A program made the translations under genes and the position numbers. DNA of 42,630 bases from Candidatus Poribacteria bacterium (lineage in GTDB: Bacteria; Poribacteria; WGA-4E; WGA-3G). Location of the stretch: NCBI GenBank assembly GCA_022824265.1, contig JAJEAG010000044.1:1-42630 (forward strand), given 5' to 3'. Of the stretch, positions 1 through 42,630 are shown piece after piece. Numbering within the stretch: the first letter of the stretch is position 1; the number at the start of each line of letters is the position of its first letter. The notes under the pieces were generated by a model. The model did no database searches, was not told where the DNA came from, and worked only from the letters and a program-made list of their open reading frames with translations.

Positions 1-16
1 ACTTGTATTTGTAGGT

Positions 17-70
17 AAGCATTGTAACAGCCTTTAGCATTGTAATAGCCTTTAGTATCGTAACCGATAG
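17..70. repeat. three 18-bp tandem units
   Basis: Units at 17-34, 35-52 and 53-70 share the core AGCATTGTAA.AGCCTT. The first two differ at two positions and the third is degenerate. There are no spacers between units, so this is a microsatellite-like tandem repeat and not a CRISPR array. Confidence 0.6.
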
Positions 71-123
71 CATACTACAAATACACGAAAAACTCAAGAG
101 TTTTGATAGAACAAGGAACTTAG

Positions 124-166
124 CCGTGTCTACATCCCAAAACTAAAGCATTGGGTTTTGACACGG
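124..166. repeat. interrupted inverted repeat
   Basis: CCGTGT (124-129) pairs with ACACGG (161-166), and an inner CAAAAC pairs with GTTTTG (155-160), leaving an asymmetric bulge and a loop of about 11 nt. There is no T-tract, so it looks more like a dispersed palindromic element than a terminator. Confidence 0.4.
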
Positions 167-311
167 AACGTTTGATAAAAAACTTGGTAAATTCAAAAGA
201 TTTCTAATGGTATACTACATAAGAAAGTTCATATAAATAGTATACCATATTATCTATAAAATCAATTATTATAATTCAACTAAGATACAAATTTGTTGAA
301 TATCTATGACA

Positions 312-623
312 TTATGATTCTGTTTGAATTTTTATCTCATCTTCTTCTACAATAACAGGGTAAGTTCTAATCCGCAAACGCGGATCAGTTTGACATTCAC
401 CTGTTTCTGTATTGTATGTGTATCCGTGAACCGGACAAACAACTATACCGTTTCGGATCCTTCCTCTACCGAGTGATCCCATTGCGTGCGGACAAGTATT
501 GTCTATAGCACAGAACTTACCGTTATCATTCAGAATAGCGATACGTCTTCCGTTGACGGTAAACGATTTACCGCGTCCCTCTCGGATCGCAGACGTTTTT
601 GTAACTGTTGTATATTCAGACAT
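312..623 (-). CDS. Rieske [2Fe-2S] ferredoxin-like protein
   Basis: This 103-residue protein is a stand-alone Rieske domain, expected to bind a [2Fe-2S] cluster and pass electrons to a partner oxygenase or reductase. The ligands are C44-x-H46 in the CPHA box and C63-x2-H66 in the CPVHGY box. The ATG at 623 is preferred to an in-frame start at 671 because AAGGAG lies just before it, overlapping the stop codon of the upstream permease. Only 4 nt separate the two genes, so translation is probably coupled. There is no signal peptide, so it should be cytoplasmic. The sequence resembles the NirD/biphenyl-dioxygenase-ferredoxin type, but no oxygenase or reductase is adjacent and its partner is unknown. 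Confidence 0.9.
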   Translation of the reverse strand: MSEYTTVTKTSAIREGRGKSFTVNGRRIAILNDNGKFCAIDNTCPHAMGSLGRGRIRNGIVVCPVHGYTYNTETGECQTDPRLRIRTYPVIVEEDEIKIQTES

Positions 624-627
624 ATTA

Positions 628-2331
628 TTACTCCTTAACACCTCCAAGTGTAATTCCTTGTACAAATTCACGTTGCATTGCGAGAAAAAGTATAATGATT
701 GGCAATAGAGAAAGCAGTGTTCCTGCCATCAACATCCCATAATCTTGTCGATAGATTCCCACCAGATTCGCTAAACCGATCGGTAATGTATATTTTCCCT
801 CATCGCGTAAAACAATAAGAGGCCAAAGGTAACCATTCCACGAACTCAAAAAGGTATAAATAGTTAATGCGCCAAGTGCAGGTTTAATAATCGGTAGCAC
901 TATACGATAATAAATGCCAAATTCAGAACAACCGTCTATCCTTGCAGCGTCAAGAAGTTCCGATGGAATAGTTACTATAAATTGACGCATCAAGAATACG
1001 CCAAAAGCACCTACAGAAAATGGGATAATAATTGCGTTGTAACTATTTAGCCACCCAATATCATACATCAATCCAAATAGTGGAACCAATAATACCTGAA
1101 ACGGTATCATCATGGATGCAAGTAGGATACCAAACAGTATTGTCTTTCCAGGAAACCGATATTTTGCAAAAGCATAACCTCCAAGAGAACAGAAGAAGAG
1201 CGTTAAGAGGGTTGAAGCAGTCGCAATGAAAACACTGTTGATAAAATAACGGTTAAATGGCACAGTCTCCCATAGGTTACGGTAGTTTGAGGTGAGTTTA
1301 TTCCATACAGTTGCAAGATATGCGGGACGGTGAATTGTTAACTTTAGTGTTAGCCTGTTTTTAGCATCAGGTAGTGGTGCTTTGCTCTTTATCAAGTCTT
1401 GTTTTGAAATGGATTTTTTCATTGGGATGTGTGATGCTTCTAACTCACCGGGTATACCTTGTAATCGCCAAACCGTATCTTCCTCTAAAGCACTAACCAA
1501 CACAAAAGGTTCCGTGGGGGTAAATGTCGTGCCGTTCACTGACACTTCCAACGAGACATGATGATAAGACGCATCTCCATGAATTGGGAGTATAATGCGG
1601 CGGATTCGTTCTATTGGCACAGAGGATTGTATAGAAGATGTCAAATTAACATTGTTTTCTTCCTGCAAACTGTAAAACAAACCCATTACAGGTGTAGAAT
1701 CGCGTGATTCTTGAATCTGAGATATTGTTATTGAGTCAGCATTCCATTTCACGGGGTCTACTTCAAAAAGATTAAATTCTACATCTTCAATCTTTATTGT
1801 TCCTACTGTTACCTGTCTATAGATGTTCCTCCATATAGTTTCAAGTGTTTCTGGGATAATCGCACTTTCGACTTGGTTTACGATAGAGGCTGTGGATTCA
1901 TTCCACACTTCAACTGGTAATGTGGCAACGTGTTGCTGCCAGATGCCTTCTATAAATTCTGTTCGAACATCCTCAGATAGATTAGTTGTTTCAAGACTTA
2001 ATTTTCCGGTGAATTGTTCTTGTACATTGATCCAAATTGCTTCTTCTATCTGAGATTGCAGCGTTTTCCATGTTTCTGAGTCTACTGTTGTAGGTTTTTT
2101 AATATTTGGATATGCTTTAGTAACAATATACGGTGAGGAAGTTATCCTCGGTGGTAGTTTAGGGAACCACTGAATTGGCACAGCAAATACTTCATCGGCA
2201 GTTTTGAATGAGGAACTTAACAGCCATAACAGTGGGACCATTGTACAAAAAGCTGCGGCAAGTAGTAGAGGATATCCTAAACCGATGAATATCTTTCTTT
2301 GAACACGTTTGTATTTATTGATTCGATTCAT
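628..2331 (-). CDS. MalG-type ABC transporter permease with large extracytoplasmic insertion
   Basis: The C-terminal 216 residues (about 352-567) form a typical sugar-ABC inner-membrane permease (MalG/UgpE type), with a cytoplasmic EAA loop at about 461-485 (DAARIDG, then RIVLPIIKPAL). The first membrane span is at about 16-40. Between them, residues of about 60-345 form a soluble insertion that ordinary permeases of roughly 280 residues lack. It presumably faces the periplasm because it follows TM1, and it is rich in beta-prone and acidic stretches. No ATPase, substrate-binding protein or second permease is nearby. The start overlaps the end of the MoxR gene by 17 nt, and the Rieske gene follows after 4 nt, so the gene belongs to this operon. 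The substrate cannot be told. Confidence 0.85.
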   Translation of the reverse strand: MNRINKYKRVQRKIFIGLGYPLLLAAAFCTMVPLLWLLSSSFKTADEVFAVPIQWFPKLPPRITSSPYIVTKAYPNIKKPTTVDSETWKTLQSQIEEAIWINVQEQFTGKLSLETTNLSEDVRTEFIEGIWQQHVATLPVEVWNESTASIVNQVESAIIPETLETIWRNIYRQVTVGTIKIEDVEFNLFEVDPVKWNADSITISQIQESRDSTPVMGLFYSLQEENNVNLTSSIQSSVPIERIRRIILPIHGDASYHHVSLEVSVNGTTFTPTEPFVLVSALEEDTVWRLQGIPGELEASHIPMKKSISKQDLIKSKAPLPDAKNRLTLKLTIHRPAYLATVWNKLTSNYRNLWETVPFNRYFINSVFIATASTLLTLFFCSLGGYAFAKYRFPGKTILFGILLASMMIPFQVLLVPLFGLMYDIGWLNSYNAIIIPFSVGAFGVFLMRQFIVTIPSELLDAARIDGCSEFGIYYRIVLPIIKPALGALTIYTFLSSWNGYLWPLIVLRDEGKYTLPIGLANLVGIYRQDYGMLMAGTLLSLLPIIILFLAMQREFVQGITLGGVKE

Positions 2332-3208
2332 CTGACTGTATTTCCAATTCGTTTAAGTTCACTGCACGAGCACGTTGAATGTCATCCTGAAATTTAAAGA
2401 CACATCCAAGTGTTTCTTCAATAAGTTCTGCATCCAATTGGGTTCTACCGAGTGCTAAAATTGCTAAGCTCCAATCTAAAGTTTCGGCGATTCCGGGCTT
2501 TTTGTAGAAATCTCCTTCTCGCCAAATATGCATCATCTCACACAACTGTTGTGCAAGATGTTCATTAATCTGTGGTAGCTTTGCTTGGACAATTGCTAAC
2601 TCTTTTTCAACAGTCGGATAATCTATCCATTGATATAGACAACGACGTTTGAGTGCCTCATGCACCTCTCTCGTGCGATTTGAGGTAAGGACCACATAAG
2701 GAATCTGTTTTGCTTGGATTGTCCCAATTTCTGGTATCGTAATTTGGAAATCAGACAATATTTCGAGTAGAAATGCCTCAAATTCACTATCACTCCGATC
2801 AACCTCGTCGATCAGCAACACGGGTGGTACATCGCCATCCACTTGTATAGCCTCAAGCAAAGGTCTTTTGAGTAAGAATTTATCGCTAAACAGATCTGAT
2901 CCGATCTCATTTTTATCGCGTCCTTGTGCTTCATCAATACGTAATTGTAGTATTTGTCGGGTATAATTCCATTCATACAATGCACTATTGGCATCCAAAC
3001 CTTCGTAACACTGCAAACGAATTAGTTTTGCCCCAGTTGCATCTGCCAGTACTTTCGCTACTTCTGTTTTACCGACACCCGGTTCTCCTTCTAAAAAAAT
3101 CGGTTTTTTGAGATGATGTGCAAGATAAAGTGTTGTGGCTAAACCTTTATCTGCGATGTATGCCTGTTTTTCACATGCCACTTGGACATTTTCAATGGAA
3201 TCAAACAT
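2315..3208 (-). CDS. MoxR/CoxD-like AAA+ ATPase
   Basis: This 297-residue AAA+ ATPase has Walker A GEPGVGKT (41-48), Walker B LLIDE (131-135), a sensor-1 TSNR (175-178) and an arginine-rich segment EALKRRC (184-190). MoxR family members act as chaperones that insert cofactors or assemble complexes, usually with a VWA-domain partner. The closest recalled type is CoxD, which matures the Mo/Cu site of aerobic CO dehydrogenase. The upstream MocA-like cytidylyltransferase agrees with a molybdo-enzyme maturation role. No VWA gene is visible in the window, which is unusual. A weak ribosome binding site precedes the ATG, 35 nt after the mocA-like stop. The family call is firm; the CoxD-like role is inferred from context. 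Confidence 0.9.
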   Translation of the reverse strand: MFDSIENVQVACEKQAYIADKGLATTLYLAHHLKKPIFLEGEPGVGKTEVAKVLADATGAKLIRLQCYEGLDANSALYEWNYTRQILQLRIDEAQGRDKNEIGSDLFSDKFLLKRPLLEAIQVDGDVPPVLLIDEVDRSDSEFEAFLLEILSDFQITIPEIGTIQAKQIPYVVLTSNRTREVHEALKRRCLYQWIDYPTVEKELAIVQAKLPQINEHLAQQLCEMMHIWREGDFYKKPGIAETLDWSLAILALGRTQLDAELIEETLGCVFKFQDDIQRARAVNLNELEIQSDESNQ

Positions 3209-3243
3209 AATTTATGGAAATATAAATCCAATATCCTATGGTT

Positions 3244-3894
3244 TTAACTGTTTTCATTAAGTGCGCGTTCATAATCTTCCTTGTAGTCAATATCTCTCAG
3301 GACAGCATCTGTATCTACCTCAACATAATGTATATCCTCATTATAGGTCTTATATAGAGTTCGCACGCCATCACTTTTCTGACTTAATGATAAGATTTCA
3401 TCAACGTACTTTTGATTGAATATGACTGGATGTCCGCGACGATAATTATAACTTGGGAGAACAATTCCTTTTGTTGTATGCGTGTAGGTATCAATAACTA
3501 TATCAATCAAAGCAGATGTAATAAAGGGTTGGTCAACTAACAGGAGTGCGAATGCATTTCGATTAGTGAATGTAGATGCACCTCTTGAATTATTTTCATT
3601 AGGAAAGTTGAGGGAACGGACACCAGCTTGAACTGAGGTTAACATTCCTTTATGATAATCTGGATTGAAGACAGTTTTAACTGATAGGTCAGATATTAAC
3701 TCCTGAATTTGCTCAGCATAATGACCAACAACGACGATTACCTCACTAAACTTGGCGTCAAGCATGTTGTCAACTACTGTTTCAACGATCGTACTATCTG
3801 CAAATGGTAGTAACTGTTTCGGTTCTCCCATACGGGTTGATAGTCCTGCTGCGAGAAGTATTCCTGAAATGTGTGGTTGCTGTGAGTCTGTCAT
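3244..3894 (-). CDS. MocA-like molybdenum cofactor cytidylyl/nucleotidyltransferase
   Basis: This 216-residue nucleotidyltransferase has the N-terminal signature LAAGLSTRMGEPKQLL (14-29) for CTP/GTP binding, a metal-binding DQPF (121-124) and an RRGHPV motif further on, all typical of MobA/MocA enzymes. MocA adds CMP to molybdopterin to make the cytosine dinucleotide cofactor used by xanthine-dehydrogenase-family enzymes, in the cytoplasm. The ATG follows the stop of the YdjY-acylphosphatase gene by 2 nt, so the genes are co-transcribed. The MoxR/CoxD-like gene downstream supports a role in molybdenum hydroxylase maturation, although no molybdo-enzyme subunits are in view. A CTP/GTP sugar-nucleotide role is a less likely alternative. 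Confidence 0.85.
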   Translation of the reverse strand: MTDSQQPHISGILLAAGLSTRMGEPKQLLPFADSTIVETVVDNMLDAKFSEVIVVVGHYAEQIQELISDLSVKTVFNPDYHKGMLTSVQAGVRSLNFPNENNSRGASTFTNRNAFALLLVDQPFITSALIDIVIDTYTHTTKGIVLPSYNYRRGHPVIFNQKYVDEILSLSQKSDGVRTLYKTYNEDIHYVEVDTDAVLRDIDYKEDYERALNENS

Positions 3895-3896
3895 TT

Positions 3897-4856
3897 TTAA
3901 CGCCTGACAACGAAAGATTTAAACTCACCTGTAATTTTCCGTTCTTTGATATCAATATCATCCACCCTGGAACTTCGGGGACCTATCCATAATATTTTGA
4001 TGAGTTCATCCAAATGTAATTTGTCACCCTCGGCAACTACCTCTACTTTGCCATTTGCTAAATTCATCGCATAGCCATTGATTCCCAGTTGTCTTGCGTT
4101 TCTTTGTGTGAAATTGCGAAAACCAACACCTTGTACCTTACCACTAATTAACACAAATAACTGCATTTCACGGTTCACCTCAATAGTCATTTTAATTGCA
4201 GTTCCAAGTTTAGGTAATACATCATCATTCTTTTTATATATATTCTCTTCTAAAGATTCTGGTAGCGGATTCTGAAACAGTGCTGAGCCATCAAATTGTC
4301 GTAATGCAACAATGTGGTCCGACATAAACGCATGCGGGATCACAGCATCCTCATCTTCGCTATCTAAATCTGGAATTACACGTGAACCTGAATAAACCCA
4401 CGCTACTGGAGGTAAAGGTTTGTTGGTTTTGACATTGCGAATCAATTCATCAGCACGGACTCTCTTGGTTTTACCGTCTACTTCCCATTCAACAGAAATA
4501 AGAAAAGTCGTTCCAGTGGGTGGAATATTCATCTCCTTTTCTTCGTCGTAGTCTTGAGGTGTACCCGGTTTAACATTGAGTTTCTCTATGGCTCTATAAA
4601 CTTCTTTTGCTGATGCATCGACTGCAACGATACTTTCATATATCTTACCTACAGGACCAGTAACGATATATTCAACTGAGCCTTTTAGGTGTGATTCATA
4701 CTCTCCAAGTGCCTTGGATATTTGACCTTTAAGGACGATTTTCTTGTCCTTTTCACTAATAACAACATGTCCGTCTGCTTTAGATAAGTTTATCATACCG
4801 ATAATGCATAAGCCAAAACAGAGAGTAATCACACTTGTATGGCATAGATATTTCAT
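3897..4856 (-). CDS. exported YdjY-like domain fused to acylphosphatase
   Basis: The 319-residue protein starts with a signal peptide (about 1-27). Residues of about 30-225 resemble the YdjY family (LKGQISKALGEYES, then GKIYESIVAVDASAKEVY), a domain of unknown function. Residues 231-319 form a complete acylphosphatase with the GKVQGVGFR box (catalytic R247) and the conserved asparagine N265. Acylphosphatases hydrolyse acyl phosphates and are normally about 90-residue cytosolic proteins, so an exported fusion is odd. The ATG at 4856 is chosen over 4880 because AAAGGAG lies 6-7 nt upstream of it. The mocA-like gene starts 2 nt after its stop. Confidence 0.8.
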   Translation of the reverse strand: MKYLCHTSVITLCFGLCIIGMINLSKADGHVVISEKDKKIVLKGQISKALGEYESHLKGSVEYIVTGPVGKIYESIVAVDASAKEVYRAIEKLNVKPGTPQDYDEEKEMNIPPTGTTFLISVEWEVDGKTKRVRADELIRNVKTNKPLPPVAWVYSGSRVIPDLDSEDEDAVIPHAFMSDHIVALRQFDGSALFQNPLPESLEENIYKKNDDVLPKLGTAIKMTIEVNREMQLFVLISGKVQGVGFRNFTQRNARQLGINGYAMNLANGKVEVVAEGDKLHLDELIKILWIGPRSSRVDDIDIKERKITGEFKSFVVRR

Positions 4857-4887
4857 AAATAACTCCTTTGATTTTAGCACAATCTAT

Positions 4888-5721
4888 TTAGAAAGTATAA
4901 CTTAAGCCGTTAAATATTTCCAGATCATGTTTCCTGATGTCAGTAGGTGGTTCATTATCATAACGGAAATTTAACCGAAGCGGAAATCCCAATTTCTTTG
5001 TCAGTTGAAGAATAATGCTTCCCTCAAACAAGATTCGGTAATCACCTAAACGTTTCACATGCACCTGATAATAACCAGTAGCACTTGTGGTTAGACGTTC
5101 ATCAATCCGAGCAGTCCAATTGATATAGTTGGTTGAGCGAATGATACGAGTCATAATATTACCTAATTCTTCATCGCTGATGTTCTCATGTTCCCACATA
5201 ACACCAATTCCTACATAGACATTATATGGTGAATTTTGTGAGTGTGCAGCAAAACGAATACCGCCTCCTATTAGGTTTCGGTCATCCAACAGTATTGATT
5301 CATTGAACTGTTTTTGAATAAAGGATTCAATCAATATCTGATTTGATAACTTTCTGATAATTCGTCCGTGTACCATCCCCTTATTCGTAAAAAAAGACCC
5401 GTCTTTTCGTCCTTGTTGTAAACTGCCAAAGATAAAGGTGTGATGCATTTTTGAAAGATAGTCTGAACGAAACCGAGTCCTCAATGTGAGTAACTCAGTA
5501 TTTCCTGTGCGATATGTTAAATCAAGGTTGAGAGTGTTATACCATCCGGGTTTTAACTGCAACTGCTTCATCGTTTCAGCATTAAAGATGTTAACCTGTG
5601 CTGTTACGGGTAGACAAAAAAGGAATAGATAAACCAGACATATCATGGATGTGTGGAGAACGAATTTAGGTATTGGACAAAACCGTAGATTAGGTGTAAA
5701 ATATAACTGACATTTTAGCAT
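4888..5721 (-). CDS. DUF481-like outer-membrane beta-barrel protein
   Basis: The mature part shows alternating hydrophobic/polar strands (LNLDLTYRTGNTELLTLRTR, then FIFGSLQQGRKDG) and ends in an aromatic residue (LSYTF), as expected for a small outer-membrane barrel of the DUF481 (YdiY-like) type. A hydrophobic export segment ICLVYLFLFCLPVTA lies near residues 27-41. The start is uncertain: ATG 5721 gives a charged leader, while ATG 5646 gives a short leader without one; neither has a clear ribosome binding site. The divergent nucleoside hydrolase begins only 22 bp away if 5721 is right. It heads the minus-strand run, with the YdjY-acylphosphatase gene 31 nt downstream. Function unknown. Confidence 0.7.
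   Translation of the reverse strand: MLKCQLYFTPNLRFCPIPKFVLHTSMICLVYLFLFCLPVTAQVNIFNAETMKQLQLKPGWYNTLNLDLTYRTGNTELLTLRTRFRSDYLSKMHHTFIFGSLQQGRKDGSFFTNKGMVHGRIIRKLSNQILIESFIQKQFNESILLDDRNLIGGGIRFAAHSQNSPYNVYVGIGVMWEHENISDEELGNIMTRIIRSTNYINWTARIDERLTTSATGYYQVHVKRLGDYRILFEGSIILQLTKKLGFPLRLNFRYDNEPPTDIRKHDLEIFNGLSYTF
5673..5702 (+). promoter_or_regulatory. candidate sigma70 promoter for nucleoside hydrolase
   Basis: TTGGAC (5673-5678), an 18-nt spacer and TAAAAT (5697-5702) lie about 40 nt before the ATG at 5744. The site would overlap the 5' end of the divergent DUF481-like gene if that gene starts at 5721. Confidence 0.45.
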
Positions 5722-5743
5722 AGCTATAAAAGGTATTTTATCA

Positions 5744-6709
5744 ATGCAACGAATTCTAATAGACACAGATCCAGGTGTAGATGACGCGCTTGCAATTCTA
5801 CTTGCGATGAAATCATCGGAATTATTGGTGGAAGCTATAACAACTGTCAGTGGAAATGTTCATGTTGAACAAGCAACGGAGAACCTACTGAGAATTTTAG
5901 AACTTCTTAATTTATCTAAATATCCAATTATTGCTCAAGGAGAAGCGCAACCCCTTGTAAAGCCGCTTGTGAAGGCAGAACATGTTCATGGTGAAGATGG
6001 ATTGGGTAATATCAGTATGCTCCGTAATCCTGATGGGAGTTCACGTTACCCTCCAATATACTGTGATTTATCAACAATTTCTGGTGTTGACTTAATCCTT
6101 GAAATGGTAAATCGTTACCCTGATGAGTTGGTTATAGTCGCATTGGGACCATTAACCAATATTTCAAAAGCCATACAAAAAGATCCAGAACGAATGCAGA
6201 CACTTAAAGGCATCGTCTTAATGGGTGGAGTTTTTAGTGAATACGGAAACGTTACTACAACTGCGGAATTCAATGTTTATGTTGATCCTCACGCTGCCCA
6301 TGATGTATTCAACTCCGGTGTTCCTATCCATATAGCACCTTTAGATGTAACCCATCAAGTTGCTTTAACAGGTAAACGTCTGGATTCGGAAATTGAAGGA
6401 CGTAGTGATATAATCTCAAGTTTTTTGAAAGAATCAACGCAAGCTTGTATGGAATTTTACCGTGAACACGTCGGTTTCTATGGATTACATATTCACGATG
6501 CATTACCCATCGGAATGTTGACACATCCACAGTTTTTCAAGAGTGTTGATGCGTATGTACAGGTTGAAACAGAAGGCAATTTGACAAGCGGTATGACTGT
6601 TGCTGATCTGCGACGTGAGAGACAAGATGATAGTCCGAATGCAAGTGTCTGTGTGGAAGTAGATGCGGATGCTTTCCTCAACCATTTTTTTGAACGGGTT
6701 CTCACTTAA
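5744..6709 (+). CDS. inosine-uridine preferring nucleoside hydrolase
   Basis: This 321-residue protein is a nucleoside hydrolase (IunH/Rih family), which cleaves the N-glycosidic bond of ribonucleosides to ribose and free base for salvage. The calcium-binding N-terminal motif DTDPGVDDA is at residues 7-15, the substrate-binding TTAEFN stretch is mid-protein, and the catalytic-region histidine occurs in HIHDALPIG. Length matches the family. There is no signal peptide, so it is cytoplasmic. AAAAGG lies about 10 nt upstream of the ATG. It is transcribed alone and convergently with the Spy-like lipoprotein gene, whose stop is 6 bp away. Nucleoside preference cannot be told from sequence. Confidence 0.92.
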   Translation: MQRILIDTDPGVDDALAILLAMKSSELLVEAITTVSGNVHVEQATENLLRILELLNLSKYPIIAQGEAQPLVKPLVKAEHVHGEDGLGNISMLRNPDGSSRYPPIYCDLSTISGVDLILEMVNRYPDELVIVALGPLTNISKAIQKDPERMQTLKGIVLMGGVFSEYGNVTTTAEFNVYVDPHAAHDVFNSGVPIHIAPLDVTHQVALTGKRLDSEIEGRSDIISSFLKESTQACMEFYREHVGFYGLHIHDALPIGMLTHPQFFKSVDAYVQVETEGNLTSGMTVADLRRERQDDSPNASVCVEVDADAFLNHFFERVLT

Positions 6710-6715
6710 CAATTT

Positions 6716-7228
6716 CTATTGCACACCGATTAAGTGTGGCGGAATACGACGTAAGTCTGCATGTGGATCACGTCTCAGTGAACGCGGAATCTCTAATTCG
6801 GGCATTTTGAGTTCAGCGAAGACAACGCGTTGTTCAGCGGTCAGTTCACCGTTAATTTCTCTTAGCAATGTTTCAATTTCTTTCAGTAAAATTCTCCGTT
6901 GCGAAAGGAATTTCCTAACTTTCGTCCGAATTTGGGTATAGTTCCGACGTCTTTGTGTTGTGCTAAGACCGCCATCATATCGGTAAAGATTTCTATCGTT
7001 TGCCAATGTCCGATATGCACGGAGATCACTCTCCATCTGTTTTTTCTCAAAATCGTAATCATCAACGATGTCCCGTATGTGTTCTAATTTTGGATGTATT
7101 ACCTTTTTCTGTTTACTGGTGAGTTGAAGTTCAGAACTGCTTTTGGAAATATCAATCAGTTTAATAGACCCACATCCTATCATAATACAGCAGACGATAT
7201 AGAGCGGAAAAAACCTAAGAATTACCAT
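6716..7228 (-). CDS. Spy/CpxP-like lipoprotein
   Basis: The 170-residue product begins with a hydrophobic leader and a lipobox (IGCG, Cys19), so it should be a lipoprotein. The mature region is mostly charged helix with two LTxxQ-type motifs, LTSKQ near residue 37 and LTAEQ near residue 130. These are the hallmark of Spy/CpxP periplasmic chaperones and metal-resistance sensors. The central part, rich in Arg and Lys, is likely coiled. It converges with the nucleoside hydrolase gene. The similarity rests on the motif pair and helical character, so the chaperone role is a suggestion. Confidence 0.6.
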   Translation of the reverse strand: MVILRFFPLYIVCCIMIGCGSIKLIDISKSSSELQLTSKQKKVIHPKLEHIRDIVDDYDFEKKQMESDLRAYRTLANDRNLYRYDGGLSTTQRRRNYTQIRTKVRKFLSQRRILLKEIETLLREINGELTAEQRVVFAELKMPELEIPRSLRRDPHADLRRIPPHLIGVQ

Positions 7229-7278
7229 TTTGGTTCACCATTTATTTGTTAATTCAGGACTTACGCACGAAACGGTAG

Positions 7279-7297
7279 GCGCGCTTTGTAAGCGCGC
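7279..7297. repeat. perfect 8-bp hairpin
   Basis: GCGCGCTT, loop TGT, AAGCGCGC is a perfect hairpin that is much richer in GC than its surroundings. It lacks a T-tract. It sits in the 186-bp gap between the Spy-like and M32 genes, next to another palindrome. Confidence 0.5.
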
Positions 7298-7360
7298 TGG
7301 ACTTCAATAATAACTTACCGAATTTATTTCTTAATCTTCATCTAACCGTACTATTTACAC

Positions 7361-7384
7361 AGGTTCGGTTAGTAAACCGAACCT
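7361..7384. repeat. perfect palindromic repeat (GGTTCGGTT family)
   Basis: AGGTTCGGTT pairs with AACCGAACCT across the 4-nt loop AGTA. The arm resembles the arms of the inverted repeat at 27101-27174, so both appear to be members of one dispersed palindromic family. It lies 31 bp beyond the stop of the minus-strand M32 gene and could act as a transcription end for it. Confidence 0.6.
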
Positions 7385-7414
7385 ACCAAAATGTCCAAGT
7401 AATTACGAATTTTA

Positions 7415-8920
7415 CTATAACGTATATAATTCACCGTACTTTGTTTTTAAGTAGTTGATATAAGGTGTGATAGTCATGGGTTTACCCGTTGCGCGTTCAA
7501 TTAACTCAGGTGCAGTGAATTTAGAACCGTGTTGGTAAATGTTACTCTTCAACCAATTATGTAATGTATTGAATTCACCTTTTTCAATATCGTTAGGTAT
7601 TTCAGGATGTGCTTCAAGTGCAGAAGCATAAAATTGTGCACCTAATATATTGCCCAAAGTGTATCCTTGAAAAGAACCTCCGATGAGTCCAAAATACCAG
7701 TGGACATCTTGTAAAACGCCATCTTTGTCATCTGGTGGAACGATACCAAAATCAGTTTCAAAACGTTCACGCCAAGCATTCGGTAAATCTTTGATTTCCA
7801 TTTCACCTTCCAGCAAAGCCAATTCAAAATCAAACCGTAACATCACGTGTAGGTTGTAAGTAACCTCATCTGCTTCTGTACGGATAAGGGAACGTTTAAC
7901 TTTATTTATCGCACGATGGAATTTCTCAATGGATACAGTCTCCAACTGTTCTGGGAATGTCTTTTGCAGTTGTGGGTAGAAACATTTCCAGAATCCCTTA
8001 CTTCGTCCGACTATATTCTCCCAGAGACGTGACTGACTTTCATGAACACCCGCGGAAGTTCCGCGTGCAAGTGGAGTGCCTTCAAAATCCATATTGATCC
8101 CTTGTTCATAAAGAGCATGTCCAGTTTCGTGCATCGTGCAGAAAAGTGCTTCACCAAGGCTATCCTCTTTTGACCGAGTCGTAATACGGACATCTCCGAG
8201 TGAGAATTTTGTCATGAACGGGTGATGCGTTTTGTCTTGTCGTCCACGGTTCAGGTCGTATCCAAACTTTTTCGATACTTCCATCCCAAAGTCCAACTGT
8301 TGTGCTTCTGGGTAATGTTTATGCAGACAGGAATCATCCGCAGGTCGTTGAGATGTAATTGCAGAAACAATTGGGACAAGTTCCTTGCGTAATTCACTAA
8401 AGACACGACTGACATCCGCTGCTTTCATTCCATAATCCCGTGGTTCAATCAATGGATCAGCAATATGATCATATCCTGGAAAGAAGTTAGCACATTGTCG
8501 GCTATACTCAAGCGTCTTTTCAAGGTAGGGACGCACTCTGTCAAAATCGTTTGCTGGACGGGCTTCTGTCCAAACCTGATAAGATTCTGAAGTGTGGGTT
8601 GCGACTTTCGCCATGAAATTAGCAGGAATTTTTATGGCGCGTTCATACTGTCTGCGTGTTAACCGGATAAGGCTTGCCTCGTATGAATCGTAATCATGAC
8701 TCTGTTCATAAGGTATTAGTGCATCAAGCAATTTTCCGATTGCAGGATCAGTGAATTTCTCATGTGATATACGTCTGAGCGTTGCAGTTTGTCTGGCACG
8801 GGCAGTAGCACCACCTGGTGGCATATATGTGGATTGGTCCCAGTGTAGTACTCCTGAGGCAGCATTTATATCGTTCACTTCAATCAATCGGGTTTTGAGT
8901 TCTTGGAATTTAGTTTGCAA
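7415..8920 (-). CDS. carboxypeptidase Taq (M32) metallopeptidase
   Basis: This is a 501-residue M32 zinc carboxypeptidase, which removes C-terminal amino acids from peptides in the cytoplasm. The zinc motif HETGH is at residues 264-268, followed by ALYEQG; DYGM and ESQSRLWEN are also characteristic of the family. The start was moved to TTG 8920: the longer frame begins at 8935, inside the ribosome binding site itself, and GAGGAG lies 7 nt upstream of TTG 8920. Length fits the family (about 500). It is monocistronic, with a good promoter about 50 bp upstream. Confidence 0.95.
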   Translation of the reverse strand: MQTKFQELKTRLIEVNDINAASGVLHWDQSTYMPPGGATARARQTATLRRISHEKFTDPAIGKLLDALIPYEQSHDYDSYEASLIRLTRRQYERAIKIPANFMAKVATHTSESYQVWTEARPANDFDRVRPYLEKTLEYSRQCANFFPGYDHIADPLIEPRDYGMKAADVSRVFSELRKELVPIVSAITSQRPADDSCLHKHYPEAQQLDFGMEVSKKFGYDLNRGRQDKTHHPFMTKFSLGDVRITTRSKEDSLGEALFCTMHETGHALYEQGINMDFEGTPLARGTSAGVHESQSRLWENIVGRSKGFWKCFYPQLQKTFPEQLETVSIEKFHRAINKVKRSLIRTEADEVTYNLHVMLRFDFELALLEGEMEIKDLPNAWRERFETDFGIVPPDDKDGVLQDVHWYFGLIGGSFQGYTLGNILGAQFYASALEAHPEIPNDIEKGEFNTLHNWLKSNIYQHGSKFTAPELIERATGKPMTITPYINYLKTKYGELYTL

Positions 8921-8967
8921 TGTAGTTCTCCTCAAAGTTGTGTCTCAGGAAGATGTCATTTACACAC

Positions 8968-8996
8968 ATTTTATCATATTCAGATTAGGTATTCAA
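8968..8996 (-). promoter_or_regulatory. candidate promoter for M32 carboxypeptidase
   Basis: On the minus strand, TTGAAT (8996-8991), a 17-nt spacer and TAAAAT (8973-8968) are preceded by an extended -10 TG. The distance to the TTG start is about 47 nt. Confidence 0.55.
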
Positions 8997-9091
8997 TTGA
9001 ATATTGAAGTTAGAAACGACTTAATAATTATGACTACAGTCTATCTCATAAATTGCTTACCTGATCTCATGCAGAAAATCATATCTTCATC

Positions 9092-9160
9092 GTAGGGGTG
9101 AGGTTCTCTCGCCCAGAAAGAAAGGGTACTTCTAAACGGGTGAGCAGCCCCTGCCTCTAC
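9092..9160. repeat. imperfect inverted repeat (GTAGGGG family)
   Basis: The left arm starts GTAGGGGTGAGG and ends CTCGCCC; the right arm, read in reverse complement, starts GTAGAGGCAGGG and ends CTCACCC. The arms are about 23 nt with several mismatches. This is the only recognisable structure in the 8936-9283 gap besides the promoters; no gene is seen there. Confidence 0.5.
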
Positions 9161-9201
9161 AAGTAATTTCTGAGATACATTCAAGTGCCAATTGAACGGT
9201 G

Positions 9202-9232
9202 TTGAATGATTTGAAAATTAAGATTGTATAAT
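9202..9232 (+). promoter_or_regulatory. weak candidate promoter for phosphatase gene
   Basis: A perfect TATAAT at 9227-9232 lies 52 bp before the ATG at 9284. The best -35 is TTGAAT at 9202-9207 with a long 19-nt spacer. No convincing Pho box was seen. Confidence 0.3.
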
Positions 9233-9283
9233 TAGCAAAATTCGTTTAAAATCGTAGGATACATCAGACGAAAGGAAACCAAA

Positions 9284-11203
9284 ATGAAACAACTCCATAT
9301 ATATATAGGATTATTCTTATTTATTACCTCAATAGTCCTTGCACAAGGAATAACATTGACATCAATAGATTATCGGGAAGACATGCTTTTATCTAAAGAA
9401 CCAGTTGTTACGGGATTTGAGGGTTCATCAGCAGTGGTAGAATTTGAGACTCTTATAGAAATACCTGCAGCTATTGCCTATTACGGTGTTCCACATACAG
9501 AAGGGAACTTAACAACACCACGATATCGGAAAGCTGCTAAGGGAACACATATAGATGAAAATAAGACACAACACCGCATCACTATGGACATCTCTAAACT
9601 TGAAGATGTGCATTACGATACTGGTTTAATTGCAAACAACGGTGGTACTATTGTCTATCGCATAGAGATATTCGATCCACGTATCCAAACAACACGTGCT
9701 TATGACAGACGTTTACGTTACAAACGCGAAGGCGAACCTAAATCAGGTACTTACTCATCTCTTGTATCTTTGACAGAAGGACCTTTCGTGGACCTTGTTA
9801 CGCATAATTCTGCTGTGATTTCTTGGGAAACTGGTGTGCCTGCTAAAGGAGCAGTTCTATCGGATAATAGGGAGTTTCTGTCGTTAGATCCTGCCATCCG
9901 ACATGAAGTTCAGCTAACGAGATTAAAGCCGAATACTGTCTATTCCTATCAGGTGAATTACGGAATCTATACACCGAAATATACTTTCAAAACAGCACCT
10001 GAAAAGGGAGAAAGGGTATCCTTCAAATTTGGATTTATGTCAGATTCTCGTGCAGGTGTTGGCGGGGGAGAACGCGCACAGAACGGTGTCAATGCCAAAG
10101 ACCTTGGACGTTTCGCAATAGAACTGTATAACAAAAAAGCGGATTTTGTGTGTTTCGGCGGTGACCTCATTAATGGATATACATCAGATGTACGAGATTA
10201 TGAATGGCAACTTGAGACATGGAAACGCACAATCCAACCCGTAGGTGCGAATATCCCATTTTATGAATCCATTGGTAACCATGAACAGGTAGGATCCTAT
10301 TACAAGGTTACTGCACCACATCTTGAAGATGATGAATATTATATTCAATTTACTGGTACAATAGGTGCTGAGAGTACAGAAGCAATTTTCGCAAATGAAT
10401 TTGTTAATCCTACTGGAAGTCACTACGGATTAGGTGTCCCGAAACCTGAAACAAAAGGAAACCGTGATATGGGGGGTGCGGAGGTCGGACCTTCCTACGA
10501 AGAAAACGTCTACTCTTTCAATTATGGTAGGGTGCATTTTATATCTCTAAACACAAATTATTGGGCAACAGGTTATAGAGCAATCAGCACATTCGGTCAG
10601 AAATCACAAGATAAAACAGCAGTTAATCTTGCTCTTACGCAACTCGGTGGCAATAGAGAAGGTTATGTAATGGAAAACCAGATGGAGTGGCTGAAGAAAG
10701 AATTAGATGCTGCACAAAGTGATATTAGTATAGATTGGATTTTCATTATTCTCCATGAACCACCCTTCCCGAATGGTGGTCATGTCAAAGATGCAATGTA
10801 TTGGGGAACTCCCGGTCAAGGTGAACTCGGTGGATACAACGAATCTGAAATCCCGATGGGAGATGTGATTGACATGCGTAACCGGTTTTGGACAATAGTC
10901 TCAAGTAAATCTAAAGTCCTGGGCGTTCTATGTGGAGATGAACATAACTATAGTCGCACATTGATAGATTCATCAGTTCATTCAAATTTTAAGTTTCCTG
11001 TGTGGCAAGTAATAAGTGGTGGATGTGGTGCCCCATATTATGTACAAGATGAATCTGTGCCTTGGGTTGATAAGGTAAAAGCATTTACCATTGACAAACA
11101 TTTTTGTCTATTCTCTGTTGATGGTAAACGAGTCGGGTTGGAAGTCTACAATGACAGCAATCAGTTATTAGATAGTATTGACAATTTAACAACCATTCGG
11201 TAG
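9284..11203 (+). CDS. exported purple-acid-phosphatase-like metallophosphoesterase
   Basis: The 639-residue protein has a signal peptide (about 1-21), an FnIII-like purple-acid-phosphatase N-terminal domain (about 160-240) and a calcineurin-like metallophosphoesterase domain (about 247-600). Metal-site motifs in order are SDSR (253-256), GGD (292-294), GNHE (331-334), a LHEPPF histidine and GDEHNY. It should hydrolyse phosphate esters outside the cytoplasmic membrane and release inorganic phosphate. The pst operon starts 164 bp downstream on the same strand, which fits phosphate scavenging, but a strong terminator separates the two. AAAGGA precedes the ATG. The substrate is unknown; the first motif is SDSR and not the classical GDxH. 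Confidence 0.85.
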   Translation: MKQLHIYIGLFLFITSIVLAQGITLTSIDYREDMLLSKEPVVTGFEGSSAVVEFETLIEIPAAIAYYGVPHTEGNLTTPRYRKAAKGTHIDENKTQHRITMDISKLEDVHYDTGLIANNGGTIVYRIEIFDPRIQTTRAYDRRLRYKREGEPKSGTYSSLVSLTEGPFVDLVTHNSAVISWETGVPAKGAVLSDNREFLSLDPAIRHEVQLTRLKPNTVYSYQVNYGIYTPKYTFKTAPEKGERVSFKFGFMSDSRAGVGGGERAQNGVNAKDLGRFAIELYNKKADFVCFGGDLINGYTSDVRDYEWQLETWKRTIQPVGANIPFYESIGNHEQVGSYYKVTAPHLEDDEYYIQFTGTIGAESTEAIFANEFVNPTGSHYGLGVPKPETKGNRDMGGAEVGPSYEENVYSFNYGRVHFISLNTNYWATGYRAISTFGQKSQDKTAVNLALTQLGGNREGYVMENQMEWLKKELDAAQSDISIDWIFIILHEPPFPNGGHVKDAMYWGTPGQGELGGYNESEIPMGDVIDMRNRFWTIVSSKSKVLGVLCGDEHNYSRTLIDSSVHSNFKFPVWQVISGGCGAPYYVQDESVPWVDKVKAFTIDKHFCLFSVDGKRVGLEVYNDSNQLLDSIDNLTTIR

Positions 11204-11272
11204 ATACCATTCTAAGATGAGCGTTAGTTTTGTTAGATGACACGAACATCTTGTAATGGTATCTTTTGTTTT
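11203..11272 (+). terminator. rho-independent terminator after phosphatase gene
   Basis: A 17-bp stem (11203-11219 with 11247-11263, GATACCATT..AAGATG against CATCTT..AATGGTATC, two mismatches) is followed directly by TTTTGTTTT. It begins at the stop codon of the phosphatase gene and separates it from the pst operon. Confidence 0.8.
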
Positions 11273-11326
11273 CTCTATTATGACAGAAACTATATCCAGT
11301 TTTGTCTCACTTTCGTAACAATTCAT

Positions 11327-11335
11327 TGTTATAAT
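11327..11335 (+). promoter_or_regulatory. extended -10 promoter for the pst operon
   Basis: TG-T-TATAAT at 11327-11335 is a consensus extended -10, 32 bp before the pstS ATG at 11368. No good -35 is present at the right distance, which is compatible with an activator-dependent promoter. Full PhoB-type direct repeats were not found, only a lone TGACAG half-site near 11281. Confidence 0.5.
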
Positions 11336-11367
11336 ACAAGATATATTTTTGCAATAGGAATGTTTCC

Positions 11368-12279
11368 ATGAAATATAGAGGATTAATCATTTATGTTGTC
11401 TTGACCATACTTGTCTTTTCCATATACGGTTTTGTCATAAGAGATGGATCGTCAGGTAAGGAGACAGGAGAAGTCTCAGGACATTCCATCATCAAAAATA
11501 AAGGCTCGGATACTATGGTCAATTTAGCACAGGCATGGGCTGAAGTGTATTCCGGTATTTCTGACACTGTATCAGTTGAGGTGTCAGGTGGCGGATCAGG
11601 AACAGGCGTTGCTGCATTGATCAATGGCACTGTTGATATTGCCAACTGTAGTCGACAGATAAAACCTAAAGAGAAGGAAGAGGCAACGAAAAACACTGGT
11701 AAAGAACCCATTGAGTTCATTGTTGGATATGATGCACTCGCTGTCTATGTCCATAAAGAAAATCCCTTAAACAAAATTACTATCCCAGAACTCGCAGAAA
11801 TATATGGAGAAGAAGGAACGATAACCAGGTGGGATCACCTCGGCATTGCTAATTCTGGATGCAGAAGTGATAAAATCATACGTATTAGCAGACAGTCAAA
11901 CTCAGGTACATATTTTTACTTCAGAGAAGCACTTCTTGGTAAAGAGCGCGATTTTGAATCGGGATCGTTAGATTTACACGGTTCGAAAGATGTGGTGGAA
12001 GTTATTGGACGTACACATTGTGCTATCGGCTATAGTGGTATGGGGTATGCAACAGACCATGTGAAGATGTTAGAGGTTGCAACCACAGATGATCAACCAT
12101 ACTATGCACCAAACCTTGAGAACGTAATAGCAAAAACATACCCAATTGCACGTCCTCTATACATGTATTCTCTCGGTGAACCAACGGGAGAAGCAAAAGC
12201 ATATCTGGATTGGATTTTGTCTGATGAAGGACAAAAGATCGTTGAGGAACTTGGATTTGTTCCGTTAACAAAAAACTGA
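11368..12279 (+). CDS. pstS: phosphate ABC transporter substrate-binding protein PstS
   Basis: The 303-residue protein has an N-terminal membrane segment (about 6-24) and a PstS-like binding domain. The phosphate loops are visible as KGSDTM (about 45-50), SGGGSGTGVAALING (about 74-88) and RQSNSGTYFYF, which match known phosphate-binding serines and threonines. It captures inorganic phosphate outside the inner membrane for the PstCA channel. There is no lipobox, so it is either anchored by the N-terminal helix or released after cleavage. It is the first gene of the operon, 16 nt before pstC, with a terminator and an extended -10 promoter upstream. Confidence 0.95.
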   Translation: MKYRGLIIYVVLTILVFSIYGFVIRDGSSGKETGEVSGHSIIKNKGSDTMVNLAQAWAEVYSGISDTVSVEVSGGGSGTGVAALINGTVDIANCSRQIKPKEKEEATKNTGKEPIEFIVGYDALAVYVHKENPLNKITIPELAEIYGEEGTITRWDHLGIANSGCRSDKIIRISRQSNSGTYFYFREALLGKERDFESGSLDLHGSKDVVEVIGRTHCAIGYSGMGYATDHVKMLEVATTDDQPYYAPNLENVIAKTYPIARPLYMYSLGEPTGEAKAYLDWILSDEGQKIVEELGFVPLTKN

Positions 12280-12295
12280 AGGGCTTCTTGTTTTA

Positions 12296-13573
12296 ATGAA
12301 ATTTATTCAAATCCTATTTTCATTTGAAGGACGGATCAACAGATCGGGTTGGTGGTTACTGAATTTACCAATATTCGTCATATTTACTGTATCCTCAGTA
12401 ACATTTGATTTTCCAATAAACAAATTACTTGAATATATTCAATTACTTATCCTATTAGTACTCGTTCTGGTACACATAACTATATCAGCAAAACGTTGGC
12501 AAGACAAGAACAAGTCTGCGTTGTGGTTACTGTTTCATATTGTTCCACTTATCTGTTCTGTCAGTATACTCGCCGTCAAACTAACTTCAGGATGGTGGGA
12601 ACTGTTCCATCTTATCACAGTTATTAATGGTCTTTGGACATGTGTTGAATTAGGATTCATTAAAGGTACTGAAGGTAGTAATCAGTATGGACCTGACTCC
12701 GAAACCTCATCAGAGACTGTAATTGATGCCTACATTAGCATTTGCGGAATAAGTTCAATCATTTTTGTTTTTGGCATCTTTTTCTTCGTTTTTAAGGAGG
12801 GAGCAGGTTTTCTATTTGGTGGTTTAGATATATGGCAGTTCTTGACAAGTGAAGAGTGGTATCCAACATCGCTTGAAAACAAAAGATACGGTACATTCGC
12901 ACTAATACTCGGTACATTCAGTGTGACCGCACTGGCAATGTTGCTCGCTGTTCCATTTGGACTTGGCGCTGCAATCTATGTATCTGAGTTTTGCAGTCCA
13001 AAGTTAAGGGAAACCTTCAAAATTGTCATTGAATTTCTTGCTGCGATTCCATCGGTTGTATGGGGATTCATCGGGTTAACATTGATGAACCAACTAATCA
13101 TCCAAGTATTCAATGCACCTATCGGTTTGACAATGCTTAATGGTGGTATTATGCTTGCATTGATGAGTGTTCCTATCATAGTTTCCATCGCAGAGGATGC
13201 CTTGAAGGCTGTCCCAGATTCTTATCGTGAAGCTGCAGAAGCACTTGGTGCAACTCGTTGGCAGGTTATATATAGAGTGTTATTACCCGCAGCAAAGAAT
13301 GGTTTGTTGGCAGCGGTATTACTCGGTGCGGCACGCTCCATCGGTGAAACGATGGCTGTCCTGATGGCAACTGGACATTCAGTCAACATTCCATCTGGAC
13401 CACTTTCGTGGATACGGACTCTTACAGCAACAATTGCAGCCGAGTTAGGTGAAGTCGCAAGAGGAGGAGAACATTACCAAGTCTTATTTATTATCGGCAT
13501 CCTGCTATTTTCAATTACATTTGTGGTAAACCTTATTGCTGATTTAGTGATTAAAGGAATTCGTCAAAGTTAA
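12296..13573 (+). CDS. pstC: PstC permease with N-terminal DUF805 domain
   Basis: The 425-residue protein combines two domains in one open frame. Residues of about 5-137 resemble DUF805 membrane proteins (FEGRINRSGWW at the start, AKRWQDKNKSALW, and the closing KGTEGSNQYGPD). Residues of about 140-425 are a normal PstC permease with six membrane spans and the EAA loop SYREAAEALGATRWQVI. PstC pairs with PstA to form the phosphate channel. DUF805 proteins are usually separate and of unknown function, so the fusion is unusual; the linker around the GPD motif is short. GAAGGG lies about 12 nt upstream of the ATG. It is 16 nt from pstS and 23 nt from pstA. Confidence 0.9.
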   Translation: MKFIQILFSFEGRINRSGWWLLNLPIFVIFTVSSVTFDFPINKLLEYIQLLILLVLVLVHITISAKRWQDKNKSALWLLFHIVPLICSVSILAVKLTSGWWELFHLITVINGLWTCVELGFIKGTEGSNQYGPDSETSSETVIDAYISICGISSIIFVFGIFFFVFKEGAGFLFGGLDIWQFLTSEEWYPTSLENKRYGTFALILGTFSVTALAMLLAVPFGLGAAIYVSEFCSPKLRETFKIVIEFLAAIPSVVWGFIGLTLMNQLIIQVFNAPIGLTMLNGGIMLALMSVPIIVSIAEDALKAVPDSYREAAEALGATRWQVIYRVLLPAAKNGLLAAVLLGAARSIGETMAVLMATGHSVNIPSGPLSWIRTLTATIAAELGEVARGGEHYQVLFIIGILLFSITFVVNLIADLVIKGIRQS

Positions 13574-13596
13574 CACTGGGAACTATCAAGGAATTT

Positions 13597-14514
13597 ATGA
13601 ATACCGAAACTGATATATCTGCACAGGACATGTTTACTGAAACAGCCATCGGAAAACAGAACAGGCATATAGAGAATGTGGTCAAAATATTCTTCCTCAT
13701 AATGACCTGTTTGATGATTCTGCCATTGCTTCTAATTATCGGATACCTTTTCTACAAGGCACTGCCAGTGCTGTCTCTTGATTTTCTGTTTACAAATCCG
13801 AAGGATAACATGCGGACTGGTGGCGTGTGGGCACCGTTCTTGGGAACAATATATCTGGTCGTGGTTTCGCTATTGGTTGCAGCTCCGATTGGCGTGTTTG
13901 CTTCTGTCTACTTGAATGAGTATGCAAGTGATAATTGGTTTACGCGTATAGTCAACTTGGCAGTAGTGAACCTGGCAGGAGTACCAAGTATTGTGCATGC
14001 ACTGTTCGGTGTTGGGGCATTTGTGTTGTTTGCTGGTTTAGGTGAGTCAATACTTGCCGCATCCCTAACATTAGCAATTATGACATTACCTGTTATCATC
14101 GCAAGCACAACAGAAGCACTCAAAGCCGTACCGATGTCTTTCCGTGAAGCATGCTGGAATCTCGGGGCAACACGTTGGCAAACGATTCGTAGGATTGTTC
14201 TACCAAACTCAATAAGTGGTATTCTAACTGGTGTGATTTTACAGGTATCCCGTGCTGCAGGTGAAACAGCCCCTATTATGTTCACTGGAGCAGTATTTTT
14301 TAAACCTATTGCAGAAGGTGACTTTTTTGCATATAATATATTTGACCAGTGTATGGCACTTTCATTACACCTCTATACAATTTCTACACAGGTGCCGGAT
14401 GTTACAGAAGGTATTCCTTATGGGACTGCGATTGTACTTGTTGGTAGTGTCCTACTTGTGAATGCAGCTTCAATAATACTGAGGGTATATCTTAGAACGC
14501 GTAAAAGGTGGTAG
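13597..14514 (+). CDS. pstA: phosphate ABC transporter permease PstA
   Basis: The 305-residue integral membrane protein has six predicted spans. The motifs NLAGVPSIVHALFGVGAFV and the EAA loop SFREACWNLGATRWQTIRRIVLP are typical of PstA, the second half of the phosphate channel. The loop docks onto the PstB ATPase. AAGGAATTT precedes the ATG. It follows pstC by 23 nt. Unlike in standard pst operons, pstB does not come next: a potassium channel gene and repeat DNA (about 1.27 kb) intervene. Confidence 0.93.
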   Translation: MNTETDISAQDMFTETAIGKQNRHIENVVKIFFLIMTCLMILPLLLIIGYLFYKALPVLSLDFLFTNPKDNMRTGGVWAPFLGTIYLVVVSLLVAAPIGVFASVYLNEYASDNWFTRIVNLAVVNLAGVPSIVHALFGVGAFVLFAGLGESILAASLTLAIMTLPVIIASTTEALKAVPMSFREACWNLGATRWQTIRRIVLPNSISGILTGVILQVSRAAGETAPIMFTGAVFFKPIAEGDFFAYNIFDQCMALSLHLYTISTQVPDVTEGIPYGTAIVLVGSVLLVNAASIILRVYLRTRKRW

Positions 14515-14611
14515 TCTTGGTATATGGGACGTGGGTGCATGTCACTGGTATCCTCAATCTCATAAACGAGGACAACTATCTCGCCAGAGGGCGTATTATA
14601 GGATGTTACCC

Positions 14612-15361
14612 ATGTTGAATGATGTTAACAATGAATACACAGGTTTTCGAAAAGACTTATACGAAATAATAGAAGGACCTGTTATTAGTGGGATTATTCA
14701 ATTTTTGATTCTCGCTTCTGCAATAGCCTTCGTTCTTGAGACTGAATCTGCATTTGATAAATATGAATCCTATTTTGTAATAATAGATTGGTCGTTTTTA
14801 ACGCTTTTTTCAATAGAATATATTTTACGTGTCTACACCGCACCCGATAGGAAAGGATTTATATTCAGTTTCTTCGGTATAATTGATCTACTTGCGATTT
14901 TACCTGCTCTCGTGCTTATTCCTGGGTTTCGTGTGCTACGTGTTCTCAGATTCTTACGGATATTCAGAATCTTTAAAGCAACACGATTCGTCTTGGCAGT
15001 GGATAGAATGATCGAGGCGTTAGGTGAAGTCAGAAGGGAACTTCTGGCACTTGTAATTCTATGCTCACTGTTTGTTTATTTAGCTGCATGTGGAATCTAT
15101 ATCTTTGAAAAAGACGCACAACCTGAGTCATTTGGTTCTATACCAGACGCTATGTGGTGGGCAATTGTATCGCTAACAACTATTGGATATGGTGATGTGT
15201 ATCCCGTAACCCCTGGCGGTAAAATCTTCACTGCATTGGTTGCCTTAGTAGGTGTAGGACTTATTGCTATTCCATCTGGATTATTAGCTTCCGTTCTAAC
15301 TGAAGCAAGGGTGGAAGAGGAACTTCAAGACGAGGGCGATGGTGATAAAGATGAAAAATAG
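14612..15361 (+). CDS. voltage-gated K+ channel (Kv-type)
   Basis: The 249-residue protein has the six-helix plan of a Kv/KvAP channel. S1-S3 lie at about 20-105. S4 carries five arginines at every third position (R107, R110, R113, R116, R119), and the pore loop has the K+ selectivity filter TTIGYGD at 189-195 before S6. It should conduct K+ across the inner membrane in response to voltage. ATG 14612 is chosen because AGGA lies 8 nt upstream; a longer GTG frame from 14531 has no ribosome binding site. It lies inside the pst gene run, 97 nt after pstA. A possible role is charge compensation during phosphate uptake, but this is speculative. Confidence 0.9.
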   Translation: MLNDVNNEYTGFRKDLYEIIEGPVISGIIQFLILASAIAFVLETESAFDKYESYFVIIDWSFLTLFSIEYILRVYTAPDRKGFIFSFFGIIDLLAILPALVLIPGFRVLRVLRFLRIFRIFKATRFVLAVDRMIEALGEVRRELLALVILCSLFVYLAACGIYIFEKDAQPESFGSIPDAMWWAIVSLTTIGYGDVYPVTPGGKIFTALVALVGVGLIAIPSGLLASVLTEARVEEELQDEGDGDKDEK

Positions 15362-15605
15362 CAATGGGATTCTACAGAAGATTCTTGCATTTGTTGTTCT
15401 GTTGATCGTATTTCTTTTCTTCTCAGCATATTGTATATACCTATTTGAAAGATCGGAACAACCTAATTTGTTTCATTCAATCCCTGCAGCATTATCGTCC
15501 GTATTTCTAACATTTTTCACTGTTGGGTATTCAAGGATTCTCTACTATTTGCGAGTTATCTTAGGGATCGTAACTCGTAGAAAAGTATGTTTTATACATA
15601 TCTGA
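15351..15605 (+). pseudogene. truncated second K+ channel (S5-pore remnant)
   Basis: The 84-residue frame overlaps the end of the full-length channel by 11 nt. It matches that channel's S5-pore region: YCIYLFERSEQPNLFHSIPAA aligns with GIYIFEKDAQPESFGSIPDA, and FFTVGYSR takes the place of LTTIGYGD. S1-S4 and S6 are missing and the filter is broken (GYGD to GYSR). It ends just before the GCCCC palindromes. It is probably the remnant of a tandem channel or pore-module duplication. It could still be translated, through coupling with the upstream gene. Confidence 0.6.
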
Positions 15606-15607
15606 AC

Positions 15608-15671
15608 AGCCCCAGCGGGGCGGAATGTGTATAGAACATGAAACTCCCAGACACAAAGCCCCAGCGGGGCG
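15608..15671. repeat. two copies of GCCCC-AGC-GGGGC palindrome
   Basis: AGCCCCAGCGGGGCG occurs at 15608-15622 and 15657-15671, each a hairpin with a 5-bp stem of GC pairs in AT-rich surroundings, spaced 49 nt start to start. The pair resembles small dispersed GC palindromes (REP/MITE-like) known from several phyla. They fill the gap between the channel remnant and pstB1. Confidence 0.7.
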
Positions 15672-15782
15672 ACAGGTGGAAAAACAAAACTGGTTAGGAT
15701 GCACAGCATTTCATTAAACAAATTTCAGATAACTATTAAAATTGTCCAAACTATAGTAATAATTTAGCGAAGCGAGGATTAA

Positions 15783-16538
15783 GTGGAAAACAAAATTGAA
15801 ATTGCCAATCTAAAGGTGTCTTACGGAGATACACAAGCTTTGAATGGCATTTCCTTGAATGTTCATCCCAACGAGATACTTGGAATCATAGGTCCAGCAC
15901 AATCAGGAAAAACAACACTGTTAAAGGTCATCAATCGCACTTTAGAATTCAATCAAGGAATTTCCGTTGAAGGCACTGTAAAGTTAGACGGTGTAGACAT
16001 AAATTCAATTGGTGATGTTTATGGGTTGCGTAGACGAATCGGTATGGTTCTTCCTTTGCCAGTGGGGTTGCCACTTACCATCTACGATAACGTTGCCTTC
16101 GCTCCAAGGACAGCAGGAATCCGAAATAAAGCAGAAATAGATGAAATCGTTGAACGATGTCTACAGCAAGCAGCATTATGGGATGAAGTTAAAGATAGAT
16201 TGGATTCTCTCGGAACAAAACTCTCAGGAGGGCAACAGCAACGGTTGACCATTGCACGCGCACTATCGCACCAACCTGAAGTTCTGTGTCTGGATGAATT
16301 CTCAATTGCTGTTGATCCGATTACAACGATGCGTATTGAAGATGTTCTAAAGACACTCAAAAACGAGATGACGATATTGCTCGTTACAAATTTAGTTCAA
16401 CAGGCGAAACGATTGGCTAATCGCACCGCGTTTATGCTAAACGGAGATCTAATTGAAATTGACGAAACAGATGTTATTTTCTCGGATAATCCTTCGAATC
16501 GATCCACCTATGACTATGTAAACGGGAACTTTGGGTAA
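15783..16538 (+). CDS. PstB-like ATPase 1 (signature intact, Q-loop and switch His lost)
   Basis: The 251-residue ATPase aligns along its length with PstB, which powers phosphate uptake by docking on PstCA. Walker A is GPAQSGKTT (37-45) and Walker B with the catalytic glutamate is LCLDE (168-172), but the usual proline after DE is F173. The signature LSGGQ (147-151) is intact. The Q-loop glutamine is P91 (GMVLP where PstB has GMVFQ), and the switch histidine is N203 (VTN for VTH). It starts at GTG 15783 with GAGG 7 nt upstream. PstB2 begins 20 nt downstream. On its own it should hydrolyse ATP poorly; see the heterodimer finding. Confidence 0.9.
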   Translation: MENKIEIANLKVSYGDTQALNGISLNVHPNEILGIIGPAQSGKTTLLKVINRTLEFNQGISVEGTVKLDGVDINSIGDVYGLRRRIGMVLPLPVGLPLTIYDNVAFAPRTAGIRNKAEIDEIVERCLQQAALWDEVKDRLDSLGTKLSGGQQQRLTIARALSHQPEVLCLDEFSIAVDPITTMRIEDVLKTLKNEMTILLVTNLVQQAKRLANRTAFMLNGDLIEIDETDVIFSDNPSNRSTYDYVNGNFG

Positions 16539-16558
16539 CGGGATAGAGGAGTATACAC

Positions 16559-17332
16559 TTGGAAACAAATAACTTCAGTATTGAAACAGAGAATCTTAGT
16601 CTCTGGTATGGTGATTTTCAGGCACTTATGGATGTAAGTGTGAAAATTCCCGATGGTAAAATCACTGGTCTTATTGGACCTTCTGGGTGTGGAAAAACGA
16701 CTCTTCTCCGCTGTTTTAACCGTGTAAATGAGCGATACGGCAACGTTACAACAAAGGGAGAAATAAAGATATTAGGTAAGAATATCTACGATTCGGATGT
16801 TTCACTGTTGGAGTTGAGAAAAACTGTGGGTATGGTATTTCAACGTCCAAACCCATTGCCAATATCAGTCTATGACAATATACTCTTCGGTTTACGGATA
16901 CATTCACAGTTTAGGAGTCTAACACGTACACAATCTGATGAAATCGTTGAAGAAGCATTAACCTCCGTTTTTCTATGGGATGATTTAAAGGATAAATTGA
17001 AAACACGAGCAACATCACTGCAACTTGAACAGCAACAGAAACTATGTATTGCCCGGTTGTTACCGTTGAAACCAAAGATAATCTTGATGGATGAACCTTG
17101 CTCAGCACTTGATGCCAAGGGCACACTTGCTGTTGAAGAACTGATGTCAGTCCTCGCTGGAACATATACTTTTTTAATTGTGACACATAATATGGCACAA
17201 GCACGACGAATTAGCGATGAGTGCATATATATGTTTCTTGGTGAGTTGATAGAACATCGGGAAACGCAAGCACTTTTTGAAACCCCTGAACATCCGAAAA
17301 CAGCAGATTATGTGCAAATGCGCTACGGATAG
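16559..17332 (+). CDS. PstB-like ATPase 2 (signature motif lost)
   Basis: This 257-residue PstB paralogue keeps Walker A GPSGCGKTT (40-48), the Q-loop Q95 (GMVFQRPNP), Walker B ILMDEP (175-180), the D-loop SALDA and the switch H210 (VTHNM). The ABC signature that should read LSGGQ is LQLEQ (154-158), followed by the usual QQ-KLCIAR. It therefore supplies a complete nucleotide-binding face but no functional signature face. The start is TTG 16559, with AGAGGAG 7-8 nt upstream. It is 20 nt after PstB1 and on the same transcript. By motif count it is the most PstB-like of the three on the Walker side. Confidence 0.9.
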   Translation: METNNFSIETENLSLWYGDFQALMDVSVKIPDGKITGLIGPSGCGKTTLLRCFNRVNERYGNVTTKGEIKILGKNIYDSDVSLLELRKTVGMVFQRPNPLPISVYDNILFGLRIHSQFRSLTRTQSDEIVEEALTSVFLWDDLKDKLKTRATSLQLEQQQKLCIARLLPLKPKIILMDEPCSALDAKGTLAVEELMSVLAGTYTFLIVTHNMAQARRISDECIYMFLGELIEHRETQALFETPEHPKTADYVQMRYG

Positions 17333-17427
17333 GTCAAATTCAACAATAAATCAAGAGATTTTTGTTCCCATACTTGTCCCTTACGCCTGTCCGATGCAAG
17401 CATTTCTTTAGAAAAAATGCTAATATC

Positions 17428-18156
17428 ATGAACAGGTCAAATCTGTTATATAATGTCATCGCTATAGTAATACTTGCATTAGTTTTATTTATGTTCTGGA
17501 ACTTCGCAGCATCAACGTCTTATGTTGAGGGTAAAATCACATCTGGCGGGGTAGTTATAGATACTTTGTCCACAATTTATGGGTATCTTTACGGAATGAT
17601 CCCGATATGTTGTGTTCTTATTCTCTTTAGTCTTGCAGTAGCATTTTACTTAGAAGAATGGTTATCACATAGATCTTGGCAGTATCGTATTATTGAACGG
17701 ATAATTGCAATTTTTGCATGTATTCCATCATTAGTATATGGCTTATTCTGTGCTTACTTTATAGTTGTCAAATCACAGCAGATTTCTTATCTCACGCTAA
17801 CAATTGCTGTTTTCTTCATTGTGGTTCCTGTTACAATTCGGACAACACAACAAGTGATTCAAAAAGTTGACTTATCTGTTCGTGAAGCGGCGTATGCTCT
17901 GGGTGCAAAGCGAATGCGTGTAATTGCTGACCATGTTATTCCAAACACCTTTCCGATGATATTGACAGGAATATTCACAACAATTTCACGAGTTCTTGCA
18001 ATTGCGGCACTATTTATTGTAATTTGCGGATGGAAAATCACTGAATCAAATTCAAAACATTCTTTTGATATTCCAAATAATGCTATTGTTCTTCTATCAT
18101 CCGCACTTCTGTTCAGTGTTATCTCATGTTTATTTGAAAAGAAAAAGTCTCTTTGA
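17428..18156 (+). CDS. extra PstA/PstC-like permease
   Basis: The 242-residue membrane protein (from ATG 17428) has about six spans and an EAA loop, SVREAAYALGAKRMRVIADH, with a following IP, so it is a PstA/PstC-type permease and diverges strongly from the first pair. Other recognisable elements are FACIPSLVYGLF (compare PstA GVPSIVHALF) and a final membrane span. It is shorter than PstA here (305). It lies between two pstB-like genes without a second permease partner, so it may form a homodimer or replace PstA or PstC in a variant channel. An in-frame TTG at 17362 would lengthen it, but that leader is not hydrophobic and has no good ribosome binding site. Confidence 0.75.
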   Translation: MNRSNLLYNVIAIVILALVLFMFWNFAASTSYVEGKITSGGVVIDTLSTIYGYLYGMIPICCVLILFSLAVAFYLEEWLSHRSWQYRIIERIIAIFACIPSLVYGLFCAYFIVVKSQQISYLTLTIAVFFIVVPVTIRTTQQVIQKVDLSVREAAYALGAKRMRVIADHVIPNTFPMILTGIFTTISRVLAIAALFIVICGWKITESNSKHSFDIPNNAIVLLSSALLFSVISCLFEKKKSL

Positions 18157-18236
18157 TAAAATAAAACAAGATTAAACTATAATCTTCATTGTCAGACACA
18201 GTTTCTTAACATTATTAAAATTGGATTTATTGAGGA

Positions 18237-19007
18237 ATGCCCCAACAAAGTAATCTTTCCACTCTTCACATAAGTGAATTGAATGTTTGGTATGGCAAAA
18301 ACCAGATTCTTAAAAACCTGACATTTGATGTGTTATCTAAGCAGGTTACAGCCTTTATTGGACCATCAAATTCTGGCAAAACTACTTTGGTGCGTTGTTT
18401 GAACCGCTTAAATGATTTGTCTGTGGATTTTAGACACACCGGAAATATACTTTTTAAGGGGAAGAATATTTATGCCTCAAAGATAAATGCATCCGAAATA
18501 ACTAAACAGATAGGGATGATTTTTCAAAAGCCGATCCCTTTCAGTAAATCAATATATGACAATGTTGCCTATGGTGTGCGTATAGATGGTATAAAAGATA
18601 CTATACAACTCGACGATATTGTTGAGGATAGTCTTAGGAAGGCGCAGCTATGGGATGAGGTTTGTGACAACCTGCAATCTTCTCCTGATATTCTTTCTAA
18701 CGGGCAACAGCAACAACTATGTGTTGCTCGTGCATTAGCAGGTAATCCAGAGGTGCTAATTTTTGATGAACCGTGTGAACAACTGGACGCTACTGAAACC
18801 CCTAAATTGGAAGCAATAGTTCAGAGCCTAAAAACCCAATATACGTTAATCTTTGTTACCAACAAGAGAAGACAAGCAGCACGCGTATCAGACGTGGCTG
18901 GTTTCCTTTGTTGTGGTGAGTTGGTAGAATTCGGACAAACAGAACAGATTTTTACGAACCCAAAGGATAAACGGACTGAGGACTATGTTACAGGTAGATT
19001 GGGTTAA
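18237..19007 (+). CDS. PstB-like ATPase 3 (switch His lost, signature LSNGQ)
   Basis: The 256-residue PstB paralogue has Walker A GPSNSGKTT (42-50), Q-loop Q97 (GMIFQKP), Walker B LIFDEP (174-179) and D-loop EQLDA. The signature is LSNGQ (153-157), one step from LSGGQ, and the switch histidine is N209 (VTN). The Walker A site looks able to bind ATP, but without the histidine hydrolysis should be impaired. The ATG at 18237 is immediately preceded by GAGGA, an unusually tight spacing. It lies 80 nt after the extra permease gene and 22 nt before phoU. Confidence 0.88.
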   Translation: MPQQSNLSTLHISELNVWYGKNQILKNLTFDVLSKQVTAFIGPSNSGKTTLVRCLNRLNDLSVDFRHTGNILFKGKNIYASKINASEITKQIGMIFQKPIPFSKSIYDNVAYGVRIDGIKDTIQLDDIVEDSLRKAQLWDEVCDNLQSSPDILSNGQQQQLCVARALAGNPEVLIFDEPCEQLDATETPKLEAIVQSLKTQYTLIFVTNKRRQAARVSDVAGFLCCGELVEFGQTEQIFTNPKDKRTEDYVTGRLG

Positions 19008-19029
19008 GATAAATTGTAAGGAAGTTTAG

Positions 19030-19692
19030 ATGCAACATTACCTTGAATCAGAACTCAAAGAACTTCAGCACCAACTCCTTAAAATGGGTGGAATAGCGGA
19101 AAACATGTTGCGAGATGCTATTCAATCAGTTTTAAATCGTAATGAGGATCTGGCTCTACGGGTTATCGCAATCGATGATACAGTTGACAAGCTTGAGAAC
19201 GAAATTGAAGCGAGATGTATCCAGCTCATTGCACGCCACCAACCTGTAGCCTTTGAATTGCGGTATCTGACGATGGCAATGAAGGTAAACCGAAATATTG
19301 AAAGGTTAGCCGACAAATGTGTCTCTATTGCAAGACGTAGTCTTGAACTGTTGGAATTTCCGCCAATGCAGCCCTTCGTTGATCTCCCATCTATAACCCT
19401 AATTATACAAGAGATGGTAAAGGATGCACTTGATGCTTTGGTCAATCGAAACGCCGAACTTGCGAGAGAACTCAGAGAACGTGATGGCAAAGTTAATACT
19501 ATATACGAACAAATGGTCCGTGAACTATGCACTCTTTTGACTGACCAACCGCAACTCATACAAACCGGTATCAGTCATCTACTTCTTTTTCGTCATTTAG
19601 AACGAGTCGGCGACCTTGCAGCAAATATCGGTGAAGAGGTATATTACCTCGTTGAAGGTGAGGTAATTCGGCATACAAACATCCCTCGATAG
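19030..19692 (+). CDS. phoU: phosphate signalling complex protein PhoU
   Basis: The 220-residue protein is all-helical with two PhoU repeats (about 10-100 and 115-210). It carries the repeat hallmarks DDTVDKLENEIE (about 49-60) and RNIERLADKCVSIAR (about 88-102), with HLERVGDLAANIGE in the second repeat. PhoU binds the Pst transporter and a sensor kinase to signal phosphate sufficiency and restrain uptake, on the cytoplasmic side. GTAAGGAAG precedes the ATG. It is the last gene of the pst operon and converges with the mechanosensitive channel gene. No phoR/phoB pair is in the window. Confidence 0.95.
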   Translation: MQHYLESELKELQHQLLKMGGIAENMLRDAIQSVLNRNEDLALRVIAIDDTVDKLENEIEARCIQLIARHQPVAFELRYLTMAMKVNRNIERLADKCVSIARRSLELLEFPPMQPFVDLPSITLIIQEMVKDALDALVNRNAELARELRERDGKVNTIYEQMVRELCTLLTDQPQLIQTGISHLLLFRHLERVGDLAANIGEEVYYLVEGEVIRHTNIPR

Positions 19693-19722
19693 ACCGTTTA
19701 AACGCTAATGAAATAATTGCTG

Positions 19723-20949
19723 TTAATCGTCCTTTGGATAAAAATGTACATCTCTTTGTGGGAATGGGATTCTGATGTCATATTCCTTGAACTTTTCCCA
19801 AATCATAAAATGCAAGTCACTTGCTACATCAAATCGCTTGAACGAGTCTTGAATCCATGCCAATAGTTCAAAATCTAAAGATGATTCACCAAAATTAGTA
19901 AACCGGACAAAAGGGGCTGTGACGTTCTCCATATTACTTGTCGGTTCTTTTATCACTTCAGGATGTTCGTGTGCCACCTCAATCAGTGCTTTTCTGACAA
20001 GTTCTACGTCTGAACCGTATGAGACACCGACTGGAACATGAACACGGAACCGATAATTGTAGTGTGTGAGATTATGTACGGGTTCAGTAACCAATTGTGA
20101 ATTTGGAACAATTACCTCCTTTTCATCAAGTGAAATAATGACTGTTGAACGGAGATTGATACTACTCACTCTACCGAATATATTAACGTCTATTATTTCT
20201 ACTAAATCCCCAATTTTGATGGGTCGTTCAAAAATCAGAATCAATCCTGCTAACAAATTGGCAACCGTATTCTGTAAACCGAAACCGATACCGATACTCA
20301 ACCCACCAAAAATAATCGCTAAACTTGTGAAGCTTATTCCAAGGGTATTGAGACTGATTAGAACACCCAATGTAATAAGTATAAAGTGGAAAAACCGAAG
20401 TATGATGAATTGCGTATGTCTATCAATTTGGAATCCTTGTAATACTTGTCGCTGAAGGACTAATTGCGCGTACTTTGACAGAACATACATTCCGAAGATG
20501 ATAGCAAATCCATAAAAAATGCTTGCTAAGGTTAATCTCTGTGCATCGCTATCAACTGTTTCAGTTTTTCTACCAAGTAGAGTTTGGAATAACGAAGAAA
20601 GCCCAGTAGATTCTTCAGACTTTTGTGTTGTTTGGAATAGTTCCGCAATTGGATAGTTAAATATCTTACCAAATAGTCCTGTACTAATTTGGGCAACGTT
20701 GAATGCAACCGCTATACCAATCACCAAGATTATTAGAAAAAGAATGGCAAGCAATCGGTTTACGAAATTCTGTGTTAAATTCAACCGATCAAATAGACGA
20801 CGTAACCATCTCCGTAAATAACCAGCAACCACCACCGATGCAACCAAAATAGCGGCAAACACTACAATTTGCCAGACTTTAATGTCATTATCCAAAGTGA
20901 TAACGGTTATTTCGAACAGGTCACCTATCTGTTGTATCAATTCATCCAT
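19723..20949 (-). CDS. MscS-family mechanosensitive ion channel
   Basis: The 408-residue protein has a first membrane span at about 26-45, further spans at about 65-85, 138-160 and 180-200, and the MscS pore helix and beta domain near 205-300 (FGGLSIGIGFGLQNTVANLL, FERPIKIGDLVEI). It ends in the alpha-beta vestibule domain. It should open under membrane tension and release small solutes during osmotic down-shock. A glycine/alanine-rich TM3 is present. The start at 20949 follows the decayed transporter fragment. It converges with phoU (30 bp gap). Confidence 0.93.
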   Translation of the reverse strand: MDELIQQIGDLFEITVITLDNDIKVWQIVVFAAILVASVVVAGYLRRWLRRLFDRLNLTQNFVNRLLAILFLIILVIGIAVAFNVAQISTGLFGKIFNYPIAELFQTTQKSEESTGLSSLFQTLLGRKTETVDSDAQRLTLASIFYGFAIIFGMYVLSKYAQLVLQRQVLQGFQIDRHTQFIILRFFHFILITLGVLISLNTLGISFTSLAIIFGGLSIGIGFGLQNTVANLLAGLILIFERPIKIGDLVEIIDVNIFGRVSSINLRSTVIISLDEKEVIVPNSQLVTEPVHNLTHYNYRFRVHVPVGVSYGSDVELVRKALIEVAHEHPEVIKEPTSNMENVTAPFVRFTNFGESSLDFELLAWIQDSFKRFDVASDLHFMIWEKFKEYDIRIPFPQRDVHFYPKDD

Positions 20950-20964
20950 CTGATGTTATCTCAC

Positions 20965-21113
20965 TTATCTACTGCAATCTGCTCAATAGAATGAATCTAA
21001 ATGACATCGTTAACATTTTGGAAATGTTGCAGTACGGCAGTTAATCGGCAGAATTTATGTCTTCTGCCATAAGTTCAAAGATCGCTAAATCTACCTGTGT
21101 TGATCTATGTACA
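20965..21113 (-). pseudogene. decayed copy of the cation-chloride cotransporter 3' end
   Basis: This non-coding stretch aligns with the last 160 bp or so of the cotransporter gene at 22451-22610. Read on the minus strand it gives HRSTQVDLAIF, AEDINS, a stop, then after a frame change VLQHFQNVNDV, a stop and IHSIEQIAVD. The intact gene has HRSAQADLVIY, AEDINS, VLQRFQDVNDV and VHSIEQIAID at the same places. It is a relic of a second transporter gene or of a partial duplication, with CorA now lying between the copies. Confidence 0.8.
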
Positions 21114-21216
21114 ACCTATTACACCCATGATTCTTAGTTCTCATAATTAGTACTTTGTCAACGAATACTTCTAACCTAACATACAGAAACTAATTTATAC
21201 ATTTCAAGTTCAGAAT

Positions 21217-22293
21217 TTAGAGCCATTTCTTAACTTTGAAAAAGATAAACATTGTAATACCAATAAGGACCATTACAGATAATACAACTGGATATCCCCA
21301 TGGTATTTCAAGTTCAGGCATAACTTTAAAATTCATACCGTAAATACCTGCAATGAAGGTCAGAGGTATGAAGAATGTGGCAACTACTGTCAATACCTTC
21401 ATTACTTCATTCATTTTATGATTTAGTGCAGAACTATAAGTATCAAACAAACCTGATGCACATATCCGTAACGTATCCAATGAATGAATTAATTGGTTTA
21501 GATGATCATATACATCTTTGTAATAGAGGTCAATATCTCCTTTGAGTATAGGAATTTCTTCACTTAATACTTCCTCTATTACATCGCGTAGTGGAATTAT
21601 AGGTTTACGAAGTAATAGAACTTGTCCCCTTAAATTATTGATTTTTTTTAGTATTTCAGGTGTGGGGTTAGTTATAGTTTCTTCTTCTATTGTTTCAATT
21701 TGATCGCTAATTTGCTCTATCACGACAAAGTAATTGTCAACGATTAGATCAATCAATGCGTAGGCAAGATATCCAGACTGCATCATCCGAATTCTACCTT
21801 GTTGATTTTCAATCCTATCGTGGATAGGTTTAAATAACTTTTCTCCACTTTCTTGGATTAAAATAACGTGGCTTTGACCGATGATCAAATTTATTTGTAT
21901 GTCAGATACACTATACGTCTCAGGATTATAACTTAGACCTTTGAGTATAATGTATGTATATTCATCAAATACCTCTATCTTGGGAAGTTGAGTCGGATTC
22001 ATAATGTCTTCAAGGACAAGTGAGTTGATATCAAAGTGTTCACCAACCTCTCTGATGAAATTCTCCTCATGGATTCCTTGAATATATATCCATGTTACTG
22101 TTTCAGCATTCTTAAATGTCTCACATTCCTCAATCATTTCAATAATGTTTTCATGATAATACGACTCATTATAATCAATTTGGGTAATCTGGGTTGGTTC
22201 TGTCCGTTCATCACCGACATAAACAAGAGTTCCAGGAGGCAGTCCAACCTTATGAGAATATCTATTGAATAGATTAGATAGTGGGTTTTTCAA
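21217..22293 (-). CDS. corA: CorA-type magnesium/divalent cation transporter
   Basis: The 358-residue protein has a long cytoplasmic alpha-beta N-terminal domain and two C-terminal spans. The CorA hallmark GMN is at residues 319-321 (AGIYGMNF) after the first span, FFIPLTFIAGI. It forms a pentameric channel for Mg2+ in the inner membrane. TTG 22293 is preferred as start (GGGAG about 11 nt upstream, giving MKNPLSNLF, like other CorA proteins); the frame could also open at TTG 22314. A good promoter is centred near 22360. Length and motif fit the family. Confidence 0.93.
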   Translation of the reverse strand: MKNPLSNLFNRYSHKVGLPPGTLVYVGDERTEPTQITQIDYNESYYHENIIEMIEECETFKNAETVTWIYIQGIHEENFIREVGEHFDINSLVLEDIMNPTQLPKIEVFDEYTYIILKGLSYNPETYSVSDIQINLIIGQSHVILIQESGEKLFKPIHDRIENQQGRIRMMQSGYLAYALIDLIVDNYFVVIEQISDQIETIEEETITNPTPEILKKINNLRGQVLLLRKPIIPLRDVIEEVLSEEIPILKGDIDLYYKDVYDHLNQLIHSLDTLRICASGLFDTYSSALNHKMNEVMKVLTVVATFFIPLTFIAGIYGMNFKVMPELEIPWGYPVVLSVMVLIGITMFIFFKVKKWL

Positions 22294-22346
22294 TTGATTA
22301 GTGTCTCCCAACAATTGGATCCAGTGATAGTAAGATGGTAATTTGC

Positions 22347-22374
22347 ATTATACTGTGTCATTTTTGTCTTTCAA
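22347..22374 (-). promoter_or_regulatory. sigma70 promoter for corA
   Basis: On the minus strand, TTGAAA (22374-22369), a 16-nt spacer and a perfect TATAAT (22352-22347) lie about 55 nt before the corA start. No riboswitch-like structure was recognised in the short leader. Confidence 0.6.
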
Positions 22375-22450
22375 TAGAAATAGTGGAGGTTATCAATACT
22401 ATATCTTGATTAGTAATGGGTTTAACATCCTGTGAAAATGTTGGCAGATT

Positions 22451-24766
22451 CTAATCAATTGCAATCTGTTCAATAGAATGAACGAATAAGACATCATTAA
22501 CATCTTGGAAACGTTGCAGTACGTCTGTCAAGCGGTCGGAATTTATGTCTTCTGCTGTTATGCCGTAGATTACCAAATCTGCTTGAGCGGATCTATGTGC
22601 TACTTCTTGTTCTAATCCTTCCTCACTATCATAAGGTACAGAGGTGACATTCTGCATAGAAATAGGAAGTCTTCCTTCTTTGATAACATCTGAGAGTCTG
22701 TTAGCATCCAATTCAGCTTCCCAAGAACCGGAACATGCAAATAGACGGATCTTGGCACGTTTCCATTCAGGATGTCCCACAAGTATATATGCCAGCAACA
22801 ACATCATAGGCACATTGCTGATATTGTCATCGGTTACCCATACATGTATAGAGGAACGGTATCCAAAACGGTATTTCGTTGAACGTAGGATAAGGACATT
22901 GAATAGAGATGCAACAGCAAGTTGTGTGCCGAGTTTAACTTCGTCTATTTCTTCAGGATGGTTTTTATCGAATTCCAGTAGGATGGAGTTATTTGGCAAA
23001 CCACTAATCCCAGGCATCTGGAGAGCGTGAGCCAAGGCAAGAGGGAAGGTTGGACAAATAAGCGAATCTACAAAGATACCAGCACCACTTGCCTCAGATT
23101 GTTGAATTAATGCTTCAACATGAATACGTGCAGTAATTTCTTCTGTAAAAGAATATTCTCCAGGGAAAAATTGGATAAAGTGTCCAAATCCTTGTCTATG
23201 GCATATCCAACGTAGGAGGTCAAAATGACCGAGACGTCGTTCTCCGAATTGTGTTATCGCAACGATGGAAGGTCGCCAACCACTGTCGGATGCACCTGCT
23301 CTGCTTTTCTGTAGTGTCGTCTGAAGCCATCTTGTTAATTGAAACATCGTCCCTTGAAATATACCTGTGATACCGAGAGGTTCACGGTTTCCGCGACGAA
23401 GTCCAATATAGATTGCGAGCATGATAAATATTGAAAGGGATGCATAGAACACATCTATCTGGAGCATCATTAAACCGCACATTACGGTTCCTAAGAGTGA
23501 TACATACCATCGTGAATGGAATGTTGGTCGGTAAGATGGATTTCCTGCAAAATGTTCAAGAAATGACACAATGCATAATGCGCCATAAGTAACAAGAAAG
23601 AACATGGTTAGAATCCGAGCGATGAAGTTTAGTTCTCCAATAGCAACGAACACCAGTGCAACTGCACCAGAGACGAAAGTTGCGGGAATCGGTTCTTGAC
23701 TTTTTCCTACACCTGTTCGCATGAGCCGGTTTAAACCTGGTATGGGTAAAACGTCGTCTCTTCCAAGTGCTTGCAGTGTTCTGGGAGCAATCATAATAGA
23801 ACCGAGTGCTGATGATAACGATGCTGCACCTAATCCAATAAATATTGCTGGTCCCCAAGCAGAGATTTTTGCCATTATAAATGGGTCATTCGCAAGAAAT
23901 TCAGGTAATGCACTTTGACATAGCTTAAATGCCACAAATATATATATAACCATACCAGCAAGTGTAGCACTGATAGTTCCAAGTGGGATACTCCGTTGTG
24001 GATTCTTCAAATCACCGGATAACCCTAAACCAGCAATCATCCCTGTAAAGGCAGGAAAACAGATAGCAAATACTTTACCAAAAGAATCAGCACCATCCTT
24101 TATTCCTTCCGTGATATTTAATGTTTCAGGACGAAATGGCACCTCGACCCCTTCAACCAATATGGTAGTACCTGGATTTCCAAGAAAAAATGTAGTAAGT
24201 GATACAGTCAGAATTCCACAGATCAACCATAACATTGAAACCCCAATGTTGGCACCTTTCGTCAACATAATGATGATAAGAATCAATGTGCCTGGGATGC
24301 TGATCCACCGGACATCAATAGCTTCCTTAAAGAATTCTGGATATTTTGCTACAAACATATCTAGTACAGGTTGAAAAGCTTCGGCAAATGCGACCATGTA
24401 AAATGCTATTGAAATTGCTTGCGAAATATACAGTGCTATTCCAATAGTACCACCGATACTTGTTCCGAATGAACGGCTAACGATATAGTAGGCACCACCA
24501 CCAGCAACTCTACGGTTTGTTGCTACTTCTGAAACGGCAAGTACTGTTGGAATAGTTACCAGATGTCCAAGCACAATGATCGCAAGACTTTTCAAAAACC
24601 CGACATGACCTACTGCATAACCGAACCGTAGGAATAGTATTGCCCCCAATATAGTACTTATTGAGGCAAGAAAGACAGGAGCAGTACCAAATCCATGTCC
24701 ATGTTGTTCAACACCATTGTTCCAATCAGAACCCGACTGATTTGGTTGTTTCAATTTCGAAAACAT
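22451..24766 (-). CDS. SLC12-type cation-chloride cotransporter / APC-superfamily permease
   Basis: The 771-residue protein opens with the cation-chloride cotransporter signature around TAPVFLASISTILGAILFLR (about 28-47) and VAGGGAYYIVSRSFG (about 88-102). About twelve spans follow to about residue 465, then a soluble C-terminal domain (about 480-771) like that of SLC12 proteins. Members co-transport K+ and/or Na+ with Cl-; some bacterial homologues are annotated as amino-acid permeases. The ion set cannot be told from sequence. The ATG at 24766 has GAAGGAA 8 nt upstream. It sits beside CorA, MscS and the K+ channel in an ion-homeostasis stretch. A degraded copy of its 3' end occurs at 20965-21113. 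Confidence 0.88.
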   Translation of the reverse strand: MFSKLKQPNQSGSDWNNGVEQHGHGFGTAPVFLASISTILGAILFLRFGYAVGHVGFLKSLAIIVLGHLVTIPTVLAVSEVATNRRVAGGGAYYIVSRSFGTSIGGTIGIALYISQAISIAFYMVAFAEAFQPVLDMFVAKYPEFFKEAIDVRWISIPGTLILIIIMLTKGANIGVSMLWLICGILTVSLTTFFLGNPGTTILVEGVEVPFRPETLNITEGIKDGADSFGKVFAICFPAFTGMIAGLGLSGDLKNPQRSIPLGTISATLAGMVIYIFVAFKLCQSALPEFLANDPFIMAKISAWGPAIFIGLGAASLSSALGSIMIAPRTLQALGRDDVLPIPGLNRLMRTGVGKSQEPIPATFVSGAVALVFVAIGELNFIARILTMFFLVTYGALCIVSFLEHFAGNPSYRPTFHSRWYVSLLGTVMCGLMMLQIDVFYASLSIFIMLAIYIGLRRGNREPLGITGIFQGTMFQLTRWLQTTLQKSRAGASDSGWRPSIVAITQFGERRLGHFDLLRWICHRQGFGHFIQFFPGEYSFTEEITARIHVEALIQQSEASGAGIFVDSLICPTFPLALAHALQMPGISGLPNNSILLEFDKNHPEEIDEVKLGTQLAVASLFNVLILRSTKYRFGYRSSIHVWVTDDNISNVPMMLLLAYILVGHPEWKRAKIRLFACSGSWEAELDANRLSDVIKEGRLPISMQNVTSVPYDSEEGLEQEVAHRSAQADLVIYGITAEDINSDRLTDVLQRFQDVNDVLFVHSIEQIAID

Positions 24767-24886
24767 ATTATGATTCCTTCAGCAAAGTGCTGATAACTTA
24801 ATCATGATTTCAACTGCAATGTCCCACAAGCATTATGACTTTATGTCAAGGAGATTGATATGATAATATAGGAAATACAGTTTAGG

Positions 24887-25610
24887 TTACAGTGTAACTC
24901 GTAAAATAGATAGATATTTATAGTGTAAATTATTAGTTAATGGTGCGCTATTATATGATAATGACCCACTTAAACGCAATCCGAGACGCGTTGTAAGACT
25001 AAAAGTAATTGCTGGTTCAGCAGAAAAACGATAGTTCTTGAAACCTACTTCTGGTGTGAATTTCACTACGGTATTTAACTTTTTCCAACCTATAGAGGAA
25101 AATGCTAACCATCGAAACGAAGTAGGATCAAATTTTCTCAATGTTAGATCTTTGTGTGGTTGTATGTTTTCTATGAAATAACCTATACCTCCCGAAATTC
25201 GAAGGGAATCTTTCTCATATATCCCAGGTCGGATATAACTTCCGATTTGGGAAGTCAATGCACTACCTGCACTAATGTTACGTTCTAAATCCGTAAATGC
25301 TTCTATGCCAAATTTATTAATCCGCATACCACCTTGTATGGACCTTGACGATTTCTGAAAGGACACCTTCATCTCCAGAGGCACGCGAACCAAAAATACC
25401 TCCCCAACCGTTTATATTCTTAAATGGTAGAACTGCGGTTAATGATAATGTTTGCGATGCACCATCACCTGAAAATCCGAAATCCACTGTTTTGGCATCG
25501 GTTGGTAAGTCAGCAAATTGACTGTATGCGGGAATTGCTAAACAAATCAATAGAATTACTAACATACCCAATGCATAATTGACATGTTCATCCTTTTTAT
25601 CGCTGTTCAT
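24887..25610 (-). pseudogene. frameshifted outer-membrane beta-barrel gene
   Basis: The 5' part (from about 25610 to 25317) encodes an export leader (MLVILLICLAIPAYSQ) and the first strands. The 3' part (24887 to about 25393) continues in another frame as a beta-barrel (IQGGMRINKFGIEAF to the C-terminal YLSILRVTL). The two frames overlap over 77 bp, and no start with a ribosome binding site exists for the second part. A one-base indel in 25317-25393, possibly at the five-T run near 25390, would join them into one barrel of about 240 residues. It could be a real pseudogene or a sequencing error. The joined protein resembles DUF481-like barrels but was not identified. Confidence 0.6.
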
Positions 25611-25685
25611 TAGTTGGTTATGTTTTAGACTAATCATATATTTGACTTAGTATTACATGTATGTCCGAACCATTTCTCCTTGAAT

Positions 25686-26183
25686 TCAATTATTATATCT
25701 GTTAATAAGGATTCCGATTAAACATGTATCTGTTAAACTTCCAACAATACAACCCATTAATGCCCAATTATATCTCTGTTTTTTCATTTCGATTTTATAG
25801 GTATCAGTATAAAAAGCAACATACTTCGCGGACTTTCCTAAAAAACGTGCAGAAGGAATTGTTTTATCGTTACGTTGTGAATATACAGGACCAATAATAG
25901 GGAAAAAACAACCTGCGGTGAACCATAATGTTTTGTTAATATGCGCTTTTACATCTCGTTTTGCATCTGCAACAGCATTAGTCTCAGCCGATTTACCGCC
26001 ATCGGTTGTATCTTTTTCACTTCCTGGATGATTATGATTCATCTTGTCTACAATTTGGTTTTCACCAATATCATACTGTACGGGATCTAGGTCATGTGCT
26101 TGAATATTAATTAGTAATGGAGTACTAAACATGAGCAATGTTACAACTAAAACCAAAAGATTAAAATACGTATTTATCTTCAT
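25686..26183 (-). CDS. small membrane protein with GKSAKYV.FY motif, unknown function
   Basis: The 165-residue protein has an N-terminal leader (about 8-28), a polar linker rich in His, Asp and Gly, a short helix DAKRDVKAHINKTLWF, a hydrophobic segment AGCFFPIIGPVYS, the motif RFLGKSAKYVAFYTDTYK and a final span MGCIVGSLTDTCLIGILI. A recurrent small-protein family with AxRDAxxD, GKS-YV-FY and a C-terminal hydrophobic segment is recalled from uncultured diderm phyla, but its function is unknown. AAGGAG lies 6 nt before the ATG. It lies between a lipoprotein gene and the frameshifted barrel gene on the same strand. Confidence 0.7.
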   Translation of the reverse strand: MKINTYFNLLVLVVTLLMFSTPLLINIQAHDLDPVQYDIGENQIVDKMNHNHPGSEKDTTDGGKSAETNAVADAKRDVKAHINKTLWFTAGCFFPIIGPVYSQRNDKTIPSARFLGKSAKYVAFYTDTYKIEMKKQRYNWALMGCIVGSLTDTCLIGILINRYNN

Positions 26184-26293
26184 TCTATCTCCTTCAGGTT
26201 TTCACTTGTACTTCTATTTTCATAGCATTTGCAGTGAATATCTCAAAGATTTCAAATCACTATTCAACACAAAGGATTGGTATTTTCAGAAAG

Positions 26294-26998
26294 TTAATAC
26301 TTCTTAGTATAGACATGTGTTGTAGAAGTTTCAGACCAGTATAGTACGAGTAATTTACCGTCCCATGTATATGTGCTGTTTGATGGTGTCTGTATTCCGT
26401 CATCATACCAATTGATTATGCCTTTATTTTCATCAAACGGCTCAATTAACTTATAAGCACCGGAATAGAATTGTAGATTTTCCTCAAATTGTCTTGTAAA
26501 TGTACTCGTTGTTAGTCGTAATACCCCTCCTTGGGTGTCTACGGTTTCACCATCTACTTGTGTAAGAACAAGTTCATATTCTCCACTAAGTGCGTTTGCC
26601 ACTTCGTATGCTTTTGAAAAGACAAGGATCGTTTCGGTCTTAGAGATAAGTTCTTCACCGTCGTCTTTCACAGAAACACGGACTGTAACAGTCTTCGGAG
26701 GTGTAATTTCATCATTAAATTCTGGAGCAGTCCATTGCACTGTGGGTTCACTATCGCCTTGTAGGACTCCGTCAGATACATACCATGAATAAGTTATGGT
26801 GTCATCCTCTGGGTCGTAGGCACTCACTGTGAATTCGACGGTTTCGCCGTATTCAACTTGTTTTGGTACGTCAAAACTGTTGATTGTGGGTTCTGCGTTT
26901 CTCCAATTCTCATATAAATCGCAACTACACAACAATGTCCCTATGAGTATTAATAGGATCACAGTCCCATATCGTAGGGAATTCAACAAAAATTTCAT
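26294..26998 (-). CDS. lipoprotein with PKD/Ig-like domain
   Basis: The 234-residue product has a leader ending in a lipobox (LLCSC, lipidated Cys26). A PKD/Ig-like beta-sandwich follows at about 38-128 (VEYGETVEFTVSAYDPEDD, then YSWYVSDG and VTVRVSVKDDGEE), then a C-terminal beta-rich domain of about 90 residues (about 140-234) that could be lipocalin-like (GEYELVLTQVDGE, then STYTWDGKLLVLYW). It is probably attached to the outer membrane. A weak GGTGG lies upstream of the ATG. No enzyme motif is seen; a binding or structural role is likely. Confidence 0.75.
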   Translation of the reverse strand: MKFLLNSLRYGTVILLILIGTLLCSCDLYENWRNAEPTINSFDVPKQVEYGETVEFTVSAYDPEDDTITYSWYVSDGVLQGDSEPTVQWTAPEFNDEITPPKTVTVRVSVKDDGEELISKTETILVFSKAYEVANALSGEYELVLTQVDGETVDTQGGVLRLTTSTFTRQFEENLQFYSGAYKLIEPFDENKGIINWYDDGIQTPSNSTYTWDGKLLVLYWSETSTTHVYTKKY

Positions 26999-27100
26999 CT
27001 ATTGTTCCACCCCAAATTTCCAATTATGTATATGCTTAGATGGTTATGCATTGTGTTGGTTCGTTCTATTATAGTAAGAGCCATAATTATCTACACACTA

Positions 27101-27174
27101 CGGTAGGTTCAGTTTCCTAACCGAATCGGTGTTTATTCGGTCTCATAGATGCGGTTAGGAAACTGTATCTACCG
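27101..27174. repeat. 23-bp inverted repeat (GGTTCGGTT family)
   Basis: Arms at 27101-27123 and 27152-27174 are reverse complements with two mismatches; the core is CAGTTTCCTAACCG. A nested hairpin (ACCGAAT, 8-nt loop, ATTCGGT) lies inside. The arm sequence resembles the palindrome at 7361-7384. Confidence 0.8.
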
Positions 27175-27458
27175 AAGCGTATGCAATTATTTTTAGGTTT
27201 CACTATAAGTATTATTTTGATATTAGATGTAGATATTATGATAAGTCCAACACTAAAAAGTAATTTCTCTACTGATATTTACCCAAAGTAGTTTATCACA
27301 GCAAAATTTATAATGGTTTATATTATACTTAGTGAATAGTCATTTGTCAAATGAAATGGCACAACGAGCAGGATTTTTTAGTTTTAAGGAACTTCTGTTG
27401 ATACTTGTTACAAAGCGTTAAGATCGTAGGTTGAGGATTACTTGCGATATATACCCTT

Positions 27459-27560
27459 AACACGTGTAGGTCAGAGCAAGCGTAGTTACCTATATCATTG
27501 GAAACCTACTGAATTCGTATGTGTCTTATGCCACTACGATCAATCCGACCTACGCGTGTT
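27459..27560. repeat. imperfect inverted repeat with GTAGGTC ends
   Basis: AACACGTGTAGGTC (27459-27472) pairs with GACCTACGCGTGTT (27547-27560) with one mismatch, over a 74-nt loop. The interior holds further GTAGG/CTACG fragments in both directions, suggesting a decayed palindromic element. Confidence 0.5.
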
Positions 27561-27628
27561 ATTTAGACATTTACGGTTGTAAAATAAGTTGCTGAATTAT
27601 CGAAAATTAAATTAGCAAGGAATAGAAG

Positions 27629-27657
27629 TTGACAACCTGTGTGTATTACTGTAGACT
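27629..27657 (+). promoter_or_regulatory. candidate promoter for DUF6785 gene
   Basis: A perfect TTGACA (27629-27634), a 17-nt spacer and TAGACT (27652-27657) lie 38 nt before the ATG at 27696. Confidence 0.45.
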
Positions 27658-27695
27658 ACAATAAGAACTTTTGCTTTATTACAATTTGAAACTAC

Positions 27696-29648
27696 ATGGA
27701 CAATCAACCTACCGTATTATCAAAACCCTCTCAAATTCCTACCCACGGAGTTACATTCAAATCCATACTAATTGCTACTGTCCTAATCCCTATAAATTGC
27801 TACTGGGTAATTGAAATGGAGGTAATCCGATATTCAGGGCATCCAGTAACGATTTCACTCTTTTTTAATGTTATTTTTAGTTTGTTTGTGCTAATAGGGT
27901 TTAACCAATTGTTGCGCCGTTTTCTACCACGTATTGCATTGGTTCAAAGCGAATTGGTCATTGTTTATCTCATGCTATCTATTGCATCAGGAATAACAGG
28001 ACACGATATGTTGGAAATATTGGTGCCGATGTTAGGACATGCATTCCGCTTTGCGACTCCAGAAAATGAATGGCAGCAGTTGTTTTTACCGTTCCTCCCA
28101 GAATGGCTTACGGTTAGTAATAATAGGTTATTACAAGGTTATTATGAAGGAGATCTACCACTTTATACAATTGAGACCTTATTTGGTTGGGCAACACCTG
28201 TCTTGTGGTGGACAGCATTTATCAGTGTATTAGTATTCGGTATGCTGTGCATAAATGTAATCATACGCAAACAGTGGATTGAATATGAAAAACTCAGTTA
28301 TCCAATAATACATCTGCCACTTAATCTAACAGAAACGGATCATAATCGATTTTTTAAGAATAAATTAATGTGGTTAGGATTTGGCATTGCTGGGGGTTTG
28401 GCATTATGGAACGGAATCAGTTTTTTATTTCCATTTCTACCTGAATTACGTACCCGTAATCAGAGTTACCAGATTTTCACAGAGAGTCCTTGGAACGCTA
28501 TGGGTAGAATTCCGTTTTCGCTATATCCATTTGCTATTGGTCTTGGATTTTTCATTCCACTTGATCTCTCATTTTCTTGCTGGTTTTTTTTCTGGTATTG
28601 GCGTTTATTACGGGTAGTGGGTGCAATGTTTGGATTTAGAAATCTCCCCGGCTTTCCATATATGCACGAACAAGCATCTGGGGGATATCTGGCATTGTGC
28701 GTATTGGCTATATGGGCAAGTCGACGACATCTTCTCCATGTGGGGCAAATGATATTTGGTCGAAACACATCTCAAGAGGATACAGATTCTCCGATCTCAT
28801 ACGGCGCAGCGGTTTTTGGTCTGATTGCAGTGATGATTGCTTTGGTTATATTTTGTTACTATGGTGGTGCAAACGTTTGGGTGATGTTTGCATTTTTTGC
28901 TATATATTATATGATTTCTATAGCAATCACCCGTATGCGTGCGGAGTTAGGTACGCCTGTTCATGACTTGCACTATTCCGGACCTGATCAAATTTTAACA
29001 CGGGTCATAGGAACACGACGGTTAGGTAGAGATAATCTCATCATGTTCTCAATGTTTTGGTTCATCAACCGGGCATATAGGAGTCATCCGATGCCACACC
29101 AATTGGAAGGATTTAAAATAATTGAACGCACGAACATGACGATGCGTAGGATCGTCTTTGCTTTGATGTTAGCAACCGTATTGGGGTCATTGGCAGGTTT
29201 TTGGTCATTAATTGATAGAGGATATCAATTAGGTATGGAAGTGCGAGCTTCCTCTCCATCCTTGACAGCATTTGGTATTGAACCGTATCGACGTTTAGCA
29301 GGCTGGCTTCAATCTTCATCTGACACACTCATACCAGAAAGTGGGTTTATGGGATTTGGTTTTCTAATGACAACTGTGTTGATGTTATGCCGCATGCGTT
29401 TTGTGTGGTGGCCGTTTCATCCTGCTGGGTTTGCTATTTCTACAAGTTGGGGCATGAATGTTACATGGGGTTGTCTTTTCATGAGTTGGTTAATTAAACT
29501 GATTATTCTCAAGTATGGTGGACCTGTGAAATATCGTAAGATAGCCCCTTTTTTCTTGGGTCTTATTCTTGGAGAATTCACAGTAGGAAGTATCTGGACG
29601 ATTATAGGAATTGTTGGGGGAATACCAACCTACGGTTTCTGGGTTTAA
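27696..29648 (+). CDS. DUF6785/DUF6784 multi-spanning membrane protein
   Basis: The 650-residue integral membrane protein has at least ten hydrophobic spans. It matches the recalled DUF6785/DUF6784 pattern found in uncultured diderm lineages: an N-terminal TFKSILIATVLIPINCYW span, ELVIVYLMLSIASGITGHDM, WIEYEKLSYPIIHLPL, a central FWYWRLLRVVG region and a C-terminal EFTVGSIWTIIGI. The layout resembles oligopeptide (OPT-like) transporters, but a substrate cannot be named. It is a single gene; its stop codon overlaps the stop of the convergent P-type ATPase-like gene by 4 nt. No strong ribosome binding site precedes the ATG. Confidence 0.75.
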   Translation: MDNQPTVLSKPSQIPTHGVTFKSILIATVLIPINCYWVIEMEVIRYSGHPVTISLFFNVIFSLFVLIGFNQLLRRFLPRIALVQSELVIVYLMLSIASGITGHDMLEILVPMLGHAFRFATPENEWQQLFLPFLPEWLTVSNNRLLQGYYEGDLPLYTIETLFGWATPVLWWTAFISVLVFGMLCINVIIRKQWIEYEKLSYPIIHLPLNLTETDHNRFFKNKLMWLGFGIAGGLALWNGISFLFPFLPELRTRNQSYQIFTESPWNAMGRIPFSLYPFAIGLGFFIPLDLSFSCWFFFWYWRLLRVVGAMFGFRNLPGFPYMHEQASGGYLALCVLAIWASRRHLLHVGQMIFGRNTSQEDTDSPISYGAAVFGLIAVMIALVIFCYYGGANVWVMFAFFAIYYMISIAITRMRAELGTPVHDLHYSGPDQILTRVIGTRRLGRDNLIMFSMFWFINRAYRSHPMPHQLEGFKIIERTNMTMRRIVFALMLATVLGSLAGFWSLIDRGYQLGMEVRASSPSLTAFGIEPYRRLAGWLQSSSDTLIPESGFMGFGFLMTTVLMLCRMRFVWWPFHPAGFAISTSWGMNVTWGCLFMSWLIKLIILKYGGPVKYRKIAPFFLGLILGEFTVGSIWTIIGIVGGIPTYGFWV

Positions 29649-32371
29649 TTAATTTCTTTCCTCGGGTTGATAGCCAGATTTAAAGGTAAAAGGAGTAAGA
29701 TAATACAGCATAAACCTGTTATTATCCATTCTTGTTGAAGTGGAACTATACCTAATATATTTCGCATTGGTTCAATATACATAGAAGACACGTGAATACA
29801 AATTGCTAATATGAGTATAAAAAGTAACCTAATATTTATAAACATTCTTTTAAACAGAGATTCCCAGGGGTATCGTACGCATTGGAAGTAGGAAAATATC
29901 TGAGCTAAAACCAGAGTTGTGCAAGCTGCGGTTTGTGCCTCTATGAGATTTGATTCGGTTGATGTAGTTGTTACTACCAAAAAATGGATTATCGTCATTA
30001 GACTGATTACAAAACTGCGACATACGATATCAAAGACAGCAGTTTTTGGAATCAGTAAGGTTACTCTTCTTGGTAAATGTTGTTTTACATTGACAGATAT
30101 TCTATCGTATCCTAATCCTATAGCTGGAATCATCGTGGTTAAAAATTGAATCCAGATAACATGTGTTAGTGTTAGAGGCATCTCAAAGTTGAATGCTCTG
30201 GATAATATTAATCCAAAAATGACTGTCAAAAATTGCGTGAGTGTGCATGAAAGGCACCACCGAAGTGCCCCTGATAGGTTGTTATAAGCCTCACGTGCAT
30301 AGAGAAGACAATCTTTAACTGCTTTGAATCCTTTATCAACAATCAGACAATCTGCATGGTCTTGTGCGAAATGTGTAGCGTAACTTGTATCGGCAAATGC
30401 AAGATTAGCAGCAATCATTGCACGTTGATCTTTCGAATACTGTCCTAAGTACCCTACAGAATGATTATGTCGTTTTAAGCTAAGCACAATATCCCGACGT
30501 TGTTCTTGGGTTGGTTGTGAATAAGCATTCCAATTTGGCACTTCTTTATCAAACTCTTGCGTTGAGAGATTAATGAGTTCATCTCTTGTTCCAACCGAAT
30601 TACGTGTATGTATTAACCCAAGTTCTTTTGCTAAATCAGTTGTTGATTGTTCATTACTATCACTAATAAGGATGACCTTTAATCCGGTATCAAGGAAAGA
30701 TTTAATCACATTTTTTGTTTCATCAGTATCAGTGACAGAGAAACCGATGAATCCTAAAAAGGTAGATGCTCCTTGAACTTCCGATGGATTAAGCGGTACA
30801 TCGGAGTGTATAGTGGCAACCCCGTAAACCATATCTCTGGTATTTTGCATGTATTTGAGTGTTTCAATATATATCTCGTATTGATCCTGATAGAAACCGG
30901 TGATTTCACCGTTGATAAGGATTGAATTGCATGCTTCAAGCACATTACTTGCGTTCCCAAAAATTAGGTTGAGATACTCATTTTCATCTGATTCAAATAC
31001 ATGGAGTTCATATCCGAAATTTGGGGTCCATGGGTATTCAGCAACAAGACGCATATCTGATTTAAGATCTGTCAACTTGTATCCAAGTTGATCTAGTGTT
31101 TCTCTGATAACATGCTGATGTACGTGATCAATATCGGTTCTATCATAGTAACGTTCACCAGAAGTACCCAATCCAGCTGCCAGAACGAGACCCGGAGCAC
31201 CTTGAGGGATTTGGAAGCTTGGAGGTATATTGTTGACTCGATTACTTTTTTCTTCTGGGGTATATGAATCAAGCGATTGTAACCACTTTTCCCATGCCGA
31301 TCTATTAACCAATTGTTCATCAACAAAAATATTTGAAATTGTAAGAGATTTAGTGCTTGCGATTCCTTTTTCATCAGAACAAAAAGCTGTTAAACGGTTT
31401 AATTTCTCAAAGAAATTTCTATTCCGAAGGACTATACCCTTTTTAAGTAATTTGAAGGTATTCAAATCAAGTATTGCTTGTAGTAGTAAATTTAGGTTAT
31501 AAGGTGTTGCGGCGATTGCAAATATTAGACCAACATGAATAAGCTCCATCCAATTAGGTTGTTCATTTAGTTGTGATGTTTGCCACCAATCAATAGCAAC
31601 TGCTAATCCACCCACAACCAAACCCGTCACCAATAGAATATCATGAAAAAACTTAATCTGATTTTCGGCAACAGTCATTTCATTCGGCATAGGACGGTTA
31701 GGAGCATGGTTCTGATTCATTTCCAACTCATCACCGATTTTAACAACGATTGCTTGACCTATTCCTGTATCAACATAAGTGCCACCAAAAACCATATTGG
31801 TTTGTCTTTCTGGTGGTAGACCTACTTCGTCTATTTCCTGTGTAGTCTTATCAGCTGATCCGCTACTTCCAAATAAACCAGATTCATTTACAGTTAAACC
31901 ATCTGCTTCAACGATACGTGCATCTGCTGGAATGTAATTACCTGGTCTAAGTAGTAAGAGATCACCAGGTACAATATCAGATGAGGGGCATTTCTCTTGC
32001 TTTCCTTGTCGAATAACTGAAACGGTTAGGTTGAAATGCAATTTAAGTCGGTTTTTCTTTTTCTGTAAACTAATTACAACAATTATAGACCATGAAATAG
32101 AAAGAACAACAATTGCACTAATAAGTATAATTGTCGTTACTTTATTCAAGAGTCCGAATACAACTATTGCGATAACTAAAAATAGTAATCTCCAGTTAAA
32201 TATATGCTCAAAAAAAGATCCAATTTGCAAAGAATCGATTTGAGATTTCGGTTCATTTTTACCATAACGAATTTGTAGGTCCTCTACATCAGAATGGTTT
32301 AACCCGGCTTCCAAATCGGTATTAAATTGGTTTAGCAGAAAAGAGATGCTTTCTGCATAAAAATTAGACAT
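29645..32371 (-). CDS. P-type ATPase-like pseudoenzyme
   Basis: The 908-residue protein has the full P2-type (Ca2+/cation) ATPase plan: an N-terminal cation-ATPase domain (1-60), M1-M2, the actuator domain (about 105-215), M3-M4 (about 245-300), the P/N domains (about 320-720) and six C-terminal spans. Every catalytic signature is changed. TGES is FGSS (167-170), the M4 PEGL is PYNL (290-293), DKTGT is DEKGI (333-337, aspartate kept), and TGDGVNDAP is replaced by LGQYSKDQR. The frame is uninterrupted. It should not pump by the normal cycle and may be a regulator or carrier. ATG 32371 has AGGAAAG upstream and is preferred to GTG 32389. It lies 59 nt downstream of thrB on the same strand. Confidence 0.85.
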   Translation of the reverse strand: MSNFYAESISFLLNQFNTDLEAGLNHSDVEDLQIRYGKNEPKSQIDSLQIGSFFEHIFNWRLLFLVIAIVVFGLLNKVTTIILISAIVVLSISWSIIVVISLQKKKNRLKLHFNLTVSVIRQGKQEKCPSSDIVPGDLLLLRPGNYIPADARIVEADGLTVNESGLFGSSGSADKTTQEIDEVGLPPERQTNMVFGGTYVDTGIGQAIVVKIGDELEMNQNHAPNRPMPNEMTVAENQIKFFHDILLVTGLVVGGLAVAIDWWQTSQLNEQPNWMELIHVGLIFAIAATPYNLNLLLQAILDLNTFKLLKKGIVLRNRNFFEKLNRLTAFCSDEKGIASTKSLTISNIFVDEQLVNRSAWEKWLQSLDSYTPEEKSNRVNNIPPSFQIPQGAPGLVLAAGLGTSGERYYDRTDIDHVHQHVIRETLDQLGYKLTDLKSDMRLVAEYPWTPNFGYELHVFESDENEYLNLIFGNASNVLEACNSILINGEITGFYQDQYEIYIETLKYMQNTRDMVYGVATIHSDVPLNPSEVQGASTFLGFIGFSVTDTDETKNVIKSFLDTGLKVILISDSNEQSTTDLAKELGLIHTRNSVGTRDELINLSTQEFDKEVPNWNAYSQPTQEQRRDIVLSLKRHNHSVGYLGQYSKDQRAMIAANLAFADTSYATHFAQDHADCLIVDKGFKAVKDCLLYAREAYNNLSGALRWCLSCTLTQFLTVIFGLILSRAFNFEMPLTLTHVIWIQFLTTMIPAIGLGYDRISVNVKQHLPRRVTLLIPKTAVFDIVCRSFVISLMTIIHFLVVTTTSTESNLIEAQTAACTTLVLAQIFSYFQCVRYPWESLFKRMFINIRLLFILILAICIHVSSMYIEPMRNILGIVPLQQEWIITGLCCIILLLLPLNLAINPRKEIN

Positions 32372-32430
32372 ATTCTTTCCTAACGTCACTCGTTTTGGAC
32401 AACAGTAATGATATAATATAGAGAAATGGA

Positions 32431-33348
32431 TTATGTATTATCGGAGATGAGACTTGCCCCATTTACATCAGTTCCTATCACCAGTATATCACTTGGTATT
32501 TCGTGTTGCTTAAAGACATTTTGCATGTTTTTTCCTACTTCTTGCATGTTATCAAGACAATATGCAGCGATAGTTGGTCCCGCACCACTCAACGCGATAC
32601 TTAGTGCACCTGCTGATAAAGCAGCTTCAACAACATCATCAAATCCAGGGATAAGCGTGCTGCGATATGGTTGGTGCAGCTTATCTTTCATTGCAGTAGA
32701 CAACATCTCCAATTGACCTGTAGCGACACATGCCACCAGTAGTGAACTACGACTAATATTATAGATAGCGTCAGAAAAATCTACTGTTTTTGGCAATATG
32801 TTCCGTGCTTTCTGTGTGGATAATGTAAACTCTGGAATTGCAAGTACTACATGTAATGCTGGGTCACATTTTAACTGTATAGTGTGTATATGTTTATCTT
32901 CTTGGACAGAAATAACCAAACCACCATACAAAGATGCAGCGACATTATCAGGATGTCCCTCAAGGGTTGACGCAATATTGAGGATATCTGACCGAGAAAA
33001 CGGATTCTCACACAATAGATTCGCTGTCAATAATCCGCCAAGAATAGCAGTACCACTACCACCTAACCCACGAATGGCAGGGATACCATTCGAAATTGTC
33101 AATTTTAATCCCTTGGGTTGCGTTTTTCCACTCTTCTTATATACGGTTTCTACTGCTTGAAATGCAATGTGTTCAGTACTATTCGGTATTTTGTCAGCAT
33201 CAATGCCACTCACCACAACTTCAGTCTTGTTCCCGGTTATTTCTAAAGTTACAGTGCTATAGAGTTGCAATGCAAGACCAAGTACATCAAAGCCAGGCCC
33301 CAGATTTGTAGTGCTGGCAGGAATGCGCGCGGTTGCTTTTAAGGACAT
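32431..33348 (-). CDS. thrB: homoserine kinase
   Basis: The 305-residue GHMP kinase phosphorylates homoserine to O-phosphohomoserine, the step before threonine synthase. N-terminal PASTTNLGPGFDVLGLAL (10-27) is typical of ThrB. The ATP loop GLGGSG is at 94-99, and the C-terminal GHMP motif LSGAGPTIAAY is near residue 275. It is cytoplasmic. It starts 22 nt after the aminotransferase gene, suggesting a small amino-acid operon. No thrC or thrA is seen. Confidence 0.95.
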   Translation of the reverse strand: MSLKATARIPASTTNLGPGFDVLGLALQLYSTVTLEITGNKTEVVVSGIDADKIPNSTEHIAFQAVETVYKKSGKTQPKGLKLTISNGIPAIRGLGGSGTAILGGLLTANLLCENPFSRSDILNIASTLEGHPDNVAASLYGGLVISVQEDKHIHTIQLKCDPALHVVLAIPEFTLSTQKARNILPKTVDFSDAIYNISRSSLLVACVATGQLEMLSTAMKDKLHQPYRSTLIPGFDDVVEAALSAGALSIALSGAGPTIAAYCLDNMQEVGKNMQNVFKQHEIPSDILVIGTDVNGASLISDNT

Positions 33349-33370
33349 ACGAATAATTCTCTATTGTGCT

Positions 33371-34543
33371 CTACAACTTTGCTAATGCAGTGTCGATTCG
33401 ACTTAATGCATCGTTAATATTATCCAAAGAATTGGCATAAGATAATCTGAGGTAACCATCACCATATTTTCCGAAAGCAGTACCAGGCAATAGTGCGACA
33501 CCAACTTCATCCATCAAATAGTCAGCAATTGCTTCACACGATTGGGGTAGTTGTGTGACATTCGGAAAAACATAGAACGAACCGAGTGGTTTGACACACG
33601 AGATTCCATCTATAGCATTTAATCCATCAACAATAGTATCTCTGCGTAATCTAAATTCCTCTACCATTTCTGAAACAAAATTTTGGGGACCAGTCAATGC
33701 TTCAATACCAGCAATTTGTGTAAAAGTTGCTGTACATGAATTTGAGTTGATAGTCAACTGTGTTATCTTGTCAGCGATCTCGCGCGGAGCAATTCCATAT
33801 CCAAGTCTCCAACCGGTCATAGCGTATGTTTTTGAATGACCGTCAATCAGTATAGTGCGTTCTTTCATTCCTGGGAGACTGATGACACTTTTGTGGGATC
33901 CTTCGTAAAGTAGGCGAGAATAAACTTCGTCAGTCAGGATATAGAAATTGTGTTTTTCGGCGAGTTCGGCAATGGTTTTGAGATCAGTTTCTGTAAGTGT
34001 TCCGCCAGTTGGGTTTTGTGGAGAATTGAGTATCAGTAATTTTGTGCGATCAGAAATTGCATTGATTAAATCCTCAATTCTAAAGCGGAAGTCTACCTCT
34101 TCACGAAGAGCAAGAGGAACGGCTTTGCCGCCAATAAAATCAATCACCGATTCGTAAACTGGGAAACCGGGTTCAGGATAGATTACTTCATCACCATCAT
34201 CTATTAGAGCTAAAATAGTGAAGAAAATAATTGGTTTGGCACCAGGAGTGACAGTCACTTCGTCAGGATGTATGTCAACACCTCGCGTCTCAGCAATATG
34301 TTGTGCAACAACTTCTCTAAATTCGGGTAACCCTGCTGATGGACAATAACCTGTATGTCCATCCTTCATAGCCTTGTATGCTGCTTCACAAACATTCATT
34401 GGGGTCGAAAAGTCTGGTTGACCTATTTCTAAATGAATAATATCTCTGCCTTGTGCTTCTAAGCTTTTTGCTTTGGCTAATACTTCAAATGCCGATTCTG
34501 TTCCCAAGCGACTCATCCGCTTGGCGAATGTAGGGCTTACCAA
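33371..34543 (-). CDS. class I/II PLP-dependent aminotransferase (aspartate aminotransferase-like)
   Basis: The 390-residue fold-type I aminotransferase carries the motifs LEIGQPDF (38-45), LNSPQNPTGG (172-181), DEVYSRLLYEG and the PLP lysine K238 in GHSKTYAMTGWRLGY. It is closest to the AspC-1c/prephenate-type aspartate aminotransferases, which make aspartate from oxaloacetate. Aspartate feeds threonine synthesis, in keeping with thrB 22 nt downstream. The start is TTG 34543: AAAAGGAGG lies 6 nt before it, and the longer frame (34564) starts inside that ribosome binding site. Substrate specificity is inferred, not shown. Confidence 0.92.
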   Translation of the reverse strand: MVSPTFAKRMSRLGTESAFEVLAKAKSLEAQGRDIIHLEIGQPDFSTPMNVCEAAYKAMKDGHTGYCPSAGLPEFREVVAQHIAETRGVDIHPDEVTVTPGAKPIIFFTILALIDDGDEVIYPEPGFPVYESVIDFIGGKAVPLALREEVDFRFRIEDLINAISDRTKLLILNSPQNPTGGTLTETDLKTIAELAEKHNFYILTDEVYSRLLYEGSHKSVISLPGMKERTILIDGHSKTYAMTGWRLGYGIAPREIADKITQLTINSNSCTATFTQIAGIEALTGPQNFVSEMVEEFRLRRDTIVDGLNAIDGISCVKPLGSFYVFPNVTQLPQSCEAIADYLMDEVGVALLPGTAFGKYGDGYLRLSYANSLDNINDALSRIDTALAKL

Positions 34544-34603
34544 AATAATCCTCCTTTTTGTCACACTGCGAGTTTATGTCGCATCATTGCCCTTTATAAT
34601 CCT

Positions 34604-34629
34604 AATTAAAAAACTTCATTCGGAAGTTT
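34604..34629 (-). terminator. rho-independent terminator after Ycf48-like gene
   Basis: Read on the minus strand, AAACTTC, loop CGAAT, GAAGTTT is followed by a T-rich run (TTTAATT). It lies about 23 nt beyond the stop of the Ycf48-like gene and separates it from the aminotransferase-thrB unit. Confidence 0.65.
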
Positions 34630-34651
34630 CATTAACACTCAATGGTGATAC

Positions 34652-35671
34652 CTATTCTGGTTTTATGATGAAACCGTTTGTCCCTACTAACCATGCATTT
34701 TGTTTATCAAGAATGGCTACCTTTTCCATCTTTACTTCTGATTCTTCGAGTGTCCAAGACTGTCCTCCATCGGTTGTGCTCAATACAACACCGACCCCGA
34801 TATCACCACCAACAGCCCATCCGATATTTTTATCTGCAAAACGTACGCTACGTATTATTTCTTCGGTGCCACTTGTTTGTTCTGTCCAAGTGTTTCCACC
34901 ATCATTCGTATGGAGTATAAGACCGTTTTCACCTACTGCCCAACCTACTGATGCATCGAGAAAGAAAATGTCTTCAAGAATATCCTCTTTTCCTGTCTCT
35001 TGTGGAGTCCACGTCTGCGCACCATCTTCAGTTTTTAAGATAACGGTTTTTTGTGTTTTTTCTGTAGGGAAAACTCGTACTCCTGCGACCCAACCATTTT
35101 GTTCGTCAATGAACTGAACAGCATTGAACATACTTGCATCGTCATCACCAACTTCTCCTACAATTCCACCTTGTAGAACTTTCCATTGTCGTCCACCGTT
35201 TTTTGTTGAAATAATGGTATCATTTTGTCCAACTGCGAATCCAACATCTTTGGAAACGAAATAGATACTTGTCAAGGTAGTTCCGACTTTACTAATTTGT
35301 ATATCCCAGTCTTTACCGTTGGTGGTATTGGCAATTATTCCTTTTTGTCCGACCACCCAACCGTGATTAGCATCAAAAAAATAGATTTCGGTCAGGTCTG
35401 ATTCCAACTTGATTTCTGATCTTTCCCATGTTTTCCCACCATCCATAGTAAATCCTATGAAACCAGGATTTTCAAAATCTTCAAAGGATGTACCTGCTGT
35501 CCACCCTGTTCTTTTGCTTGTAAATGCAATCGTCATATAATCACGAACAGCTGGATCACTTTGCTGCAGGATAACCCATCCTCCAATGGCAGGTAATGTA
35601 AATATCAAACTACATAATATAGTTAATTTAATGATATATGATTGGTGTAGAAATGACTTTAATCTGCTCAT
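34652..35671 (-). CDS. Ycf48-like BNR-repeat protein
   Basis: The 339-residue protein has an N-terminal hydrophobic leader (about 15-32, IKLTILCSLIFTLPAIGGW) and then about six repeats with the pattern GWxVG...T.DGG..W, typical of the photosystem II assembly factor Ycf48/HCF136 and BNR (Asp-box) beta-propellers. Repeats recur roughly every 45 residues. In non-photosynthetic bacteria such proteins are exported propellers of unknown function, perhaps binding glycans or proteins. AAAGGAGAAAA precedes the ATG, a good promoter lies upstream and a terminator follows, so it is likely monocistronic. Confidence 0.85.
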   Translation of the reverse strand: MSRLKSFLHQSYIIKLTILCSLIFTLPAIGGWVILQQSDPAVRDYMTIAFTSKRTGWTAGTSFEDFENPGFIGFTMDGGKTWERSEIKLESDLTEIYFFDANHGWVVGQKGIIANTTNGKDWDIQISKVGTTLTSIYFVSKDVGFAVGQNDTIISTKNGGRQWKVLQGGIVGEVGDDDASMFNAVQFIDEQNGWVAGVRVFPTEKTQKTVILKTEDGAQTWTPQETGKEDILEDIFFLDASVGWAVGENGLILHTNDGGNTWTEQTSGTEEIIRSVRFADKNIGWAVGGDIGVGVVLSTTDGGQSWTLEESEVKMEKVAILDKQNAWLVGTNGFIIKPE

Positions 35672-35717
35672 TTTTTCTCCTTTATTAAAAAGAACCTATT
35701 ATAAAAATCTGATTTAT

Positions 35718-35747
35718 AGTATAACTGTGATTCTAACAATTAGTCAA
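35718..35747 (-). promoter_or_regulatory. sigma70 promoter for the Ycf48-like gene
   Basis: On the minus strand, TTGACT (35747-35742), an 18-nt spacer and TATACT (35723-35718) lie about 46 nt before the ATG at 35671. Confidence 0.6.
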
Positions 35748-35836
35748 ATATTTGTAAATTAAATACATAAATATATATTACGTTGAAATGAAATCTTACA
35801 TTCAAATATGATTTATAGGTATCAATAGGTAATGTT

Positions 35837-35850
35837 GTATCTATAGATAC
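35837..35850. promoter_or_regulatory. 14-bp perfect palindrome, possible operator
   Basis: GTATCTATAGATAC is a perfect palindrome about 90 bp upstream of the Ycf48-like promoter and downstream of the FnIII protein's stop. It has the size of a dimeric regulator site, but no second copy was noticed. Confidence 0.25.
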
Positions 35851-35914
35851 GACTCATTATAGTTGATTATTGCCTTCATGAATATGATATTAATGGTATG
35901 ATATGCGTATCCTT

Positions 35915-37312
35915 TTATTTTGCTACAATGATTGTACCAGTCTTGAAACTTTCTCCGACCTGTAATTGATATAGATAAATTCCACTTTCAACAATATCAC
36001 CATTATCATTTTTCCCATCCCATCTCAATTCGTTATCACCGAGTTGAGCAGTGAGTGTTTTTACCAATACACCATTAAGATTATAGAGAAGTACACTGAA
36101 CTCTCCATCACTATCGTCTATAGTCTGTATGGGAAATATGACCATATTAAAATCGGGGTCACTTGAAAGTGGTGTGAACGGATTTGGATAAGGTCTATTA
36201 AAAATACGGTATCTTTTCTTGACTGGTGCAGATCTATTATTTGCTTCGTCTATTGCGACTACTGCATAAGTATAACTACCAATGGTCAAAGGTCTACGAT
36301 CTATATATTCATATTCTGTAGTGTTGTTTGTGGATCTATTCACAGGTATTTCACCATCTATCAGTTGTTCTAATGTTGTAGTTTCTGCGGATCCAAACAA
36401 AATATGATACTTTGATGTATCTCTACTTTCACTGGGGTTCCACGACACCTTGATACCTTCATCAATGCGGTCTATTCGGAGTACTGTTGGAGGATTAGGA
36501 GCAGCTGTGTCGGCTGAAACGATAACGGTTTGACTTAAAGATCGTCCAGATTGCAATAATATCGTCTTATACGCAGTAATTTCATATTTGTGTTCACCAG
36601 GTGTAACATTTATATCACGATATGTTGTTGAAGCACGGTTTTCCACTATAATTTGAAAGTCGTTATCGCGATAGATCAGGTATCCGTTGACATCAGGATC
36701 AGTTGAATTTTTCCATCGAAGGGTAACATCATTTTCACCATTCTTGTCAGCTTCAGCAGTGAAGTCTGTTACAGGCGCAGGTGGAACATTTGGAATTATT
36801 TGCAAATCTAAATCATCATTATTGAGTTTACTATCTGCTTGTCCAGGACGGATATAATCTCCAACGGGAACATCATCGGGATTTCGCAGCCTAACACTGA
36901 ATTCAGCCAAAAATATGGTATTCGGAGTACGTGAATCAAATGTGATATTAAAAATGGAATTTTGAGAATCATCAATGACTTCAGTAAGTTCTACGCGTAG
37001 TACATTGCCTCCAGAAACCACTACCTTTGCCAATAGTTTTTCACCATCTCTTGTAACACTTTTAAAGTCTGACACCTGTGTAACAAAACCTTTTGGCATG
37101 GTAATTTCTATAGTCTTAATTTCTTCTCCGGGAACTGCAAGTGATCTGTCAACTGAAAGTGTTGCAACTAATGGCACTGTTGAACTTGCCGGTACAATGC
37201 CAACGGTTTCACCGACTACGTTAATTTCTCCATGTGATGTGACCGCACTATAACTGTACGGAACGAATAGAAGACATACAATAAAAAAGAAGATATGGAT
37301 GTAGTTTTTCAT
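35915..37312 (-). CDS. secreted FnIII protein with FlgD-like/sorting C-terminal domain
   Basis: The 465-residue protein has a signal peptide (about 1-22), a beta-sandwich that looks cohesin-like (about 45-165), two fibronectin type III domains (about 175-270 and 275-370) and a C-terminal domain (about 373-465). The last carries the YPNPFTP, LLYNLNGVLVKTL, LRWDGKNDNGD and SGIYLYQLQVG motifs, as in FlgD-like Ig domains and Por/T9SS-type sorting domains. It is probably exported to the surface. GAAGGGAAA lies upstream of the ATG. It follows the PorV-like barrel gene by 16 nt, and PorV is a known partner for C-terminal-domain proteins, so the pair may work together. Confidence 0.82.
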   Translation of the reverse strand: MKNYIHIFFFIVCLLFVPYSYSAVTSHGEINVVGETVGIVPASSTVPLVATLSVDRSLAVPGEEIKTIEITMPKGFVTQVSDFKSVTRDGEKLLAKVVVSGGNVLRVELTEVIDDSQNSIFNITFDSRTPNTIFLAEFSVRLRNPDDVPVGDYIRPGQADSKLNNDDLDLQIIPNVPPAPVTDFTAEADKNGENDVTLRWKNSTDPDVNGYLIYRDNDFQIIVENRASTTYRDINVTPGEHKYEITAYKTILLQSGRSLSQTVIVSADTAAPNPPTVLRIDRIDEGIKVSWNPSESRDTSKYHILFGSAETTTLEQLIDGEIPVNRSTNNTTEYEYIDRRPLTIGSYTYAVVAIDEANNRSAPVKKRYRIFNRPYPNPFTPLSSDPDFNMVIFPIQTIDDSDGEFSVLLYNLNGVLVKTLTAQLGDNELRWDGKNDNGDIVESGIYLYQLQVGESFKTGTIIVAK

Positions 37313-37328
37313 GCTGTATTTCCCTTCT

Positions 37329-38285
37329 TTAGAACAGTAGATTTACAGAGAATCTTTGTGTTGTGTTGTTCTGAAAGTCTCCAGTTAGTAACTGTATTCC
37401 GTAGTCCAGTTGAAGTATTGTTCCACTGATTGGAAGCATTGCACTACCCCCCAGACAAAAAGTTGTTGCTGTATTTGTACTATTATTCCTGGCAAAACCT
37501 CCACGGATACCAATGGTTTTGATCACCCACATTTCTACACCAACACTTGTATATATTTCACCATCACGAGATGTTATCTCAAAAGTGCCCAAAGTTTGTT
37601 TTAACAGGTTACTGATTGCTGCTCCCTGTGCACTCATTTCGGCAATTGATTCAAGACTGTATGTGATACCAGCCCGAATGTTCATTGGTATAGAATCTTC
37701 GTGTGTTTCTGATATACTGATATCAGCGGGGACTAAATTCTCTATAGAAACCCCGAGGTTAAGGCTATTGAATGGCTTCGCTAAAAGTCCAAGATCAAGT
37801 GATAAAGCAGAACTTGAGGTATTAGCAAAGTATGGGTTCTCTGCAACAAATTCGTTTGTTTCATCATAAGATGTACCAAGGTGTTTCAGATTTATTCCAA
37901 ATCCCAATTGTTTTATGATGGTCCTACCGTAAGATAATCGTATCGTTTGTTCTCTATATATATCAGAGTCTTCAGTAAGGATTCCAATATTTGCACCGAG
38001 AGTCCCTATACTACCAAGAGGAATAACCCCGACAATGGTATTATAATTTACAAGTCCATTAAATCGCTGTGCATGTGTGGCACTAATATGTATATCCTCA
38101 ATATAGGATAATCCAGCAGCGTTGTAGTTCGCAGCGTTACTATCATCAGCAAGTGCGACAAAGGCTCCACCGAGACCGAGTGGACGTGCGCCAATTCCGA
38201 TTTCATTAAATGCAGCATATACAAACGAAGTGAAGAAAATAGATATGAATAGTAAATTAAAACATAAAAATCTAATTTTCGTCAT
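37329..38285 (-). CDS. PorV/PorQ-like (UPF0164) outer-membrane barrel
   Basis: The 318-residue protein has a signal peptide (about 1-24) followed by GARPLGLGGAFVALADD and NAANYNAAGLSY, the start typical of PorV/PorQ and UPF0164 (FadL-like) barrels. Strands with alternating residues follow, ending in the C-terminal aromatic signal FSVNLLF. In type IX secretion, PorV shuttles cargo with C-terminal domains; no other T9SS core genes are visible here, so a general barrel role is possible. Its start overlaps the pcm stop in ATGA, so translation is coupled. Confidence 0.85.
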   Translation of the reverse strand: MTKIRFLCFNLLFISIFFTSFVYAAFNEIGIGARPLGLGGAFVALADDSNAANYNAAGLSYIEDIHISATHAQRFNGLVNYNTIVGVIPLGSIGTLGANIGILTEDSDIYREQTIRLSYGRTIIKQLGFGINLKHLGTSYDETNEFVAENPYFANTSSSALSLDLGLLAKPFNSLNLGVSIENLVPADISISETHEDSIPMNIRAGITYSLESIAEMSAQGAAISNLLKQTLGTFEITSRDGEIYTSVGVEMWVIKTIGIRGGFARNNSTNTATTFCLGGSAMLPISGTILQLDYGIQLLTGDFQNNTTQRFSVNLLF

Positions 38286-38956
38286 GATTTTTCCATAGGC
38301 GTGCCTGTCATAGGAACAAAACTCACACCTGTAATCCTTTCAGTGTTTATTTTACCTGTACTTTTTGTAATTAAGAGTAGTTCTTGAAATTCAGAACCTA
38401 CTGGGATGACCATCCGTCCCCCATCAGCGAGTTGTTGTGTAAGTCTATAAGGTATCTTCTTTGGTGCCGCGGCAACAAGTACTGCATCATAAGGTGCGTG
38501 CTCAATCCAACCGAAATATCCGTTTCCTTGTTTAAGGTGTATATTACGGTAGTCTAATGAATTTAATCTCGCTTCCGCGTTAATTGCAAGTTCAGGTATT
38601 ATTTCAATTGAGTAAATTTCCTTGGCAAGTTCTGCTAACACTGCGGTTTGGTAGCCACATCCTGTGCCAACTTCAAGCACTTTTGAACTTCGTTTTAATT
38701 CAAGCAATTCTGTCATCAATGCAACTATATAGGGTTGAGATATTGTTTGTCCTTCATTTATTGGAAGTGGTCTGTCAAGATATGCACATTTACGGAATTC
38801 AGGTTTAACAAATAGATGCCTTTGTATTTTTTTCATTGCTGTCAGAACATCAGGATCACTAATATCACGTTTTTCGATCTGATCTTGCACCATTTTTTTT
38901 CTGGCGTGTGAATATTCATCAGCATTGTCCATTGGCTTTTTCCTAAAAAATCGCAT
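38282..38956 (-). CDS. pcm: protein-L-isoaspartate O-methyltransferase
   Basis: The 224-residue enzyme methylates L-isoaspartyl residues in aged proteins using S-adenosylmethionine, starting their repair. It shows the family hallmark PINEGQTISQPYIVALM (65-81) and the SAM loop VLEVGTGCGYQTA (93-105), and an export signal is absent, so it is cytoplasmic. It lies 20 nt downstream of the barrel-SppA gene and overlaps the PorV-like gene by 4 nt. Length matches the family. The ribosome binding site is weak. Confidence 0.95.
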   Translation of the reverse strand: MRFFRKKPMDNADEYSHARKKMVQDQIEKRDISDPDVLTAMKKIQRHLFVKPEFRKCAYLDRPLPINEGQTISQPYIVALMTELLELKRSSKVLEVGTGCGYQTAVLAELAKEIYSIEIIPELAINAEARLNSLDYRNIHLKQGNGYFGWIEHAPYDAVLVAAAPKKIPYRLTQQLADGGRMVIPVGSEFQELLLITKSTGKINTERITGVSFVPMTGTPMEKS

Positions 38957-38976
38957 ATTAGACTTAGATACAATTA

Positions 38977-41370
38977 TTACAATCCGTAACTCAAACCTGA
39001 ACCAATATTTATTTCAAATGGTGCTAAGAGAAAGACTCGATGGTTTTTGATTATATTTATCAATTTTAGATCTGAGGACTGACCAACATTACTAAATATT
39101 TCCGAGAACAATATCCTTCTTTTTGAAGAAATATTCCCTATATTTCTGACAAATTGTGTTATCCAAGATGGTTTAGGTAATCTAACTATTTCTACAGATT
39201 TTCTTTCTAATCCTGCACGTTCTTTGGCAATTAATAGTGCTGTACTCAATCCACCGAGTTCATCAACCAATCCATTTTCTTTTGCTTGTTTCCCAGTCCA
39301 AACACGTCCACGTGCAACTGTATCCACTTCCACCTTCGTTAATTGGTCTCTTCCAAATGCTACTTTGGTAATAAAATCATCATATATTTCGTTTATTTGA
39401 TTTTGAACTACCTCTCTTTCTTTGGGAGTATAATCACTACTGTCACTGTAAAAATCAGCCCGTGCACCGCGTTTAATTATCTCCTTCTTGATACCAAGTT
39501 TTTCATACAATCCCTTAAAGCTATACTTGCCTCCGATGACACCGATTGAACCTGTTATTGTCCCCGGTTCAGCCACAATCACATCAGCAGGTGCTGCAAT
39601 ATAATAGCCGCCGGATGCAGCAACATCCCCCATAGATACGACAAGGGGTTTTTCTTTAGCAAGTCTAACAAGTTCATGCCATATTATATCTGCTGCAATA
39701 ACCAGTCCTCCACCACTATTAATACGTAATACGACTGCATAAATTGAATTGTCTTCTCGTGTATGTTGGATTGCCTGTGCAATCGTATTCGCACCCATCA
39801 CTGCAATACCAGTAAATGGATCAATAAAACTCTCGCCAGTTACCATCATCCCCTCTGCCTCAATAACCGCAATTCTGGGTTTAGGGACCAACCATTCGTT
39901 GGGAGTCAAACCACTATTTAGATATTCATATATATTTACAAGCTTAATATTTGATTCGGCAAGTTCCTTTGCTAACTCCATTATTTGATCTTCATAAAGT
40001 AATTCATCAACTATATCTGACTTCACTGCTTGTTTAGCTGTATATGGACCTTGATCAATCAGTTCTTTAACAAACTCAGGTGTCCAACCCCGATTTGATG
40101 CAATATCAGTGGCAAGTTGATCATATAGATCATCAAGGATTGCGTTTTGATTTTCACGATGTGGTTCAGACATTTCATTACGTGTGAACCCGTCCGAAGC
40201 AGATTTATATTCGCCAATATGTTCAAGATGTGCTTGAATACCGAGTTTATCCAAAGCATCTTTATAGAAACTTCGTTCTGAACGTAAACCAATTAGACGA
40301 ATATCTGCACTTGGATGCATTAAGATTGCATCACACGCTGATGCGATAATATATTCACCCGTAGAACAACTGGTTATATGACAGATGACGACTTTCCCTG
40401 TTTCTTTGAATTCCATAATGGCATCACGTGTTTCCTGAAATTGACCCATCCCGTATTTACTGCCATTTATTCGGATTAATACACCTGCAACATCTTTATC
40501 CCATTTTGCTATACGAAGCGTAGCATCAAGACGTTCCATTTCTATGTCAAGAAATACCCGTCTACGAAAGATCGGTTTCGTCATTGGAGAAGAAGAAAAG
40601 TGGAAGTAACCTACACCTGTGTTAGTATTACTGCTTTCATCATAATAGTTTGAGTTACCTATTCCGAAATTTCCAAGGTTTATACCGAAACGGATATCAT
40701 AACTATTATCATCATTGTATGTTCCACGGAATACGATCTCACGAATAGGACGTATTTCAACTCCATAACTGAGATCTAATCCACTCACATCTTGTGTTTT
40801 TCGCATATCAACGGAGAGAGTGGTTCGCCAAGTTCCAGGTCGGAGAGCGATACCTATATCATACGTGCGTCCGAGTTTTTGATTTTGAATCTTCGGGCGG
40901 TTGAGGTCACGTCCTATAGCACCAATCGAGAAAAAACGGCGACGAATCATTAAACCTACAGATAACGATTTATATTCATCATAGTACATATTATCGGAGT
41001 TAATCCAACTATAATTAGTGCCAAAATATAAACTATTGCCGAAATGATGTCCCGCAGATGCACTGTACCTTGTAAAGTCTATGTCGTTATTAGCATTTGC
41101 GAATTCCATGCTAAAGCCAGTACCCGGGGCAGAAATGAATATAGCATCATCTCCCGGAAAATCACTATGATAAGTTCGAAGGTAGTATAGATTTAACGCA
41201 CGGTTGGTCCCTAATCCTGCGGGATTGATATAAGTTGCTAATGCATCATCTGTCATAGCAACTGAGTTTGTAGGAAGTTGTGTGCGTACCTTTAGAGGGT
41301 TTCCTGTAGCAAGAATAGGACTCATGCTACAGAAAATGAGGATACACATCATTGTATTACGAATCTTCAA
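38977..41370 (-). CDS. sppA: signal peptide peptidase SppA with N-terminal beta-barrel domain
   Basis: The 797-residue protein has a signal peptide (about 1-22), a PorV/UPF0164-like region of about 245 residues (25-265, with DDALATYINPAGLG then barrel strands) and a tandem SppA protease (about 272-760). The SppA dyad is present: K389 in GEYKSASDGF and S586 in GDVAASGGYY, 197 residues apart, close to the K209/S409 spacing of E. coli 67K SppA. SppA degrades signal peptides in the membrane; the barrel part would instead place it in or near the outer membrane. The TTG 41370 start has AAAGGA 7 nt upstream. The promoter is at 41405-41433, and pcm and the PorV-like gene follow. Confidence 0.88.
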   Translation of the reverse strand: MKIRNTMMCILIFCSMSPILATGNPLKVRTQLPTNSVAMTDDALATYINPAGLGTNRALNLYYLRTYHSDFPGDDAIFISAPGTGFSMEFANANNDIDFTRYSASAGHHFGNSLYFGTNYSWINSDNMYYDEYKSLSVGLMIRRRFFSIGAIGRDLNRPKIQNQKLGRTYDIGIALRPGTWRTTLSVDMRKTQDVSGLDLSYGVEIRPIREIVFRGTYNDDNSYDIRFGINLGNFGIGNSNYYDESSNTNTGVGYFHFSSSPMTKPIFRRRVFLDIEMERLDATLRIAKWDKDVAGVLIRINGSKYGMGQFQETRDAIMEFKETGKVVICHITSCSTGEYIIASACDAILMHPSADIRLIGLRSERSFYKDALDKLGIQAHLEHIGEYKSASDGFTRNEMSEPHRENQNAILDDLYDQLATDIASNRGWTPEFVKELIDQGPYTAKQAVKSDIVDELLYEDQIMELAKELAESNIKLVNIYEYLNSGLTPNEWLVPKPRIAVIEAEGMMVTGESFIDPFTGIAVMGANTIAQAIQHTREDNSIYAVVLRINSGGGLVIAADIIWHELVRLAKEKPLVVSMGDVAASGGYYIAAPADVIVAEPGTITGSIGVIGGKYSFKGLYEKLGIKKEIIKRGARADFYSDSSDYTPKEREVVQNQINEIYDDFITKVAFGRDQLTKVEVDTVARGRVWTGKQAKENGLVDELGGLSTALLIAKERAGLERKSVEIVRLPKPSWITQFVRNIGNISSKRRILFSEIFSNVGQSSDLKLINIIKNHRVFLLAPFEINIGSGLSYGL

Positions 41371-41404
41371 TGAATTGTCCTTTAGGTGTATAAATCCACT
41401 TGTT

Positions 41405-41433
41405 AGAATAACACATATCTGTCTTTATGACAA
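41405..41433 (-). promoter_or_regulatory. promoter for the sppA-pcm-porV-like operon
   Basis: On the minus strand, TTGTCA (41433-41428), a 17-nt spacer and TATTCT (41410-41405) with an extended -10 TGT lie 34 bp before the TTG start of sppA. Confidence 0.55.
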
Positions 41434-41526
41434 GACAATCTTTGTATTGGAAAGTGTAGAAATAGTTACTCAACGGTTTTAATAAATCATATACGAATCG
41501 GCATATAAATTGACCGTTTTCGAATG

Positions 41527-42342
41527 TTAAGATTTCCGAGCATATTGTGGAAATAACTCGTCATGTATTTCACTGCATTGCTGCAGATGAATTCTACGTT
41601 GTTCGTTAGCCGTATCAACCATTGTTGGAAAAAACATACCTGCCCCAGTGTCAATATTGTAACCACCTGCTGAGTGGACGCTTAGGTATTGATATAATGT
41701 CTCTAAATCTGATTCAGTTTTACAGTTTTGCGTGCAATTCATAGTAAACATTCGTCTTCGTTTTCCACCGCCAAATGAGGCATGGTAGGTATCGTGATTG
41801 AAGATAACGACATCACCCGGTGTATTTTCAATTGCAATACTGGTTGGAAAATCCTTGGGTGATATGCCAAACAGTTCTTGTGACTGATTTGGATCAATCT
41901 GTCGTGCACGTACAAAATGTGTTGGGTTTTGACTTCCGGGTATAACTCGTAAACATCCAGTCTCACGGGTCAGGTGATCAAGATAAAATGTCACTTTAAT
42001 TGAAAAAAGTCTACCCCAGTTTCCATCAGGATGCCAACCTGTATCCCCTGAGTAATAATTTCCGTCTCCACCTGCATAGTTAAAATCTTTACCGATGACT
42101 CCTCCGATTAATCCCTTTACTCGTTCATCATCAAGTAAAGTACAAAGACGTGGGCGATGCTCAATTGGACCTCCGAACATTGTGCGGTGTGTGCCATCGT
42201 GTTTCTTACCGCCACCATATTCTTGTATAGTAATTTCAAATTCTTCTATAATCCATTCAATTTCGTTTAGTGTAAACATACCAGGAATAGAAAGATAACC
42301 GAATGTATTGAAGAAATTGACTTGATGTTCTGTAAGTTTCAT
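41527..42342 (-). CDS. phytanoyl-CoA dioxygenase (PhyH) family oxygenase
   Basis: The 271-residue protein is an Fe(II)/2-oxoglutarate-dependent oxygenase of the PhyH family. The metal site is H104-x-D106 in WHPDGNW and distal H187 in NHDTYHASF; R195 onward (KRRRMF) would hold 2-oxoglutarate. It should hydroxylate a small organic substrate in the cytoplasm; the substrate is unknown. PhyH proteins are strongly expanded in Poribacteria, which is one reason for the taxonomic guess. The ATG at 42342 has only a distant GAGG. It is divergent from the edge gene, with a 240-bp promoter region between. Confidence 0.92.
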   Translation of the reverse strand: MKLTEHQVNFFNTFGYLSIPGMFTLNEIEWIIEEFEITIQEYGGGKKHDGTHRTMFGGPIEHRPRLCTLLDDERVKGLIGGVIGKDFNYAGGDGNYYSGDTGWHPDGNWGRLFSIKVTFYLDHLTRETGCLRVIPGSQNPTHFVRARQIDPNQSQELFGISPKDFPTSIAIENTPGDVVIFNHDTYHASFGGGKRRRMFTMNCTQNCKTESDLETLYQYLSVHSAGGYNIDTGAGMFFPTMVDTANEQRRIHLQQCSEIHDELFPQYARKS

Positions 42343-42411
42343 AATATGGATTACTTACCTCAATATGGGGTTACAAGAAGTGACAATCTGTTTTGGTTAT
42401 GGTTGATTCAT

Positions 42412-42440
42412 ACAATATCAAAACACTTACATATTGTCAA
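42412..42440 (-). promoter_or_regulatory. promoter for the PhyH gene
   Basis: On the minus strand a perfect TTGACA (42440-42435), a 17-nt spacer and TATTGT (42417-42412) lie 69 bp before the ATG at 42342. Confidence 0.5.
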
Positions 42441-42490
42441 TATTTTATTATATTTTCATTTTCTTACACAGAACTCACTTGAGATTTATA

Positions 42491-42530
42491 TTGAAGTCAT
42501 ATTGAGTAAAACCTATAAATGTGGTAAAAT
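42491..42530 (+). promoter_or_regulatory. two overlapping promoters for the edge gene
   Basis: TTGAAG (42491-42496), 17 nt, TATAAA (42514-42519) and TTGAGT (42502-42507), 17 nt, TAAAAT (42525-42530) are two staggered sigma70-like promoters, 52-63 nt before the ATG at 42583. Confidence 0.5.
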
Positions 42531-42582
42531 ATAGATATATAAACAATAATGTAGGTGCTATTTTTTTCTTAGAGGTTCTCTT

Positions 42583-42630
42583 ATGGCTGACACAACTGAA
42601 AAACAACACAACTTCAATTGTCTTCCGAAA
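42583..42630 (+). CDS. start of an unidentified gene (partial, runs off the window)
   Basis: ATG 42583 is preceded by AGAGG (about 8 nt) and by two good promoters. Only 16 codons are visible (MADTTEKQHNFNCLPK), with no signal peptide so far. Too little remains to assign a family. Confidence 0.55.
   Translation, partial: MADTTEKQHNFNCLPK

Follow-up and report, generated by a model that had tools for sequence, protein, structure and literature searches.

P-type ATPases are defined by the phosphorylated aspartate of the DKTGT motif. In human TMEM94/ERMA this motif is replaced by DKQGI, GDGVND is replaced by GSSANL, and TGES is absent (PMC13322241). One cryo-EM study saw neither ATPase activity nor conformational change in TMEM94 (PMC12134183), and one group claims that the protein transports Mg2+ and that its Asp is essential (PMC13322241). 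P6 ATPases such as CtpE have neither the N-domain Lys nor the M6 Asp (PMC10654040), and TgATPaseP-GC of Toxoplasma, an apicomplexan guanylate cyclase with a P4-ATPase-like domain, keeps its DKTGT and KGAD motifs (PMC6592433). A literature search of partial coverage returned no bacterial pseudo-P-type ATPase and no bacterial family in which the Asp is lost and the rest is kept.

The window, by which we mean the whole 42,630-nucleotide stretch of Candidatus Poribacteria DNA that was analyzed, encodes a protein of this kind. We judge it, with a probability of about 0.8, to be a P2A (Ca2+-pump-like) ATPase whose catalysis was lost early in the phylum, and which has been inherited vertically, is kept by purifying selection and does not run a phosphoenzyme cycle. 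The gene and the replacements located in it by alignment are:

29645 to 32371, minus strand: pseudo-P2-ATPase, 908 amino acids plus stop, recognized from frame, Pfam, NCBIfam and predicted fold
31862 to 31873, minus strand: FGSS for TGES; the A-domain dephosphorylation Glu is lost
31493 to 31504, minus strand: PYNL for PEGL; the M4 Pro is kept and the Glu is lost
31361 to 31375, minus strand: DEKGI for DKTGT in the phosphorylation loop
30953 to 30961, minus strand: FGN for KGA; the ATP-binding Lys of the N domain is lost
30656 to 30664, minus strand: SDS for TGD in the P domain
30497 to 30499, minus strand: Arg625 at the position of P-domain Lys684 (SERCA numbering), where 75 of the 76 homologues carry a Lys or Arg
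30422 to 30445, minus strand: GQYSKDQR for GDGVNDAP; the first Asp is lost and the second is kept
30233 to 30244, minus strand: TLTQ in M5, with T..Q for the N..E cation ligands
30134 to 30148, minus strand: QFLTT in M6, with Q..TT for the N..TD cation ligands

The frame runs on the minus strand from the ATG at 32371 to the stop at 29645 through 908 uninterrupted codons. This ATG is taken as the start over an upstream GTG at 32389 because orthologues begin with MSNFY at the ATG. Three Pfam domains score above their cut-offs (E1-E2_ATPase, 86.6 bits; Cation_ATPase_C, 72; Cation_ATPase_N, 28.5). The nearest curated families are the PMR1-type and SERCA-type Ca2+ pumps, with scores that are a fraction of their cut-offs, and the NCBIfam equivalog cut-offs are not reached (TIGR01522, 224 versus 798 bits; TIGR01116, 148 versus 703). 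Frame, Pfam domains and predicted fold confirm what the first-pass annotation of this DNA had proposed, namely that the whole P2-ATPase plan is present within a single 908-codon open frame. Its motif calls (DEKGI, FGSS, PYNL and the lost GDGVNDAP) proved exact once located by coordinates, and the N-domain KGA, the P-domain TGD and the ion-site residues of M5 and M6 are further losses that it had not listed. From these residues we infer that the protein is probably unable to run the Post-Albers (E1/E2 phosphoenzyme) cycle or to pump at the expense of ATP.

An AlphaFold2 model built with 29 sequences (pLDDT 78.8, pTM 0.68) shows the three cytosolic domains together with ten membrane helices, of which M4 is broken. 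Among the structural matches listed, all are P-type ATPases, including LMCA1 E1-Ca (836 residues aligned, Z 34.6) and SERCA E1 (TM-score 0.80). The alignment included 21 active-type pumps from viral_contigs loci, and the model therefore indicates compatibility with a P-type fold and is not independent proof of it; when eight close homologues were aligned alone, pLDDT was 34.

The motif loss in the window is not a matter of chance, because 76 full-length homologues show the same pattern. Of the six catalytic residues, at most two survive in any of these proteins, and 42 of the proteins have none. Retention was calculated from an alignment of 62 homologues and 21 P2 pumps of the active type. Among 151 columns that are invariant or nearly so in the active pumps, 41 stay at 90% or above in the pseudo-pump family and 60 drop below 10%, with the catalytic columns belonging to those lost. 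The TGES Glu is retained in 2% of the aligned homologues, the first GDGVND Asp, the TGD Gly and the N-domain Lys in 0%, and the second GDGVND Asp in 98%. Retention of the cation ligands is 13% for the M4 Glu, 0% for both the Asn and the Glu of M5, and 6% and 0% for the Asn and Asp of M6. An A-domain core consisting of Arg121, Gly136, Asp137, Asp150, Arg152, Lys175, Asn192 and Gly203 is kept at 100%. Because the second GDGVND Asp is so widely retained and the Lys684 position nearly always holds Lys or Arg, the protein could retain a phosphate or metal site.

The first-pass annotation had remarked that the phosphoryl-accepting Asp position remains. It does in the window protein, and the residue is Asp in its genus, but 23 of the 25 sister-genus proteins in the alignment have Asn there, so the Asp of DEKGI is no marker of activity and its retention is not meaningful alone. 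The commonest sister-genus form of the motif in the full-length set is NExGL. The N-domain Lys, the first P-domain Asp and the M5 ligands are lost everywhere, but some lines still have the M4 Glu or the catalytic Asp. Of 13 more distant members of the order, 8 still have the M4 Glu, so the losses were stepwise. Other residues are newly fixed in all 54 order members, for example Phe167 (at the TGES Thr position), Arg704, Trp705, Arg833 and Trp836, and the cytosolic M8-M9 loop (FQCxRYPWESLFxR) and a C-terminal LPLN tail are also conserved.

A search of 85 Poribacteria genomes gave a match in 83. One of these matches (G002) is an intact P2 pump and not a member, and a member in G007 was added by profile search, so that pseudo-pump members, some of them fragments, occur in 83 of the 85 genomes. 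The sole same-genus genome without one is 81% complete. Orthologues that share the motif loss are accordingly present across almost the whole phylum, and none with intact motifs was found. Identity to the window protein is 64-93% within the genus (96% for a fragment in G033), 44-47% within the family, 33-37% for most of the order and 23-27% for most of the class, falling with kinship as expected under vertical descent. In a maximum-likelihood tree with long branches, a branch with an SH-aLRT of 100 has all family members on the same side. An order-only profile scores f6 and f8 members at 652-689 bits versus at most 467 for active-type pumps. This profile does not tell the f5, f7 and f9 members apart from active pumps; some may therefore have lost catalysis independently, and no shared loss is claimed for them by score. 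Synteny supports a shared loss event for f5 and f7, and f9 could represent a separate one.

A search of 302 further genomes, all outside the phylum, gave P2 matches of which 40 of the best were read, and each of these has DKTGT and GDG[VI]ND. The best outside matches score at most 626 bits, versus at least 880 for nearly all full-length members, with a profile that was itself made from members of this kind. A search of viral contigs found no family member; its matches were all weak, and two lay on contigs that the active-pump query had already returned. Two loci in other Poribacteria genomes are irregular. In G006 (L073, 3907-6773) a homologue is split across two overlapping frames by a frameshift or an assembly error, and G001 (L056, L077, L078) has, besides a P2 pump that is intact but split over two contigs, a degenerate copy adjoining an LptF/LptG permease.

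Intact P2 pumps were found within the phylum only in its most distant members, G001 and G002. The other P-type ATPase of the window's own genome (contig 44) is P1B-like with intact DKTGT, TGES, CPC and GDGIND motifs, and no other P2-type ATPase was found in that genome. A search of the order for an intact P2 pump found none; its other P-type matches score as other classes, the sequence read among them being the P1B-like one of the window's genome. A conserved partner pump, which the first-pass annotation had suggested looking for, was thus not found in the order, and the pseudo-pump is not the partner of an intact P2 pump.

Pairwise dN/dS between the window protein and its counterparts in the two nearest species is 0.13 and 0.17, well below 1, as expected under purifying selection. 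For ThrB and the Ycf48-like protein the corresponding values are 0.10-0.12; the aminotransferase gives 0.06-0.08, and the P1B pump, which is intact in these genomes, gives 0.07-0.08. By segment, dN/dS is 0-0.05 in P1 with DEKGI, 0.08-0.10 in M5-M10 and 0.4-0.5 in M1-M2, although the short segments contain few sites. Few parts are as constrained as the DEKGI segment, and the motif is nearly fixed within the genus. Across the family, constraint is shifted relative to active pumps. The P1 loop is less conserved (pairwise identity 0.37 versus 0.80 in active pumps), and the A domain (0.43 versus 0.49) and M5-M10 (0.38 versus 0.40) are about equally conserved. M1-M2 and M3-M4 belong to the least conserved regions of the pseudo-pump.

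The gene is embedded in a conserved neighborhood:

27696 to 29648, plus strand: DUF6785/DUF6784 membrane protein, convergent, with a 4-base overlap with the pseudo-pump stop and conserved in the family
32431 to 33348, minus strand: homoserine kinase ThrB, immediately upstream in the same orientation, a conserved neighbor
33371 to 34564, minus strand: class I/II aminotransferase, a conserved neighbor
34652 to 35671, minus strand: Ycf48/PSII_BNR-like beta-propeller protein, a conserved neighbor

Further upstream and in the same direction as the pseudo-pump lies a FlgD_ig-like protein, along with neighbors that we take from their sequences to be PorV-like, PCMT-like and SppA-like. The full upstream gene order is kept across the window's family, and an aminotransferase-ThrB-pseudo-pump core is kept in f1, f2, f4, f6, f7, f8 and part of f3 (G016). 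In genus g9 the Ycf48-like/ThrB block is located elsewhere, without the pseudo-pump, and in two class-level genomes (G004 and G009) the pseudo-pump is kept and ThrB is not detectable. The operon link with the Ycf48-like protein, the aminotransferase and ThrB is conserved but not obligatory. Promoter and terminator scans gave results at chance level.

Elsewhere in the window, a phosphate-uptake cluster (11368-19692) contains three PstB-like ABC ATPases (15783-16538, 16559-17332 and 18237-19007) with the signature motifs LSGGQQQR, LQLEQQQK and LSNGQQQQ, respectively, of which the second and third look degenerate, and a voltage-gated K+ channel-like protein with a TTIGYGD filter (14531-15361). 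A MalG-kind ABC permease (628-2331) has an insertion of ~250-300 amino acids after its first membrane helix, an exported protein (3897-4880) apparently ends in an acylphosphatase-like domain (GKVQGVGFR), and a K-Cl cotransporter-like protein (22451-24766) scores 286 bits with TIGR00930, below the cut-off of 953.

The maintained pseudoenzyme envisaged by the first-pass annotation is supported by a loss that is common to orthologues, by dN/dS well below 1 and by the lack of any intact orthologue. Lost catalytic motifs could also mark a pseudogene in decay or an artifact of assembly or reading frame. However, 76 homologues have full-length open frames, in many assemblies of which some are single-contig, and together with dN/dS of 0.13-0.17 they bear out the earlier view that there has been no recent decay; the orthologues refute this reading, and its probability is negligible. 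If the protein is a pseudoenzyme, then a static membrane scaffold or a ligand- or lipid-responsive regulator is the role that we favor, at slightly worse than even odds. The constraint on the A domain, M5-M10, the M8-M9 loop and the C-terminal tail, with weak constraint on M1-M4, suggests that surfaces matter more than a transport path, which is why a scaffold or regulator is preferred. The A domain, the M8-M9 loop and the LPLN tail would then contact other proteins. A lipid lies near the M4 break of TMEM94, and by analogy with that structure the M4 cavity may hold a lipid or other ligand. It had been suggested that the protein is a regulator, an ion sensor or a passive carrier. The loss of the M4, M5 and M6 cation ligands is evidence against the ion-sensor and passive Ca2+-carrier versions, and the regulator remains in the favored reading.

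A transporter that works without ATP hydrolysis, whether a facilitator, a channel or a lipid scramblase, could use the ten-helix domain and the M4 kink. All 62 aligned homologues have M4 Pro290 and 97% have M6 Pro749, M5-M10 is strongly constrained, and the model retains the helices and the M4 break. This reading is nevertheless unlikely, since all canonical M4, M5 and M6 cation ligands are replaced in the window protein, the poor conservation of M1-M2 and M3-M4 is odd for a transport path, and the large cytosolic headpiece would be superfluous. We consider it distinctly less probable that the protein is a membrane regulator of the neighboring aspartate-family amino-acid genes (homoserine kinase and aminotransferase): the shared gene order agrees with such a role, but the separate block in g9 and the two genomes without detectable ThrB do not. 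It is highly unlikely that the protein still uses ATP or phosphate at a rearranged active site in which Glu334 or the second GDGVND Asp serves as a new catalytic group. Of 54 order members, 52 have Glu334 in place of the DKTGT Lys, the second Asp is nearly constant, and activity has been claimed for ERMA with DKQGI and without TGES. However, the phosphorylated Asp is Asn in most sister-genus orthologues, the N-domain Lys and TGD Gly are lost in all, and the replacements vary between families.

The pseudo-pump can be set beside several known systems. It resembles the P2A Ca2+-ATPases (Listeria LMCA1, SPCA/PMR1 and SERCA), which give the best profile and fold matches, in its A-P-N order, ten helices and A-domain core, and differs from them in that the phosphorylation, dephosphorylation, nucleotide and cation-site residues are replaced. 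P6 ATPases share the absence of the M6 Asp and N-domain Lys, but they have PEGL and are described as Ca2+ pumps. TgATPaseP-GC also places a P-type module beside another signaling activity, whereas the Poribacteria protein has no fused cyclase. The closest parallel is TMEM94/ERMA, which has a P-type architecture with similar motif losses, the two being likened by their motifs; its absence among the best PDB matches listed for the pseudo-pump is no exclusion of a closer common ancestry. Unlike the bacterial protein, TMEM94/ERMA is a eukaryotic ER protein that keeps the loop Lys, and its function is disputed. We tentatively suggest that the pseudo-pump may be the founder of a bacterial class of P-type folds that serve energy-independent transport, lipid handling or signaling in parallel to human TMEM94, which would show that this architecture is useful without a phosphoenzyme cycle. 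Natural dead pumps across a whole phylum separate the residues needed for the fold from those needed for catalysis, and they offer a simple bacterial counterpart to a disputed human disease protein in which to ask what the P-type fold does without its motifs.
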